DNA of 64,000 nt from Mycolicibacterium sarraceniae (lineage in GTDB: Bacteria > Actinomycetota > Actinomycetes > Mycobacteriales > Mycobacteriaceae): positions 3,596,001-3,660,000 of the forward strand of contig NZ_AP022595.1 of the NCBI RefSeq assembly GCF_010731875.1, written 5' to 3'. Shown piece after piece: positions 1 to 64,000 of the stretch. Position 1 is the stretch's first letter, and each line of letters opens with the position of its first letter. A program made the translations under genes and the position numbers. The notes under the pieces are model-generated. The model ran no database searches, had not been told where the DNA came from, and saw nothing but the letters and a program-made list of their open reading frames with translations.

Positions 1-1682
1 CGACGATCGGCGAGCAGCTGGCTGACTACGGCCCACGAGCACCGCGACTGTGGCTGCCACCGCTCGATGACCCGATCCCGCTGGCCGAGGTCCTCGCCGG
101 AGCCCACATTCCGATGGGGCTGGGACAGTGGCCGCTCGGCGAGATCGACCGCCCGTTCGAGATGCGCCGGGACCCGCTCGTCTTCGATGGCACCTCCTCC
201 GCGGGGAACATGGTGATCCATGGCGGCGCCAAGTCGGGGAAATCGACTGCGCTGCAGACATTCGTTCTCTCCGCGGCGGCGCTGCATTCACCGGACCAGG
301 TGTCGTTCTACTGCATTGACTACGGGGGCGGCCAGCTTCGGGCGCTGGAAGATCTCGCCCATGTCGGCAGTGTCGCGTCTCCGCTGGAGGCTGAGCGAAT
401 CCGCCGCACGTTCGGCGAACTCGACCAGCTCCTGGAGGATAGGCAACGTGCCGGGTACGGCGCCGGCTATCCGCACGTCTTTCTCATCATCGACAACCTT
501 TACGCCTTCAGTCGAGACAACACCGACCAGTTCAACACCCGCAACCCACTCCTGGCCAAGGTCACCGAACTGGCGAATGCCGGTCTGGCATACCGTATCC
601 ACGTGGTCGTGACCACTCCGAACTGGCTCGAGGTGCCGTTGGCGATGCGCGACGGGCTGGGCCTGCGCCTGGAGCTGCGACTGCCGGATTCGCGTGACAG
701 CAACGTTCGAGTTGCCGGTGCACTGCGCAGGCCTGCGGAATCGGTGCCCTACGATCAGCCGGGCCGTGGTCTGACCATGGCGGCCGAACATTTTCTCTTT
801 GCGAAACCCGAGCTCAGTCAGATCCAACAGCTCAACGCTCGTGATCCAGGGCAGTCGGCACCACGGGTGCGATTGCTCCCGACCGAGCTCGCACCGGCCC
901 AGATCGCACCCCTGTATGTCGGGCCCGAACAGGTGGTCATCGGCCAGCGCGAGCGCGATCTCACCCCGGTGGCACTGGACTTCGGCACGCATCCGTTGCT
1001 GATGGTTTTGGGCGACAGCAAGTCCGGCAAGACGACCCTGTTGCGCCACATAATCCGGACACTGCGTGAGAATTCGACGGCGGACCGGCTCGCTTTCACC
1101 GTGCTGGACCGGCGACTGCGGCTCGTCGACGAGGCTCTGTTTCCCGACAACGAGTACACAGCGAATACCGACCGCATCGTCCCGGCAGTGCTGGGGTTGT
1201 CGGCGATTGTCGAAGGCCGCCGCCCGCCGGCCGGGTTGTCGACAGCAGAGCTGAGGACGTGGAGCTTCACGGGCCATACGCACTACCTGCTGGTCGATGA
1301 CGTCGATCAACTGCCCGATGGGCCGGCGATGTCGGGGCCCTACGCCGGAGCGCGACCGTGGACTCCGCTGATCGGCTTACTCTCCGAAGCCGCCGATCTG
1401 GGGCTTCGGGTGATCGTCACCGCGCGTGCGTCGGGCTCCGCCCACATCCTGATGACGAATCCGTTGCTGCGCCGGATGAACGACCTACAGGCCACGACGC
1501 TGATGTTGTCGGGTAATCCGCAGGACAGTGCCAAGATTCGCGGGCACCGGTTCAGCAGGTCGGCACCGGGCCGCGGAATGCTGCTCGATGAGAGCGACGC
1601 GCCGACGTATCTGCAGCTTGTCAATCCGTTGATCGGATCGCCGGTCGGCGGCCCCGACACTATCGATGGGAGTCTGTCATGA
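1..1682 (+). CDS. eccC3: EccC, C-terminal part (ESX-3-type secretion ATPase), truncated by window start
   Basis: The frame is open from base 3, so only the C-terminal ~560 residues of this FtsK/SpoIIIE-type motor are visible. Two P-loop ATPase domains can be seen: GGAKSGKST near base 226 and GDSKSGKTT near base 1012, with Walker B strands VFLIIDN and HYLLVDD. In ESX systems EccC recognises Esx and PE/PPE substrates and drives their export through the inner-membrane complex. These would be the second and third ATPase domains of a ~1300-residue protein. The stop overlaps the next start (ATGA), showing translational coupling to the PE gene. Assignment to ESX-3 rests on the gene order and on the EsxGH pair that follows. 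Confidence 0.93.
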
Positions 1683-1990
1683 CACTCAATGTCGTCCCCG
1701 AGGGTCTGTCGGCGGCCAGCGCGGCGGTCGAGGCTTTGAGCGCACGGCTGGCTGCCACGCACGCCGCCGCGGCACCGCTCATCAGCTCCGTGCTGCCCCC
1801 GGCCGCCGATGCCGTGTCAGTGCAAGCGGCGCTGGCCTGTGCGACGAAGGGATCCGAGCACACTGTCGCGGCCGCCGACGGTGTTGTCGAATTGGGGCGC
1901 GCCGGAACGGGTGTGGCGCAATCGGCGGCGAGCTATGCCGCAGGGGACGCACTTGCCGCGGTTTCCTACGGCGGGCAGGGGGTCAGCTGA
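1679..1990 (+). CDS. PE protein, PE5-like (ESX-3 substrate)
   Basis: This 103-residue PE protein begins [20 protein letters not shown], very like M. tuberculosis PE5. It is made of two predicted helices and has the secretion signal YxxxD near the C terminus (YAAGD). PE proteins are exported by ESX systems as heterodimers with a PPE partner, guided by EspG. In M. tuberculosis PE5 is followed directly by PPE4; here the next gene, 54 bases on, is esxG and no PPE4 is present. The start overlaps the eccC stop (ATGA). The partner may be encoded elsewhere; the nearest candidate is the PPE gene at 11033. Confidence 0.9.
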
Positions 1991-2043
1991 AGCTCCTCGG
2001 ATCACGAAATATACTGCTGTATAACTTGATTGGAGATAGTGAA

Positions 2044-2337
2044 GTGAGTCTTCTCGATGCACACATTCCGCAGCTGATCGCATCCGAATCGGCATTCGGA
2101 GCCAAGACGGCTCTGATGCGGAGCACGCTCGCCCAGGCCGAACAGGAAGCGGTTGCCGCGCAGGCATTCCATATGGGCGAGTCGTCGGCGGCCTACCAGG
2201 CCGCACACGCACGCTTTGTCGAAGCGGCAGCCAAGGTCAATGCCCTGCTGGACCTCGCTCAGGCGAATCTGGGCGAGGCCGGCGCCACGTATGTAGCGCA
2301 AGATGCCGCTGCCGCAGGCACTTACGGGGGTATCTGA
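2044..2337 (+). CDS. esxG: EsxG-like WXG100-family protein
   Basis: This 97-residue protein starts at a GTG preceded by a GGAG ribosome-binding site and begins (M)[18 protein letters not shown], nearly the same as M. tuberculosis EsxG (Rv0287). EsxG forms a tight helical-hairpin heterodimer with EsxH and is secreted by ESX-3, where it is needed for siderophore-dependent iron uptake. As in other EsxG proteins the central turn lacks the WxG tryptophan. The stop and the esxH start overlap (TGATG), which fits production in equal amounts. Confidence 0.95.
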
Positions 2338-2624
2338 TGTCTCAGATCATGTACAACTATCCCGCCATGCTCGGCCACGCCAGTGACATGGCCGGCTATG
2401 CCGGCACGTTGCAGGCGGTGGGGGCCGATATCGCCACCGAACAGGCCGCCTTGCGGGGTGCCTGGCAGGGCGACACCGGAATGACCTACCAGGTATGGCA
2501 GGCGCAATGGAACAGCGCGATGGAGGAACTGGTGCGCGCCTATCGCGCGATGGCCTCGACGCACGAAACGAACACGCTCGCAATGCAGGCGCGTGATCAG
2601 GCCGAAGGTGCTAAGTGGGGCTAG
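2337..2624 (+). CDS. esxH: EsxH-like WXG100 protein
   Basis: This 95-residue protein begins [18 protein letters not shown] and carries the WxG turn as WQG (GAWQGDTG). It is almost colinear with M. tuberculosis EsxH (Rv0288, TB10.4). EsxGH is the hallmark substrate of ESX-3 and acts outside the cytoplasm in metal acquisition; in pathogens it also interferes with host trafficking. The start overlaps the esxG stop. Such close similarity in a locus that has otherwise diverged (no PPE4, mutated mycosin) suggests the Esx pair is under strong selection. Confidence 0.95.
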
Positions 2625-2648
2625 TCCGACGACGATGCCGGGCGGCTC

Positions 2649-3497
2649 ATGCCTGCGGCTGATGCCATCGAGCTGTCGGTAGACGCGGCCTGGTTCATCG
2701 CCGACGAAGCCGGTGTCGGACCGTTTCCCTGGGTGCTGGCGATCACGCCACCGTATCGCGACGCGTCCGAACGCGGGGTGTTCGCATCGCGGCAGATCGC
2801 GGAACTGACGAGATTCGGGGTGATGGTCGACGGACAGATCGCCCCAGCCGTGCGTCGGTGGATCTACGTCGTATGCCAACCCGAGCGATGGCTGGAACTG
2901 CGCTACGTCAGCGGGACCGGTTCGTCAGCCGACCAGCTTCGGGGCATCGTTGCTCGCGCAGACGATCACATGGTGGTGGCGTTGCGCAACGCCCAATTGG
3001 TCACCTTCACAGCCCTGGACATCGCTACTGGACTGGCGATGTCACGGGTCGTCACCGCCGGGCTGCCGGGGCGTCCGCCGGCACACTTCGAGGACTTCGC
3101 GCTTCCGTTACGGGTCGGTGCTCGAGCCGACCAGCAACTGCGCGATGGTGCGGAACTGTGCGACGTGATGTGTCACCTCGGGATCCCAGAATCCGCTCGC
3201 GCGGTCGTCAGAGGTGTCTTCGAGGGGCCGACCAGTTACGTCGAGATCGTTGCCGGCCAACGTTGCGATGCGGCTCGACTTACGTCCGAGGTGGGTATTG
3301 CTGTGGTGGACAACGCCAGTCAACGTCTCGTAGTGAGCCCCACTCGGGCGTTCGACGGTGAGTGGGTGTCGGTCTTCGCGCCAGGGACGGACATGGCCGT
3401 CGCCCTGGCCATCGAACGGCTGACCGCCACCCTGCCTGACGGGCCGTGGTTCTCTCCGCTCCAATCGGTCCGTGACTTCACCGCTCAAACAATCTGA
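2649..3497 (+). CDS. espG3: EspG3-like chaperone for PE/PPE substrates
   Basis: This 282-residue protein aligns along its length with EspG3 (N terminus IELSVDAAWFIADEAGVGPF; later SPTRAFDGEWVSVFAPGT). EspG proteins are cytosolic chaperones that bind the tip of the PPE protein in a PE-PPE pair and deliver it to one particular ESX system. Its presence implies that this locus handles at least one PPE substrate although none is encoded beside the PE gene. The ATG at 2649 lies 24 bases after the esxH stop; an upstream ATG at 2635 is out of frame. The gene is in the ESX operon. Confidence 0.9.
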   Translation: MPAADAIELSVDAAWFIADEAGVGPFPWVLAITPPYRDASERGVFASRQIAELTRFGVMVDGQIAPAVRRWIYVVCQPERWLELRYVSGTGSSADQLRGIVARADDHMVVALRNAQLVTFTALDIATGLAMSRVVTAGLPGRPPAHFEDFALPLRVGARADQQLRDGAELCDVMCHLGIPESARAVVRGVFEGPTSYVEIVAGQRCDAARLTSEVGIAVVDNASQRLVVSPTRAFDGEWVSVFAPGTDMAVALAIERLTATLPDGPWFSPLQSVRDFTAQTI

Positions 3498-3511
3498 AAG
3501 AGAACGACTAG

Positions 3512-4936
3512 ATGACTCAAATCTCGGTGCCGACCGACAGCATCCCGGCACTGCCGATCGTGCGAGTCGCGATACTGGCCGACAGCCGGATTGTGGACGT
3601 AGCGTTGCCGGCGGAGGTGCCCCTGCGAGAGATCTTGCCTGCGGTTCGCCGGCTGCTGCCCCCGAGCGTCGAATCCGGGGAGGAGGCCGAGGCTCCCGCA
3701 CCACGACCGCTGAGCCTGGCGACTGTCGGTGGTGCCCCATTTTCACTGGACGCCAGCCTGAACACAGTGGGTGTGGTGGACGGTGATCTTCTTGCTCTCC
3801 AGCCCGTTCCGTCGGGGCCGTCAGCTCCCGGTGTCGTGGAGGACATCGCCGACGCAGCCGTGATCTTCTCCGCCTCGCGCCTGCGGCCGTGGGGGATCGC
3901 TGACATCCGGGTGATCGCCCGTGTCGCTGTCGTCGCGCTCATCCTGGCCGCCACAACAGTAGCGGCCGTTCACCGGATCACCACCGGCGGTGTCACCGGG
4001 TTGTATGCGGTGAGCGGCGTAGCTGCCGCCGCGATCATTGCAACACTTCTGGCGCGCGCACGCGAGAACCGTTGCGCCGCTGAGTTGTCGGTGGCTGCTC
4101 TCGTGCCGATCGGCGCGGGCCTCGCGTCGGCTGTCGGCGGCGGCTTCGGCCCGGCGCAGGTCATGCTCGCGGCCGCCGGCGTTGCCGCCTGGTCGCTGAT
4201 CTGCTTGATCACCGCCGACCGGTACATCGCGTTCTTCGCCGCGAACAGTGTCATCGGCGTGGCCATTCTGGTTACGACCGCAGTCGCCCAGACCTGGGCG
4301 CTGCCGTTGCCGACATTGGGCTGCGGTCTGCTGGCGGCGGCACTGCTGCTCGCGGTTCAAGCCGCCCAACTGTCCGCATTGACAGCGCATCTGCCGCTTC
4401 CGGTCCTGCCGGCGCCGGGTGACCCGACTCCGTCGGCACCGGCGATGCGTGTGCTCGAGGACCTGCCTCGCCGTGTTCGGCTCAGCGAGGCGCACCAGAC
4501 CGGGTTCGTCGCGAGTTCGGTGGTGCTGTCGGTCGCAGGGTCGCTGGCGCTGCTCGCACGACCGGAGTCCGTCGCCACATTGGCCTGGTACGCGGTGATC
4601 GCAACATCGGCCGCCGCTGTGCTGCGGGCCCGCGTGTGGGACATCGCTGCCTGCAAGGCATGGCTGCTGCTCCAGCCCTTCCTCGTGTCGATCGGCTTGC
4701 TTGTGCTGTTCCTCATCACGGGCACCGCGTTGCAGGCAGGGGGCGCTCTGATCGCCTTGGGTGTCCTGACCGCGGCGTTTGTGGCGGCCTCGACGAATCC
4801 GGGTCTCGTCGATCCAGAGAGGTATTCACTGCCCGTCCGCCGGCTTGTCGGGTTTCTCGCCGCCGCGATCGATGCGTCCTTGATTCCGGTCTTGGCCTAC
4901 CTGGTGGGACTGTTCGCTTGGGTGCTCGACCGATGA
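3512..4936 (+). CDS. eccD3: EccD, ESX membrane channel component
   Basis: This 474-residue protein has an N-terminal ubiquitin-like domain (about residues 15-100) followed by about eleven hydrophobic transmembrane segments, the EccD design. EccD is the most hydrophobic core subunit and, as a dimer per protomer, encloses the membrane vestibule of the ESX complex. Its length matches M. tuberculosis EccD3 (472 residues). The start follows espG by 14 bases with a GAAAGAGAA purine-rich ribosome-binding site, and the stop overlaps the mycosin start (ATGA). Confidence 0.92.
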   Translation: MTQISVPTDSIPALPIVRVAILADSRIVDVALPAEVPLREILPAVRRLLPPSVESGEEAEAPAPRPLSLATVGGAPFSLDASLNTVGVVDGDLLALQPVPSGPSAPGVVEDIADAAVIFSASRLRPWGIADIRVIARVAVVALILAATTVAAVHRITTGGVTGLYAVSGVAAAAIIATLLARARENRCAAELSVAALVPIGAGLASAVGGGFGPAQVMLAAAGVAAWSLICLITADRYIAFFAANSVIGVAILVTTAVAQTWALPLPTLGCGLLAAALLLAVQAAQLSALTAHLPLPVLPAPGDPTPSAPAMRVLEDLPRRVRLSEAHQTGFVASSVVLSVAGSLALLARPESVATLAWYAVIATSAAAVLRARVWDIAACKAWLLLQPFLVSIGLLVLFLITGTALQAGGALIALGVLTAAFVAASTNPGLVDPERYSLPVRRLVGFLAAAIDASLIPVLAYLVGLFAWVLDR

Positions 4937-6315
4937 CCCGGCCCGGGCTGCGCGTGGTGGCCGCGGGCTCGGCAGTCCTTCTCGTCATGAGCCCCGCGGC
5001 GGGGGCGGTTACCCCCCCGTCCGTCGAACCCGGCGCCGCGGTCCCGTCCGGTAGCGCAGGACCAGTCGTCCCGATGGTCCAACGTACCGAGTGTGTGACG
5101 ACCGGTGTAATTCCCGGCACCGGCCCAGGTGCTCTCTCGCCGAATCAGCAGACGTTGAATTTAGCTGGGGCTTGGATGTTTTCGCGGGGAGAGGGCCAGC
5201 TCGTCGCGGTGATCGATACCGGAGTGAGCCCCGGGCCGCGACTGCCTGATGTCGAGGGTGGCGGCGACTTCGTCTCGACGACTGACGGATTGACCGACTG
5301 TGACGGTCATGGCACCGCGGTCGCCGGGATCATCGGTGGCCAACCCGGCACCGATGCTTTCTCGGGCGTGGCGCCCGCGGCTCGGCTCCTATCGATCAGG
5401 CAGTCCTCGGCCGCATACGCTCCGCGCGAATCGGGCGACGACCCGGCGGTCGTCAAGGTGACAACCGATATCTCGGCTCTGGCACGCGCCGTTGTGCGCG
5501 CGGCCGACCTGGGGGCGCGAGTCATCAACATCTCACTGCCCGTGTGCCCGCGTGCCGGCACCGACGTGGACCAACAAGCACTCGGCGCGGCGCTGCGCTA
5601 CGCAGCCGTCGACAAAGACGCCGTGATCGTCGCCGCGGCTGGAGACGTCGGTCTCCCTTCGCTTTACGGTGCCCAGGATTGCCAGGCCAACCCGATCAGC
5701 GGTCCTGGCGGCCGTGACGACCCGCGGAACTGGCAGGCGGCCACGTCCATCTCGGTGCCGTCATGGTGGCAACCCTACGTACTCTCCGTGGGATCTCTGT
5801 CGACCACCGGCATGCCCTCCGCCTTCTCGATGCCCGGGCCATGGTTGGGTATCGCGGCGCCGGGCGAGGACGTCGTATCGGTCGGAAACGGCCCCGCCGC
5901 AGGCCTGGTCAATGGAATTCCCGGTCCCCGCGGGCAATGGGTCGGCCTCAGCGGTACCGGCTACGCGGCGGCGTACGTCTCCGGTGTCGCGGCATTGGTT
6001 CGCAGCAGATTCCCCGCCATGCCCGCTACGCAGGTCGTCCACCGATTGCGAGCGACCGCCCACCAGGGTGCCCGGACTCCGTCGAATCTGGTGGGTGCAG
6101 GCACGCTCGATCCGGTGGCGGCATTGACGTGGGAGCTGCCGCCGCCGGCCTCGGATCCGGCGAGTGACGCCCCTGCCCGGATCGCTGCGCCGACCGTGCC
6201 TGCGGCCCGGGATGATTCGGCTCGCACGATCGCATTCGGCGGCACTGCCGCACTCGCACTGGCGGTGATCGGCGCGGCGTACGCGGCACATCGACGAGAG
6301 GACCGGCACGAGTGA
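4933..6315 (+). CDS. mycP3: Mycosin MycP, subtilase-fold protein with missing catalytic serine
   Basis: This 460-residue protein has a signal peptide (residues ~1-25), a subtilisin-like domain and a C-terminal transmembrane helix (~residues 433-452), the usual mycosin layout. Catalytic Asp95 (VIDTGVS) and His126 (DGHGTAVAG) are present. The serine motif, normally GTSxAxP, reads GTGYAAA, so the nucleophile is Gly343, and the oxyanion Asn (normally GN) is Asp238 in AAAGDVG. The protein should therefore not be a working protease. Published ESX work shows that mycosins also stabilise the membrane complex without proteolysis, so a structural role is likely. The start overlaps the eccD stop. Confidence 0.92.
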   Translation: MTRPGLRVVAAGSAVLLVMSPAAGAVTPPSVEPGAAVPSGSAGPVVPMVQRTECVTTGVIPGTGPGALSPNQQTLNLAGAWMFSRGEGQLVAVIDTGVSPGPRLPDVEGGGDFVSTTDGLTDCDGHGTAVAGIIGGQPGTDAFSGVAPAARLLSIRQSSAAYAPRESGDDPAVVKVTTDISALARAVVRAADLGARVINISLPVCPRAGTDVDQQALGAALRYAAVDKDAVIVAAAGDVGLPSLYGAQDCQANPISGPGGRDDPRNWQAATSISVPSWWQPYVLSVGSLSTTGMPSAFSMPGPWLGIAAPGEDVVSVGNGPAAGLVNGIPGPRGQWVGLSGTGYAAAYVSGVAALVRSRFPAMPATQVVHRLRATAHQGARTPSNLVGAGTLDPVAALTWELPPPASDPASDAPARIAAPTVPAARDDSARTIAFGGTAALALAVIGAAYAAHRREDRHE

Positions 6316-7256
6316 GGATCGTCTGGCCCGGTAGCGGCAGAGTGGCGTTGGCACTTGTGGTTGTCGTCCCGGCAGTGATGGCCTACCCATGGCATACGCA
6401 GACCCAGCGATGGGCGCTCGGGGTAGCGGCTGCCGTGGTGCTGGCACTTTTCGGGTGGTGGCGCGGATTGCACCTGACCACAATTCTGTGGCGCCGCCTG
6501 GTGCTAGCGACTCGGACTCGACGCCGCGAGCACGGGGCACTTCAGCCGGTGGAGCACAGCGGCACCGATGCGCGCACCACGATGGTGCTACGGGTGATGG
6601 CTGCCGGCGCCGAGGAACTTCCGGTCGATCTGATCACCGGTTATCTGGATCGTTACGGTGTTCGCTGCGAGACTGTGCGGCTCACCACTCGTGACACCCC
6701 GGCGGGACGCACCATGTGGATCGGCCTGACCATGTCGGCGAGGGCGAATCTGACAGCGTTACAAGCCCGTTCGACGACAATTCCGCTGCGCGAGACCGCT
6801 GATCTCACCGCGCGGCGCTTCGCTGACGAGCTTCGGGAACACGGGTGGGCGGTCACGTCCGCCGATCTGAAGATCCCTGACATGCTCGGGCCACACGTCA
6901 CCGAACATTGGCGCGCAGTGGCCGACGGCCAATCCGGCCATCTGGCCGCCTACGGTGTCGACGGCGATTCGGCGCCGGATTCGCTTGCTGCGTTGCGTTC
7001 GCATGGATTCGACGAGCTATGGACTGCAGCCGAAGTGAGCAGGGGTGGTATCGCGATGGCGTGTGCGATCCGCACCCCGGACTTGCCGGACGCGGGCGCT
7101 CCGGTGGAGGGGCTGGTCCTGCGCCGTGGTGGACAGTGGGCCGCATTGCACGCTCTGATCCCGACCTCGACGAAAGCACTCGACGCCGAGGTGTCGGAGG
7201 TCGATTCGCATTCGGTTTTGCGGTGGATGGTGAACGGTGCCGCGGTGAGGTCGTGA
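6312..7256 (+). CDS. eccE3: EccE, ESX periphery membrane component
   Basis: This 314-residue protein has two transmembrane helices at the N terminus (residues ~10-25 and ~35-52) followed by a soluble domain, as in EccE, which sits at the edge of the ESX membrane complex. It is slightly shorter than M. tuberculosis EccE3 (331 residues). The GTG start overlaps the mycP stop and the stop overlaps the mmpL start (GTGA at 7253-7256), so the ESX operon runs without a break into the transporter gene. Family assignment rests mainly on position and topology because EccE sequences are variable. Confidence 0.85.
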
Positions 7257-10189
7257 ACTCCGACGTGATCGAGCAGCCCAGACGTTCGGCGCTCGCGAGC
7301 TGGATCCGGCGGCTCGCGGTCCCGATCATCATCGGGTGGATTGCTGCCGTCGCCGTCCTGAATGCTGCCATCCCGCAGCTCGAGATCGTGGGCACCATGC
7401 GTTCGGTGCAGATGAGCCCGGACTTCGCTCCATCCGTCGTCGCAATGAAACGCGTCGGCCAGGTGTTCGGCGAATACAGTTCCGACAGTTCGGCGATGAT
7501 CGTCCTGGAAGGTCGCGAGTCACTGGGCCCTGACGCCCATCGCTACTACGATTCCGTCATCGCCAGTCTCGAGGCGGACAGGAATCACGTCGAATACGTT
7601 CAGGATTTCTGGGGAGACCCGCTGACCGCGGCGGGGGCGCAGAGTATCGACGGCAAAGCCGCCTATGTGCAGGTGTACCTCGTCGGAAACCAGGGTGAAG
7701 CGACCGCCAACGAATCGATCAAGGCGGTCAGAACGATCGTCGAAAGTGTCCCACCCCCGCCAGAGGTGACCACATACGTGACCGGCCCGGCCGCGCTGGC
7801 CGCCGACGAGCAAGCGGCTGGCGACCGCAGCGCGGCGGTCATCGTCGGCCTGACCTTCCTCGTCATCACCACCATGCTGTTGTTGGTCTACCGAGCTCTC
7901 GGCACCGTGCTGATCGTGCTCGGGATGGTGCTGGTGGAATTGGCCGCGGCACGTGGTGTGGTCGCCGCTTTCGCCTACTTCCATGTCATCGGATTGACGA
8001 CATTCGTCACCAATCTTCTTGTCACACTGGCTATCGCGGCCTCGACTGACTACGCGATCTTCCTGGTAGGCCGCTATCAGGAGGCGAGGTCGAACGGTCA
8101 GGACCCAGAAGCGGCGTATCACACGATGTACCATGGCACCGCCCATGTGATCCTGGCATCCGGTTCGACGATCGCGGGCGCGACGCTGTGTCTTCATTTC
8201 ACTCGGTTGCCGTACTTCCAGACCCTCGGGGTGCCGCTGGCGGCCGGCATGCTGGTGGCAGTACTGGCCGCGCTGACACTCGGACCGGCGGTGGTCACGG
8301 TGGCCAGCCGGCTCGGGCGTCTGGAACCCAAGCGCGCCATGCGAATTCGGAGTTGGCGCAAGGTCGGCGCGCTGGTCGCCCGATGGCCCGGGCCGGTACT
8401 CATCGCCACCAGCGTGATCGCATTGATCGGCCTGGTTTCCCTACTCGGCTACCGCACCAACTACAACGAGCGCAGATACCTGCCTCCGGATCTTCCGTCG
8501 ACTGCCGGATATGCAGCAGCCGAACGGCATTTCTCGAGTGCTCGCCTCAATCCCGAAGTGTTGCTGATCGAGACGGACTCCGACCTGCGCAACCCCGCTG
8601 ACTTCATGGTGATTGACAAGATTGCCAAAGACATCGGCGATCAGCCGGGGATCAGCCGCGTGCAGACGATCACTCGGCCGGACGGAATGCCGTTGAAGTT
8701 CAGCACGATTCCGGCTCAGCTGAGCATGGCAGGTTCTGTTCAAACCCTGAATCAGAGCTACCTGCAGGATCGAATGAAGGATGTGCTGGCGCAGGCCGAC
8801 CTCATGCAGGCCACCATCGACGCCCTGACCCGGATGCAGGGCTTGATGTCGGAGATGACGGCCAACACCCACGACATCACCGCGAGAAGCCACCAAATGT
8901 CAGCCGACGTCAAGCAATTACGCGACCACATCGCCGACTTCGACGACTCCTTCCGGCCCGTCCGGAACTACCTGTATTGGGAGCCGCATTGTTTCGACAT
9001 TCCGATGTGCTGGTCGTTGCGTTCGGTGTTCGACGCGCTCGACAGCACTGACAAGTTGACCAGCGACATCGATGGTCTGCTGCCCAATCTCGACCGTATC
9101 GACCATGTACTCCCGCAATTCGTCCAGCAACTGCCGGCCCAGATCGAGACCCTGACGCAGATGAAGACGATGATGCTGACGATGTACGCCACGCAGAGCG
9201 GGCTGTTGAAGCAGATGGCGGCGATGCAGAGCGACCAGGCGGCGATGGGTGAAGCGTTCAACGCATCGCGCAACGATGAGAGCTTCTATCTCCCGCCCGA
9301 GGCTTTCGACAACGACGACCTCAAGCGGGGTATGAAGTTTTTCATCTCACCGGACGGTCACGCGGTGCGCTTCATCATCAGTCTTGACGACGACCCCCTT
9401 ACTCCCGAGGGTCTCGCACGGATCGACAGCATCAGGCAGGCGGCCAAGCAGGCGATGAAACGCACCCCGCTGGAAGGTTCCGCGGTGTACGTCGGCGGCA
9501 CCGCTTCGGTGTTCAAGGACATGCAGGAGGGCAATGACTACGACCTGCTCATCGCGGGAATCGCGGCACTCTGCCTGATCCTCGTCATCATGTTGATCAT
9601 CACTCGCAGCGCCGTCGCGGCCATCGTGATCGTCGGAACGGTGGTGATTTCGCTGGGGGCGTCATTCGGTCTGTCGATGTTGTTGTGGCAGTACATCATC
9701 GGCCTCGAACTGCACTTCATGGTGATGGCGATGGCGCTGATCATCTTGCTGGCGGTAGGCGCGGACTACAACCTTCTGCTGGTGGCCCGGTTCAAGGAGG
9801 AGATTCATGCCGGGCTGAGGACCGGTCTCATCCGGGCCATGGGCGGAACCGGATCGGTGGTGACGTCGGCGGGCCTCGTCTTCGCGTTCACGATGATGTC
9901 GATGGCAGTGAGCGAACTCACGGTGGTCGCCCAGATCGGGACCACGATAGCCCTGGGCCTGTTGTTCGACACACTGGTCATCCGGGCATTCATGATGCCC
10001 GCTGTGGCGACCCTGCTAGGCAAGTGGTTCTGGTGGCCACAGATCGTTCGACCCAAACCTGTGCCGGCTCAGTGGCCGAAACCTGTTGCCGCCGTTGACC
10101 GGCCGTCAGGCGAACTCGACGAGGTTCGTCGGGGCGCGGAACCTGCTGAACATGGGACGCCGGTAAACGACGTGGGCGGCCCAGCGTAA
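7253..10189 (+). CDS. MmpL-family RND transporter, MmpL4/5-like
   Basis: This 978-residue protein has the twelve-helix, two-repeat plan of MmpL transporters. The proton-relay Asp-Tyr pairs are at D266-Y267 (STDYAIFL) and D838-Y839 (GADYNLLL). The second periplasmic insert is long and heptad-rich (about residues 500-690, repeated QM/LTQM/KQM), the coiled-coil hairpin typical of the siderophore exporters MmpL4 and MmpL5. No mmpS partner is seen nearby. The GTG start overlaps the eccE stop, so it is translationally coupled to the ESX operon. A likely role is export of the isonitrile lipopeptide made by the next cluster; this is inference from position. Its last 84 bases overlap the opposing methyltransferase gene. 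Confidence 0.93.
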
Positions 10190-10915
10190 CACCGTGCCGC
10201 GTCCGGTTGGCATCGGCAGCTCGTGCACTGCCCGGATATCGGGGCTCCTGCGAAGGTCGTCGTAGTCCTTGGCGGTGAACCAGAACGGCATCGGCGGTGC
10301 GGTGTAATTCGGGCTGAGCTTGATACCACGTCGTTTCGAGTAGGCGCTCAAAAGCCGTGGCACACTGTCGAAAACCAACTGGCCTCCGGCAAACCGCTTG
10401 GCGCACGCGGTGATCAGATCGAGTACTGGCTCTCGCTGCAGATACTGGAACAGGCCTTCGGCGGTGATCAGTACTCCGTCGGTGTCGTCGACCTGATCCA
10501 TCCAGGAGTAATCCAGAGCGGACTGGGCGCGGTAGTGCAGCCGGTTCGACGTCGGTAGCAATTGCTCGCGTAGTTCGACGATCGGCGCGAGGTCGACTGA
10601 AAGCCAGGTCATCTGACCGTTGTCGACTCGCCAGAAGCTGGTCTGCAGTCCTTCGGCGAGGGCTACCACGGTGGCGCGCGGGTGTACGGCCAGAAACGCG
10701 CGGGTGCACTCGTCGAACGCCAGGGCCCGCAGTGCGGTGGCTTGGTGGGTACGGCCGAAATGGTGGTAGTCGTAGTCGAGGCGGTCGCGCAGCGCGATCG
10801 CCATTGGATCGTCGATGATGCCGTCAGACCGGGCCGCCTCCGCTGAACGCTGGTACAGCGTGAGTAACGCTGTCTCGGAGACTCCGTCGAGGTGGCGGGC
10901 GTCGATGGCTGGCAT
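10106..10915 (-). CDS. S-adenosylmethionine-dependent methyltransferase, leucine carboxyl methyltransferase-like
   Basis: This 269-residue protein resembles the LCM/Tcmp group of class I methyltransferases: an N-terminal helical part, [15 protein letters not shown] as the cofactor-binding strand and loop, [14 protein letters not shown] as the acidic strand, and [14 protein letters not shown] near the active site. The usual GxGxG cofactor loop is degenerate (ALAEGLQ). The substrate is unknown. It could tailor the lipopeptide made by the neighbouring operon, but it points the opposite way and shares no promoter with it. The 3' end overlaps mmpL antisense by 84 bases. Confidence 0.75.
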
Positions 10916-10964
10916 GGCCTCACCGTACTGGTTTGTCTTTTATTGACAGTGCCGACGGGTCGGT

Positions 10965-10991
10965 GGGAACTATCCCGCGGGTCTGGCCGAC
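10965..10991 (+). promoter_or_regulatory. Candidate ECF sigma promoter of the PPE1-nrp operon
   Basis: GGGAAC, 16 bases, then CCGAC, ending 41 bases before the PPE start. The same spacing and hexamer occur upstream of the second dioxygenase operon, blaI and the zinc-finger protein gene. The form is that of an extracytoplasmic-function sigma promoter, and sigC lies in the same island. No transcript data are available, so this is a motif-based call. Confidence 0.45.
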
Positions 10992-11032
10992 TACCTGACG
11001 GATCGACGCGACGGTCGCTAAGGAGGTGAAGC

Positions 11033-12508
11033 ATGACAGCCCCGGTCTGGATGGCAGTTCCGCCCGAAGTGCAGTCGGCACTGCTGAGCGGAGGTCCTGG
11101 ACCAGGATCACTGATCGCGGCCGCCGGTCAATGGCAGGGGCTCAGCGTTGCCTACGGCGACGCCGCGGCTGAACTGGCACGACTCCTCGCCGAAGTACAG
11201 GCCACCAGCTGGCAGGGGCCCAGTGCAGCGCAATATGCGGCCGCACACCTGCCGTACCTCGCCTGGCTCGAGCGAGCGTCGGCCGACAGCGCCGCCACCG
11301 CCGCCGCGCACGGCACGATTGCGGCGGCCTACAGCACCGCACTCGCGACCATGCCGACGCTGGCCGAGCTGGCCGTCAACCACATCACCCATGGCGTGCT
11401 GATCAGCACGAATTTTTTCGGCATCAACACGATCCCGATTGCCGTCAACGAAGCCGACTACGTGCGCATGTGGATTCAGGCCGCGGAAACGATGATGGTC
11501 TACCAAGCCGTCGCGGACGCCGCGACGGTGACCATACCGCCTGCTGTTCCGGCACCCACCATCCTCGCGCCCGGCGGCGAAGCGGCCAGCGCGCAACAGA
11601 CTTCGGTGAGCTCGATCAGCCAGCTCATCAAGGACATCCTCGACTTCATCGCCGATCCGTATCAATACTTCCTCGACTTCTTTCAGCGACTCGGATTCAG
11701 CCCGATCGCTGCCGTCATCCTCGCCGTTATCGCACTACAGCTCTACGACTTTCTCTGGTACCCGTACTACGCCTCGTATGGCCTTCTGCTGCTGCCGTTC
11801 TTCCTTCCCGCTTTGAGTGCCCTGAGCGCCCTGAGCGCGCTGGCTCTATTGTTCAACCTGGAGCCATCGGCCGATCTGCTTCCTGTTCCGGTTGCTGGTG
11901 ATATCGGTCCGCGGGCAGAGGCGAATGTCACCACCGGGATAGCTCTGGCGCCCTCGGCGGCCCCCAGTGCGGCCCCACAGACCGCCAACCCCGCGCCGAA
12001 CACATCGGCCCCGGCCGCGCCGGTGAACCCTGTCCCGTCATCCGTGCTCAGCTACGCCATTCCGCCACTGCCCCCGCCAGCGGTGGGGACCGGACCCAAA
12101 TCCGGTGCCAAGGCGTCGGACTCCATAAGCGAGGCGGCAGCGGCCATTGCGGCGGCGCGAGCCGCCGCGGCGGCTCGCAGCCGCGGACGCAGGACGAACC
12201 GAAGCCGTTCTGGGGCACGCGGATACCGCTACGAATTCATCGAGCAGCCGGCCACTATGAACGCCGACCCCGGCGGCGTCGAGCCACCCTCCTCCACTGC
12301 CAGCAGCCACGGGGCCGGGCCGCTCGGCTTCGCCGGCGCCGCGCCGAAGACAGGCGTCGCCGCGGCCGGACTGGCGCAACTCTCCGATGACGGTGAAACC
12401 ACCACGGTGCCCATGCTTCCCAGCGGTTGGCTGGCCGACGAGAACGGCACTCAGGAGCGCGAATTGGATAGAGACGAGAGGCAAGATGACACTCAATGTG
12501 AAGGGTGA
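11033..12508 (+). CDS. PPE protein, PPE1-like, first gene of the isonitrile lipopeptide operon
   Basis: This 491-residue protein has the PPE domain ([19 protein letters not shown]; WxG as SWQG near residue 60) and a long C-terminal region with a hydrophobic block around residues 225-285 ([20 protein letters not shown]), closely matching M. tuberculosis PPE1 (Rv0096). In that species PPE1 also begins the nrp operon. A strong AAGGAGGTG ribosome-binding site precedes the ATG. The last 23 bases overlap the dioxygenase start. PPE proteins are exported by ESX systems as PE-PPE pairs; here the ESX-3-type locus just upstream has a PE without a PPE, so the two may pair. Surface transport of the metallophore is a plausible role. 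Confidence 0.92.
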
Positions 12509-13355
12509 GGGTCTCGGTGCGCAGATCACTGGGATCGATCCCGAGAATCTGGACGACATCGCCACCGACGAGATCCGCGATGCGGTGTACCGGAACAAGC
12601 TCGTTGTCCTCAAAGACGTCCATCCGTCTCCGGAGGCATTCATTCGCCTCGGGCAGATTCTCGGCGACATCGTTCCCTATTACGAGTCGATGTATCACCA
12701 CGCCGAGTATCCGGAGATTTTCGTGTCCTCGACCGAACAAGGTCGCGGAGTGCCGAAAACCGGTGCGTTCTGGCACATCGACTACATGTTCATGCCCGAA
12801 CCTTTCGCCTTCTCGATGGTGTTACCGCTCACGGTTCCAGGGCCCGACCGAGGCACCTACTTCATCGATTTGAACAAGGTCTGGGAATCACTGCCCGCCG
12901 ATATACAGGCGCCTGCTCGCGGGACGTTCAGCACGCACGACCCGCGCCGCCACATCAAGATCCGGCCGACGGATGTCTACCGGCCGATCGGGGAACTGTG
13001 GGACGAGATCAGCAAGACAACGCCACCGATCAAGTGGCCAACGGTGATTCGCCATCCCGCGACCGGAGAGGAGATCCTCTACATCTGTGCCTCCGGAACC
13101 ACCAAGATCGAGGACAAGGACGGCAACGTTTTCGATCCGGCGATCCTGAACGGACTCATGACCGCGACCGGGCAGTTGGATCCTGACTTCGTCTCGCCGT
13201 TCATTTACACCCAGCACTACGAGGTCGGGGATATCATGTTGTGGGACAACAGAGTTCTGATGCACCGTGCGAAGCACGGCACCTCCTCGGGCACGCTCAC
13301 CAGCTATCGACTCACCATGCTGGACGGGCTCGAGACACCGGGCTACGCCGTATGA
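12486..13355 (+). CDS. Fe(II)/2-oxoglutarate dioxygenase forming the isonitrile (Rv0097-like)
   Basis: This 289-residue TauD-family enzyme is colinear with Rv0097. Iron ligands are H97 and D99 ([10 protein letters not shown]) and distal H260 ([14 protein letters not shown]). In characterised isonitrile lipopeptide pathways (ScoE, MmaE) the homologue converts a glycine adduct at C3 of a fatty acyl chain into the isonitrile by oxidative decarboxylation. The ATG at 12486 lies inside the 3' end of the PPE gene and begins [16 protein letters not shown] as in the M. tuberculosis protein, which decides the start. The stop overlaps the thioesterase start (ATGA). Confidence 0.93.
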
Positions 13356-13894
13356 GCACCGCAGATCTGACGCTGGTCGAGGAACGCGCGACGACGACAC
13401 CCATACCGGAGGACCTGGTCGTCAAGGTTCTGGAGCCCTACTCCTACAAGGGGTGTCGCTACCTCCTCGACGCCGAGTACAAGGCCACCGAGGATTCGGT
13501 TCTGGCGTTCGGGAACTTCTGCATTCCGGAATCGGCATACATCCGCAGCACCGGTCATTTCAACGCGGTGGAGCTCTTGCTGTGCTTCAACCAGCTCGCG
13601 TACACCGCGTTCGCACCGGCGATCCTCAAGGAGGAAATCCCGGTGCTGGTGGGCTGGTCGATCGAGGACTACTTCGACTACCAACTGCCCAGCATGCTGA
13701 TCAAGACCACCTCGTCGCGATTCAGGAGGCCGATCAATGCGCACAACTTCTCCGCGCGACTGCTGTGCAAGGACTTCGAAATCATCGAACGAAGCTGGCG
13801 CTACCTGAAGGTCCCGTGCACCATAGAGTTCTGGGATTCCGACGGCGGTGCTGCCTCTGGTGATGTCGAGCTGGCGGCTCTCAACATCCCGTAA
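13352..13894 (+). CDS. fcoT: FcoT-like thioesterase-fold enzyme (Rv0098-like)
   Basis: This 180-residue hot-dog-fold protein matches Rv0098 (FcoT). The family region STGHFNAVELLLCFNQLAY (residues ~62-80) includes the conserved Asn and Tyr residues. In the isonitrile pathway homologues (ScoD, MmaD) act on the alpha,beta-unsaturated acyl carrier protein, catalysing glycine addition at the beta carbon, rather than as simple thioesterases. The ATG start overlaps the dioxygenase stop by four bases, so the two should be made together. A second, diverged copy lies at 22765-23307. Confidence 0.9.
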   Translation: MSTADLTLVEERATTTPIPEDLVVKVLEPYSYKGCRYLLDAEYKATEDSVLAFGNFCIPESAYIRSTGHFNAVELLLCFNQLAYTAFAPAILKEEIPVLVGWSIEDYFDYQLPSMLIKTTSSRFRRPINAHNFSARLLCKDFEIIERSWRYLKVPCTIEFWDSDGGAASGDVELAALNIP

Positions 13895-13920
13895 TTCGTT
13901 GTTGGGAAGGCAGTTACACC

Positions 13921-15507
13921 ATGTCTGATTTATCGCCGACCGTCGTGGAGCGGGTACTCCAACAGGCCGGGCAACGACCTGACGGCATCGCCCTTCGGCG
14001 CTGCGATGGTATGAGTGCGTTGACCTACCGTGAGCTCGTCAGCCAGATGAACACCCTCGCCGCCGAGTTGTCCGCGAGGTCGGTGGTCCCGGGATCGAGA
14101 GTGCTGATCGTCTCCGACAGCGGTCCGGAGACCTACCTGTCGGTACTGGCCTGCGCGAGACTCGGCGCGATCGCCGTCATGGCGGACGCTCGACTCCCGG
14201 TGGCCGCCATGGAGCGATTCGCGCACATCACCGAACCTGCAGCGATTCTGCTGACACCGGGAAGCGCGTTGTCTGCCGAAGAGCTGGCGGGTGGGTTCGG
14301 TGAACTGCCGGCGATCGGTGTGCGGGTCCGCACGCCCGGTCAGTCAACGCCGTCGCAGGATCTGCCCGGGCTGCCTGCCCTGGGCGCCGAAGACCCGCTG
14401 GCGATGATATTCACCAGCGGCACGACCGGCGAGCCCAAGGCGGTTCTGCTTGCGAACCGTACGTTCTATGCGGTGCAGGACATCCTGCGGGAGGAGAAAC
14501 TCGACTGGGTGGATTGGGTCGACGGAGAGACGACCTACTCGCCCCTGCCCGCCACCCATATCGGCGGACTGTGGTGGATCATCACGTGTTTGATGCGAGG
14601 CGGGCAGTGCATCACCGGTGGCGAGGGCGTGGCGTCGCTGCTGACGATCCTCGCCGACAACGATGTCGCAACGACCTGCGTCGTGCCGACGCTACTGGCA
14701 CGACTGGTCGCCGAACTGAAGACCACAGGTGCGGCCCTTCCGTCGCTGCGACTTCTGGGATATGGCGGCTCGCGTGCGATCGCCGCCGATGTACGTTCGC
14801 TGGAAGCGACGGGGGTCAAGACCGCGCAGGTCTATGGTCTCAGCGAAACCGGTTGCACCGCCTTGTGTCTACCGACGGCCGACGGGTCGATCGCCAAGAT
14901 CGAAGCCGGTGCGGTCGGGCGGCCCTACCCGGGGGTCGAGGTCTACCTTGATGCTGCGGGTACCGGCCCGCCGGCTGATCCTCGTGCCGGTGGCTCGGCG
15001 ACCTCGGGAACGCTGTGGATCAAGTCTCGGGCGAACATGCTCGGGTATTGGAACAACCCCGACCGCACCAGTGAGACCCTAGTGGACGGTTGGATCAACA
15101 CCGGCGACATCCTGGAGCGCCGAGAGGACGGCTTCTTCTACATCAGGGGCCGTTCGTCGGAGATGATCATCTCGGGTGGGGTGAACGTCGCACCCGACGA
15201 TGTCGACCGCATCGCCGAGAACGTCCCCGGTGTTCGTGAGGCCGCCTGCTACGAAATTCCCGATCCCGAATTCGGGTCGCTCGTCGGCCTGGCCGTGGTG
15301 CCAGCGGCGACGCTGGACGAACTCGGAACCCGCGCCCTCAAGCAGACGATCGCGGCGACCTTTCGGCGCGAGGCCGAATCCATGGCGCGACCCACATCGA
15401 TCGTGATCGTCACCGATATTCCCCGAACGCAGTCCGGCAAGGTGATGCGCTCGTCGCTGTCGACATCGATAAGCGAGGACAGGACCGGAACGGTCGTTCG
15501 TGGCTGA
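13921..15507 (+). CDS. fadD10: Fatty acyl-AMP ligase FadD10-like, loads the carrier protein
   Basis: This 528-residue adenylate-forming enzyme has the P-loop MIFTSGTTGEPKAVL, the YGLSETG motif and the hinge and lysine of the C-terminal lid (TQSGKVMR). It corresponds to M. tuberculosis FadD10 (Rv0099), which activates fatty acids and passes them to the stand-alone carrier protein Rv0100 instead of coenzyme A. GGGAAGG serves as ribosome-binding site 26 bases after the thioesterase stop. The 3' end overlaps the carrier protein gene by eight bases. It supplies the acyl chain that becomes the isonitrile lipid. Confidence 0.92.
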   Translation: MSDLSPTVVERVLQQAGQRPDGIALRRCDGMSALTYRELVSQMNTLAAELSARSVVPGSRVLIVSDSGPETYLSVLACARLGAIAVMADARLPVAAMERFAHITEPAAILLTPGSALSAEELAGGFGELPAIGVRVRTPGQSTPSQDLPGLPALGAEDPLAMIFTSGTTGEPKAVLLANRTFYAVQDILREEKLDWVDWVDGETTYSPLPATHIGGLWWIITCLMRGGQCITGGEGVASLLTILADNDVATTCVVPTLLARLVAELKTTGAALPSLRLLGYGGSRAIAADVRSLEATGVKTAQVYGLSETGCTALCLPTADGSIAKIEAGAVGRPYPGVEVYLDAAGTGPPADPRAGGSATSGTLWIKSRANMLGYWNNPDRTSETLVDGWINTGDILERREDGFFYIRGRSSEMIISGGVNVAPDDVDRIAENVPGVREAACYEIPDPEFGSLVGLAVVPAATLDELGTRALKQTIAATFRREAESMARPTSIVIVTDIPRTQSGKVMRSSLSTSISEDRTGTVVRG

Positions 15508-15745
15508 GGCCTTGCGGGACCGGATCGTTGCCGCCGTTCGAGACGTGCTGTACGTCGACGACTCGGATTTCACCGATGGCGACGACACCGACTTGAGGGA
15601 ACTCGGTCTGGACTCGGTCCGATTCGTCCTGCTCATGAAACAGCTTGGTGTGGAACGGGAATCAGACGTCCCACCCCGGTTGGCCAACGAGTTGACGATC
15701 GCGGCCTGGGCCCGCGTGCTGGGGAATCCCGATGACCTCGCTTGA
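15500..15745 (+). CDS. Acyl carrier protein (Rv0100-like)
   Basis: An 81-residue carrier protein with the phosphopantetheine attachment motif LGLDSVRF (serine near residue 39). It starts at a GTG inside the end of the ligase gene and overlaps the NRPS gene by 14 bases. It should carry the fatty acyl and then the isonitrile acyl chain through the dioxygenase and FcoT steps to the NRPS. It is the only free-standing carrier protein in the window, although there are two sets of acyl-modifying enzymes, so both sets may use it. Confidence 0.92.
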   Translation: MAEALRDRIVAAVRDVLYVDDSDFTDGDDTDLRELGLDSVRFVLLMKQLGVERESDVPPRLANELTIAAWARVLGNPDDLA

Positions 15746-18700
15746 CGAGGCGTCGGTCGACGCGATCCCCCTGACCAGTTCTCAACGGAACATCTACAAC
15801 GGGGTGCTGCAGGATGACGATCCCGCGCTGTATCTAGTCGGCCGTAGTTACCAGTTTCACCCGCTGGCGCCGCGGCAATTCCTGGCCGCGCTGCACGCAA
15901 CGATCATGAAACACCCCATCCAACTCTGCGTTCTAAGCCCGTCTGGTATCGCGGGCGACTACCCGGTTCTCGTCCCACGGCTTTCGGTCGACGACATCGT
16001 GACAGTCCGCAACGGCAGCCCGGCCGCAGGCAGCGGCGCGAACGATCTGCAACGGCTATGGGTGTACGGCATCGCGGACACGCCCCTGGTTCGATACATC
16101 GTCCGTACCGACTCGGGCGGGCAGGTCTGCGGTCTCGACGCGTTCACCCATCACATCCTGCTCGACGGCGGCGCAACGGGCCTCATCGAGTCCGACCTCG
16201 GGGACTACCTCTCAGCTCGCTTTCCTCCCGAAATCCCCTGTATCAGAGACGGTCTCACTAAAATTGCGGCAGCACACCAGCGTGAGGCGAGCAACGTGGC
16301 CGAAGCTCACGAACGGCTCACCGAGGCCGTTCGACGAGAGCTGGCCGAGGATGCGCGGAGCGGCGGATACGGCCAGAATTCCAGCGACATGCCGGGGACT
16401 GCAAGCCGCGGCGTTCGCGGTGAAACGGTGCGGATCTCCGGGCGTGCGTATGACGAGCTCGTCGCGTTGGGGGAGGCCGAGCATATTCCGCTGAATGTCT
16501 TGGTGACCGCCGCGGCCGCCGCCGTCGATGCGAGTATCCGGCAGAGCACCGTCAGCCTGTTGATCCACGCCGCGGACAACCGGTTCGGAGAGCCAGGCCT
16601 GGACGTCGCCACCTGTCTGGTCAACTCGGTGGCCCAACCGTCGCGATTCGCCCCGTTCGCCTCGGTCGAGGAGGTGGTGCGCACCTTGGACCGCGGCTAT
16701 GTCCGTGCGGTACGCCGCAAATGGCTTCGAGAAGAGCACTACCGCCGGTTGTACATCGCGACCAACCGCACGACCCACGTCGAGGCGTTGACCCTCAACT
16801 TCCTGTCCGAATCCTGCGCGCCCGCGCTCCGTCCCCACCTGACCGACACACCGGTGACGACGGCGATCGGCCCGGTGGAGAGCATGGCGGTGGCCTGCGT
16901 TGTCGACGATGAGCGGGGTTGTCTCGAGATCGCCATCTGGAATCGGGCCGATCTGCCGGAGCAAGGTGCCGGCGTCGCGGCACGGATTGCCTCGACACTC
17001 GAAGCGATACCGGCCATGTGGCATCAGCCCATGGCTCTGGCGGTCGACGACTGGCTCGAAATCGGCCCCGACGGTGCACTGCGCCAAGCCGATTCGACGA
17101 TCCGCCCAGCGCAACCGGCACCGCCGGCCTGGTTTCTGGACGCCGGCGGCGAGGTCGCGCCGCGCGTGCGGCGACACGAGCACATCGACCGGTGGGTGGC
17201 TTGGCTGGTGACGAACGGCATCGCCGCAGGCGACATCGCGGTGTTCACCGATGACGATACGGACAAGACCGTCGACCTGATGATCGCCTGTCACCTGGCC
17301 GGGTGCGCGTACAGTGCGTGCGATACCGGCGAGGAGCTGCACGTGAGGGCGGAATCCCTTGCACAGCAGGGCAATAGCGCCTCGGTGCACGTGATCGACG
17401 TGGCCGCAGCGCATCTTCCCACAGATTGGATCGCCGGCATTGCCTCACTCGTCGATCGACGGGTGCGGGAGGTGGCTACCGACCCTGGTTTGGCCGATAT
17501 GCCGGCCTACATCATGCCGACCTCCGGTTCGACGGGGCAGCCGAAGCTCGTCGAAGTGTCACACGGCTCGCTCGCGGTGTTCTGTGCGGCGGTGCGCACT
17601 GCGTATGGCTGGCGAGCAGACGACACGATCCTCCAATGCGCCCCGCTGACATCGGACATCAGTGTCGAAGAGATTTTCGGCGCGGCCCACTGCGGGGTGC
17701 GTCTGGTCCGCAGCACCGCGGTGAAAGCCGGTGATCTCCAGGCTCTCGCTGACGACCTTGTGGCCCGGCAGGCGACCGTCGTCGACCTACCCACCGCGAT
17801 CTGGCACCTGCTGTGCGACGACGCGGAAGCCCTGACGTCGCTGCGCGGCTCCCGGCTGCGCCAGGTCATCGTCGGGGGCGAAGCGATCCGGTCGACCGCA
17901 GTCGACAGATGGGTCGATGCCATTGGTTCACAGCAGATCTCGCTCATCTCCACCTACGGGCCGACGGAGACCACCGTCGTGGCAACCTATCTGCCGATAG
18001 TCTCAGCAGGGGTGGTCGTCGGCGAGGACACGCGGTCACGCCTGGGGCGCCCGATGGTCCCGGACACGGTGTTCACCGCCTTCGGCGAAGTCGTCATCGT
18101 CGGCGACCTGGTCGCATCCGGCTACCTGGAGACCGATAACCCGAGCTTCGGCTGGGTGGCCGACGGCCGCGGCCCCCGTCGCCGGGCCTTTGCCACAGCT
18201 GATCGCACTGTCGCGGACCCCGGGGGGTTTCCGGTTCTCGCCGGCCGCCGCGACGCGATCGTCAAGATCGGCGGCAGGCGAGTGGATACCGCCGAGATCG
18301 CCAAACTGGTCAGTGCAGAATCCGGGGTCACCGACGTGGCTGTCGAACAGTGTGATGGCTGTCTCGCGATCTGGTTCCAAACCCGCTCCGGCAACGACGA
18401 AGCCGTGGTAGTGGCACGGATCAGGTCGATGTTGAGCACCTTGCGAGTGCCTTCGTTCGTCGTGATGGCCGTGCCGATCATTCCACGCAAGGCCGGTGGC
18501 AAGGTCGACAGCGCGAAGCTTCCCGCGCCAACGGAGGTCACTGAGGCCCCGCCCGGTGATCACAGCACCGACCCCCGTGCGGTTGCGCTGGCCCAGATGT
18601 GGAGCCGTCAGTTGGGCAGGACGATCCGACCGGACTCATCGCTTCTCGATGAAGGGATCGGCTCGCTGGATCTCATCAGGATCCTGCCAGACACCCGGCG

Positions 18701-19940
18701 GCATTTGGCTCGGCATCTGTCGATCCTCGATCTGATCAGCACTGACAGTGCGCAGAACCTTGTCGACGATGCGGGCCCCGGGTTCGGCTGGCTCGATAGC
18801 GCAACCGCGGCTGCGATCGAGAACGACCTCGCGGACCTGCCGCAGAGCCGGACGCGCGATGCTCGGCACCCGGTCGAGCGCGGATCTCGGCCGATCGTCG
18901 TGCTCGGCGGATCCGGGATTCTCGGAACCGGCTTCGCCGAGGCGATTCTGTCGGCCAAGCAGGCCGGGCGATTACCTGCGGACGTCGTCATCGTCACGAG
19001 ATCGTCACTGCCCGAAGGCGATCCGTGGTCCTCCTTACGCAACATGGCCGGGGTCCGGATCGAGGTCGTCCCGACAGGTTTCGGCCGCGCCGAGCTTGAG
19101 CGCGTACTGGACGAGACGGATCCCGGATCGGTGCTGAACTGCATCGGCAATACCAACGTCCTCGTGCCGTATCGCGACCTTCGCACCGCGAACGTGGAAC
19201 TGGTCGCCGCGGCAGTGCGGGCATGTGCCCGGCGGGGCAGCAGATTCGTACACCTGTCGACGTTCGTGGTCACCGGGGACGTCACTGCGCCACACGTCAT
19301 CGACCCCAGGGAAGCGCCGTATCCCTATGCGGCTTCCAAGGCGGTCGCCGAGCTGATCGTGGCACGGTCACCGGCTGAACTGGATTTCACTATCGTCCGA
19401 CTGCCCAGGGTGCTCGGCCAACCCGAGCAGCTGGCCGGCTCAGCAGACATCCTGACTGCCGTCGCCGACGCGTGCGGAGCGTTATGTGCCTATCCGGCAA
19501 TCACACTGACCGAGGACGTGACCACCGCGCATGCGGCCGGCGCCGCGATCCTTGGCCTGTTGCCCGGAGCGGGGGGACCAGCGGAGCTGGGCTGCGGGAT
19601 CACTGTCCTGCGCGGGCAAGCCGTGCCATATGCGGAGTTCCTGAGCGACTATGGCCGGGATGAACTCAGTGCGAGGTCCTGGAAGGAGCTTCTGGACCAA
19701 AGTGATTGGGCGAAGCGCAACCCGAAGCGGTGGTCGGTCATCGACGCGTGGATCACGCTGGGCTTGCGAATCGGCGAGCGCACCTACGCCGAATTTCTGG
19801 CCGACTACCCGACTATCAGCCTCGATCTGACATCGATCACCGAAGTCCAGACGACACCCCAGCCGCTGCGCGAGCTATTGACCGCCGAGTTCGCCTATCG
19901 GATGGCGACCCACACCCTGACCAGTGAGGAATGGCAATGA
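15732..19940 (+). CDS. nrp: Single-module NRPS with terminal reductase (C-A-T-R), isonitrile lipopeptide synthetase
   Basis: A 1402-residue synthetase. Condensation domain: residues ~10-440, HHxxxDG intact at H140-H141-D145-G146. Adenylation domain: ~480-935, P-loop TSGSTGQPK near 595. Carrier domain: serine S978 (GIGSLDL). Reductase: ~1050-1390, NADPH loop GGSGILGTG and YxxxK at Y1199/K1203. Read against the standard code positions the A domain gives D642, I643, E646, A689, I713, G715, T741, V749, V750, K924, close to lysine codes of the DAExIGTVVK type. It would join isonitrile acyl chains to lysine and release the product by reduction. M. tuberculosis Nrp (Rv0101) is about 2500 residues with two modules; this one has one, like Streptomyces ScoA. 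Confidence 0.93.
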   Translation: MTSLDEASVDAIPLTSSQRNIYNGVLQDDDPALYLVGRSYQFHPLAPRQFLAALHATIMKHPIQLCVLSPSGIAGDYPVLVPRLSVDDIVTVRNGSPAAGSGANDLQRLWVYGIADTPLVRYIVRTDSGGQVCGLDAFTHHILLDGGATGLIESDLGDYLSARFPPEIPCIRDGLTKIAAAHQREASNVAEAHERLTEAVRRELAEDARSGGYGQNSSDMPGTASRGVRGETVRISGRAYDELVALGEAEHIPLNVLVTAAAAAVDASIRQSTVSLLIHAADNRFGEPGLDVATCLVNSVAQPSRFAPFASVEEVVRTLDRGYVRAVRRKWLREEHYRRLYIATNRTTHVEALTLNFLSESCAPALRPHLTDTPVTTAIGPVESMAVACVVDDERGCLEIAIWNRADLPEQGAGVAARIASTLEAIPAMWHQPMALAVDDWLEIGPDGALRQADSTIRPAQPAPPAWFLDAGGEVAPRVRRHEHIDRWVAWLVTNGIAAGDIAVFTDDDTDKTVDLMIACHLAGCAYSACDTGEELHVRAESLAQQGNSASVHVIDVAAAHLPTDWIAGIASLVDRRVREVATDPGLADMPAYIMPTSGSTGQPKLVEVSHGSLAVFCAAVRTAYGWRADDTILQCAPLTSDISVEEIFGAAHCGVRLVRSTAVKAGDLQALADDLVARQATVVDLPTAIWHLLCDDAEALTSLRGSRLRQVIVGGEAIRSTAVDRWVDAIGSQQISLISTYGPTETTVVATYLPIVSAGVVVGEDTRSRLGRPMVPDTVFTAFGEVVIVGDLVASGYLETDNPSFGWVADGRGPRRRAFATADRTVADPGGFPVLAGRRDAIVKIGGRRVDTAEIAKLVSAESGVTDVAVEQCDGCLAIWFQTRSGNDEAVVVARIRSMLSTLRVPSFVVMAVPIIPRKAGGKVDSAKLPAPTEVTEAPPGDHSTDPRAVALAQMWSRQLGRTIRPDSSLLDEGIGSLDLIRILPDTRRHLARHLSILDLISTDSAQNLVDDAGPGFGWLDSATAAAIENDLADLPQSRTRDARHPVERGSRPIVVLGGSGILGTGFAEAILSAKQAGRLPADVVIVTRSSLPEGDPWSSLRNMAGVRIEVVPTGFGRAELERVLDETDPGSVLNCIGNTNVLVPYRDLRTANVELVAAAVRACARRGSRFVHLSTFVVTGDVTAPHVIDPREAPYPYAASKAVAELIVARSPAELDFTIVRLPRVLGQPEQLAGSADILTAVADACGALCAYPAITLTEDVTTAHAAGAAILGLLPGAGGPAELGCGITVLRGQAVPYAEFLSDYGRDELSARSWKELLDQSDWAKRNPKRWSVIDAWITLGLRIGERTYAEFLADYPTISLDLTSITEVQTTPQPLRELLTAEFAYRMATHTLTSEEWQ

Positions 19941-20299
19941 CAGACGTATCCGAATATCAGGACCGACGCATCCAGCTTGATGTGACCGGCATGACGTGCG
20001 GAATGTGCTCGGCCCGCGTTGCCAAGCAGCTCAACAAGATCGAAGGAGTCCGGGCGTCCGTCGACCTCGCCACCAAGATCGCGACCGCGGATGTCCGAGG
20101 TGACGTCGACGTCGCCGATCTCTGTGCCGTCGTCGAGAAGGCCGGCTATGGAGCGACGGAACGTTCCATCACCATCCTCGACGACGTTTCCGTGGTTGAG
20201 AGCGCCACACGCAGTCCCGTGCGGCACCTGATCGAATTCGCGTTGCTATTCCTCGGGTGGCTCGGCATTCGCGGTCGACGGCCGAAACCGGGCATATGA
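19937..20299 (+). CDS. Stand-alone heavy-metal-associated (HMA) domain protein
   Basis: A 120-residue protein with an HMA domain at residues ~8-75; the metal-binding loop is GMTCGMCSARV (CxxC). A hydrophobic stretch (HLIEFALLFLGWLGI) near the C terminus may be a single membrane anchor. It looks like the N-terminal domain of CtpA/CtpB copper P-type ATPases without the pump; in M. tuberculosis ctpB lies near the nrp operon. The start overlaps the nrp stop and the stop overlaps the next start, both ATGA, so it belongs to the nrp operon. A copper or other soft-metal chaperone or receptor for the lipopeptide complex is plausible; the function is not established. Confidence 0.85.
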   Translation: MTDVSEYQDRRIQLDVTGMTCGMCSARVAKQLNKIEGVRASVDLATKIATADVRGDVDVADLCAVVEKAGYGATERSITILDDVSVVESATRSPVRHLIEFALLFLGWLGIRGRRPKPGI

Positions 20300-21255
20300 C
20301 CCGCTCGGTGGTGATCGTCGGCTTTCCCGGAGTCCAGGGGTTGGACATCGTCGGGCCGCATGATGTGTTCACCGGCGCGGCGCTGCTGACCGAGGGTGGT
20401 TACCGGGTCAGCGTGGTATCGCAGGACGGCCAGCCGATTTCGACGTCCACCAGCCTGGCCGTCGTCGCGCACGCGATGCCTGATCCAGGCGATATCGACA
20501 CCCTGGTGTTACCAGGCGGCCCCGGGATCGATGCGGCCAGGCAAGATCGGGACCTGGTGGCCTGGATCAAAACGGCGGCCAGCAACTCCCGCCGGGTGGT
20601 CAGCGTGTGTACCGGCGCGTTTCTGGCCGCCACGGCAGGACTGCTCGATGGCTGCCGGGTGACAACCCACTGGGCGTTCGCTGATCAGCTGGCCCGCGAA
20701 TTTCCGGGCATCACTGTCGATCCCGAGCCGATATTCGTGCGCAGCTCGGCGTGTGTGTGGACGGCGGCAGGTGTGAGCGCAGGCATCGATCTCTCGCTTG
20801 CGCTCGTCGAGGAGGACTACGGCGGCGAAGTGGCCCAGGCTGTTGCGCGCTGGTTGGTGGTGTATCTGCGTCGGCCCGGTGGCCAGCTGCAATTTGCCGC
20901 GCCCCTGTGGATACCGCGCGCGGGCCGCCAGTCCATCCGGGATGTGCAGGAAGCGATCGAAGCCGAACCCGGTGCCGCCCACAGCATCTCCGGGCTGGCA
21001 CAGCAGGCCGCGATGAGTCCGCGTCACTTTACCCGGGTGTTCACCGAGCAGATCGGCGAATCGCCGGGTGCCTACGTCGAACGTGTCCGCACCGAAGCCG
21101 CCCGCTGTCAGCTCGAGGAGACCGACGATACCGTCGTCACCATTGCCGAGCGGTGTGGATTTGGTACATCAGAGACCATGCGGCGGACCTTCATTCGCCG
21201 GATCGGTATCCCGCCCGACCAATACCGCAGAAGCTTCTCGTGGACGATCAGTTGA
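20296..21255 (+). CDS. GlxA-type AraC-family regulator with DJ-1/PfpI sensor domain
   Basis: A 319-residue protein with an N-terminal DJ-1/PfpI domain (residues ~1-185; nucleophile-elbow motif SVCTGAF, D17 in GLDIVGP) and a C-terminal AraC helix-turn-helix pair (~225-315; AERCGFGTSETMRRTF). Domains of this type sense small molecules or amides. The start overlaps the HMA gene stop (ATGA), making it the last gene of the PPE1-nrp operon, so it probably controls this pathway in response to product or intermediate. The DJ-1 domain is of the same superfamily as isonitrile hydratase, so an isonitrile ligand is possible. Its 3' end overlaps the opposing FadD gene by eight bases. Confidence 0.88.
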   Translation: MTRSVVIVGFPGVQGLDIVGPHDVFTGAALLTEGGYRVSVVSQDGQPISTSTSLAVVAHAMPDPGDIDTLVLPGGPGIDAARQDRDLVAWIKTAASNSRRVVSVCTGAFLAATAGLLDGCRVTTHWAFADQLAREFPGITVDPEPIFVRSSACVWTAAGVSAGIDLSLALVEEDYGGEVAQAVARWLVVYLRRPGGQLQFAAPLWIPRAGRQSIRDVQEAIEAEPGAAHSISGLAQQAAMSPRHFTRVFTEQIGESPGAYVERVRTEAARCQLEETDDTVVTIAERCGFGTSETMRRTFIRRIGIPPDQYRRSFSWTIS

Positions 21256-22765
21256 TCTGCCGTTCGCGGCCGGCCCAAAACTGTTCACGGAGGGTTCGGC
21301 GCAGGATCTTTCCGCTCGGGTTCCTCGGGATCGTGTCGACGATGTGGAACGTTCCCGGTAGCTTGAATCGGGCGACGCGCCGCATCAGGAACTGCTCGAG
21401 GTCGTCGATTCGAAGATCCGCACCGGGTTTGGCGACGATGAACGCGTGAATGCATTCACCCCTGCGGACATCAGGGGCGCCGACCACCGCGCTGTCGTGC
21501 ACTGACGGGTGAGCGTTGATCGCTTTCTCGACCTCGGCGGGATAGACGTTCTCACCGGACACGATGATGAGATCCTTGACGCGGTCGCGGATCACCACAA
21601 ACCCGTCGTCGTCCAGATATCCCGCGTCACCCGTGCGGATCCAGCCGTCGACAATGGTCTCCGCGGTCGCCGCCGGGTTGCCGAAGTACTCGAGCATTTG
21701 CGCCGGGCTCCGCAGGTAGACCTCGCCGCAGCATCCGGGCGGAAGATCGGTCCCGGCGGGATCGCGGATGGCGACAGCAACTCCCGGGTACGGGCGACCC
21801 GCGGCGTATAGGCGCTCCCGTCCCGGCAGGTGCTCGCTCGGCGGCAGACATACCGCGGTATTTCCCGTCTCGGTCAGACCGTAGATCTGCGCGAAGTCAC
21901 ACGCGAACACATCGATCGCCTGGGCAAGCAGCTCTGGGCCGATAGGAGAGCCACCGTAGACGATCTTGCGGATGGTGACGAAGTTCGACGCGGCCACGCC
22001 GGGCTCGGACACCATCATCAACAGCATCGCGGGAACGAAACAGCTGACGGTGACACCATTCTCACGGATCGTCGTCACCGCATCCGATGCACCGAATCGC
22101 GGGATCACCACGCTCGGTATCCCGCGGTTCAGGGCCTGCGTCGCCCACCACATACCACCGATGTGAAACCCTGGAAGCGCGATCAGGCTGACGTCGTCGT
22201 CGCGCCAATCGACCCAATCCAGGCCGGCATCGTCCAGGAGTTCCCGTATCGCGGTGAAGGTACGGTGTGCCAGCACAACCCCTTTGGGGCGGCCGGTGGT
22301 ACCGCTGGTGTACATCTGCACGACAGGCGTGTCGCGGTCGGCGGCGAATTCTGGGATGTCGAGTGCGAATGCCCCGTCGCGCCAGGCGGTGAAATCCTCG
22401 GCGGCTATCACAACGTCGGCCGTCAGATCGGTTCGGTCGGTGACGAGTATCCGGGCGCCGGCGTGATCGATGATGTAGTCGACTTCGTCGGTAGCCAGGC
22501 GCCAGTTCACCGGAACCAGGACTGCGCCGAGACGTGCACAGCCGTACAGCAACTCGTACAGGACCGGTGAATCGGTGGCGACGTAGACCACTCGGTCTCC
22601 GGCCGTGATGCCGGCCCCGGCAAGCGCCCGGGACACCGAAACCGACCGCGCAGCAAGCTCGGTGAACGACACCCGCATCGCACCGAAGATCAGGGCTGTG
22701 CGGTCCCCGCTGAGACGGACGTTGCGCTCGAGGGTCGAGACAAGGTCGAAATGACTACCACCCAT
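21248..22765 (-). CDS. Second fatty acyl-AMP/CoA ligase of the isonitrile set
   Basis: A 505-residue adenylate-forming enzyme with MYTSGTTGRPKGVVL, QIYGLTETGNT and the C-terminal lysine motif NPSGKILR. It is a clear relative of the FadD10-like protein at 13921 but well diverged. It is the last gene of a minus-strand trio dioxygenase-FcoT-FadD, in the same order as the first set; its ATG overlaps the FcoT stop (TAATG). No carrier protein follows, so it may load the carrier encoded at 15500 or use coenzyme A. A second acyl chain length or head group for the lipopeptide is a reasonable guess. Confidence 0.88.
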   Translation of the reverse strand: MGGSHFDLVSTLERNVRLSGDRTALIFGAMRVSFTELAARSVSVSRALAGAGITAGDRVVYVATDSPVLYELLYGCARLGAVLVPVNWRLATDEVDYIIDHAGARILVTDRTDLTADVVIAAEDFTAWRDGAFALDIPEFAADRDTPVVQMYTSGTTGRPKGVVLAHRTFTAIRELLDDAGLDWVDWRDDDVSLIALPGFHIGGMWWATQALNRGIPSVVIPRFGASDAVTTIRENGVTVSCFVPAMLLMMVSEPGVAASNFVTIRKIVYGGSPIGPELLAQAIDVFACDFAQIYGLTETGNTAVCLPPSEHLPGRERLYAAGRPYPGVAVAIRDPAGTDLPPGCCGEVYLRSPAQMLEYFGNPAATAETIVDGWIRTGDAGYLDDDGFVVIRDRVKDLIIVSGENVYPAEVEKAINAHPSVHDSAVVGAPDVRRGECIHAFIVAKPGADLRIDDLEQFLMRRVARFKLPGTFHIVDTIPRNPSGKILRRTLREQFWAGRERQIN

Positions 22766-23307
22766 TATGAATTCGTAGGCAGATCCACCAACACGATTTC
22801 GAACTCTCCCAGCGCGCTGCCGATACCGTCGTCGGTGAACTCGATGGTGGTCTGCAGAGCCAACAACGGTCGGGTCCGCCTGCGGAACTCGATGTCGGTG
22901 ATCGACAGTCTTCCGTGATACGCCCGCGCATTGATCGGCTGCCGGAACCGGGTCGCCATCTTGCTGATCAGCACCGAGGGCAGTTGGCGCTGCCAATAGT
23001 CGTCCATCGTCCAGCCGGTCAGCTCGGGGATCAATTGGTCACGAACCGATGCCGCGAGCGTGTAATAGAAGAGCTGGTTGTAGGAGATGATGAACTCGAC
23101 CGCGTTGAAATGGCCGGTTTCTTCGATATAGCACGATTGCTCGAACCCCAGTTCCCCGTCGCCGACGATCGCCGCGCCGCGCCGCGCGACTATCGCGCTC
23201 TTGAGGTAGATGGTGTCCTTGCCGACATACGGCGTCATCGTGCGATTCAGCAGAACCGCGTCGTCGTGCAAATATTCGGCCAGGCCCGGTTGCGATGTCT
23301 GCGTCAT
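22765..23307 (-). CDS. Second FcoT-like thioesterase-fold enzyme
   Basis: A 180-residue protein of the FcoT family, sharing EETGHFNAVEFIISYNQLFYY with the counterpart region of the first copy (STGHFNAVELLLCFNQLAY) and the later block PSVLISKMATRFRQPINA. The same catalytic role, glycine addition to an unsaturated acyl carrier protein, is inferred. ATG at 23307 overlaps the dioxygenase stop; the stop overlaps the ligase start. The divergence from copy one is large, so this is an old duplication or a separately acquired set, not a recent tandem copy. Confidence 0.87.
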   Translation of the reverse strand: MTQTSQPGLAEYLHDDAVLLNRTMTPYVGKDTIYLKSAIVARRGAAIVGDGELGFEQSCYIEETGHFNAVEFIISYNQLFYYTLAASVRDQLIPELTGWTMDDYWQRQLPSVLISKMATRFRQPINARAYHGRLSITDIEFRRRTRPLLALQTTIEFTDDGIGSALGEFEIVLVDLPTNS

Positions 23308-24191
23308 GCGGCGACCTCGGCGCTCAGGGGGTGTTCGTCGGTGACAGTCACGCGGAAGGACTCCGTGGGTTCGTTGGTCGGATTGTGCAGGGCTCGGTGG
23401 ATCAAGGTCCGGTTGTCCCACAGCACCAGATCGCCGGGTTCATAGGTCTGCACGAAGATGTTCGGGTGCTCGTATGAGTCGTCCAATTGTCCTGAAGCGT
23501 CGAGCAGATCGTCGAGCAGGGATGTCGGCAACGCGTTGCCGTGCGCATCTTCGATGGCGTAGGTGAATGCCTCGGAGATGTAGAGAATCCGCTCGCCGGT
23601 CGCCGGATGGACAAGCACCGTCGGCCAGGTCTGCGGCGGTGTCACCCGTTCGATGTCGGCCAGAACCTCGCCGATCGGGCGATAGACGTCCGACGGCCGG
23701 ATCTTCACATAGCGGCGGGCGCTGTGCTTGCTGACGGTACCGCCGACGGCCTCCTTGAGTCGCGGAGACAGGCGCTCGTAGGCGGTGGCCATATTGATGA
23801 ACCGGGTACCGCGGGTACCGTGGGGCAGCTTCTGCGGATAGAAGAGGGTGAACGCGAACGGTTCCGGCATGAACTGGTAGTCGGCATGCCAGAAGCCGCC
23901 GGTCTTCGGCACACCGATCTGTCCCTCGGGGCGAGTGAGGTTCGAGGAGACGAAGATCAGATCGTTCTCCGGGTGGTGGTACATCGGCTCGTAGTAGGAC
24001 ACTGGCGTCCCGAAGTGGCGTCCGAGTTCCACGAATGCGGCGGGCTTGAGCTCTTGAGCTTTGAGGATGACGACCTTGTTCGTATAAATGTGGTGCCGAA
24101 GTAGTTGGATGTCATCGCTGGTCGCCACCGCCTGGTCGAAGTGGTGTACCTCGATACCGGCGTGGTCGTCGGATCTGGTCGTCAGTTGCAT
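23304..24191 (-). CDS. Second Fe(II)/2-oxoglutarate dioxygenase, isonitrile-forming type
   Basis: A 295-residue TauD-family enzyme with iron ligands H102 and D104 (GFWHADYQF) and distal H265 (LWDNRTLIHRALH). It is colinear with the first copy at 12486 (shared [18 protein letters not shown] block and [17 protein letters not shown]). ATG at 24191 is preceded by AGGAAG. First gene of the three-gene minus-strand operon, driven by a candidate promoter at 24327-24353. All residues expected for activity are present, so both sets appear functional. Confidence 0.9.
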   Translation of the reverse strand: MQLTTRSDDHAGIEVHHFDQAVATSDDIQLLRHHIYTNKVVILKAQELKPAAFVELGRHFGTPVSYYEPMYHHPENDLIFVSSNLTRPEGQIGVPKTGGFWHADYQFMPEPFAFTLFYPQKLPHGTRGTRFINMATAYERLSPRLKEAVGGTVSKHSARRYVKIRPSDVYRPIGEVLADIERVTPPQTWPTVLVHPATGERILYISEAFTYAIEDAHGNALPTSLLDDLLDASGQLDDSYEHPNIFVQTYEPGDLVLWDNRTLIHRALHNPTNEPTESFRVTVTDEHPLSAEVAA

Positions 24192-24326
24192 CAAGGGTCT
24201 TCCTGTCGCGGAGGGCGTCGGCCGGTGCGATCATGTCCGTTCTGCCAGTGGGCCAACGGATTAGGACGGCGGCGTCGAAGGCTGCGTAGACGCCTGCCAC
24301 CCTCTCGTTGGTCGGTCGAGGTATTT

Positions 24327-24353
24327 GTCGGCAGATATTGACGCTTAGTTCCC
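24327..24353 (-). promoter_or_regulatory. Candidate ECF sigma promoter of the second dioxygenase operon
   Basis: On the minus strand: GGGAAC, 16 bases (ending ATCTG), then CCGAC. The match to the PPE1 operon site includes the flanking TA after GGGAAC and the spacing. It lies 136 bases upstream of the start at 24191. The strand, the spacing and the position in the divergent gap with the acyltransferase gene all fit a promoter, but no expression data exist. Confidence 0.45.
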
Positions 24354-24474
24354 GACGATCGACGATGTCTTCTTCGCATAGGAACCGTGAACGGCGGGAT
24401 GTACATTGAGCGCCGCGCACCCTGGATACCGATAGCCTCTCGTGGCGCTGGATCGGCTCGGAAGAAGGGCCCAC

Positions 24475-25821
24475 ATGAACACCCCGATCGACAACACTCT
24501 GGCCTATATGGATCAGGGTTCGTTTCTCGGCCTACGCGCGCTTGGCCGAGGACCGGTCATCCAGTACATCTGGATCTACGAGAACGGCGTCGATCTCGAC
24601 GGTCTGCGACGGTTCCAGCGCAACCTAAAGCACACGCTGGTGGCGCGTCTGATCGAACGATCGCCACTGCCGTTCGGCAGGCATCGTTGGGTGTCGTACG
24701 ACGGACCCGCCGATCTCGATGTCGCCGTCTCGTTGCGGAGCCGCGACGAGGTCTGGGACTGGGTCGATGAGAGGTCCTTCGTCGCGATCGATCCGGAATT
24801 CGGGCCGCCCTGGCATCTCGGGGTGCAGCCGCTCATCGGTGGTGGTGCCGCTGTGTCGCTGGCGATTTCGCACACCACAGGCGACGCGGTGGCCGGGATG
24901 CTGGCCATCGCCGACGCCGTCAACGGCACCCGCCGGAACTTCGGATTTCCGCCGCCAGGGGCGCGCAGCCGTAGACAAGCGCTTCGGCAGGACATCGTCG
25001 TCACCGCCCGCTCGGCGCTGCAGGTCCCCGCCGCGATCACCGGCGGTATGCGGGTCGCTCGTGAACAGCAGGATGACCTGTCGACCTCGGCCAGGTCGGC
25101 GTCTCCCGCGTCATCGGCGTCTACGGGCGCCGAGCGGCTGGTGGTACCCAGGATCTACGGCTACGTCGAGGCGAAGGAGTGGGACGAGCGGGCCAGAGCC
25201 CTCGGCGGGACACGCAATGTGCTGTTCGCCGGATTCTCCGCTCGCGTCGGCTATCGCCTCGGTCGCGCGGACGGCGCAGGACGCATCGTGTTATCGGTCC
25301 CGGTGAGTGAGCGTACCGAGGGCGATACACGAGCGAATCCACTCAATTCCATTACGGTGCTTGCTAACCCGAATGAGGTCACAGACGATCTCGCCGGGCT
25401 TCGGGCGGCCCTGAAACAGGCGCTCGTCGAGCTCGCGGAATCGGGGAATTCGCTGCTAGCACCGTTGGCATTGATTCCGTTCACTCCGAAGGTGGCTGTC
25501 CGCCGCTTGGAGAACCTCGTGTTGAAGGTGGGTAAACCCGTGGGCTGCACCAATATTGGTGAGATGCCACCCGAGGTGAATCGGCCCGATGGTACTGATG
25601 CGGACTTTTTCGGCACCCGTGGCGGTGAAGCTGGTGTCACGGCACCGATTTTGGAGCGTCTGGGCGGGCACTTGCTGGTGTCGGCGGCATCGCTGCGTGA
25701 CAAGGTGTGGTTCAGCGTTGCGTCGTGGGAGTCCGGCAGGATCAATACGAAAGCGGCAGTCTCCGATGTGGTGCGTGCCGCCCTCGACGATTTCGGTCTG
25801 CCGGCGACGATCGAATCCTAA
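24475..25821 (+). CDS. WS/DGAT-like acyltransferase (condensation-fold)
   Basis: A 448-residue protein of the wax ester synthase/diacylglycerol acyltransferase type. The catalytic motif, HHxxxDG in the family, reads SHTTGDA (about residue 130), so the first His is lost but HxxxD, which holds the catalytic His, is kept. Later blocks (NPLNSITVLANPNE, CTNIGEMP) match the C-terminal half of the fold. ATG at 24475 has a GAAGAAGG ribosome-binding site. It is divergent from the second dioxygenase operon and may acylate or deacylate the lipopeptide, or make a storage lipid; position favours the first. Confidence 0.8.
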   Translation: MNTPIDNTLAYMDQGSFLGLRALGRGPVIQYIWIYENGVDLDGLRRFQRNLKHTLVARLIERSPLPFGRHRWVSYDGPADLDVAVSLRSRDEVWDWVDERSFVAIDPEFGPPWHLGVQPLIGGGAAVSLAISHTTGDAVAGMLAIADAVNGTRRNFGFPPPGARSRRQALRQDIVVTARSALQVPAAITGGMRVAREQQDDLSTSARSASPASSASTGAERLVVPRIYGYVEAKEWDERARALGGTRNVLFAGFSARVGYRLGRADGAGRIVLSVPVSERTEGDTRANPLNSITVLANPNEVTDDLAGLRAALKQALVELAESGNSLLAPLALIPFTPKVAVRRLENLVLKVGKPVGCTNIGEMPPEVNRPDGTDADFFGTRGGEAGVTAPILERLGGHLLVSAASLRDKVWFSVASWESGRINTKAAVSDVVRAALDDFGLPATIES

Positions 25822-26408
25822 ACCGGTGGTGCAGGGTCGTATTGGATGTAGCGGCGGATCTCACGGGCGCGGTCGACGCCGGCAAGCCGGCTGATGAGAT
25901 GCAGCGCCATGTCGATTCCTGCCGAGACTCCCGACGCGGTGATGATGTCGCCGTCGTCGACGAACCGTTCCTCACGCCGGACATCGATCGTCGGATCGAG
26001 CGTGGTCAGCCAGTCCAGCGAGGCCCAGTGAGTGGTGGCCGGTCGATGTGACAGCAGCCCGGCTGCGGCATACACCAGAGAACCGGTGCACACGCTGGTC
26101 ATCAGGGGCACGACATCGCGTTGGCGCCGGACCCAATTTAGCCAGTCGTCGTCCTGCACCAGGGGGCGCACCCCATGGCCCCCGGGGTGCACAAGAACGT
26201 CGAGCGGCGGCGCGTCATCAAAGGAGCGGTGAGCCTGCACGACCAGGCCCTTGGCGCATAGCACCGGACCACCCGATCGAGACACGCAAGAGACGGCATA
26301 TCCATCGTCGGGAAAGTGGTGGGTCCAGGTCGACAAGACCTCCCACGGGCCGATCGCGTCCAGTTCTTCGACTCCGTCAAACAGCACGATCCCGATGTTC
26401 TTGGTCAT
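25818..26408 (-). CDS. DJ-1/PfpI family protein, candidate isonitrile hydratase
   Basis: A 196-residue single-domain DJ-1/PfpI protein. It has D17 (ELDAIGP), C107 and T108 (SVCTGSL) and ends in IQYDPAPP, all matching the layout of Pseudomonas putida isonitrile hydratase InhA (EC 4.2.1.103), in which I recall Asp17, Cys101 and Thr102 as essential. InhA hydrates isonitriles to N-substituted formamides. Lying between two isonitrile-forming gene sets, the gene could detoxify free isonitrile, recycle spent metallophore or release bound metal. It follows sigC by 21 bases on the same strand and is probably co-transcribed. The protein is shorter than InhA (~228) at the C terminus. Confidence 0.8.
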   Translation of the reverse strand: MTKNIGIVLFDGVEELDAIGPWEVLSTWTHHFPDDGYAVSCVSRSGGPVLCAKGLVVQAHRSFDDAPPLDVLVHPGGHGVRPLVQDDDWLNWVRRQRDVVPLMTSVCTGSLVYAAAGLLSHRPATTHWASLDWLTTLDPTIDVRREERFVDDGDIITASGVSAGIDMALHLISRLAGVDRAREIRRYIQYDPAPPV

Positions 26409-26429
26409 GGACGCCGAGTCCTTGAATGC

Positions 26430-26981
26430 TCAGCCCGCACGATCGTTGCGGATTGCGGCCTTGAGTAGATCCTCGCGGCCCCGCGCGACACGGGAGCGGA
26501 TGGTGCCCACCGGACAACCGCAGACCGCGGCGGCCTCGGTGTAGGACAGCCCGAGCACCTGCGTCAACATCAGGGCATCACGCCGATCGGGATCCAGGCC
26601 GTCGAGCAGCATCTTGATCTCGACGATGTCTTCGAAACTGGCTGCTCTGCGTCGGGTGTCGAGCACGGGCTCCAGATCCACGGTCGAGGTGGTGCGCGGT
26701 CGGCTCTGGTTACGGCGGATCTGATCTACGACAACGCGACGAGCGATGGACAGCAACCACGTCCGCGCTGAGGACCGGGCGGTGAACCGCGGCAGCGATC
26801 CGAGCGCGCGCAGGAAGGTCTCCTGGGTGAGATCGTCCGCAGAACCGGGGTCACCCAAGAACGCGACGGTCCGCCAGACGTCCAGCTGGGTTGCCTTGAT
26901 GAACTGTTCGAGTGCGGCAGCGTCGCCCCGACCGGCCGCGAGCGCCAGCCTGGTTATCTGGTCGTCGTCGCGTGCGCTCAC
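26430..26981 (-). CDS. sigC: ECF sigma factor SigC
   Basis: A 183-residue ECF sigma factor clearly like M. tuberculosis SigC (Rv2069): region 2 [18 protein letters not shown] and region 4 [22 protein letters not shown] at 26981 gives the N terminus (M)[13 protein letters not shown] and the family length; the frame extends further upstream but without family similarity. SigC of M. tuberculosis has been linked to control of the nrp chalkophore operon and copper acquisition. Here it lies in the same island as nrp, which makes local control likely. No adjacent anti-sigma gene is on the same strand, but a zinc-finger membrane protein is encoded at 29742. Confidence 0.92.
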
Positions 26982-27076
26982 GAAGAGCCACCTTAGGGGA
27001 TTGGCTGGAGAAACTCTCCACCGGCGAAAGATCCAGTCGCTCCTGGGTCGGGCGATCCACCGCAAGCGCCGCGCTG

Positions 27077-27103
27077 GGGAACCAGAGCGTGCCGCCGCAC
27101 GAC
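27077..27103 (+). promoter_or_regulatory. Candidate ECF sigma promoter of blaI
   Basis: GGGAAC, 16 bases, ACGAC, ending 44 bases before the blaI start. Third of four sites in the island with GGAAC-N17-CGAC. The site lies in the divergent gap between sigC and blaI. Confidence 0.4.
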
Positions 27104-27147
27104 TGAATAGCTAGGCGCGCGTGTGAAGGTGATGGAGGCGATCGGCT

Positions 27148-27609
27148 TTGGCAAAATTGAAACGTCTCGGCGACCTCGAACGCGCCGTGATGGACCATCT
27201 GTGGGACGTCGGTGGGCCACAGACCGTGCGCCAGGTCCGCGATGCCCTCTGCACCCAGCGCGAACTGGCCTACACCACCGTGATGACGGTTCTCCACAGG
27301 CTTTCCTATAAGGATCTGGTCGTCCAAATACGTGAGGATCGCGCGTATCAGTACATTCCGACCCACAACCGTGACGAACTGGTGGCCGGTCTCATGGTCG
27401 ACGTCTTGGATCAGGTCACCGACTGCGGTGACCGGCAAGCCGCGCTCATGCATTTCGTCGGGCAGGTCGGAGTCGATGAGGTAGATGCGCTGCGCCGCGC
27501 ACTCGCCGAGGCCGGCAATAACCCATCGAGCCATGCCGGCGATCACCGCCGCGGGCAGGGTCGAGAACGCGGTCCCGTTGCGCCGCAACAACTTCTGAGC
27601 GGATGGTGA
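27148..27609 (+). CDS. blaI: BlaI/CopY-type winged-helix repressor
   Basis: A 153-residue protein very like M. tuberculosis BlaI (Rv1846c) over residues 1-130: (M)AKLKRLGDLERAVMDHLW and AYTTVMTVLHRLSYKDLV form the DNA-binding domain, and VDEVDALRRALAEA the dimerisation helix. The start is TTG at 27148 with GGAGG ten bases upstream; no ATG or GTG fits better. The last ~25 residues are rich in Arg and Gly and resemble nothing in the family, perhaps a frame-altered tail. In M. tuberculosis BlaI is followed by the BlaR-like peptidase Rv1845c; none is seen here, so its signal is unclear. Divergent from sigC and convergent with ctaG. Confidence 0.88.
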   Translation: MAKLKRLGDLERAVMDHLWDVGGPQTVRQVRDALCTQRELAYTTVMTVLHRLSYKDLVVQIREDRAYQYIPTHNRDELVAGLMVDVLDQVTDCGDRQAALMHFVGQVGVDEVDALRRALAEAGNNPSSHAGDHRRGQGRERGPVAPQQLLSGW

Positions 27610-27632
27610 TGCGATGCTGAACTCGCGATCGA

Positions 27633-29615
27633 TCAGCGGCGGGACCGCGATATCTCTCTGAGCATCGCGTTGTACGCGTCGAGGTCGTCATCGCCGTAGG
27701 CGGCATCCGTGTGGCGATCGCTGCGAGTCGCGGCGCGGCGATCTTGCCGAGCCCACTGCGCCACCAACGCGACGACAACAACGATGATGGGCAATTCGCT
27801 TGACCCCCAGGCGATTGCACCACCCAAGTGTTGGTCATCGGTGAGGGTAGAGACCCATGGCAGGTCGACATTATGGTAGAAGGTGCCGCCGATGGCTGTG
27901 TCCATCGTCATCGTCGCGATGCCGAAGAAGGCGTGGAACGGCATCACTGCAAAAAGTAGGCCCAGACGACCCACGAAGGGCAACCGGCGCGGGCCGGGGT
28001 CGACGCCGATGATGCCCCAATAGAACAGGTATCCAGTGATCAGGAAGTGGATACTCATGAGCTCGTGGCCCCAGTGATACCGCACCAGAGTGTCGAACAG
28101 CGGGGTGAAATAGACGGCATACAAAGAGCCGACGAACAGCACGAAGGCGGTCATCGGATTCGCGATGAAGCTCGTCACAGGCGAATGCACTAGCTGCAGC
28201 AGCCATTCCCGCGGCCCGGGGGGCTGATCGGCGCCCGCCGCCGGTAGCGCGCGCAGTGCGAGCGTCAGCGGTGCGCCGAGGACGAGGAACACCGGGATGA
28301 ACATGTTCAGCGCCATGTGTTCGGCCATGTGCACACTGAACATCGCTGAACCGTAGGCTCTGACACCCGAACCGGTGACGAACAACAGCGTCAGACAGCC
28401 GGCCAGCCAGGCGCAGGTACGGCCCGGCGGCCAGCGGTCGCCGCGGCGTCGCATCCGCATGACGCCGGCAACATAAAGTGCGGTCAGCACCAATGCTCCC
28501 GCGCCGATAAACGTATCGAACCGCCAGAAGGTCAATAACCGCAACACAGTTGGCGGACCGGGAAGCTCATAGCCCAGGAAGACATCCCAGGCGGTGAACT
28601 GATGTGCCAGAAGCCCGGGTGCGGTCTGGATCGCCATCGCGGAGATCGCTGCGACTGCGGCGATCATCGCCACCGCGCCTGCCATCGCGATTCTTTTGCC
28701 CCGCTGAATAGCGCGGTTTCGTGATCGGAGGAGGGTCGTCAAATCGACCAGCCAAACCGATATCAGCGCAGCCGAGGCGACAATGCCGAGCCGCCCGTAG
28801 TCGGAGGCGGTGAGCGCAGTCGGCGACAGCATCAGCCACAGGAGAAGAGCGCCGTACAGCAGCGACACGGAACCGCTCGTCACCTCGATCACAACGATTC
28901 GCCGCAGCAGTTGCGCGTTTGGGGGCGCGAGCACCGCGCACACCTTCGCTCCCGTGAGAACGGTGAGGGCGAGCATAAAGACGATCATGGAACTGGTGGC
29001 GAAGTCGTGATGTGGACCCTGCCCGGCGTTGCCGGTGACGGGCACGGCGACCACAGCGATGAGCGATGGAATCAGCAGTACAACGTGCCATATCCAGCGC
29101 ACGGTGAGCCGAAGCGCTACCGCGACGACAGCGGAAAAGATGGTTGTGGCAATCCATCCCCGGGACATTTCGGAGGCGCCGATGGCGTCGCCGATCGCCC
29201 CGGAGGCGACCAGCCTCGCGACAGCCAAGCCCGAGTCGTCTGCCGCCTGGACTAACACCATCGCTGCGGCCGAGGCCAACCAGACCTGTGACACGCGCTC
29301 TGCCAGGAGATGCAGCCGGAACGAGCGGGCGTCGAGGACACCGAGTTCATCAGGGCACGCCATCGCCACGATGTAGACCAGCACGCCGAGAACTACCGCA
29401 CCGGACAACGTGGCAGTGAAATAGCCGACCCCCTCTGCGATGCTGGTCAGCAGTCCCGGGAACGCGTCGCCGGTCGCGCGGAAACGCCGGTCGCCTGAGA
29501 TCATCGCGTAGCCTGCGATCGCGGCCGCCATGGCCAGGTAGCCGGTGAGAAGCACCCATCGTCTCGCCAACCGCGCGCCTTGGCGCGATCGCATTTTCGT
29601 CGTCGTCTTCCGCAC
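27633..29615 (-). CDS. CopD-CtaG fusion membrane protein (Rv0102-like)
   Basis: A 660-residue integral membrane protein with about fourteen hydrophobic segments. The N-terminal half has the CopD copper-resistance fold; the C-terminal half (residues ~370-630) is a CtaG/caa3-type cytochrome oxidase assembly domain with HMAEHMALN and a His/Asp-rich loop near the end. The same size and order as Rv0102, which lies directly after nrp in M. tuberculosis, so the linkage with the lipopeptide genes is conserved. A role in copper delivery across the membrane to the oxidase is likely. GTG at 29615 or ATG at 29594 could be the start; neither has a strong ribosome-binding site. Confidence 0.87.
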
Positions 29616-29642
29616 TCCAGCGAATGCCCAGCCGGGCCAGTC

Positions 29643-29659
29643 TACGACCGTTGGTCGTA
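29643..29659. promoter_or_regulatory. Perfect inverted repeat upstream of ctaG, candidate operator
   Basis: TACGACC, three bases, GGTCGTA: seven-base perfect arms, 28 bases upstream of the GTG start of the CopD-CtaG gene. BlaI/CopY-type repressors bind dyads starting TAC and ending GTA, so the nearby BlaI is a candidate; this is inference from shape only. Confidence 0.4.
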
Positions 29660-29741
29660 ACGAAGTCGCGCCAGCGGCAAGCTTCGCTATCTCGATTGGC
29701 TCGTGTAGAGCATCCGAAATCCGGGCGGATGCCCTCGGTGC

Positions 29742-30470
29742 TCAGGCCGCGGAGCCGTCGGTCGGATAGAGATGCCCGCGGCGGCGTCCTCGGGTTGCGT
29801 TATCAGGCAGCGTGACGTTTGCGGTCGCTGCCGCGTCATCCGACCGTGGATCGGGTTCGGTGGGCCGCGTACCGCGCCAGACCAGGAACGCCAATGTGGT
29901 GCCGATCAACACCGGCAAATGGCTCAGGACGCGTGTCAGTGTTACCGCACCCGCCGTGGCGTCATGAATGACGTAGGCGGTGAGGATGACGGTGAATACT
30001 GCCAACACCCCAGACAGGCCCACTGCGGCGGCCGGCCGCAGCGCGGCGATGACCATCACCACACCCAGCGCGGTCGACCACGCCGTCGACTCGTTCAACA
30101 GATGCCCGCTCATCATCGCGCCATGGCCAGCTGGCATACCTACGTCAGCAGCGAGCCCTTGGGCGGCGGCCAAGGCAAGTTGCAGCCCGCCGACGAACGC
30201 TAGCGTGCAGCGTGCCCACGCCGCAGGTGCCCAATGCCGATGTCGCGTCGTCGCGAGCAATCGGTCCGATGCCGTTGGCACTGAGGACACCTGTGATCGG
30301 CGGGCGAGCAGGCGCAATTGCCGCCTCTCCTCGACTACTCGCGAATACCAACCGCTACAGCCAGCGCAGAACTCGAGGTGTTCGTCCACGCGGCGGGTTG
30401 GAATGGGCTCACGCTCTCCGTCGATCCGAGCCGACAGCGCCTCGCGGGCGACGTCACAGTCCAAGTGCAC
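29742..30470 (-). CDS. Membrane protein with zf-HC2 zinc finger, candidate anti-sigma factor
   Basis: A 242-residue protein. The N terminus has the zinc anti-sigma motif HxxxCxxC (H31, C35, C38 in HLEFCAGC), followed by about four to five transmembrane helices (residues ~85-205) and a short polar tail. Zinc-finger anti-sigma factors hold an ECF sigma at the membrane until a signal arrives. M. tuberculosis encodes a similar zf-HC2 membrane protein (Rv0093c) close to its nrp operon. GTG at 30470 lies only nine bases after a candidate promoter element, so the message may be nearly leaderless. SigC as partner is inferred from proximity; the multi-helix C terminus is unlike simple single-helix anti-sigmas. 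Confidence 0.8.
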   Translation of the reverse strand: MHLDCDVAREALSARIDGEREPIPTRRVDEHLEFCAGCSGWYSRVVEERRQLRLLARRSQVSSVPTASDRLLATTRHRHWAPAAWARCTLAFVGGLQLALAAAQGLAADVGMPAGHGAMMSGHLLNESTAWSTALGVVMVIAALRPAAAVGLSGVLAVFTVILTAYVIHDATAGAVTLTRVLSHLPVLIGTTLAFLVWRGTRPTEPDPRSDDAAATANVTLPDNATRGRRRGHLYPTDGSAA

Positions 30471-30479
30471 GCTTCAATA

Positions 30480-30506
30480 GTCGCGCATTCGGGCCATGTT
30501 GTTCCA
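30480..30506 (-). promoter_or_regulatory. Candidate ECF sigma promoter of the zf-HC2 protein gene
   Basis: On the minus strand: TGGAAC, 16 bases, GCGAC, ending nine bases before the GTG start. Fourth site of the GGAAC-N17-CGAC form. If the gene encodes the anti-SigC, control by SigC would be the usual negative feedback. Confidence 0.4.
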
Positions 30507-30754
30507 ACGTGCCACGTGGGGCGATGTCGGCCTTTGGGAATCTCGAACGCGCACGACTGAGCGGTCTGCCTTCAGTCGAAAGCACGAAAAGTGAACGGGT
30601 CTGTTGCACGATCAGGCGAGCAGCCCAGTGATGGAGGCATCGTCGACTATGCCCGCGATCGCCATCTCGTGATGGCCTGTGCCCGATCCATGACGGTGGT
30701 CCGTGTGCGCATTCCATTGTGCGAGAAGCTCATTGAGCGTCTCAATCCACGGCC

Positions 30755-31381
30755 TCACCGTCGGCGGGCTATCACGACATCGTCGTGTGTGTGCTGACCT
30801 TCCGGGCCGGCCGGTATCGCGCGGGGGAGTCGCCGCTGCATGCGTACCTCCCAGCTATCGTCGAGTAGTTCGACGACGTCATCATGGCTGAGATAGTCGG
30901 CTGGGTCGAAACCGTACGATTTCGCTTTCTCGGCACCGACGTCGGCATGGTGCACGGCCAGAAGGGTCCCCGACCCGCCGACCGCGGTGAGCAGCGCTCG
31001 TTGTGCGGTTTGGGTGTCCGAGTGACGTAGTGCGGGGTAGAAGGTCGTGACCAAATCGAACCCGCCGACGGGGATCGCGAAGTGTTCAAGCGATGCCGGC
31101 ACCCACTGCACCTCGACGCCGGCGTGCCTGCCGCGCTGGGCCGCGTGCTCGAGTGCCACTGCCGAGACGTCCAGTGCAATCACTGTCCATCCTCGGGAGG
31201 CAAGCCAGATGGCTTCGGCACCGACTCGGCATCCGATGTCGAGCGCCCGTCCTGGCTGCATGGCGCCGACCTCGTCGATCAGTACTTTGTTGGGGGCGAG
31301 ATCGGGAATGCTGTCGGCGAAACTGGCGTAACGCGTATCCCATTCAGTAGCGAGGGCGGCGGCGTCAGATGGTTGGCTCAT
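30755..31381 (-). CDS. Class I SAM-dependent methyltransferase
   Basis: A 208-residue Rossmann methyltransferase: ALDIGCRVGAEAIWLA is motif I, with Arg in place of the usual Gly at one position (GCRVG), TVIALDVSAVALEHA motif II and FDLVTTFYPALRH motif IV. Substrate unknown; the family includes thiopurine/tellurite-type and small-molecule methyltransferases. It is divergent from the zur gene, separated by 189 bases with an inverted repeat, so shared control is possible. Confidence 0.78.
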   Translation of the reverse strand: MSQPSDAAALATEWDTRYASFADSIPDLAPNKVLIDEVGAMQPGRALDIGCRVGAEAIWLASRGWTVIALDVSAVALEHAAQRGRHAGVEVQWVPASLEHFAIPVGGFDLVTTFYPALRHSDTQTAQRALLTAVGGSGTLLAVHHADVGAEKAKSYGFDPADYLSHDDVVELLDDSWEVRMQRRLPRAIPAGPEGQHTHDDVVIARRR

Positions 31382-31421
31382 GAATCAACAATCACTGCAG
31401 CGTCGTGTGATGAGCAAGCAT

Positions 31422-31440
31422 GTTTGCCGATCGGGCAAAC
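31422..31440. promoter_or_regulatory. Inverted repeat in the methyltransferase-zur divergent gap
   Basis: GTTTGCC, five bases, GGCAAAC: perfect seven-base arms 41 bases upstream of the methyltransferase start and 131 bases upstream of zur. It does not match the Zur-like sites elsewhere in the window. It may be the operator of another regulator; nothing more can be said. Confidence 0.3.
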
Positions 31441-31570
31441 CGGCGTGACCAGCCTCGGGTCTTCCCGCTTCACCCGTTAGTACAGCTTGGTATGCACTAC
31501 GCATAATGTGTTGGTCCGAGGTGATGCCGTACCGTTGGGCATTCTGTGTGCGGTCGCATTGGAGGTTCGA

Positions 31571-31981
31571 ATGCCCAGTAGGCAGTCGAGCGTGCCCGGG
31601 GTACGCGCGACCCGTCAGCGTGCGGCGATCGCTGCGCTGCTGGACGATTCTCCAGAGTTTCGCTCGGCGCAGGCGCTTCATGTGGAACTGCATCAGCGCG
31701 GCGACGAGATCGGTCTGGCGACGGTGTATCGCGCATTGCAATCGATGGTCGTCGCCGGACTAGTGGATAGCGTCCGTACCGATACCGGCGAATCACTGTA
31801 TCGGCGCTGCTCTCCGCGCCATCACCACCATCTTGTCTGCCGGTCATGCGGTGCGACGGTGGAAGTGGAAGCTCGAGGAGTCGAGGCGTGGGCGGCGAAT
31901 GTTGCCAGAACACACGGGTTTTCCGACACTACCCACACCGTCGAAATCTTCGGCGTGTGCGCTGAATGCTCGGTTCAGTGA
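31571..31981 (+). CDS. zur: Zur (FurB)-like zinc uptake repressor
   Basis: A 136-residue Fur-family regulator nearly colinear with M. tuberculosis FurB/Zur (Rv2359): DNA-binding helix IGLATVYRALQSM, regulatory metal site HHHHLVCRSCG, and structural CAEC at the end, which with CRSC forms the Cys4 zinc site. Zur with bound zinc represses zinc importers and zinc-free ribosomal protein genes. ATG at 31571 has GGAGG nine bases upstream. In M. tuberculosis zur is paired with smtB; no smtB is visible here. It is convergent with a second Fur-family gene, the two ends being adjacent. Confidence 0.9.
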   Translation: MPSRQSSVPGVRATRQRAAIAALLDDSPEFRSAQALHVELHQRGDEIGLATVYRALQSMVVAGLVDSVRTDTGESLYRRCSPRHHHHLVCRSCGATVEVEARGVEAWAANVARTHGFSDTTHTVEIFGVCAECSVQ

Positions 31982-32428
31982 TCACTGTCGATCCCCGAAA
32001 TTGGAGCGGCAACCAGGGCAGATGCCGTAGATATCCACATAGTGCGTGACGTCTGTGTAGTGGTGCTGCTTGGCCAACTGGTGGGCGTTTTCTTCCAGAG
32101 CGGGCACAGTGAATGCGACCGCTCGACCGCAGTGCCGGCACAACAGGTAGTGCCGGTGGTCTGACCCGTTACGGATGCGATACAGATGTTCGCCAGTCTC
32201 CGCGCGCTGAGTCTCGGCCACTCCATCTTCGGCGAGTGTGTGCAGGATCCGGTAGACGCTCGTCAGCCCCACAGGTAGTGAATACTGTTGGTGTAGAAGA
32301 ACATACAGTTGCTGGGCGCTACGGAATCGGTCGGTTTCGCCGAGAACGTGCAGTACGGCTCGCTGGTTCTCGGTGGCCCGCCGCCGCGGATGCGAATGTG
32401 ATTCCACTGCCAGGCTTTCCATACTCAC
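31982..32428 (-). CDS. Second Fur-family regulator, Zur-like
   Basis: A 148-residue Fur-family protein: VGLTSVYRILHTLAEDG recognition helix, HRHYLLCRHCG metal site and CPGC C-terminal pair (Cys4 structural zinc). The GTG start overlaps the permease stop (GTGA); an ATG is two codons further on. It is the last gene of the znuA-znuC-znuB operon and would be induced together with the importer on zinc depletion. Sequence is clearly distinct from the Zur next door, so the two may sense different metals or thresholds. Confidence 0.87.
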   Translation of the reverse strand: MSMESLAVESHSHPRRRATENQRAVLHVLGETDRFRSAQQLYVLLHQQYSLPVGLTSVYRILHTLAEDGVAETQRAETGEHLYRIRNGSDHRHYLLCRHCGRAVAFTVPALEENAHQLAKQHHYTDVTHYVDIYGICPGCRSNFGDRQ

Positions 32429-33357
32429 GGTGTTGCCGTCGAGGTGCTCACCTTCGCGGGATCTGACAACGCTGGGCCCCTCATGGCTGGTGCACCGTCG
32501 TCGAGTACGCGTGCGATCGTGCGCTGGCGGCGATCACCCAGCCACACGACCAGCCAGACCGCGCAGGCGATCGTCACGATGACGAAACTGGGCGGTACGT
32601 CGAACATCGCCGATACGACCAAGCCCGCCCAGACCGATACAACGCTGATGACTCCCGAGATCGACATCGCGCGCCCAGGGCGCGGAGAGAGCATGATCGC
32701 GCTCGCCGCCGGGGTGACGACAAGAGCGAACAACAGCAGTGTGCCGACGGCCTGTACCGCCATCATCACCGTTACCCCTAGAAGCGCCATGAAGATGATC
32801 GATAAGGGGCGCAGCGGCACACCCTTTGCCTCCGCGAGGGCTGGGTTCACCGAGCTGAAAAGTAGCGGCCGAAAAACGAATCCGATGCACAGTGCCAACA
32901 CGACCAGTAGGGCCCCGAAAGTGAGCAGCTGGTCGTAGGAGATGGCTAGGAGGTTGCCGAATAACACGTTGGTCATCGTCGACGAGCTTTTGGTGGCCAG
33001 CGAATTGAAGAACAGGCCCAACCCCATCGCGAATGACAACACGGTTCCGGTGATGACTTCTCGTTCGGCGGCCCGTTTCCCAAGGTAGCCAATCACGAGT
33101 GCGCCGCCGATGCAGAACACCCCGAGGCCAAAGGTCACCGGTAGCCCGATCAACACAGCGCCTGTCGCGCCGGGCAACCCGATGTGTGCCAACGCATGTG
33201 CGGCGAACGCCGTGCGGCGTACCACGATGAAGTACCCGATCAGTCCGGCGGCCAAGGCAACGATCGTCCCGCCGAGCACGGCGTTGCGCATGAACGGTGC
33301 TGTGAGAATCGACCACCAATTCTCTTGGTAGCCAAGGGCTACGAAGTGCTGAGCCAT
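32425..33357 (-). CDS. znuB: Zinc ABC transporter permease ZnuB-like
   Basis: A 310-residue ABC-3 family permease with about eight transmembrane helices. RRTAFAAHALAHIGLPGATGAVL is the conserved start of the family and PAASAIMLSPRPGRAM its later signature loop. It forms the membrane channel with ZnuC for zinc, or possibly manganese, import. It follows znuC by three bases and overlaps the Fur-family gene by four. Zinc is preferred over manganese because of the Zur-type site before znuA. Confidence 0.9.
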   Translation of the reverse strand: MAQHFVALGYQENWWSILTAPFMRNAVLGGTIVALAAGLIGYFIVVRRTAFAAHALAHIGLPGATGAVLIGLPVTFGLGVFCIGGALVIGYLGKRAAEREVITGTVLSFAMGLGLFFNSLATKSSSTMTNVLFGNLLAISYDQLLTFGALLVVLALCIGFVFRPLLFSSVNPALAEAKGVPLRPLSIIFMALLGVTVMMAVQAVGTLLLFALVVTPAASAIMLSPRPGRAMSISGVISVVSVWAGLVVSAMFDVPPSFVIVTIACAVWLVVWLGDRRQRTIARVLDDGAPAMRGPALSDPAKVSTSTATP

Positions 33358-33360
33358 CGG

Positions 33361-34143
33361 TCAGACGCTCCTGGCGAAGAGATCGCCCTGTGGGGTGCGG
33401 ACGACTTGGATCGGTGTGCCGTACAGATGAGTGAGCAACTCGTCTTCGATCACGTCGTTCACCCCGGCGTAGTGTGGGTGCCCGTCGAGGAGATAGATCG
33501 CGCCGTCGAGGATCGGAAGGAACGGGTTGAGGTCGTGGGCAACCACCACGACCGTGACCGACAGCTCGCGGTGCAGGTCCTTGAGTAACGTGACGATCTC
33601 GTGCTGACTGCGTAGATCCAACGATGCCAACGGCTCGTCGAGGATGATCATATCAGGCTGGGACACAAGAGCTTCGGCGATCGCCACCCGCTGCCGCTGA
33701 CCCCCCGACAGCGTCGCGAGTCGGTCATCGGCGAAGGAGCCGGCGTCCACCGCCGCCAGCGCTCCGTCGACGCGGCGACGGTCAGCCTCCGAGGTCCGGC
33801 TGAACGCCCAGCGGCCCCCGTTGAGTCCGAGTAGAACCGCATCGCGGGCGCGGATCGCTTCGCCAGCGCTTTCCGCGTAATTCTGTGGGACGTAGCCGAT
33901 CCGGTCGCGGTCGGTGCCGGGACGGCGACCGAAGACCCGAAGTTCGCCGTGCCCGACCGGGATCAGTCCGAGGATCATCTGGAGCATCGTGGTCTTACCT
34001 GCGCCGTTGGCGCCGATCACCGCGACGATGTCACCGGCGGGAACCTCGAAGGTGCCCTGTGACCAGATCACCCGGCCACCGCGCACGGCGCTGACGTCGT
34101 GAAACGTCAGCGCCGCGACGGCGACAGAATCAGACCGCGACAC
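33361..34143 (-). CDS. znuC: Zinc ABC transporter ATPase ZnuC-like
   Basis: A 260-residue ATPase with Walker A GANGAGKTT, signature LSGGQRQRVAIAEAL, Walker B MIILDEP and the switch His (VVVAHDLN). It powers import with ZnuB. The start is a GTG at 34143 that lies 14 bases inside the end of znuA, which fixes the operon order znuA-znuC-znuB. Confidence 0.92.
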   Translation of the reverse strand: MSRSDSVAVAALTFHDVSAVRGGRVIWSQGTFEVPAGDIVAVIGANGAGKTTMLQMILGLIPVGHGELRVFGRRPGTDRDRIGYVPQNYAESAGEAIRARDAVLLGLNGGRWAFSRTSEADRRRVDGALAAVDAGSFADDRLATLSGGQRQRVAIAEALVSQPDMIILDEPLASLDLRSQHEIVTLLKDLHRELSVTVVVVAHDLNPFLPILDGAIYLLDGHPHYAGVNDVIEDELLTHLYGTPIQVVRTPQGDLFARSV

Positions 34144-35125
34144 CGAGCGCCTTGGCCAGGGCGGTCAGCTGGCCGTCCTGCCATCCCTCGAATGATGTCT
34201 TGCCGGGCGGAACGGTCTCGGTGACGTCGACGACCGGCACCCCGGCCTTCGTGGCCGCGTCGCGGAGCTGCTGCGGGATCGATCCCTCGGTCTGGGTGTT
34301 GTAGATCAACACGTCGATCTGGCGATTGGACAGCGCTTGGGTGAACGCCGCGATGTCGGCAGGCGAGGGGTCGGTCTCGTTGGCCGAGGCGGTCATGTAG
34401 CCGGCGGGGGTCTTGTTGACCAATCCCAGCGCTTGAGCCTGGTAGTCGAACACGGTTTCGGTTGCCGCATAGGACTTTCCGGACGCGCCTGCCTTGATCT
34501 TGGCGATCAGGTCGTCGTACGGCTTCATCGCGGTGGTGAAGCTAGCCCGCTGGGTGGTGAAGTAATCGCTGGCCTTGGGCTCGAGTTTGGTGAGCGCGGC
34601 GGTGACCGCGTCGGCGACCGCGGTGACCGCCGACGGGTTGTACCACAGATGCGGGTTGCCGCCCTCGGCGGTGTTGGTGACCTTACCGGCGTCGACCACC
34701 GGTGCGTTCGGGGCTGATGTCGCGGCCAGCTTGGAGGCCCAGGGGTCGTAATCGGCACCGTTGACGACCACCAGTTGCGCGCCGGTGAACGCTGCGCCGT
34801 CCGAGGGGGAGGGCTCGTAGTCGTGCGGGTCGACCGAGGAGCTGGCCAGGATGGTCTTGACGTTGCCGCATTTGCCGGCGAGCTCTGAGGCGATGTCGCC
34901 CCACTGATCGACACTGACGACGACGTTGACCGGAGTGGTCGGGCACGCCGCTGGCGCCGCGGTGCCGCCGGTGGCTGGTGCCGCTGTTGCGGAGCTCGAC
35001 GCGGACGTCGCCGAACTGGTTGCCGACGGAGCGCTCGCGGGATGAGAACTGCAGGCCGCGAGACCGAGCGGGACGATGAAGAGGGCCGCGGCTGCGCCGC
35101 GAAAGCGGTAAGAAGTGGGCGTCAT
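34130..35125 (-). CDS. znuA: Zinc-binding lipoprotein ZnuA-like
   Basis: A 331-residue cluster A-I solute-binding protein with a lipobox LAAC at residues ~21-25, a Ser/Ala/Thr-rich linker (~26-65) and the metal-site regions VDPHDYEPSPSD, GNPHLWYNP and VTETVPPG. It captures zinc outside the membrane. The ATG has no ribosome-binding site, and a Zur-type palindrome ends five bases before it, so the transcript is probably leaderless and the repressor would cover the promoter. No long His-rich loop is present. Confidence 0.9.
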   Translation of the reverse strand: MTPTSYRFRGAAAALFIVPLGLAACSSHPASAPSATSSATSASSSATAAPATGGTAAPAACPTTPVNVVVSVDQWGDIASELAGKCGNVKTILASSSVDPHDYEPSPSDGAAFTGAQLVVVNGADYDPWASKLAATSAPNAPVVDAGKVTNTAEGGNPHLWYNPSAVTAVADAVTAALTKLEPKASDYFTTQRASFTTAMKPYDDLIAKIKAGASGKSYAATETVFDYQAQALGLVNKTPAGYMTASANETDPSPADIAAFTQALSNRQIDVLIYNTQTEGSIPQQLRDAATKAGVPVVDVTETVPPGKTSFEGWQDGQLTALAKALGVAV

Positions 35126-35130
35126 AAGGC

Positions 35131-35151
35131 AAACGATAATCGTTATCGTTT
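35131..35151. promoter_or_regulatory. Zur-type operator before znuA
   Basis: A perfect 9-3-9 palindrome: arm AAACGATAA, spacer TCG, arm TTATCGTTT. Core GATAA-TCG-TTATC matches the two sites between mrf and rpmB2. It sits immediately upstream of znuA on one strand and before a small Cys-rich reading frame on the other. Confidence 0.85.
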
Positions 35152-35215
35152 AACGCCGCGACACCGGGTTCGGAAATTGGGATCCACCAACGTTGCGGGA
35201 TCCTTTGCCGCCACA

Positions 35216-35350
35216 ATGTCGGCGGCGCTGCTGATCGCGGTGATCGCTGTGGGCGAGGGCGTCAACGCGTGGAAGGGGCAAGGGTGCTGCGCGCCCAACA
35301 TCGCCGAGGACGCGGGTGGCTGTGCCCATGAATGTGGTTGCTGTAGATGA
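35216..35350 (+). CDS. Possible small Cys-rich peptide downstream of the Zur site
   Basis: A 44-residue frame, MSAALLIAVIAVGEGVNAW followed by a tail with six Cys and one His (GCC, GGCAHECGCC). A hydrophobic helix plus a Cys cluster could be a membrane-tethered metal-binding peptide. It would be transcribed away from the Zur palindrome, divergent from znuA. No clear ribosome-binding site is seen, and a TTG start at 35174-35180 is possible. I know of no named family. Supported only by composition and position. Confidence 0.4.
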   Translation: MSAALLIAVIAVGEGVNAWKGQGCCAPNIAEDAGGCAHECGCCR

Positions 35351-35528
35351 TCTTTCACGTCCTGATGCGAATACGCAATGGCACATGACATATATGGGGA
35401 ACCCCGCAGGCGTGCCGACGAATATTGCTCGCGACTCGAGATCGGATGGCCATCGGCCGCCGCCAATTCCGACACCATCGCCTATTGGCAGCGCACCGTT
35501 GACCGCCCCGCCTGAGCGACGATGCCAG

Positions 35529-36410
35529 TCAGCGGGCCAGCCACCGTCGCCACACCGAGAACAGCTGTCCTTCTTCGACGCCGAGCACATCGCGTAGAGC
35601 CGCGGCGCTGTTCAGGTGGGCAGCGCCTCCGGCACGGATGTACAGCTGTTTGAGCGTAGCGGTGCCGTATCGGTCTGCGATGAACCGTGCGAACCACCAG
35701 GCTCGGTCGTAGGCGAGCGACTGGGCCGATCCGACGCCGTTGAAGTCCGCCTCAGCGGGTAGCTGGGCCAGCGTGTCCGCCGCGGCCGGCCCGGGCTTAG
35801 GTGCCGCGGGACGTCCCACGAAGTCGGCGACGCCTTCGGCAAGCCAGCGCGGTGCGTCCAGTGCGGTGTCTGCCCGGGTGGCGTAGTGGAGTAGCTCGTG
35901 GCGCAAGACAATTCGTAGCGCGGCATCGCTCATGCGGGCCGCCCCGGGGGCGAAGACCATCCGTTGCCCGGTGGCGATCCGACGGGCCGGGTCCACCGTG
36001 TCGGCGACGGCGGCCGCGGCGACATCGACCCATTGCGGTCCGCTGGGCCAACGCGTCCAGGCGGTGAACTGTGCGGCCGAATCCGCACCGGCAATCACGA
36101 CCTCGCGTGACCAGTCGTCTCCCCAAAACGACACCACGGCCGCGACGGCGCTGTCGATCTCGGCGGCGACCCGGGTGAGCAGTCCAGTCGTTGGTGCACT
36201 GTCGAATCCCAGGAAGTGCAGGGTGCGTCCATCGGCCAGCGGCATCGGTGTCGGGGTCGACGAGTGGGTTTCGTGCAAATTTTTCACTGCTCGCACAGCT
36301 GCGGGTACGGGGATCTGCGAGCCGATCATTGTCGTCACCAAGGCCAGGTCGAACAGGGCCCGCCGGCGACTGCGAGGCGCAGCACTACCAGCGGGCTCCT
36401 CGGATAGCAT
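35529..36410 (-). CDS. Secreted gluzincin-type peptidase (peptidase MA-like)
   Basis: A 293-residue protein with an RRR-containing signal peptide (residues ~15-40) and the zinc-peptidase motif HExxH (RHELLHYAT, ~residues 170-178) followed by LAEGVADFVG, which supplies the third ligand Glu in gluzincins. The frame is open further upstream, over the amidase gene, but ATG at 36410 gives a proper signal peptide. Target unknown. It is divergent from a cell-wall amidase, another secreted zinc enzyme, within the zinc block. Confidence 0.75.
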   Translation of the reverse strand: MLSEEPAGSAAPRSRRRALFDLALVTTMIGSQIPVPAAVRAVKNLHETHSSTPTPMPLADGRTLHFLGFDSAPTTGLLTRVAAEIDSAVAAVVSFWGDDWSREVVIAGADSAAQFTAWTRWPSGPQWVDVAAAAVADTVDPARRIATGQRMVFAPGAARMSDAALRIVLRHELLHYATRADTALDAPRWLAEGVADFVGRPAAPKPGPAAADTLAQLPAEADFNGVGSAQSLAYDRAWWFARFIADRYGTATLKQLYIRAGGAAHLNSAAALRDVLGVEEGQLFSVWRRWLAR

Positions 36411-36563
36411 CCCGTCACGATGCCATAGCGCGGGGAGCACGTCCGAGCAGGCGGGGACCGACACAGCGAACACACAGTTGCGCGACGGCAACACCTTTGC
36501 GTCGATCTGGTCACTTGTCGAGTCTGTGAGCCTGCTCCCAGTTTCATTCGTTACGGTCGCGCC

Positions 36564-37343
36564 GTGCAAGACAAACCGTGCGCGCCGCGCAGCACCACTC
36601 GGCGTGAGGTGCTGCGCTACGCGGTCGGCACCCCCGTCATGCTCGGCCTGCTCTCGGTGCCCCTGGTGAATCCGCCACGGGCACACAGCGTCTCGAATAT
36701 CGCGGGCAAGATCGTGTTCCTCGACCCAGGGCACAACGGCGCCAACGACGCGTCGATCAGCCGCCAGGTGCCGACCGGTCGAGGGGGTACCAAGGACTGC
36801 CAGACCACCGGAACCGCCACCGACAGTGGCTATCCCGAACACACCTTCAACTGGAACACCGTGCTGCTCATTCGCGAGCAGCTCACGCAACTCGGAGTGC
36901 GCACCGCGTTGTCACGCGGTGACGACAACGCCCTGGGGCCATGTGTCGATCAGCGTGCCGCCATGGCCAACGCGCTTCACCCCGACGCGGTCGTCAGCAT
37001 CCACGCCGACGGCGGTCCGGCCAGTGGTCACGGTTTTCACGTCAATTACTCTGCCCCAGCGTTGAATTCCGCCCAGGCCGGCCCGGCGGTGGTCTTTGCT
37101 CACACTATGCGCGATCAACTCGTCGCATCGGGCATGCAACCGTCCACCTACATGGGCAGTGACGGGCTCTATGGACGTGCCGATCTGACCGGGCTCAACA
37201 TGGCGGACTACCCGTCGATCCTGATCGAAATGGGCAACATGAAGCATGCCGGCGATGCCGAGGTCTTGGCCAGCCAGCAGGGGCAGGCCGCGTACGCCAC
37301 CGCCGTCGTCCGCGGCATCGCCGCCTACCTGTCGAGCACCTGA
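36564..37343 (+). CDS. N-acetylmuramoyl-L-alanine amidase, Rv3717-like
   Basis: A 259-residue amidase_3 family enzyme with a twin-arginine-type signal (TTRREVLRYAVGTPVML). Zinc ligands H57 (DPGHNG), E92 (YPEHTF) and H147 (SIHADG) and the catalytic Glu in LIEMGNM are present. It should cleave the stem peptide from muramic acid in peptidoglycan. It resembles M. tuberculosis Rv3717; whether this organism has another copy in the usual place cannot be seen. GTG start at 36564. It ends 13 bases from the opposing whiB. Confidence 0.88.
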   Translation: MQDKPCAPRSTTRREVLRYAVGTPVMLGLLSVPLVNPPRAHSVSNIAGKIVFLDPGHNGANDASISRQVPTGRGGTKDCQTTGTATDSGYPEHTFNWNTVLLIREQLTQLGVRTALSRGDDNALGPCVDQRAAMANALHPDAVVSIHADGGPASGHGFHVNYSAPALNSAQAGPAVVFAHTMRDQLVASGMQPSTYMGSDGLYGRADLTGLNMADYPSILIEMGNMKHAGDAEVLASQQGQAAYATAVVRGIAAYLSST

Positions 37344-37355
37344 GCACTGCCGGGG

Positions 37356-37634
37356 TCAGGCCGACGACCTCCCGCCGCGGTTCATGTGCATCAGGGCAGC
37401 CCGCTCCCGGGGTGCCATTCCACCCCAGATTCCACATGGCTCTTGCGCATCGAGCGCATACTCGCGACACCGGGAGAGCACGGGGCAGCTGGAACAGATG
37501 CGTTTAGCGTTGTTCTCGTGATCAAGCCGTCGGCGGCCCCGGTGATGGTCGTCGGTGAAGAAGACCGCCGAAGGCAGCCCACGGCAGCGCGCCTGCAAGT
37601 GCCATTCCCGATCGTGACCAACGGGCGCCCTCAT
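37356..37634 (-). CDS. WhiB-family iron-sulfur regulator
   Basis: A 92-residue WhiB protein with the four cluster cysteines C17, C47, C50 and C56 ([14 protein letters not shown]) and the GIWGG turn, then a basic tail ([13 protein letters not shown]). These proteins bind a redox-sensitive [4Fe-4S] cluster and modulate the primary sigma factor. The ATG overlaps the L31 stop by four bases, placing it in the mrf-rpmE2 operon, hence probably under Zur. A WhiB protein in a zinc-sparing ribosome operon is unusual as far as I know. Confidence 0.88.
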
Positions 37635-37930
37635 GACGGCTGGACATCGCCGCCGGATGATCCCGGTGCATCCCGAGTGCGTCGTCCATATCGACGGTTG
37701 AACTTTTCCACCTGTCCAGCACTGTCGACGATGCGGCGCTGGCCGGTCCACATGGGGTGGGACGCCGAACTGACTTCGACGACGATCAGTGGATACGTGC
37801 GTGGTCCGCTGGGGGTGTCCCATTCGATGGTCCGGTTGCTGGTGGCAGTCGAGCGGGTGAGAAACATAGTACCGGTGTTCGCGTCCTGGAAGACGACGGG
37901 GTGGTAGTCGGGGTGGATGCCAGGTTTCAT
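37631..37930 (-). CDS. rpmE2: Ribosomal protein L31 type B, zinc-free
   Basis: A 99-residue type B L31 ([20 protein letters not shown]) with no Cys, so it lacks the zinc ribbon of the standard form and can replace it when zinc is short, freeing zinc. It has a ~15-residue C-terminal extension ([13 protein letters not shown]) beyond the usual end. ATG at 37930 with AAGGAG. It follows the Mrf-like gene by 11 bases. Confidence 0.92.
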
Positions 37931-37941
37931 CGGAGTTCTCC

Positions 37942-39123
37942 TTAGTTCTCGTTCGACTCGCCGCTGAGGATCTGCGCGGAAACCGGTTCGGTGCAGGGAT
38001 CGTGGTGCCAATCACCGAACGGATCGTGCAGCGCCGACCACCTACTCGGATCGGACATCTCGTCCTCGGTGAGGACGGCACCCCGCAGCGCCTGGCGAAT
38101 CGCGTCCGGGTCGGCACCACATACCAGCACCACTAGTGCGGTATGCCGATCGCCGTGGCGGTCATCCCAGAACGCACCGGACATTGCGCGTCGCTCGGCG
38201 TCGGCGTAGGCCAGTTCCGAGGTGCTCATCGCGGCCAGCCATGGGCCCGCTGAGCTGACCCTCAAACCCCCACCGGCCGACTCCAGCCACATGACGTCGC
38301 GGCTGTTGCTGGCCAGCCACAGCCGCCCGCGAGAGCGAATCACACCGTCCAACAACGTATCCAGTACGTCGTGGAGCCGCTCGGGATGAAATGGGCGCTG
38401 GGCGTGAAACTCGAACAACTGCACTGCCTCAGCTGCATGCAGGGGTGGCAGTCCCGTCAACAGCGAATCATGCGGGTCGTCGCTGCGCCCGCGTCGGGAG
38501 CCTGCGGGCAGTCTTCGTAATGCGTCCTCGACGGCGTCGGCGTTCGCGATGACGCGCGCCCGCGGATTCAGCCGGGCGATCACCTCGGTCAGCTGCGCTG
38601 GCGGCTGCCCACAGACGAGCACGTCTGCGAATTCCGCTTGGGCGACCACCGCCTGAGCCACGGTCCGCCCGTCGGGCAGTTCCTCGTCGCCGAGCGCCTC
38701 GGCCAGCCACACCATCTCGTCGACGGTGGTGATCACTGCCGTGATCTCCACATCCCGTGCTGCAGGGCCCGGCTCGAAGCCCGCCGCTGCCACGCGCACG
38801 TGGTGGATCGCCCAGCAGATGGGTTCGGGCTCCAACCACGGCGCCAGGCGGACCACGACACGCTCGACGTCGCGGCGGCGACTCATCCGGCGCAGTAGCA
38901 CCAGTAGGTCGTTGCGAACGGTGCATGACAGGCAGCCATGCTGCAGTTCGAGCGCGTCCTGTGCTGTTGTCACAACACCGTGCTGCACCGTCACCACCCG
39001 ACGGAGCACCACGTTGCCATCGACATGGTGCTCGATCACCACCGTTCCAGGGCGCTGGAGCAGTTCGTGTGAGACCGCGGCTGTGCCCTCCTGTCCCGTC
39101 ACCAGGATCACCGCAGTGCGCAT
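37942..39123 (-). CDS. mrf: Mrf-like (Rv0106-like) CobW/COG0523-related protein with degenerate P-loop
   Basis: A 393-residue protein colinear with M. tuberculosis Rv0106. It has the COG0523 cysteine motif as GCLSC and the C-terminal CobW domain, but the nucleotide-binding loop reads [13 protein letters not shown] without the GK(S/T), so it should not be a normal GTPase. The homologue encoded with the zinc-free ribosomal proteins is known as the Mpy recruitment factor (Mrf), which promotes ribosome hibernation in zinc-starved mycobacteria. ATG at 39123 with AAGGAG gives [10 protein letters not shown]. Divergent from rpmB2 across two Zur-type sites. Confidence 0.88.
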
Positions 39124-39136
39124 CGCTCTCCTTATC

Positions 39137-39149
39137 GATAACAATTTTC
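39137..39149. promoter_or_regulatory. Zur-type site A, mrf side
   Basis: GATAA-CAA-TTTTC, 14 bases before the mrf start. It matches the znuA site core GA(T/A)AA-N3-TT(A/T)TC. It should repress the mrf-rpmE2-whiB operon. Confidence 0.75.
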
Positions 39150-39191
39150 ATTAGTGCGGTCTTGACGGTACAGTGCCAAGCGGGACTTGTC

Positions 39192-39204
39192 GAAAACGAT
39201 TATC
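39192..39204. promoter_or_regulatory. Zur-type site B, rpmB2 side
   Basis: GAAAA-CGA-TTATC, whose reverse complement GATAA-TCG-TTTTC differs from the znuA core at one base. It lies 34 bases before rpmB2 and 43 bases from site A, so each divergent operon has its own operator. Confidence 0.78.
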
Positions 39205-39237
39205 AATAAGCTTGCTACGGTTCAAGGAGAGGTTTCC

Positions 39238-39474
39238 ATGTCTGCTCACTGCCAAATCACCGGCCGTGCACCAGGATTCGGTAACTCTGTGTCGCACTCG
39301 CACCGGCGCACCCGCCGCAGGTGGACGCCCAACATCCAGCGCAGGACCTATTACCTGGCTTCGGAGGGGCGACGCATCCGGTTGCGAGTGTCCACCAAGG
39401 GCATGAAGGTCATCGACCGCGACGGCATCGAGGCGGTCGTGACCCGGCTGCGCCGTGAAGGACAGAAGATCTGA
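39238..39474 (+). CDS. rpmB2: Ribosomal protein L28, zinc-free paralog
   Basis: A 78-residue L28 ([20 protein letters not shown]). It has a single Cys and so lacks the paired Cys of the zinc form. ATG at 39238 has AAGGAGAGG. First gene of the operon rpmB2-rpmG2-rpsN2-rpsR2. A longer frame from 39187 is not used: it would cover the Zur site. It replaces standard L28 in zinc-starved cells. Confidence 0.93.
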
Positions 39475-39641
39475 TGGCACGCGCTACCGACGTCCGGCCG
39501 ATTGTGAAACTGCGCTCGACCGCAGGTACCGGCTACACCTACACCACCCGTAAGAACCGCCGCAACGACCCGGACCGTCTGGTCTTGCGCAAGTACGACC
39601 CAATCGTGCGGCGGCACGTCGAATTCCGTGAGGAACGCTAA
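39474..39641 (+). CDS. rpmG2: Ribosomal protein L33, zinc-free paralog
   Basis: A 55-residue L33 ([20 protein letters not shown]) with no Cys. The start overlaps the L28 stop (TGATG). Too short for many gene finders but the frame, length and context leave little doubt. Confidence 0.93.
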
Positions 39642-39643
39642 CT

Positions 39644-39949
39644 GTGGCAAAGAAATCCAAGATCGTGAAGAACCAACAGCGTGCGGCAACCGTGGCCCGC
39701 TTCGCGCAGCGTCGCGCGGAACTCAAGGAGATCATCAGATCGCCCGCGAGTACCGCTGAAAAGCGCATCGCCGCCCAGCAGGCCCTCGCGAGACAGCCGC
39801 GGGATGCCAGCCCGGTGCGGCTGCGGAATCGCGACGTGGTTGACGGGCGTCCACGGGGCCACTTACGCAAGTTCGGGCTTTCGCGTGTGCGCGTGCGCCA
39901 GATGGCTCACGACGGCCATCTGCCCGGGATTCGGAAGGCGAGCTGGTGA
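39644..39949 (+). CDS. rpsN2: Ribosomal protein S14, zinc-free paralog
   Basis: A 101-residue long-form S14 ([21 protein letters not shown] terminus LPGIRKASW) with no Cys, unlike the short zinc-ribbon form. GTG start at 39644, two bases after the L33 stop. The stop overlaps the S18 start. Confidence 0.93.
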
Positions 39950-40218
39950 CTATGCCGAGCAAGACCAACCGGCGCCGCCAAGGCAGTGCGCCCGATAAGC
40001 CGGCATCGGCCAAGAAGAATCTGCTGAAGTCACTCGGATTGCAGGCCGTGGACTACAAGGACACCTCGACGCTGCGACTGTTCATCTCCGAGCGCGGCAA
40101 GATTCGTTCCCGTCGGGTGACCGGTCTGTCGGTTCAGCGGCAACGCAACGTCACGCAGGCGATCAAGAACTCCCGCGAAATGGCGCTGCTGCCGTACCCG
40201 GGTCAGGAGCGTCGATGA
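39946..40218 (+). CDS. rpsR2: Ribosomal protein S18, zinc-free paralog
   Basis: A 90-residue S18 ([33 protein letters not shown]) with no Cys, where the paralog has a zinc-binding set. GTG at 39946 overlaps the S14 stop (GTGA); ATG two codons later is an alternative. The stop overlaps the next gene (ATGA). Confidence 0.93.
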
Positions 40219-40604
40219 CGGGCTCGCCCCGGCTCACCACCCGCCCCTTCACGTTGGTGCTCTGTGCCGCGTGCGACTCATCGTTGGGTCCGGTACTGCT
40301 TGACCAGTTACGGGCCACGGTTCGGCGAGCGCGACACGGGATGCTGGTCACGGCGGGCTGCCCGCTTGGCGAGTACACCTGCCTGGCCCGCGATGACGGC
40401 GGTGGTGCGATCCTGATGTTTCAGCCCTGCTCGACCAGCCGTGTTGCCCTCGGCCCGGCCCGATGGATCGGGCCGATCGACAACCTCGACGATCTTCACG
40501 CCGCCTGTTCATGGGTGGCGCGAGGCCGCTGGGAAAGCGACCGCTTACCCGAGCGGCTGTGCTTTGCTCTGCCGGCGAGCAGGCGCGCCGTCACAACAAA
40601 TTGA
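40215..40604 (+). CDS. Cys-rich protein in the Zur operon, possibly thioredoxin-like ferredoxin/DUF1636-type
   Basis: A 129-residue protein with seven Cys: a CxxC near the start ([10 protein letters not shown]), then [11 protein letters not shown] and FQPCSTS. The spacing and the end of the domain ([17 protein letters not shown]) recall small metal- or [2Fe-2S]-binding proteins of the thioredoxin-like ferredoxin or DUF1636 type, but I cannot assign the family firmly. ATG overlaps the S18 stop, so it is made only with the zinc-free ribosomal proteins. A role as metal-binding factor in ribosome remodelling or zinc handling is possible. Confidence 0.65.
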
Positions 40605-40934
40605 GCCATGGCCGTGTCGGCGTCGTGGGGTGATCCGACCATCCCGATATTATCGGAGTCATTCGATCAAATATGTTGTGGCACTGTCACTCTGAGTGTT
40701 CCAATGTGTGACGACATCATCCAGATCGGGGCCCGCGATACACCGCAGCGGGGTACATTGCTCGTCTTGAAGCGACGGGGAGCGGCCACCGTGGAGAGGA
40801 CTGACGGCAGGTCTCTGCAAGTCGCGATCCTCGGTCAACGTGATATGCCCGCCGCGTCGGCGGTGTCGCTCGTTTTTCGTCAACCCATTCCGGAGCTGCT
40901 GCTGAGACGACGGCACGGTGGCTGGTATGCCGCG

Positions 40935-40940
40935 GTCAAC
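40935..40940. repeat. Target-site duplication, left copy
   Basis: GTCAAC; the right copy is at 43565-43570. Removing the element and one copy restores an open frame. Confidence 0.88.
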
Positions 40941-40966
40941 TGTCCACGGTCACGTATTTCCCCAGG
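40941..40966 (+). repeat. IS21 element left terminal inverted repeat
   Basis: Begins TGTCCACGGTCACGTATTTC; pairs with the right end at 43539-43564. Confidence 0.88.
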
Positions 40967-41035
40967 GGTTGCCGTCACGTAATTCCCCAGGTTCAGGTGC
41001 TGCTGCGGTGAGCGTAGCGAACCGCTAAGTGGGTG

Positions 41036-41791
41036 TCAGGTGGTCTTGGTGCCGGGTCGTTTCCGGGGTCGGTAGGACGGGCCGTCCATGAGGACTTGGT
41101 GGCTGGTGTTGATGAGTCGGTCGAGCAGCGATTCGGCCACGACCGGGTTCGGAAACAGCGGGTACCAGTCCTTCGGGGCCCGGTTGCTGGTCAGGATCAG
41201 GGGCTTGGCGGCGATGGCGCGGTCGGAGACAAGGTCGTAGAGGTCGTCGCTTTGGGTGGGGGTGTGCTCACGCATCGCGAAGTCATCGACGATCAGGACC
41301 AGGGGGCGGGTGTATTCGAGCATGCGTTGTCCGATGGTGCGGTCGGCGTGGCCGCCGGCGAGGTCGGCGAGCATGCGGGAGCATTTGACGAAGCGGATGT
41401 CGCCGCCGCGGAGTGCGACTTGATGCCCGAGTGCCTGTGCCACATGGGTTTTCCCGACTCCGACGGGTCCGTAGAGAATCACTGATTCACCGGCCTCGAG
41501 CCAGCGCAACGCGGCCAGGTCGCGCAGCATCGCAGCGGGCAGTTTCGGGCTGACGGTGAAGTCGAAGTCCTCGAAGGTGTTGGGCTGTTCGAAGCGGGCG
41601 CGGCGGACCCGTCGGGCCAGGGCGGCGGTCTCCCGGCGGGCGATTTCGTCTTCGCAGAGTACTTGGAGGAATTCCAGGTGTCCGAGTTTCCCGTCGCGGG
41701 TTTGAGCCAGGCGGGCATCGAGGGTGTCGAGCATGCCGGTCAGTTTGAGGGTCTTCAGTGCGGCCCGCAGGCTGGGATCGTGAATGGTCAT
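41036..41791 (-). CDS. istB: IS21 helper ATPase IstB
   Basis: A 251-residue AAA+ helper with Walker A GPVGVGKTHVAQAL, Walker B VLIVDDFAM and the sensor TSNRAPKDW. IstB assembles on target DNA and activates IstA. The frame is intact, with typical length. It ends 70 bases from the left inverted repeat region. Confidence 0.93.
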   Translation of the reverse strand: MTIHDPSLRAALKTLKLTGMLDTLDARLAQTRDGKLGHLEFLQVLCEDEIARRETAALARRVRRARFEQPNTFEDFDFTVSPKLPAAMLRDLAALRWLEAGESVILYGPVGVGKTHVAQALGHQVALRGGDIRFVKCSRMLADLAGGHADRTIGQRMLEYTRPLVLIVDDFAMREHTPTQSDDLYDLVSDRAIAAKPLILTSNRAPKDWYPLFPNPVVAESLLDRLINTSHQVLMDGPSYRPRKRPGTKTT

Positions 41792-41841
41792 GACTATGTC
41801 CTTGGAGTTGAAGTGGTTGCAGTGGAGGTGTTTTCGTGCGC

Positions 41842-43396
41842 TCAGGCAGTGAGGTCGGTGTCGAACGCGTCAGGTCCTCGCAGCATCGCCGGTGGTGGCG
41901 GGACGACGGCGGGCGAGGCATGGTCTGCTTCGGTGCCGGCGACCAGGATGCCTTTGACGGTGCGATAGCCGGGGTCCCCGACCTGCAGTGCTCGAGTGCA
42001 GGCCGCGTCCAGTCGGCGATCGCCGTACTTCTCGCGCAGGCGGATGATCCCCTGGATGGCGCGGAGCCGGTGGATGGCGTTGACCGTGGACAATTCGGCG
42101 ACGACCGCGACGGCGCCGGGCCCGATCTGCTCGGCCTGGGTGCGGCACCACGTCACGGTGCGCAGGGTGTGGGCGATCTTGTGGGGCGGGTAGTGCTCGA
42201 CATTGGTCGAGCGGCCCGCCAGATGCAGCACGTGAGTCGCGACCACGGTCCCGCTGTGGAAGATCTGCACGACGTCACCGGCGGTGCGGGCGGTGACCTG
42301 CTGGCCGATCAGCCGCCACGGCACCGAGTACAGCGCCTTGCCGGACTTGACGTGGCAATCCGCGGCGACCCGCCCGATCGAGTAGATAACCGACTCAAAC
42401 ACTCTGGGCGGCAACGCCATCAGCGCATCGCGTTCGATCGCTGCGAACACCGACGCCGGGGTCTGCCCATCCAGACCGCGGTGCTTGTGGACCCGTATAC
42501 CTGCGTGGACCACCTGATCGCCTCGGCCTGCATCTGGGCCAGCGAGGTGAACTCGCGGCGGCGAAGAACGAGTCCCGAATGTAGGGCATCGGCCGCTCGA
42601 TGCGAGGTTTGTCCTTCGGCTTGCGGGCTCGCGCCGGATCGATCAGGGTGCCGTAGTGCGCGGCGAGCTCGCCGTAGGCCGGATTGATCAGCGGATCGTA
42701 GAGGTCGGGTCGCTCGACTCCGGTCTTGAGGTTGTCGCACACCAGCCGCGCCGGCACGCCGCCGAAGAACTCGAACGCCGCGACATGCGAGGCATTCCAG
42801 GATGTTTGATCCATCCGCAACACCGGTTGGACGAACAACGCCCGTGAACACGACAGGATCATCGCGAATACCCACACCGCGACGCGGCGCCCCGATTGCG
42901 GGTCCCACCACATCCCGAGCTTGCCGTAGTCGATCTGCGCTTCACTGCCGGGTTCGACCGCACCGCGGGGTACCGTGACTTTGCCTTCGAGTCGCTCCTC
43001 GGCGAAAGCGGTTGCCACGTAACGACGTACCGTCGATTCGGACACATCCACATGATGGTCGTCGCGGAGGCGCTGCGCGATGGTCGCCACTGTCACCGGA
43101 ACCTTCAGCTGCTCGGCGATCCACTGGTGATGCACGGCGATCTGGGGCCATGTCAGTGCCCGCGCCACCGGATCGATGAGCTCGGGAAACCAACGCCCGA
43201 TGCGTGCCCGCCATAGCTGCTCGTCAAACTCCTCCGGGCACGGTGCCAGACCCTCGGCCAGCGCCGGGGCCAGATACTTGCGGATGGTCTTGCGGTCGAT
43301 GCCCAGCGCCTCATTGATCTGCACCTGGGATCGGCCGGCATTCCAGTGCCGGAACATCTCCACGAAATCAGTCACGTCCCACGATCTCCTCGCCAC
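41842..43396 (-). pseudogene. istA: IS21 transposase IstA with two frame breaks
   Basis: The DDE transposase reads correctly from ATG at 43396 through the helix-turn-helix (INEALGIDRKTIRKYLAPAL), PGSEAQIDYGKLG and RPMPYIRDSFFA to about base 42555. It then continues in the next frame (RREFTSLAQMQAEAIRWSTQ) until about 42515, and in the third frame from VHAGIRVHKHRGL to the stop at 41842. Each break is equivalent to one lost base. Either the transposase is dead, or the assembly has two single-base errors within ~45 bases. IstB is intact. Confidence 0.88.
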
Positions 43397-43538
43397 TCAA
43401 GGCCCCTTCCAGGACCCCTGGCGGGGCACCTGAACGGAGCGAACCTGAACAGCGCCCCAACCCCCACCGGACACGCCCCACGGGGTGGGGAATTACGTGA
43501 CCGAGGGTGAGGAATTACGTGACGGACAACCCCTCAGA

Positions 43539-43564
43539 CCTGGGGAATTACGTGACCGCTGACA
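43539..43564 (-). repeat. IS21 element right terminal inverted repeat
   Basis: Minus strand begins TGTCAGCGGTCACGTAATTC; the left end at 40941 differs at three positions over 26. Confidence 0.88.
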
Positions 43565-43570
43565 GTCAAC
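43565..43570. repeat. Target-site duplication, right copy
   Basis: GTCAAC directly after the right inverted repeat. Confidence 0.88.
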
Positions 43571-43944
43571 CAGCGCGATCTGACCGATCTCGGACATCTC
43601 AAGCAATTCCTCGACACGATAGGTGCTTTCGGCTCCGCCAAACAGCGCAGATCCCCGGTGATCCCGATTCGGCCGGCACAATTCAGCCGCTGAGAACGCG
43701 AACGTAGGTGGTCTCGCCCAAAGGACCGCCTGCACGTCTTTGCCGCTGCCGCTCGGAGTAGCCAGCCATGAGGGCTCCACCATAATCGTCGGCATCGATG
43801 GACTACGACTACCGCGCGATGCTGCCCGGCCCGTGCGCCCGAACCACCGTACGGAATGAGCGAAGGGCCAATTGCCTTGATTAGCAGGGGTTCATGGCCG
43901 AGACGCTGATCCAGTCCGGGGTGGATTGACGCTCCGCTTCTGGC

Positions 43945-45183
43945 TCATCGGTAGTCGAAGATCGTCGTGCCGACCGCGGTGGGACTGTAGCTGATGTAGA
44001 CCGGTTGTTGCACAAAGGCCTCGTATCCGGTGTTCAACAGATCGTCGGACGTGACCGTTGGAGTGTTGGTCGCGTCGGTTGTGTAGGTGTATAGCAGTGT
44101 CTGGCCATCGGCGCTATACACCCAAATGACCGTTCCAACAGGGACATTGGGTGCTATCGACGACGGCACGGTGCCGTAGACACCACCGGAATCGATGATC
44201 GCGGAAACTGGTTGAAGCGATCCACTGCCGACCTTTACCTGAAGCTGCGTGTTCGGTGCCCCGCTGACTGACACGCGAGCGGTCTTGGGGTTGGGGCCGA
44301 ACACCAACACGCCGTCCGGTTCGTCGATGAGCACGCCATCGCTGAGATCGCCTGGTAACGCTGAGATGACACTGCTAGGCCCAGGCCCAGTCGCGTTCGG
44401 TCCGATTCCCAAGATGCCGGTGGCACCGTTGCCGGCGGCGAAGCTCTCGAACGATCCTGGGTAGGACAGAAGGGCGACATCGACGCTCGTCGGCTTGGTC
44501 ACGATGCCGTTTCCGAAATTCACCGTCGTTTTGAAGGTCGCGTAGAGATAGGTCAACCCACCGCTGTAGGCGCTGACACCGAGCCCAGTGGGCAAGCCCA
44601 TGCTGAACAGGTGGAGTAGGCCTATATTCCCGAGCCCGACCACGAGTCCCTCCGAGCCGGTGTCGACCAATACCGGCTTGGCCGGTCCACCACCGACGGA
44701 GACGTCGACCAGCGGCTCGGTATCGCCGTAGATGTGCAGAGGGACCGACGCCGAACTGGTTGCCGACTCCTGGGCGGCCGGCACCACGGTGGCCGGGGCT
44801 GCGTGCTGGCTGGCGCTGACGGCGGCGGGCTTCATGCCTGCTGCCGGACGCTTGACCGGGTTGATCTGCCCGCGCACGGCCGTCGCCGCCGCCGCGCTGG
44901 CAGGTCGTGCCCCTAGGGGGCCGTTGGCCGTCGTCCTGCGATCAGAGCCAAGGCCGCTGTGGCTCTGGTGGACTCCCGCGGACCCGGTGTTCCCACTGGT
45001 CGCTGTATCGGCCTGGGCTGTCCCGCAACCAGTGGACAGCGCCGCACCGAGGCCGAGCGCAATAGCACCGGCGGCCAGCCATCCGCCGAACACGACGGGG
45101 CGGCGCGTGCAAAGATCCTGCTCGCCCGGCATGTTTGCGGGCCGCCTGCCCATGCGGAGGTTCACGGTTTGCTGTTGTTCCAT
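43945..45183 (-). CDS. Secreted aspartic protease, PecA-like without PE domain
   Basis: A 412-residue protein with a signal peptide (residues ~28-58, WLAAGAIALGLGAALSTG), a low-complexity Ala/Ser-rich linker (~60-150) and a pepsin-like domain with both Asp motifs: VDTGSEG (~169) and IDSGGVYG (~322). The domain resembles that of mycobacterial PE_PGRS35-type (PecA) proteases, which process PE-family proteins at the cell surface. This one has an ordinary signal peptide instead of a PE domain, so it should travel by Sec. ATG at 45183 with TAGGAGG. Confidence 0.85.
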   Translation of the reverse strand: MEQQQTVNLRMGRRPANMPGEQDLCTRRPVVFGGWLAAGAIALGLGAALSTGCGTAQADTATSGNTGSAGVHQSHSGLGSDRRTTANGPLGARPASAAAATAVRGQINPVKRPAAGMKPAAVSASQHAAPATVVPAAQESATSSASVPLHIYGDTEPLVDVSVGGGPAKPVLVDTGSEGLVVGLGNIGLLHLFSMGLPTGLGVSAYSGGLTYLYATFKTTVNFGNGIVTKPTSVDVALLSYPGSFESFAAGNGATGILGIGPNATGPGPSSVISALPGDLSDGVLIDEPDGVLVFGPNPKTARVSVSGAPNTQLQVKVGSGSLQPVSAIIDSGGVYGTVPSSIAPNVPVGTVIWVYSADGQTLLYTYTTDATNTPTVTSDDLLNTGYEAFVQQPVYISYSPTAVGTTIFDYR

Positions 45184-45838
45184 AGTTCCGGGCCTCCTAC
45201 GATGTCAGCGCTGGTGATCAGGTATATCACGGGTTGCTAGCGTGTGCTCGCACTTTGATTTCGCCCACAGGCGCCTGCACCACGAGTGAGGCGGATTTCC
45301 CCGACCCCGCATACTTCGCAAATGTGCCGCCACTGCGGCTCGGTGTCACTCACATGCGTCAGTCTCACCCGCGGGGGTGACAGGTGAAAGACAGCGGCGG
45401 CGGCTCACCCACAGTTCATCATCTGGGCTCGCGGCACGATCTGAAGCTTCGCCGCGTATCTCCCACTCTCGCAGCGGGGTACTCAGAATCCGCGTGCTGA
45501 ATCGAGATGATCGATCCCCGTCCGGTTACCAATGACCAGTAGTCACATAGCAGCGACCGCATCGCGTTAGGGCCTGTCACGCGTTACCCGGTCGACTGGT
45601 TTCGTCAAGTGGATCGGCCCCGGCGATTGGGGCTGATTGTGGCCCCAACCGATGGAAACTTCTGTCGAAGGCACCCTCAGCGGCTCGCGCGCGGATGGGG
45701 CTGGCACGCGATGCGGGGGGCGGACCCTGTTGTCGAAAGTCAGCGGGCCCACCTAGGTGGGTTGGGTCTGCGTCTTGAGTATGACCCGCACTTGCGTCAG
45801 GTGACCGCGACGGCCGACCTACCTCGTGTCGCTGGATG
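45184..45838. other. Intergenic, no convincing gene
   Basis: About 655 bases between the protease start and the tRNA. Short frames exist on both strands (for example 45609-45857 and 45567-45752) but none has a ribosome-binding site, family motif or typical codon pattern. It must hold the protease promoter. If the tRNA is an integration site this would be the island edge; no repeat of the tRNA 3' end was seen in it. Confidence 0.5.
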
Positions 45839-45924
45839 TGTCCGAGGGGGGACTTGAACCCCCACGCCCGTTAATAGGGCACTAGCACCTCAAGCTAGCG
45901 CGTCTGCCATTCCGCCACTCGGAC
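45839..45924 (-). tRNA. tRNA-Leu (anticodon GAG)
   Basis: An 86-base class II tRNA on the minus strand. Acceptor stem GTCCGAG pairs with CTCGGAC (with discriminator A). The anticodon loop TTGAGGT sits between CTAGC and GCTAG. The long variable arm and GTTCAAGTC T loop are present. CCA is not encoded. Its 3' end faces the metal island on the left. Confidence 0.95.
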
Positions 45925-46001
45925 CTTCCCCTGAAGACCAGCCCAGGGGCGACTAAGGCTAACGGATCAGTGACCCGAGTCCCAAATGAGCCCGAACCCG
46001 T

Positions 46002-46063
46002 CGCCGAACGTAACGCCAGGGTGACGCTCGCCGCCGAATCGCGCCCTGGCGTTACATTCGGCG
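46002..46063. repeat. Long inverted repeat (20-base arms), possible terminator or dispersed repeat
   Basis: CGCCGAACGTAACGCCAGGG at 46002-46021 pairs with 46044-46063 with one mismatch, loop 22 bases. It lies 16 bases past the 3' end of the lipoprotein gene at 46079 (minus strand), so it could stop transcription. Similar GCCAGGGTGACGCTCG-type elements are scattered in mycobacterial intergenic DNA, as I recall, so it may be a family of small repeats. Confidence 0.75.
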
Positions 46064-46078
46064 AGGGGGCGCTCCGAA

Positions 46079-46780
46079 CTAGGCGCTGGGCAGCCGTCCG
46101 GCGATCTGTCCGGCGATCGCACTGGCCGCCGCCGTCGGGCCGTGCAAGCTGCACGCCTCGACGTCCACCGCGACATTGCTGTGCACGGTCAACGCCCGCT
46201 GGCACGCCCAGCGCTGCGGGCTTTGCTGCACCCGCGAGACCGCCAGCACGTCGTTATTGGTGCTGGTCTGGCCCACCGACCACACCTGGGGCGGCCCGAT
46301 CGGCTGCGCGTAGTTCAGTTGCCGGTCGGAGCAGGCCGCCCAGCCCCGCTGCGATGCGGCGAAGAAGTCCGCCGCGGCCTGCGCGGTCGGGAACGCCACG
46401 ACCGCCTGCACGGCATAGTGCGACCACTGTGGGGCGGTCGGCGGATCCCGCAGCACCTGGCCGTGTACGGCCGTCGATCCGCTGCTCGCGTACACGCCTT
46501 GCTGCGCCGCACCGGCGATGGCCAGGCAATTCACGTCGGCGAAGTGGGCGCTGTCATTCCAGGCCTTGCTGACATCGGTGGTGACCACGACATCGTCGCT
46601 GGACAGTGCCGCACCGACATCGGGTGCCGACAACAGCAGCGTCGGCAAGGAATCCGGGCTGGTCAGCGGCGCTTTTCCGGCGGGCATCGCGGTCCCCGTC
46701 GTGATGGCCGAGCATCCGCTCACCACAAGGCACAGCGCCGCGGCGAGCACGGGGAGGCGGGGGGTCACCCGGTAAATCAA
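46079..46780 (-). CDS. Sensor-domain lipoprotein (PknH-like extracellular domain)
   Basis: A 233-residue lipoprotein with lipobox LVVSGC (Cys ~23) and a domain like the extracellular sensor of the kinase PknH: VNCLAIAG, GWAACSDRQLNY, RWACQRAL and EACSL give four Cys in the two-disulfide pattern. The family (with LppH-type proteins) has no known ligand. Divergent from the M20 peptidase gene. Confidence 0.85.
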   Translation of the reverse strand: MIYRVTPRLPVLAAALCLVVSGCSAITTGTAMPAGKAPLTSPDSLPTLLLSAPDVGAALSSDDVVVTTDVSKAWNDSAHFADVNCLAIAGAAQQGVYASSGSTAVHGQVLRDPPTAPQWSHYAVQAVVAFPTAQAAADFFAASQRGWAACSDRQLNYAQPIGPPQVWSVGQTSTNNDVLAVSRVQQSPQRWACQRALTVHSNVAVDVEACSLHGPTAAASAIAGQIAGRLPSA

Positions 46781-46882
46781 ACCCTATATCGGCGTGTTGC
46801 GCGAGGGGTTGGAGGGAAACTTGTGATAAGGCCCGACCTCCGCACCCACGGGGTCGCCGCGCCAGTGGTAGGAAAGGTGACT

Positions 46883-48208
46883 GTGACTCAACCCGTCGAT
46901 GAGGTCGTCGATCTCGTCAGCGCCCTGATCCGGTTCGACACCTCCAACACCGGCGAGCTGGCGACCACAAAGGGCGAAGCGGAATCTGCCCTCTGGGTTG
47001 CCGAGCAGCTGTCCGCGGTCGGGTACACATGCGAGTACGTCGAGTCCGGGGCGCCGGGCCGGGGCAATGTCTTCGCCTGCCTTCCCGGATCCAATCCCAG
47101 TCGCGGTGCGCTGCTGATCCACGGCCACCTCGATGTCGTCCCCGCCGAACCGGCGGACTGGAGCGTGCACCCCTTCTCCGGCGCGGTCGCCGACGGCTAT
47201 GTCTGGGGCCGCGGCGCGGTCGACATGAAAGACATGTGCGGCATGATGATCGCCGTCGCCAGACACTTCAAGCGGGCCGGCATCGTCCCCCCGCGGGATC
47301 TGGTCTTCGCTTTCGTTGCCGACGAAGAGCACGGCGGCACCTACGGCGCGCAGTGGTTGGTGGACAACCGGCCCGACCTGTTCGAGGGCATTACCGAAGC
47401 TATCGGCGAGGTGGGCGGTTTCTCGCTGACGGTGCCGCACAAGGACGGCGGCGAACGCCGCCTCTACCTGATCGAGACCGCCGAAAAGGGCTTGTCCTGG
47501 ATGCGGCTGACCGCCCGCGGCCGGGCCGGGCACGGCTCGATGGTGCACGACGACAACGCCGTCACCGCCGTCGCCGAGGCCGTCGCCCGGCTGGGCCGGC
47601 ACCAATTCCCGCTGGTATTAAGCGAATCCGTGGAACAGTTCCTCACCGCGATCGCCGAGGAGACCGGCTACAGCTTCGATCTGGCCTCGCCGGATCTTGA
47701 AGGCACAATCGCCAAACTCGGCGGCATCTCCCGCATCGTCAGCGCGACCCTGCGCGACACCGCCAACCCCACCATGCTCAAGGCCGGCTACAAGGCCAAT
47801 GTCATCCCGCAGACCGCCGAGGCCGTCATCGACTGCCGGGTATTGCCCGGGCGCAGGGAAGCCTTCGAGCGCGAGATCGACGAACTCATCGGTCCCGACG
47901 TCACCCGCTCCTGGGAGCGTGACCTGCCGTCGTACGAGACGACGTTCGACGGCGACCTGGTCGACGCGATGAACGACGCACTGCTCGCCGTCGATCCGGA
48001 AGCCCGGACCGTGCCCTACATGCTCTCCGGTGGAACCGATGCGAAAGCCTTTACCCGCCTTGGCATTCGCTGCTTCGGATTCATCCCGCTGCGGCTGCCG
48101 CCGGAGCTGGACTTCGCGGCGCTGTTCCATGGCGTCGATGAGCGGGTACCCGTGGACGCACTCGAGTTCGGCGTCCAAGTGCTCGAGCACTTCTTGAAGA
48201 ATTGCTGA
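46883..48208 (+). CDS. M20-family metallopeptidase (Rv2141c-like)
   Basis: A 441-residue M20 dipeptidase/deacylase: metal ligands in HGHLDVVP, GAVDMKD, DEEHGG and the final FHGVDE; DTSNTG near the start. Start taken as GTG at 46883, six bases after AGGAAAG; GTG at 46877 is possible, and the frame is open farther upstream but over the divergent lipoprotein gene. It begins the conserved block shared with M. tuberculosis Rv2130c-Rv2141c. Substrate unknown; small peptides or N-acyl amino acids in the family. Confidence 0.92.
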   Translation: MTQPVDEVVDLVSALIRFDTSNTGELATTKGEAESALWVAEQLSAVGYTCEYVESGAPGRGNVFACLPGSNPSRGALLIHGHLDVVPAEPADWSVHPFSGAVADGYVWGRGAVDMKDMCGMMIAVARHFKRAGIVPPRDLVFAFVADEEHGGTYGAQWLVDNRPDLFEGITEAIGEVGGFSLTVPHKDGGERRLYLIETAEKGLSWMRLTARGRAGHGSMVHDDNAVTAVAEAVARLGRHQFPLVLSESVEQFLTAIAEETGYSFDLASPDLEGTIAKLGGISRIVSATLRDTANPTMLKAGYKANVIPQTAEAVIDCRVLPGRREAFEREIDELIGPDVTRSWERDLPSYETTFDGDLVDAMNDALLAVDPEARTVPYMLSGGTDAKAFTRLGIRCFGFIPLRLPPELDFAALFHGVDERVPVDALEFGVQVLEHFLKNC

Positions 48209-48232
48209 CATAACCGAAAGGAATTCCGTCAC

Positions 48233-48763
48233 ATGGCTTTTCCCTACAATCCGTACGAGTTCCTGCCCGAGCTGCCAAGTTTCACGCTGACCAGCACTGA
48301 CTTCGCCGACGGTCAGCCGCTAAAGAGCTCTCAGGTCAGCGGCATCATGGGTGCCGGCGGGCAAGACGTTTCCCCGCAGCTGAGCTGGTCGGGCTTCCCG
48401 GAGGAGACTCAGAGCTTCGCGGTCACCGTCTACGACCCCGACGCCCCCACCGCGTCCGGTTTCTGGCACTGGGCGGTGGCCAACCTGCCGGCCACCGTCA
48501 CCGAGCTGCCGTCCGGTATCGGCGACGGCTCTCTGCTGCCCGGTGATGCCGTGACGCTCGTCAACGACGCCGGCATCCGCCGCTTCCTGGGCGCCGCTCC
48601 GCCGCAAGGACATGGCTTCCACCGCTATTACGTCGCCGTGCACGCGGTGAAGGTGCCGAAGCTGGAGCTCACCGAAGATGCCAGCCCGGCCTACCTCGGG
48701 TTCAACCTCTTCATGAATTCCATTGCCCGCGCGGTCATTCACGGTACCTACGAGCAGAACTGA
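48233..48763 (+). CDS. PEBP/YbhB family protein (Rv2140c-like)
   Basis: A 176-residue phosphatidylethanolamine-binding-protein fold: [23 protein letters not shown] and [15 protein letters not shown] are the two halves of the ligand pocket. Matches Rv2140c. ATG with AAAGGAA. Cytosolic small-ligand binding protein of unclear role. It follows the peptidase by 24 bases, probably one operon. Confidence 0.93.
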
Positions 48764-48768
48764 CAACC

Positions 48769-50301
48769 GTGGCGCGTATCGGCCTTCGCCGTGTCGCACG
48801 GGTAGGGGCGGTCGTTGCGACCGCGCTGATATCCGGCTGCAGCACACCGGTTGTGGGAATCCCGACGCCGGCGGCACCGCCGATGGCTCCGCCGGCGCCG
48901 GTGCAGTGGTCACCGTGCCACGTCGTCGGTGGTACCGACGGCCCAGTGATACCAGCCGGTGCGCAATGTGGCGAGATCGCCGTCCCCGTCGACTATTCCA
49001 AGGCCGACGGGGCCGTCGCCCACCTAGCGCTCGTCCGTTTCCCGGCGACCGGTCAGAAGATCGGCTCACTGGTCGTCAACCCTGGCGGGCCCGGTGAGTC
49101 GGGCGTCGACGCGGCGATCAATGTGGTGGCATCACTGCCACCGGAGATCCGCCAGCGGTTCGACTTCGTCGGTTTCGACCCACGTGGCGTCGGCTCCTCG
49201 GTTCCGGCGCTGTCGTGTAACTCCGACGCGGACAACGACGCATTCCGCGCCGACCCCCAGGTCGATTACAGCCCGGCCGGCGTTGCGCACATCGAGAACA
49301 TCGAGAAACAGTCCGCGCAACGATGCCTCGACAAGATGGGCAAGGACTTCCTGGCCAACATCGGGACCGTCAACGTGGCCCGAGACCTCGACCGGTTGCG
49401 TGCGGCGCTCGGCGACGACAAACTCACGTACCTCGGATACTCCTACGGCACCGAGATCGGCGCGGCCTACGCCGAGGCCTACCCGGACAAGGTCCGGGCG
49501 ATGATCCTCGACGGTGCTGTCGACCCCAACGCCGATCCAATCCAATCCAATCTCGACCAGGACGCCGCCTTCCAAAAAGCCTTCAACGATTACGCCGCCG
49601 ACTGCGCCAAGGCTCCCGGATGTCCGCTGGGTGCCGATCCCGCCAAGGCGGTCGATGTTTACCGTCACCTGGTGGATCCGTTGGTGGCCAAGCCCGTTCC
49701 GACCGATGACCCTCGGGGACTGAGCTACGCCGACGCGGTGACCGGCACGATCATGGCGATGTACTCGCCCAGCCTCTGGAAGGATCTCAGCGACGGGCTG
49801 ACCGAGCTGTCCAACGGGACCGGCGACACCCTCTTGGAGTTGGCCGACCAATACTGGAACCGCGACAGCGATGGCCACTACTCCAACGCCCAAGATGTTC
49901 TGACCGCCGTCACGTGTGTCGACGATCCGCCCAACACCGACCGAGCGAAGGCAATCGACGAGGATCGACGGGCGCGGCAGCTGGTGCCGTTTGACAGCTA
50001 CGGCCAATTCACCGGCAACGCGCCGCTGGACTCCTGCGCGTTCTGGCCGGTTCCGCCGACCAGCGGCCCGCACACCGTGAGCGCGCCCGGTGTGCCTCCG
50101 GTGTTGGTGGTGTCAACGACTCACGACCCGGCGACGCCGTATCAGGCGGGTGTCGAGCTGGCCAAGGAGCTCGGCGGCGATGTGCTGACGTTCAACGGCA
50201 CCCAGCACACCGTGGTCTTTCAGGGCCAGACCTGTGTCGACAAGTACGCGGCGGCGTATCTGATCGACCTCGCGCTGCCGCCGAAAGGCACCACGTGCTG
50301 A
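48769..50301 (+). CDS. Lipoprotein alpha/beta hydrolase, tripeptidyl-peptidase-like
   Basis: A 510-residue protein with lipobox LISGC (Cys ~23) and an alpha/beta hydrolase of the S33-type: oxyanion loop NPGGPGESG, nucleophile GYSYGTE, Asp in THDPATPYQ and His in GTQHTVV. Similar to the carboxylesterase/peptidase group of Rv2223c-Rv2224c (CaeA), but in a different place. GTG start at 48769, five bases after the PEBP stop. Exported to the cell surface; substrate unknown. Confidence 0.87.
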   Translation: MARIGLRRVARVGAVVATALISGCSTPVVGIPTPAAPPMAPPAPVQWSPCHVVGGTDGPVIPAGAQCGEIAVPVDYSKADGAVAHLALVRFPATGQKIGSLVVNPGGPGESGVDAAINVVASLPPEIRQRFDFVGFDPRGVGSSVPALSCNSDADNDAFRADPQVDYSPAGVAHIENIEKQSAQRCLDKMGKDFLANIGTVNVARDLDRLRAALGDDKLTYLGYSYGTEIGAAYAEAYPDKVRAMILDGAVDPNADPIQSNLDQDAAFQKAFNDYAADCAKAPGCPLGADPAKAVDVYRHLVDPLVAKPVPTDDPRGLSYADAVTGTIMAMYSPSLWKDLSDGLTELSNGTGDTLLELADQYWNRDSDGHYSNAQDVLTAVTCVDDPPNTDRAKAIDEDRRARQLVPFDSYGQFTGNAPLDSCAFWPVPPTSGPHTVSAPGVPPVLVVSTTHDPATPYQAGVELAKELGGDVLTFNGTQHTVVFQGQTCVDKYAAAYLIDLALPPKGTTC

Positions 50302-51374
50302 CGAGACTATCGCTTACGGCGGCGGTTGCGGCAGTGTTGGTGGTGGCCGGATGTGGTTCGGCCCAAAGTGCTCCGCCACCGGCCCAAAGTGCTCCGCCAC
50401 CGGCCCCAAGCGCTCCGCCACCGGCCGCCGGCGCGTATGGCGCGTTCACCCAGAGCTACACCGTGCCGTGGGCGGGGTCACCGGACTTCGCGAACCTGAT
50501 GCAGACGCTCAAAGTCGACGTGTCGGTCAACGGCGGAACGGTGTCGCCGTTCACCGTGGACACCGGCTCGGTGGGCGTCGTTGTGCCGGCCTCGGAAGTG
50601 CCGAACGTCCCGCCCGGCGCACCCGCCGGCGAACTGACCTACAGCTCCAGCGGACTGCAGCTGACCGGCGTGTGGGTGACGCTGTCGGTGCGGTTCCCCA
50701 GGGCCGTCAACGCCTCCGGCACCAGAGCGTCCGCCCAAGCGACCGTCCCGGTGCTGGCCGTGACCAGCTCGAAATGCCTTGGTGGCGGAGTCAACTCACG
50801 TCGCTGCACCGGCGGGATCCCGCACATGCTCGGTGTCGGGTTCGGCCGCGAACCGAACCGGCCCCCGACCTACAATCCCTTGCTCAATCTGACGGAGATG
50901 GCGGCGGGCACGATGCGGCGCGGGTACGTCGTCGGTCGCGGTGGCCTGACGCTGGGGCTGACCGAGGCCAACGCGTCGGGTGCGTGGACCATGCAGCAGC
51001 TCGCGACGGCCGGCGCCCCAGCCGAAGGCGCGCACAACGATTGGCTCACCCCGCCGGGCGGCTTCCAATTAGGTTCCAGCCCAGTCTTTTCCGGCAAAAT
51101 TCTGATCGACACCGGGCTGCTGGACATGATCGTCGAAGCCGACGGGCTGCCGGCCAGCGGGATGGTGCCCGAGGGCACGCCGATGACGATCAACATCGGC
51201 GATCTGCACTACACCTTCGCGGTGGGGGATGGCGGTGCGCAGACACCGATCGGCGGCGTGCACCACGCGAGGGCGGCGAACGGCACATTCGTGAACACCG
51301 GCCTACGCGCGCTCGGCCGCTACGACCTGCTCTATGACGCCGACGGCGGATTCTTGGGGCTGCGTGCCGAGTGA
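50295..51374 (+). CDS. Lipoprotein with retropepsin/pepsin-like aspartic motifs
   Basis: A 359-residue protein with lipobox LVVAGC (Cys ~20), a Pro/Ala linker encoded by a three-fold 21-base repeat, and two aspartic protease-like motifs FTVDTGSVG (~residue 91) and ILIDTGLLD (~residue 273). A double-domain aspartic protease is likely; DUF3443-like proteins share the first motif. GTG at 50295 overlaps the hydrolase stop by seven bases. The 3' end overlaps pyrD by 43 bases antisense. Confidence 0.7.
50361..50423 (+). repeat. Three tandem 21-base units within the lipoprotein gene
   Basis: Unit GCCCAAAGTGCTCCGCCACC(G); the third copy has two changes. Encodes AQSAPPP-type repeats of the linker after the lipobox, so copy number may vary between strains. 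Confidence 0.9.
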
Positions 51375-52429
51375 GCCGAACCCACCGCATCGCTCAGTGA
51401 CGCGAAGCCGCCTGCTCGCAGCCGCTCGGCAATACCGTCGTGAATCTGCTTGGCCCACAAGCCGCCGCCGTAGATGAATCCGGTGTAGGTCTGTAGCAGT
51501 GCCGCCCCGGCGGTGATGCGCTCCCAGGCATCGTCGGGGGTTTCGATTCCGCCCACGCTGATCAAAACCAGGTCATTGCCGACCCTGCGGTACAGCCGGT
51601 TCAGGATCTCCAGTGCTCGGCGCGCCACCGGCGCGCCGGAGATCCCGCCCGGCCCCAGGTCATCGACACCGGGTGTGCGCAGGCCGGCCCGCGAGATCGT
51701 GGTGTTGGTGGCCACGATCCCGGCCAGCCCCAGTTCCACGGCCAGGTCCGCCACGGCATCGACGTCCTCGTCGGACAGGTCGGGGGCGATCTTCACCAGC
51801 ACCGGGGATGAGGTCTCCTCCAGTACCGCCGACAGAATCGGCCGCAGCGATTCGACTGCCTGCAGATCACGCAGCCCGGGCGTGTTAGGGGAACTGACGT
51901 TGACCACCACGTAGTCGGCCAGCGGGCCGAGAAGCCTTGCGCTGGTGCGGTAATCGTCGGCGGCCAGCTCCGGCGGGGTGACCTTGGACTTGCCGATATT
52001 CACCCCGATGGGTATCTCGGGGTGATGGCCGGCCAGCTGCAGCGCCAGCGCTCCGGCACCGTGGTTGTTGAAGCCCATCCGATTGAGCAGCGCACGGTCG
52101 TCGGGCAGGCGAAACAGCCGCGGCAACGGGTTGCCCGGCTGCGGCTGGGCCGTCACGGTTCCCACCTCGGCGTAGCCGAAACCCAGCGCGCCCCAGGTGT
52201 TCAGCCCAAGGCCGTCCTTGTCGAAACCGGCAGCCAGCCCGAGTGGGCCGGGGAATCGCACCCCGAACACCGTGCTGGCCAGCACCGGATCCTGCGGGGC
52301 GAGCCGGCGGCGCAGTGGCCTGCGGGTCAGCTCGGTGGCGGTGGCGGCGCGCAATGAGCCGAACACCAGCGTGTGGATACGTTCGGCGGGCACCAGGAAG
52401 AAGGCCCGCCGCAGCGCTGCGTAGATCAC
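51332..52429 (-). CDS. pyrD: Dihydroorotate dehydrogenase, class 2
   Basis: A 365-residue membrane-associated enzyme of pyrimidine synthesis; quinone-dependent class 2. Conserved [33 protein letters not shown] (catalytic Ser) and [13 protein letters not shown]. Highly like M. tuberculosis PyrD (Rv2139). GTG at 52429 overlaps the DUF5703 stop (GTGA). Last gene of lppL-DUF5703-pyrD. Confidence 0.96.
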
Positions 52430-52680
52430 AGCGCGGGCTGGTCTACGGTCTGGTCGTTGACGCGAGACTTTCTGCGCCGCAGAAGAACTCGGCGGCTTCC
52501 GTCGGTATACAGACGCACTCTGGTCAGCTCCCAGCCACGGTATTCGGCCTCGATGGACAGTCGCGTCGAGGCACTGACACGAGTCACGTCCGGCGGCAGC
52601 CGCAGCGGGATCCACTCGTAATCGTCGGACAGCTCGACTTCCCAGCTTGCCGGCATCCGGCTCCGGTGCGCGGCGCTCAT
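52426..52680 (-). CDS. DUF5703 family protein
   Basis: An 84-residue protein, [20 protein letters not shown], conserved in mycobacteria between lppL and pyrD. No function known. ATG overlaps the lppL stop, and its stop overlaps pyrD. Confidence 0.85.
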
Positions 52681-53705
52681 CGAGCACCGGCCGCGTTGCG
52701 GATCACCTGCACCCCGGCACCCGTCGCCGACACGACATACAACGTGTCCGATGTATCGTCGAAGGCCAGTGAGTTCGGTTGCTGCACGGTCGGGTAACGC
52801 ACCTTTTCCACAGGGATACCAGTGGTTAAATCGTAACCAACAACCACATTCGCCGCGGTCTGAGACACCCAGGCCAAATTGCGGGATCCGGCCAGTCCGT
52901 ACGGCGCCAGCGGAACCGGATACGCCTGCCGCTCGATCAGCGGGTCGACACCGAACACCAATAACTGGCCGCCGCGGGTGTCGGTCACCAGCACTCGGCC
53001 CATCGGGTCGGCCGCCAGACTTGTCGCTCCTTGGCCCGCACGCAGCGCCTGTCGGCTGCGACCTTCGCTGTTCAGCGATGTCACCGACGTCTGCCCCCGG
53101 TCGAGGACGACAGCGTTGTTTCCTTCGGTGACTATCGCGTCCACCCGGGCGAAGATCTTCACCTTCTCCGACACCGCGGACTCTGACCCCAGGGTGTAGG
53201 CGGTCCCGTCGGCGCTCCCGAGGACCAGTCGGCCGTCGGCCCGGCGGGCGATCGCGGTGAAGTCGGTGTCGGTTTCGTCATTAATCGACACCGGTCGCGC
53301 GGTGCCGGCCGCCAAATCGACGGTGACGTATCCACCCCGCGTCGACAGATACGCCGACCCCTGACCGTCCCCGGCCAGCGCGGTGGCCGGGCCGGGCAGG
53401 GTGAGCTCCCGGGTGCCACCCGAGACGGCGAACACGGTCAACGTCGACGGCGATTGTGGATCAGAACCGGGGGCCAGCACGGCCAGCGCGCCGGTGCGTT
53501 CATCGAAGATCGCCGCCTGGGGGCGGCCGGCCAGTGGCAATAATTCGCCAGCCGGGTGGGTCGCCGGCGGCGGGGAGATCGCGGGCACCGCCGGCTCAAT
53601 GGTCGGCGGCGGCACCGTCAGCGGATTCGACGAACATCCCGTGAGGACGGCCAAGGCTAGGAACACCACGGCTGACCTGCGCAAACCGGCTCTGTTTACG
53701 ACCAT
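52677..53705 (-). CDS. lppL: Lipoprotein LppL, beta-propeller
   Basis: A 342-residue lipoprotein (lipobox VLTGC, Cys ~23) with repeats typical of a beta-propeller (for example [19 protein letters not shown] and [20 protein letters not shown]). Matches LppL (Rv2138) by position and design. ATG at 53705; the frame is open far upstream but without similarity and over the divergent gene. Exported surface protein of unknown role. Confidence 0.9.
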
Positions 53706-53846
53706 TGTCAACGGGTAGCCCTCGGGGGTGTGCACGGTCGAGCGATCATGTCGCCCATTGTCGAAAAGAGAGTCTAGGCGCGCTGGGCGGAGGCAAATTG
53801 ATGTCTTTGTCTTTTCTCGCGCCGTAACCCGCGTTATGGTGTCGTG

Positions 53847-54158
53847 ATGACGTTGGCCGTGACTCCCGAGTCCGACAGGCGCGAGTTTGCTATCGAGGAC
53901 ATCTCCACTGGTGTGTTCGCCAGCGGATTTGGCCACCTCGGTGATGGCCGGAGCTTTTCGTTCCACGTCCACCGCGGCCAGCTCCTCATTGAGGTTTACC
54001 ACCCGCGCCTGGCCGGCCCGGTACCCCACGAAGAAGATGTGGTGGCGACCGCAGTCCGCAGCCTGGTTGACTTCGATATCGACGACGAGCGCAGTCTGAC
54101 CGCCGCCCTGCGTGATGCCGTGGCGACCGCCCAGCCGGTGACCCGCCCAGCGCGCTGA
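53847..54158 (+). CDS. Conserved hypothetical protein (Rv2137c position)
   Basis: A 103-residue protein ([18 protein letters not shown]; later [15 protein letters not shown]). No known domain. It lies between lppL and uppP, where M. tuberculosis has Rv2137c; homology is inferred from order. The start may be GTG one codon upstream (53844). Confidence 0.7.
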
Positions 54159-54204
54159 AGTTCCCGCTCTATCCAGTACGGTCGGCGGCGTGGATGTCGC
54201 GCCG

Positions 54205-55038
54205 ATGTCGTGGTTGCAAGTCGTCGTTTTGTCGATCGTCCAGGGTCTGACGGAATTCCTGCCGATCTCGTCGTCGAGCCACTTGGCGATCGTGTCCCGG
54301 GTCTTCTTCTCCGCCGATGCCGGTGCGTCCTTCACCGCAGTGTCCCAGTTGGGCACCGAAGTTGCCGTGGTCGTGTACTTCGCCCGTGACATCTGGCGGA
54401 TTCTCAAGGCCTGGTTCAACGGCCTGTTCGTCAAGGCGCATCGAGACAATATCGACTACCGGATGGGCTGGTACGTCATCATCGGCACGGTGCCCATCGT
54501 CGTGATCGGGGTGGCCTTCAAAGAGGTGATCCGCGGCGACGTTCGCAACCTCTGGGTGATCGCCACCGCGATGCTGGTGTTCTCCGCGGTGATCGCGGTC
54601 GCCGAGTACGTCGGCCGGCAGACCCGACACCTCGAACAGCTCACCTGGAAAGACGGCCTGCTCGTCGGTTTGGCGCAGTGCTTGGCTCTGGTGCCCGGAG
54701 TGTCCCGGTCCGGATCGACGATCAGTGCTGGCCTGTTCCTTGGCCTCGATCGGCCGCTGGCGGCGAGATTTGGCTTCCTGCTTGGTATTCCGGCCGTTCT
54801 GGCTTCGGGATTGTTCTCGCTGCCAGACGCTTTCCACCCGGTGACCGAGGGGATGAGCGCCACCGGGCTGCAGCTGCTCGTGTCGGTGGTCATCACGTTC
54901 GTCGTCGGCTACGCGGCGATCGCCTGGCTCTTGCGCTTCGTCGCCAACCACGCGATGTACTGGTTTGTCGGCTATCGGGTGGTGCTCTCGCTGGTCTTGA
55001 TGGGACTGCTGGCGAGCGGCGTGGTGGCAGCGGCGTGA
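54205..55038 (+). CDS. uppP: Undecaprenyl-diphosphatase UppP (BacA)
   Basis: A 277-residue membrane enzyme that recycles the lipid carrier of cell-wall synthesis by removing a phosphate from undecaprenyl/decaprenyl diphosphate. Family motifs [15 protein letters not shown] and [16 protein letters not shown] at 54205 (MSWLQVVVL) matches the M. tuberculosis start; the frame extends five codons further. The stop overlaps the next start (GTGA). Confidence 0.96.
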
Positions 55039-55727
55039 CCGTTATTCTGCTGCGGCACGGCCGCTCGACATCGAACACCGCGCACACCCTGGCCGGCCGA
55101 ACTGAAGGTGTGGAGCTCGACGACAAGGGCCACGACCAGGCTCAGGCGTTGGTGGGGCGGGTCAAGGGCCTGCCGATCAAGGCCGTGGTGCGGTCGCCGC
55201 TGCTGCGCTGCCGGCTCACCGTCGAGCCGCTGGCCGCCGAACTCGGCCTGGAGCCGGTGATCGACGACCGGCTCGCCGAAGTGGACTACGGCCAATGGAC
55301 CGGTCTCGCGCTCAAGGATCTGATGAAGGAACCGCTATGGGCGGTGGTGCAGCAGCAGCCGAGCGCGGCCGTCTTCCCCGGTGGCGAGGGGCTGGCGCAG
55401 GTGCAGGCGCGGGCCGTGGCCGCGGTCCGTGAACACGATCGCCGGCTTGCCGTAGAGCACGGTCACGACGTGCTGTGGATCGCCTGTACGCACGGTGATG
55501 TGATCAAGTCCGTCGTCGCCGACGCGCTGGGCACACACCTGGACAGCTTCCAGCGGATCACCGCCGACCCGGCCTCAATAAGCGTGATCCGCTACACGCC
55601 GATGCGCCCATTTGTGCTGCACGTCAACCACACCGGGGCCGAACTCGCGTCAGCGCTGAGCGCGCCGCCACCGGCGCCCGACGACAAGTCCGCCAACGAC
55701 GCAGTCGTGGGCGGCTCGACGGACTGA
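55035..55727 (+). CDS. Histidine-phosphatase family protein (Rv2135c-like)
   Basis: A 230-residue enzyme of the phosphoglycerate mutase-like family: LLRHGRST holds the catalytic His, with [10 protein letters not shown] and ACTHGDVIK. It corresponds to Rv2135c, an acid phosphatase-like protein. GTG at 55035 overlaps uppP; a longer frame from 54678 lies entirely over uppP. The substrate is unknown. Confidence 0.92.
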
Positions 55728-55846
55728 GTTCATGGTCTCGGTCCATGGTCTCGCTCCTCCTCCGCCTCGTTCCTCGGTGGCATCGTCGACTCGACTGACG
55801 CGCCGGATTACAGCTCAGCTACTTCTGCCGGTATTTTGGACATAAC

Positions 55847-56431
55847 ATGCCTCGCGCAATTCACGTCTTCCGTACACCCGACCGATTCGTCGCCGGGACT
55901 GTCGGGCAGCCCGGAAACCGGACCTTCTACCTTCAGGCTGTGCACGACAGCCGGGTGATTTCGGTCGTCCTGGAGAAACAGCAGGTCGCGGTGCTGGCCG
56001 AGCGGATCGGGGCGCTGCTCGTCGAGATCAATCGCCGGTTCGGCACCCCGCTGCCACCGGAGGCCGATGTGGACGATCTCAGCCCGCTCGTCACCCCCGT
56101 CGACGCGGAGTTCCGGGTCGGGACGATGGGACTGGGCTGGGATTCGGAAGCACAGACCGTCGTCGTCGAGCTGCTGGCCGTCTCCGAAACCGAATTTGAC
56201 GCGTCTGTGGTGCTCGATGACGCAGAGGAAGGCCCGGACGCGGTTCGGGTTTTCCTCACTCCCGAGTCGGCTCGGCAGTTCGCCTCCCGCTCGACGCGGG
56301 TGATCTCGGCCGGCCGTCCGCCCTGCCCGCTCTGCGATGAGCCGCTCGATCCCGAGGGTCACATCTGCGTGCGTACCAACGGATATCGGCGTGGCGCACT
56401 CGGCGGGGTCGAAGACGATCTGGACTCGTGA
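55847..56431 (+). CDS. DUF3090 family protein (Rv2134c-like)
   Basis: A 194-residue protein (MPRAIHVFRTPDRFVAGTVG) with a CPLCxEPLDPEGHIC segment near the C terminus that may bind zinc. Conserved in actinobacteria, function unknown, always next to the SCO1664 gene. Its stop overlaps that gene (GTGA). Confidence 0.9.
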   Translation: MPRAIHVFRTPDRFVAGTVGQPGNRTFYLQAVHDSRVISVVLEKQQVAVLAERIGALLVEINRRFGTPLPPEADVDDLSPLVTPVDAEFRVGTMGLGWDSEAQTVVVELLAVSETEFDASVVLDDAEEGPDAVRVFLTPESARQFASRSTRVISAGRPPCPLCDEPLDPEGHICVRTNGYRRGALGGVEDDLDS

Positions 56432-57246
56432 CGGACTCCGATGAGGCGTCGGCCCGCGAGGCATTGCGCTGCGGTGGCCTGACGCTTATCGGGCGGATCC
56501 GGTCCGCGAGCAATGCCACATTCCTGTGTGAAGCGACCCGGTCAGGCCACACTGTGCACTGCGTGTATAAGCCCGTCGCAGGTGAGCAGCCGCTGTGGGA
56601 TTTCCCCGATGGCACGCTGGCCGGTCGCGAGCTCGGCTCCTATCTGGTGTCGTCGGCATTGGGATGGAATATCGTGCCGCACACCATCATTCGCGACGGG
56701 CCGGCCGGCCCGGGTATGGTCCAGCGGTGGGTCGACCAGCCCGGCGACAGCGACGACAGTAAACCGACCGGTCCCGATCTTGTCGACCTGTGTTCACCGG
56801 ATTCGATTCCGCCGGGCTATCTTTCGGTGCTGCAGGCCTACGACTACGCGGGCAATGACGTCATGCTGGTCCACGCCGACGATCAGCGGCTGCGACGGAT
56901 GGCGATCTTCGACGTCATCGTCAACAACGCCGACCGCAAGGGCGGTCACATCCTGACCGGGGTCGACAACCGGGTGTACGGCGTCGACCACGGGGTATCG
57001 CTGCATGTTCAGGACAAGCTGCGCACGGTGCTGTGGGGCTGGGCCGGAAAGCGGATCGACGACGAGACGCTGGAATCGGTCGCCGCGCTCGGTGAGCAAT
57101 TGACCGGCCCGCTGGCCGACGAGCTGCGCGAACACATCACCGCAGCCGAGGTCGCCGCGTTGCGCACCCGCGTGCGGACATTGCTGCGTAAGCCGGTGAT
57201 GCCCGGTCCCGATCGGCACCGGCCGATTCCCTGGCCGGCCTTCTGA
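56428..57246 (+). CDS. SCO1664 family protein, kinase-like fold (Rv2133c-like)
   Basis: A 272-residue protein distantly like PI3/PI4-type kinases (VYKPVAGEQPLWDFP as nucleotide lysine region; NNADRKGGH and GVDHGVSLH as catalytic and metal motifs). Function unproven. GTG start overlapping the DUF3090 stop. It pairs with DUF3090 in many actinobacteria. Confidence 0.88.
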   Translation: MTDSDEASAREALRCGGLTLIGRIRSASNATFLCEATRSGHTVHCVYKPVAGEQPLWDFPDGTLAGRELGSYLVSSALGWNIVPHTIIRDGPAGPGMVQRWVDQPGDSDDSKPTGPDLVDLCSPDSIPPGYLSVLQAYDYAGNDVMLVHADDQRLRRMAIFDVIVNNADRKGGHILTGVDNRVYGVDHGVSLHVQDKLRTVLWGWAGKRIDDETLESVAALGEQLTGPLADELREHITAAEVAALRTRVRTLLRKPVMPGPDRHRPIPWPAF

Positions 57247-57304
57247 GCAGCCCCTCCCACGGGGCGATCAGCGGGCCGGATCATGATTCGGCGATACTGA
57301 CGTG

Positions 57305-58066
57305 ATGAGCATGACCGACGCGGCGCTGGCCGCCGACCTCGCAGAGGAGGCCGGCCGGCTGCTGCTGTCGGTGCGTGAGGAGGTCGGTTTCGACTTTCCA
57401 CCCGCCCTGGGCGATGCCGGTGACGTGCGCGCCAATGCGCTGATCCTGCGCCGCCTGCGCGCCGAGCGGCCCGGTGACGCGGTGCTGTCCGAAGAGGCCT
57501 ACGACGACCTGAAGCGGCTCAAATCCGACCGGGTGTGGATCGTCGACCCGCTCGACGGGACCCGTGAGTTTTCGATGCCGCGCCGCGCAGACTGGGCGGT
57601 GCACATCGCGCTGTGGCAGCGGACCGGGGGACCGGACGGCAGCATCACCGACGCCGCCGTCGCCCTCCCGGCGATGGGTGAGGTCTACCGGTCAGACACC
57701 GTGACGGCCCCGCCACCGCCCAGCCCAGGGCCGATTCGGATCACGGCGAGCTCTAACCGTCCGCCCGCGGTGCTGTGGCGGCTACGCGATCGCCTCGATA
57801 TCGATTTCATCCGGATCGGTTCTGCCGGTGCGAAGGCGATGGCGGTGGTGCGCGGTGATGCCGATGCCTACATCCACGCCGGCGGCCAGTGGGAGTGGGA
57901 CTCGGCCGCCCCGGCCGGGGTGCTCCAGGCCGCCGGTTTGCACGCCACGCGTATCGATGGGGCTCCGCTGCGCTACAACCAGCCCGACCCGTACCTGCCG
58001 GATCTGCTGATGTGTCGGTCCGAGGTCGCCGATCTCCTGCTCGATGCGATGTGGCTGGCCAGTTAG
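57305..58066 (+). CDS. cysQ: 3'-phosphoadenosine-5'-phosphate phosphatase CysQ
   Basis: A 253-residue inositol-monophosphatase-fold enzyme: metal site [20 protein letters not shown] and [13 protein letters not shown]. Removes the 3'-phosphate from PAP(S) in sulfate assimilation. Very like M. tuberculosis CysQ (Rv2131c). Several starts are possible within nine bases (57302 GTG, 57305 and 57311 ATG). Confidence 0.94.
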
Positions 58067-58166
58067 GGAATGGATTGCGCCGCCACATTATCGCTGTGTG
58101 ACGAGAACGACGGTCCCCTCACCACCGGAGAGTGCAGTGAACACCGAACCCCCTAGAGTCGACGCC

Positions 58167-59405
58167 ATGCAGTCGTGGCCGGCCGTCGAAATCCCGCAGC
58201 TGCCTGGTCGTGGACCGGCGCTGCGCCTCTACGACACCGCCGACGGCCAGGTGCGCCCGACCGCGCCGGGGGAGACCGCCACGATGTACGTCTGCGGGAT
58301 CACTCCCTACGACGCGACCCACCTCGGCCATGCGGCGACGTACCTGGCCTTCGACCTGGTGCACCGAATCTGGCTCGACGGCGGACACCGGGTGCACTAC
58401 GTACAGAACATCACCGACGTCGACGACCCGCTGTTCGAGCGGGCCGATCGCGACGGTATCGACTGGCGCGACCTCGGTGCCCGGGAGATCCAGCTGTTCC
58501 GCGAGGATATGACCGCGCTGCGGGTGCTGCCGCCGCATGACTACGTCGCGGCCACCGACACCACCGGTGAGGTCGTCGAGCTCGTCGAGAAGATGCTGGC
58601 CTCCGGAGCGGCGTATGTGGTCGACGATGCCGAGTACCCCGATATCTATTACCGCGCCGACGCCACCACCCAGTTCGGATACGAGTCGGGCTATGACCAC
58701 GACACGATGATGCGGTTGTTCGCCGAGCGTGGTGGTGACCCGGACCGCCCGGGGAAGGCAGATCCGCTCGACGCGCTGTTGTGGCGGGCGGCGCGCCCCG
58801 GTGAGCCGAGCTGGCCTGCATCGTTTGGTGCGGGCCGGCCGGGCTGGCACGTCGAGTGTGCGGCGATTGCATTGAACCGCATCGGGTTCGGCTTCGATGT
58901 GCAGGGCGGCGGCACTGACTTGGTGTTCCCGCACCACGAGTTCTCTGCCGCGCACGCCGAATCTGTGACGGGCGAACGCAGATTCGCGCGGCATTACGTG
59001 CACGCGGGCATGATCGGCTGGGATGGACACAAGATGTCCAAGAGCCGGGGGAACCTGGTGCTGGTCTCTGGCCTGCGCGCCCAGGGCGTGGACCCGGCGG
59101 CCATCCGGCTGGGTCTGCTGGCCGGCCATTACCGCAGCGACCGGTACTGGAGCGACGCCGTTCTCGCCGAAGCCATCGCGCGGCTGCACCGCTGGCGGGT
59201 CGCCGCCGCCCTGCCGGCGGGCCCGGCTGCCGCCGACGTCACCGGACGGCTGCGCCAGTATCTGGCCGACGACCTCGACACCCCCAAAGCGCTTGCCGCC
59301 GTCGATGGTTGGGTCACCGACGCGTTGGAGTACGGCGGCCACGACGACAACGCGCCGACCGCAGTCGCAGCCGCGGTCGACGCCTTGCTGGGTGTGCCGC
59401 TGTAG
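58167..59405 (+). CDS. mshC: Mycothiol ligase MshC
   Basis: A 412-residue cysteine:glucosaminyl-inositol ligase of mycothiol synthesis, related to cysteinyl-tRNA synthetase: [18 protein letters not shown] (zinc Cys and HIGH-like motif), GWHVECAAI and KMSKSRG. Length as in M. tuberculosis (414). ATG at 58167; the frame opens farther upstream over cysQ. Together with cysQ it marks the conserved Rv2130c-Rv2131c order and supports a mycobacterial host. Confidence 0.96.
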
Positions 59406-59408
59406 CGG

Positions 59409-60509
59409 TTACAGCTGTACGACGCCGTAGGCACCCACCTGCTTGCTGAGGAAGCGCAGCTGATCGGTGGCTGAGCCGAGAGTCTGATCGATCGCCGTCA
59501 GACGCGCGGCGTAGTGCGCCACCGGGTATTCCGCGGTGACGCCGATACCGCCGTGCATCTGGATGGACTCCTGGAGGATGTGGCGTCCCGAGCGTCCGAC
59601 CTGCAGCTTGGATCTGGCGGCCACCACCGGATCAAGCCGCCCGTCGGTGATGCACATCGCCGCGTAGTAGTTCATGCTGCGGGCGAGTTCCAGCGAGACG
59701 TACATATCCGCCGCGCGCTGGGTGAGGGTCTGGAATGTCTTGAGCGGCACGCCGAATTGCTTGCGGGCGTTCAGGTATTCCGTTGTCAGTCGCAGTGATT
59801 CGTCCATCGCGCCGACCGCCTCCGCGCACAGGGCCGACGAGTAGCGGATCAGCGTCGCATGGATCCGCTCGCTGACATCGCCGTCGCCGAGCTGTTGTGC
59901 CGGGGCGTTGGCGAAATCGATCTCGGCGCCACGCAGCCCGTCGAAGGTTCGATACGGGCGGCGCGTGGTGGCCGCGGCATTGACCAGGAACGCGCCCGCT
60001 CCGCCGTCGGGAAGGCTGGCGGTGACGACGAGGACGTCGGCACTGTCGCCGGCCAGAACGGGGTTCTTGCGTCCGGTGATGGTCCAGCCGCCACCGTCTT
60101 TGGTTGCGCGGGTAGACAGTTCGTCTAGGCCGCGCAGCCCCGTCTCGGCGTGGGCCAGCGCGAGTAGCTTCTCGCCGGCGGCGACCTCGTCGAGCAGCGC
60201 GCGCTGTTCGACGGAGCCAATGTCGGCGATCAGGCTGCCCGGGATCAGTGCGGCGGTCGCGACGGGCTCCGGTGCCAGCCGGCGACCGAGCTCGGTCATG
60301 ACGACCGTGATCTCGATCTGGCCGGACTCTTCGGGGTCGAAACCCAGACCTAGGATGCCGATTTCGGCCAGCTGCCGCCACACGTCGCGGCTCCAGCCGA
60401 GTTCGGAGTAGACGACCTTGTTGCGGCTCTCGGTGTCATAGGCACGGGAAAAGACCTCGCGAGCGGTATCGCGCAGGAGTTCCTGTTCGTCGGTCAGGTC
60501 AAAGTTCAT
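59409..60509 (-). CDS. Acyl-CoA dehydrogenase, smaller subunit of a FadE pair
   Basis: A 366-residue FAD-dependent dehydrogenase (QMHGGIGVTAEYPVAH near the end). It follows the larger FadE by nine bases. Mycobacterial FadE pairs of this type often form alpha2-beta2 enzymes for steroid side chains or other branched substrates, with one chain carrying the catalytic base; which one does so here is not clear from reading. No M. tuberculosis FadE number is assigned. Convergent with mshC. Confidence 0.88.
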   Translation of the reverse strand: MNFDLTDEQELLRDTAREVFSRAYDTESRNKVVYSELGWSRDVWRQLAEIGILGLGFDPEESGQIEITVVMTELGRRLAPEPVATAALIPGSLIADIGSVEQRALLDEVAAGEKLLALAHAETGLRGLDELSTRATKDGGGWTITGRKNPVLAGDSADVLVVTASLPDGGAGAFLVNAAATTRRPYRTFDGLRGAEIDFANAPAQQLGDGDVSERIHATLIRYSSALCAEAVGAMDESLRLTTEYLNARKQFGVPLKTFQTLTQRAADMYVSLELARSMNYYAAMCITDGRLDPVVAARSKLQVGRSGRHILQESIQMHGGIGVTAEYPVAHYAARLTAIDQTLGSATDQLRFLSKQVGAYGVVQL

Positions 60510-60518
60510 GGCCGGCCC

Positions 60519-61694
60519 TCACAATCCCAAAATCGTCGAGGAGATGATGGTGCGCTGGACCTCGTTGCTTCCGCCGTAGATCGAGGTTTTGCGGTAGTTC
60601 AGGTATTTCGGTGCGGCGTGCTGCGCCCACAGCGGCGACTCGATGTCGGCGCCCCCGTCGAACGGCAGCGCATCCGGGCCGGCCACCTCGACGGCGAGCT
60701 CGGTGATGGCCTGCTGCAGCTGGCTGCCGCGCAGCTTCAGGATCGACGACGCCGGATTCGGCTTGCCGGTGGCCTCATCACCGCTGACCCGCAGCTGCGT
60801 GAGTTCCAGTGCGAGCAACTCGTTTTCGATCTCGGCGACCTTGGCGGCGAACAGCGGGTCCTCGAGCAGGCTGCCCGTGCCGACTTTGGTCTGCGCGGCA
60901 TGCTCCTTGACATCGGAGAGCCACAATTTGGTGGTGCCGACGCGCGCGATCCCGGTGCGCTCGTTGGACAATAGGAACTTGGCGTAGGTCCAGCCCTGGT
61001 TCTCTTCGCCGACAAGCTGATTCACCGGCACCCGGACGTCCTCGAAGAAGACCTCGTTGACCTCGTAGCTGCCGTCGATCAGCTTGATCGGCCGGATGGT
61101 GATACCAGGCGTGGACATCTCGACGAGGATGAACGAAATCCCGGCCTGCTTCTTCGGCGCGTCGGGATTGGTGCGGGCCAACACGAAGATCCAGTCAGCG
61201 TACTGGCCGAGCGTGGTCCAGGTTTTCTGCCCGTTGATGACGTACTCGTCGCCGTCGCGGATCGCGACCGTCCGCAGCGAAGCGAGATCCGAACCGGCTT
61301 CCGGCTCGGAAAAGCCTTGGCACCACCAGATGTCGAGGTTCGCGGTCGGGGGCAGGAAGCGTTCTTTGATCTCCTGCGAGCCGAAATGGGCGATCACCGG
61401 TCCGACCATGCTGGCGTTGAACGCCAGCGGCTCGGGAACGCAGGCCATCCGCATCTCGTCGGCCCAGATCTGGCGCTGCAGCGGCGTCCAGTCCTTGCCG
61501 CCCCATTCCACCGGCCAGTTCGGCACGCCCAGGCCGGCCTTGTTCAGGATCCGCTGGGTGGTGATCGCGTCCTCGGGGAAGTTCAGGCTGTCGGTGCGCG
61601 CCCGCTGACGGATGTCGGCGGGGATTTCGGTGGTGAAGAACTCGCGCAACTCGTCGCGGAATTTCGCGTCCTCGTCGCTTAGTGCCAGTTTCAC
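60519..61694 (-). CDS. Acyl-CoA dehydrogenase, larger subunit of a FadE pair
   Basis: A 391-residue FAD-dependent dehydrogenase: WCQGFSEPEAGSDLASLRT (FAD/substrate region), GQKTWTTLGQYADW and KTSIYGGSNEVQRTIISSTI near the C terminus. First gene of the pair. ATG at 61694. In M. tuberculosis mshC is not followed by such genes, so conserved order ends here. Confidence 0.9.
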   Translation of the reverse strand: MKLALSDEDAKFRDELREFFTTEIPADIRQRARTDSLNFPEDAITTQRILNKAGLGVPNWPVEWGGKDWTPLQRQIWADEMRMACVPEPLAFNASMVGPVIAHFGSQEIKERFLPPTANLDIWWCQGFSEPEAGSDLASLRTVAIRDGDEYVINGQKTWTTLGQYADWIFVLARTNPDAPKKQAGISFILVEMSTPGITIRPIKLIDGSYEVNEVFFEDVRVPVNQLVGEENQGWTYAKFLLSNERTGIARVGTTKLWLSDVKEHAAQTKVGTGSLLEDPLFAAKVAEIENELLALELTQLRVSGDEATGKPNPASSILKLRGSQLQQAITELAVEVAGPDALPFDGGADIESPLWAQHAAPKYLNYRKTSIYGGSNEVQRTIISSTILGL

Positions 61695-61843
61695 GAGCGC
61701 GACCTCAATTCGTTGTTACTCGGCAGTATCTCTATGTCGACCTCTGCACGCTATCGCAGCCCGACCAACCAGTCGGCAGGACCACCCTCTGACGGGCGAT
61801 TCTTGTCGGCTGGGGATAGTCTTTCGAGTATGCGTCGATAGAT

Positions 61844-62430
61844 GTGGCGCTGGACGCGCTCGATGCCGCCGTCGAGTTGATCGCCGCGACCGATCTCGCG
61901 ACATTGCCCCCGGTGAAGCGATTCGCGGTGCTGGAGCGGTTGGAGATCGCGTGTCGCCGCCAGGTTGCGATATCTCATGCAGGGGTGGCCAAGCTGGGGC
62001 GATTCAGCGGGTGCCCGCCGGTGCGGATTGCGTTGGCCGATGTGTGGTCGACCGCCTCGGGGGTGACGGGCTCGTTGCGCATCAGCCGCACGGAGGCCAG
62101 CCGGCGGATCCGCTGCGCCGAACAGTTGGCGCCGCGCAGGACATTGACCGGGGCCGGCGAGCATCTGAGCGTGGGTCGGTTGATCGCCGACCCCGGCGTG
62201 TGCAGCCCCGGCAACCCGGCACTCACAACCTCGGATGAGGTCCAGGAGCGAGTCCGGCGCAGTTGTGGGCAGCGCCAGCACGACGCCCTCAAAGCCTTGG
62301 TGCGCGGTCAATTGGGTGATCCGAAGTTCGTTCAGCACAACGGCTTACCGGTGACGGCCATTGCGACCGCCACCGTGCAAGACCTTCAAGCCGGGACCGG
62401 TCATGCCGTCACTGCCGGCGGGTGGCGCGA
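61844..62430 (+). pseudogene. Remnant of a DUF222/13E12-family gene
   Basis: The N terminus (ALDALDAAVELIAATDL, GTG start) and a later block (QHNGLPVTAIATATVQDLQA) match 13E12/DUF222 HNH proteins, which normally have ~450 residues. Intermediate parts are missing or shuffled and the HNH nuclease domain is absent, so this is a decayed copy. The frame continues by chance into a transposase fragment. Confidence 0.8.
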
Positions 62431-62497
62431 GAGAGGCCAGCATAGCCGAAAGTTGATGTGCCCTAATCGTTTCCATCTGATAGAGCAGGAGCTAAAC

Positions 62498-62574
62498 ATG
62501 CCAGCGCTATCGAGCATCGATCACCGGGTGGTCATCGCTATCGACCCTCACAAACCATCTGACACGCCCCGTAG
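62498..62574 (+). pseudogene. 5' fragment of an IS110-like transposase
   Basis: ATG at 62498 after AGCAGGAGCT opens MPALSSIDHRVVIAIDPHK, the start of IS110-type transposases with the first catalytic Asp (IDPHK), then breaks off into unrelated codons. Only ~19 residues remain. Confidence 0.6.
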
Positions 62575-62990
62575 CTGCCCTTGAATGTTGGTCCCGCCGA
62601 TTCCTTCTCACTGTGGGCGACCACGATGGTGGCATCCACATCCAACACCACCACATCGCCGAGGTCGGCGTCGGCGATCCGTGACGGTGGTACCCCGTGC
62701 GGTGACAGTGACCACACGCGGCGGCACACCCGGGCCCCCGCGGCGTCGATGCGCCCCGGCCGTGCCGTCGACAGTGCGGCCAGGGTGCGCCACATCGGCC
62801 AGCGCCTGGCCCCGATCATGGCGCGGCACGAACGAGGGCTGCGCCAGGGCACTGGAGGGCTCACCGGTGAGCCCCGTCCGGTCGGCCAACAGCCGCAAAC
62901 TGGAGTTGCCGGCATGGGCCATGTGCCTTCCAGCTCGGAGATCTTGAGCCGTCGTAATCCCAGGAACCCTGCCGGACAGGCACTTCCGTG
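62575..62990 (-). pseudogene. Fragment of an IS1380-like transposase
   Basis: The minus strand holds SSLRLLADRTGLTGEPSSAL and HDRGQALADVAH, then in another frame DVVVLDVDATIVVAHSEKES and TFKG, in the order seen in IS1380 transposases. Frame shifts and deletions separate them and the C-terminal half is missing. It abuts the IS110-like fragment, so one element has broken the other. Confidence 0.7.
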
Positions 62991-63044
62991 CATTTACACG
63001 CGGACAATCCTCGTCGCCCCTGAACGATCCAGGCTAGCCCCGTG

Positions 63045-63070
63045 GCGAATTCACGAGGTTTTGAATTCGC
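63045..63070. repeat. Inverted repeat, 9-base arms
   Basis: GCGAATTCA, eight bases, TGAATTCGC. It lies between the transposon relics and the stress-protein gene and may be a terminator or an element end. Confidence 0.5.
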
Positions 63071-63306
63071 GTCATTGGTCATCATTGATGTGTGGTAGCG
63101 CCGACAATCGTGAATCTGGTGCGTTCTGGATTTGCAACTGCCGTTGGTGTCGGGCAGCTCACGCCTCTGTCGTAAGCGCTATTTTCCCCGGTAGAGTGGC
63201 ATCGCCTGGCGTTCTGGAGTTACGGCGTGGCGGGAATCGCATCCTTGCGCGGTGTTGAGGCGTTAATGTTCCAGACGGCGTTGAAATTGGAGACTGGAGG
63301 GTACGA

Positions 63307-63753
63307 ATGGGCGGTTACAAGACCGTAGTAGTCGGCACGGACGGCTCGGATTCCTCGCTGCGTGCAGTCGACCGGGCGGGTTACCTCGCCTCCGAACCTG
63401 GCTCCAAAGTCATCGTGGCGACCGCCTACTTCCCGGCTTCCGAGGACACCCGCGCGGCGGACGTGTTGAAGGACGAGGGCTACAAGATGGCGGGCAACGC
63501 CCCCATCTATGCGATCCTGCGTGAGGCACGTGACCGGGCCAAGGAGGCCGGTGCGGCAGAAGTCGAAGAGCGCGCTGTCGTCGGCGCTCCGGTGGACGCC
63601 CTGGTGGAACTGGCCGAAGAGGTCGGCGCTGATCTCCTGATCGTCGGCAACGTCGGATTGAGCACGATCGCCGGCAGGCTGTTGGGTTCGGTGCCCGCCA
63701 ATGTGGCTCGCCGGTCCAAGACCGACGTGCTGATCGTCCACACCACGGGTTAG
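63307..63753 (+). CDS. Universal stress protein (Rv1636-like)
   Basis: A 148-residue Usp with ATP/cAMP-binding motif GNVGLSTIAGRLLGSVP and start GGYKTVVVGTDGSDSSLRAV, nearly identical in plan to M. tuberculosis Rv1636 (TB15.3), a cAMP-binding stress protein. ATG after GGAGGG. Separated from the relics by an ~230-base gap that should contain its promoter. Confidence 0.93.
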   Translation: MGGYKTVVVGTDGSDSSLRAVDRAGYLASEPGSKVIVATAYFPASEDTRAADVLKDEGYKMAGNAPIYAILREARDRAKEAGAAEVEERAVVGAPVDALVELAEEVGADLLIVGNVGLSTIAGRLLGSVPANVARRSKTDVLIVHTTG

Positions 63754-63781
63754 TCACAGGGGCTGGGCGCAGACTGGACTG

Positions 63782-64000
63782 ATGTCCCACTGCCGAACCC
63801 GACTCTGGGTCGATGGCGAACTGAAGGCGGAGGACTTTCCCCTCCACGAGGTTTCTGAGCACCTGTCCGAGGACGGGGCCTTGGTGTGGGTCGACATGTG
63901 CAATCCGGATCACGGTGTGCTGTGTCAATTGGCCGACGAGCTCGGCTTCGATCAGCATGCTGTGGAAGACACCGTCGCTCATGCCGAACGCACCAAGGCC
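63782..64000 (+). CDS. CorA-type magnesium transporter, N-terminal part, cut by window end
   Basis: The frame from ATG at 63782 (MSHCRTRLWVDGELKAEDF) runs open to the last base. VWVDMCNPDHGVLCQLADE and AVEDTVAHAERTKA match the N-terminal domain of CorA (LAL-x-VDDLxH-QRPK-type region). The transmembrane GMN part is beyond the window. It starts 28 bases after the Usp stop. Confidence 0.8.
   Translation, partial: MSHCRTRLWVDGELKAEDFPLHEVSEHLSEDGALVWVDMCNPDHGVLCQLADELGFDQHAVEDTVAHAERTKA

Follow-up and report, generated by a model that had tools for sequence, protein, structure and literature searches.

The described enzyme closest to the one considered here is the isonitrile hydratase InhA/ICH of Pseudomonas fluorescens (PDB 3NON, 6NI4 and others), for which the available text of PMC10971408 gives a mechanism leading from isonitrile to N-formamide by way of a cysteine thioimidate and, for the pseudomonads, a likely role in defence against the isonitriles of competitors. 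An isonitrile hydratase with tandem hydration of diisonitriles is also reported, by title, from Streptomyces thioluteus (Zhu et al. 2018, Org. Lett.; ref 47 of PMC10971408). In fungi, XanA of the Aspergillus fumigatus xanthocillin cluster is presented in the accessible part of PMC5974471 as a close isonitrile hydratase homologue, and PMC10153163, in the sections available, places an isocyanide hydratase in 21.1% of fungal isocyanide-synthase clusters. For mycobacteria, the excerpts available give isonitrile hydratase as an annotation of MSMEG_3366 and Rv0052c. The mycobacterial ppe1-nrp diisonitrile chalkophore cluster has the gene order PPE, ScoE, FcoT, FadD10, ACP and NRPS in the available account of PMC9600254, where the word "hydratase" is absent from the main text available; the accessible text of PMC7924339 describes SigC as regulating the cluster. 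PMC12140626, in the portion available, leaves open whether the chalkophore complex has a part in assembling the oxidase or just replenishes copper pools. No report linking an isonitrile hydratase to mycobacterial isonitrile lipopeptides was found in the literature searched, which mostly did not extend to subscription journals, in agreement with the initial annotation of the locus described below.

That locus, in the 64,000-nucleotide stretch of DNA analysed here (the window), places a candidate isonitrile hydratase within an isonitrile biosynthesis island. The kind of enzyme and its position beside isonitrile pathways are already known; what is new is the mycobacterial setting and the cassette. 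The island resembles the ppe1-nrp cluster, as far as the latter is described in the sources above, both in gene order and in having a SigC-type gene nearby, and goes beyond it in a second isonitrile set, an AraC regulator with a DJ-1 domain, the hydratase, and BlaI and CtaG genes. S. thioluteus, an actinobacterium that makes diisonitriles and has an isonitrile hydratase, offers a likeness by title, not by sequence. The fungal clusters, in the parts of PMC5974471 and PMC10153163 available, share with the window a hydratase within an isonitrile cluster, there responsive to copper starvation, but the fungal isonitrile comes from an isocyanide synthase, that of the window, by prediction, from ScoE. 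Unlike the proposed pseudomonad defence gene, the window gene sits in the producer's own island.

Set 1 occupies positions 11033-19940 of the plus strand in the mycobacterial order. A PPE gene (11033..12508; Pfam PPE, 200 bits) comes first in the operon, followed by the isonitrile-forming oxidase ScoE1 (12387..13355; 470.8 bits against an NCBIfam cut-off of 400, and also assigned by tree; the family model match begins at about 12486), an FcoT1/ScoD-like gene (13241..13894; Pfam FcoT 194.8 bits, with the ScoD equivalog at 123.7, below its cut-off of 250), the FadD10 acyl ligase (13921..15507; NF004515, 901.8 bits, cut-off 726), a stand-alone acyl carrier protein recognised from the LGLDSV motif in its sequence (15500..15745), and a 1402-aa NRPS (15732..19940). 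The latter has A, T and R domains by Pfam and probably a C domain, to which an N-terminal stretch with an HHILLD motif points; its score with the thioester reductase model (128.9 bits) is below the cut-off of 213.35. On the 3' side of set 1 stands the AraC regulator with an N-terminal DJ-1 domain (20257..21255, plus strand; DJ-1_PfpI 86.4 and HTH_18 80 bits; Asp, Cys and Thr kept), and then, on the minus strand, set 2. This comprises the acyl-AMP/CoA ligase FadDb (21248..22996; AMP-binding, 246.4 bits), an FcoT2/ScoD-like gene (22765..23421; Pfam FcoT, 165.7 bits) and ScoE2, an isonitrile-forming oxidase/decarboxylase (23304..24194; NF049937, 465.2 bits, cut-off 400, and tree). The listed ORFs of FadDb and FcoT2 overlap, and the true starts are probably inside the listed frames. 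Two ScoE proteins score above the NCBIfam cut-off and are accompanied by FadD10, two FcoT genes, the ACP and the NRPS, whose A, T and R domains and C-domain motif were noted above; the isonitrile biosynthesis island of the initial annotation is thus borne out. Its components (ScoE equivalog, FcoT, acyl ligase, ACP, reductase-bearing NRPS) are together those of a diisonitrile lipopeptide gene cluster, the lipopeptide itself being a prediction. In a midpoint-rooted ScoE tree of 59 of 111 sequences, which carried a long-branch warning, ScoE1 and ScoE2 form two groups (SH-aLRT 100), and three proteins from another genus of the same family cluster with the ScoE2 proteins of the mycobacteria (SH-aLRT 98).

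Next to set 2 is the gene for a 459-aa acyltransferase-like protein (24442..25821, plus strand), which has an HTTGD (HxxxD) motif and matched no Pfam family; several of its homologues are named diacylglycerol acyltransferase or wax synthase and many are unnamed. The hydratase candidate (25818..26408, minus strand, 196 aa) is convergent with it, the two stops overlapping by 4 bp, and lies 1.6 kb from ScoE2. Twenty-one bp upstream of the hydratase on the same strand is a SigC-type ECF sigma factor gene (26430..27065; NCBIfam SigC equivalog 257.6 bits, cut-off 219), with which it forms a probable operon, the hydratase being second here as in G550; another SigC-type gene, 77% identical, is found in the genome (C1:3160444). 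Divergent from this pair is a BlaI/CopY-family repressor gene (27148..27609, plus strand; Penicillinase_R 92.7 bits; CopY_TcrY 36.1 bits, below the cut-off of 121.95), followed on the minus strand by a gene for a CtaG-type cytochrome oxidase assembly protein (27633..29615; Caa3_CtaG, 303.9 bits). Around 25700-27300 no sigma-70 promoters or terminators were found.

The DJ-1/PfpI gene annotated at first was recovered at the same position. It has an ATG start with AAGGA a few bases 5' of it, and its product matches Pfam DJ-1_PfpI with 86.2 bits. In a sequence search of the PDB its top match is isonitrile hydratase (139.9 bits, the next being 102.2), the solved structure nearest to its predicted fold is the isonitrile hydratase of P. 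fluorescens, and the window protein and the characterised ICH are reciprocal best matches in the genome (138 vs 92.5 bits) at 43-45% identity, so that by all three measures its closest characterised relative is of the InhA type, as had been claimed. Among the five NCBIfam models listed for it, the protein scored far below the cut-offs for DJ-1 glyoxalase III (TIGR01383; 57.3 vs 131.25 bits), PfpI protease/deglycase (TIGR01382; 29.4 vs 139.05) and deglycase PfpI (19.8 vs 330), which argues against a grouping with unrelated PfpI proteases or chaperones, and likewise below those for the AraC-type DJ-1 regulators FtrA (87.8 vs 425) and GbdR (73.6 vs 480). It shares with P. fluorescens InhA the DJ-1 fold, Asp17, the catalytic Cys, the Thr next to it and a C-terminal YxPxPP; D17, C107 and T108 of the window protein align with D17, C101 and T102 of InhA. 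A difference is its length, 196 aa, ending just past YDPAPPV, as against about 228 aa for Pseudomonas enzymes. Together these comparisons provide strong family evidence for a candidate isonitrile hydratase, whose activity is a prediction from sequence.

N-formamides do not hold Cu(I) in the way that isonitriles do, so that hydration would unload or retire a copper carrier inside the cell, and it would also protect the cell's own metalloenzymes against excess isonitrile. We think it rather probable that the gene encodes a hydratase for the isonitriles of its own island, serving copper release, turnover or self-protection. By analogy with P. fluorescens ICH as described in the available text of PMC10971408, Cys107 would attack the isonitrile carbon, Asp17 would protonate that carbon and then activate water, and the resulting thioimidate would be hydrolysed to the N-formamide. 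A dedicated hydratase accompanying the pathway in a delimited group of species, with none seen next to it in the majority, would allow a direct test of copper unloading: loss of the hydratase should raise isonitrile and, if the enzyme releases copper, lower usable copper.

To follow the distribution of the gene, 396 genomes from the genus were sampled, with thresholds of E <=1e-60 for ScoE and E <=1e-45 for the hydratase type. ScoE was found in 88 genomes, the hydratase type in 20 and both in 10, a co-occurrence (10/88 vs 10/308) with a Fisher p of 0.005 that ignores relatedness. In 7 of the 20 carrier genomes the hydratase is within 10 kb of ScoE, and in 81 of the 88 ScoE genomes it is absent from that distance. 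In 20 genomes of the sample there are 166 DJ-1 genes, 8.3 each, and the chance that one gene falls within 10 kb of either of two ScoE genes is about 0.7%, again ignoring relatedness. The distance to ScoE2 is 1.6-1.7 kb in six genomes (the window genome, G550, G297, G239, G713 and G414), while in G527 the hydratase is 0.46 kb from the NRPS; the set-2 neighbourhood of ligase, FcoT2, ScoE2 and the 459-aa protein adjoins the hydratase in 6 of the 7 linked genomes. Two ScoE copies are present in seven genomes, and one more (G627, 64% complete) has a ScoE2-type copy only. Of these eight ScoE2 genomes, six have the hydratase beside ScoE2, G528 has instead a gene of a separate InhA-like subfamily (type B) behind the NRPS, and G627 has neither, no DJ-1 gene being found on its 18.4-kb contig. 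Type-B proteins are 41-46% identical to InhA and have Cys-Ser in place of Cys-Thr (8/8); their genes lie behind the NRPS, together with an AraC-DJ-1 gene, in 8 of the 88 ScoE genomes. As G414 carries both types, the island of 14 ScoE genomes holds a hydratase-like gene, and in the stretches read of the other 74 neither type was found, 13 ScoE stretches and one more (L110) ending early at contig ends. Not counted as linked, or set aside, were G708 (hydratase type 18.5 kb from ScoE1), G688 (on another contig), G581 (51% identity, unlinked) and, at locus L182 (genome G610), a DJ-1 frame of 506 aa lying past the NRPS.

These observations bear on the possibility that the gene encodes a general-purpose stress protein of the actinobacterial DJ-1 family, or an aldehyde-acting enzyme with an unrelated substrate, that was caught once and is hitch-hiking with the island. 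Among the best 80 of at least 527 relatives, those at 65-81% identity come from many genera, nearly all Actinomycetota, in diverse contexts, as such a protein would; many flanks were short, and a true ScoE was present in 3 of them and absent from 76, the remaining one (L057) having just a partial, weak match of the TauD type. A recurrent partner outside isonitrile islands was sought in the 22 largest neighbour clusters, with the gene itself, its antisense frames and close Streptomyces relatives set aside, and only common gene types emerged (ABC transporter, SDR, acyl ligase; as read from sequence). Outside the genus, one of 16 ScoE loci (in 15 genomes) has a nearby DJ-1 gene, the InhA-like gene at L193 (genome G933; 52% identity), where about 0.5 would be expected from 8.3 DJ-1 genes per genome; a wider association of ScoE and hydratase was therefore rejected as no more than chance. 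Also in keeping with a single catch, the linked proteins form one clade. Its SH-aLRT is 98 in a 101-protein tree, which took in all 20 genus proteins and left out nine locus rows duplicated under other names and the AraC rows, and its support is 99/96 in another tree with 13 of those 20. The linked clade thus most likely reflects one capture, so the seven linked genomes are not independent, and the genomic linkage to the two-set chalkophore-type island is to be read as good but of a single origin.

What argues against a mere passenger is that the linkage survives rearrangement in G239 and G527, leaving the hydratase beside isonitrile-forming genes as first proposed, and that its history agrees with that of set 2. 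The branching order is identical for the set-2 genes (a tree of 10 loci, without G627) and the hydratase. In a tree of 20 hand-chosen genomes, set 1 places G550, G414 and G527 together with the window genome (100/100), and the set-1 data reject the grouping of set 2 (p-AU 8e-48); the hydratase alone rejects a set-1-like grouping only weakly (p-AU 0.069). In G239 some 3.3 Mb in contig coordinates (some 2 Mb on the circle) separate set 1 from the unit of set 2 and hydratase, which is still intact. The simplest reading of these trees and positions is that set 2 and the hydratase were transferred between lineages as a unit. A second, distinct InhA-like subfamily, type B, adjoins the same kind of cluster, and the glyoxalase III, PfpI and deglycase PfpI scores given above likewise speak against a generic protein, which we regard as an unlikely though serious alternative to a hydratase acting on the island's own isonitriles. 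If that hydratase is assumed, a more speculative scheme, to which we give about as little credence as to the generic protein, would make it the copper-release step of a chalkophore cycle, comparable to the esterases that open ferric siderophores, with copper freed for the adjoining CtaG/oxidase branch. The AraC-DJ-1 regulator would then be a covalent isonitrile sensor acting through a cysteine thioimidate, and synthesis, sensing and unloading a portable cassette assembled at least twice from different InhA-like subfamilies.

The island also carries a shared promoter-like element. A SigC consensus, SSSAAT-N16-20-CGTSSS, showed no excess in the window (7 matches vs 5.1 expected) and was replaced by an element derived from PPE upstream regions, GGAAC[CT]-N14-19-CGAC[TA], which is present in 67 of 81 such regions, 58 of them with exactly N16, and in 1.2% of random 253-bp stretches. 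Pattern searches placed it in the window before PPE (GGAACT-N16-CGACT, 10966..10992, plus strand) and before ScoE2 (24326..24352, minus strand); a third site precedes the BlaI/CopY-like gene (27078..27104, plus strand) both here and in G550 (2/2 loci). Three sites are no excess in number (the expectation is 1.15, and 100 simulations gave as many as 6), and their weight rests on placement and on the exact N16 spacing. Upstream of ScoE2 at the mycobacterial set-2 loci, the strict pattern is found in 4/8 and a relaxed one in 8/8, the background rate applying to the strict form. As the SigC promoter elements of ppe1 and ctpB are almost identical in the available text of PMC7924339, we take the GGAAC[CT]-N16-CGAC[TA] element to be of the SigC type. 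SigC-type genes themselves occur in the ScoE stretches of 24 sample genomes besides the window genome and G550, and at 7 of 16 loci outside the genus; the element was found in none of the 11 sigma-gene upstream regions. Since the islands also carry set 2, whose type occurs in further genera of the family, behind the same kind of promoter element, their products are predicted to bear isonitrile acyl chains of two kinds.

The element was likewise found in 0 of 19 upstream regions of the hydratase type, linked or unlinked, a result that counts against our preferred reading of a hydratase for the island's own isonitriles, as do the 74 ScoE genomes with neither type in the stretches read, the many relatives with no ScoE in their flanks and the contig of G627 on which no DJ-1 gene was found. 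The missing element also weighs against a tailoring enzyme that would deliberately turn one isonitrile of the product into an N-formyl group, giving a mixed isonitrile/formamide product. That the gene travels with the second isonitrile set would suit this role, but with 81 of 88 ScoE genomes having no window-type gene within 10 kb of ScoE we consider it improbable.

The initial annotation rested its assignment on D17, Cys107, Thr108 and the C-terminal YDPAPP, by comparison with P. putida. The three residues are as annotated: among 90 aligned proteins of the window type and P. fluorescens InhA, an alignment that left out type-B rows and three rows beyond the tree exclusions, Asp and Cys are kept in 90 each and the third position is Thr in 87 and Ser in 3. 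Their diagnostic value did not hold up. An AraC-type gene with a DJ-1 domain is found in the island of 12 of the 88 ScoE genomes, and the 11 in one frame all keep Asp and Cys, with Thr in 4 (the window's own included), Ser in 2 and Asn in 5; the residues are therefore necessary but insufficient as a hydratase marker. The tail, YDPAPP as stated, was compared here with the YAPAPP of P. fluorescens InhA. YxPxPP is a marker devised here, seen in the P. fluorescens enzyme and with no published definition; it is present in 18 of 20 window-type genus proteins (the exceptions being G581 and G709), in 8/8 type-B proteins and in 0/12 intact AraC-DJ-1 proteins, and on these sequences marks the hydratase type better than D17/C107/T108. 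Although the residues shared with these regulators and the probable operon with the sigma factor might suggest a non-enzymatic sensor or partner of either, this is very improbable for a 196-aa protein in which Pfam found no helix-turn-helix or other DNA-binding domain, which keeps the tail that the regulators lack, and whose gene occurs in G297 with no AraC-DJ-1 gene in the stretches read. As a separate observation, not used as evidence, position 80 is Val in 7/7 linked proteins and in P. fluorescens InhA, and Thr in 80 of 81 unlinked proteins and in the InhA-like protein of L193.

A second isonitrile-forming gene set in the window comprises genes for a ligase, FcoT2 and the oxidase ScoE2 on the minus strand (21248-24194), together with one for an acyltransferase-like protein on the plus strand (24442-25821). 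The window holds this set alongside the mycobacterial one, and the second type is known from other genera of the family. No second NRPS was found in the part of the window that was read, and no second ACP was noticed.

The promoter-like element GGAAC[CT]-N16-CGAC[TA] occurs at 10966-10992 (+), 24326-24352 (-) and 27078-27104 (+). Across genomes, the pattern lies upstream of the PPE gene in 67 of 81 loci, and a relaxed form precedes ScoE2 in 8 of 8 mycobacterial loci carrying the second set. The window genome has two genes for SigC-type sigma factors (window 26430-27065 and G000 C1:3160444), and such genes are again present in the ScoE stretches of 24 additional genomes of the 396-genome genus sample.

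An AraC regulator with a DJ-1 domain is encoded within the island (20257-21255), and island regulators of this kind are also present at L085, L089, L090, L110, L121, L122, L129, L149, L153 and L184; at a further locus, L088 of genome G239, the gene is split across two frames. The DJ-1 domain of the island regulators keeps the Asp and Cys of the hydratase, with the Thr retained in 4 of 11, and the island regulator is possibly a covalent isonitrile sensor. Immediately after the AraC-DJ-1 gene, a stand-alone InhA-like protein of a separate subfamily (type B, ~240 aa) is encoded at L090, L110, L121, L122, L129, L149, L153 and L184. Adjacent DJ-1 gene pairs are found distant from ScoE too, in other genomes.

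A BlaI/CopY-like gene and a CtaG-type gene occupy 27148-29660. Immediately ahead of CtaG, at 29643, lies the palindrome TACGACCGTTGGTCGTA, which may be the site of the BlaI/CopY-like repressor.

Ahead of the chalkophore operon lie genes for type VII secretion (FtsK/SpoIIIE-type ATPase, EspG, EccD, subtilase and EccE) and for an MMPL transporter (114-10189); in genomes G708 and G414, EccE and MMPL likewise stand ahead of set 1, the mycobacterial isonitrile set. The opposite flank (31487-39144) is a metal-handling neighbourhood, encoding a FUR-family regulator, a ZnuABC-like importer and a CobW protein. In the non-mycobacterial genome G933 (L193, L194), a ScoE scoring 533 bits shares its contig with a FecCD transporter, a PCuAC domain, a SigC-like gene and an InhA-like gene, and a second ScoE lies on a separate contig.
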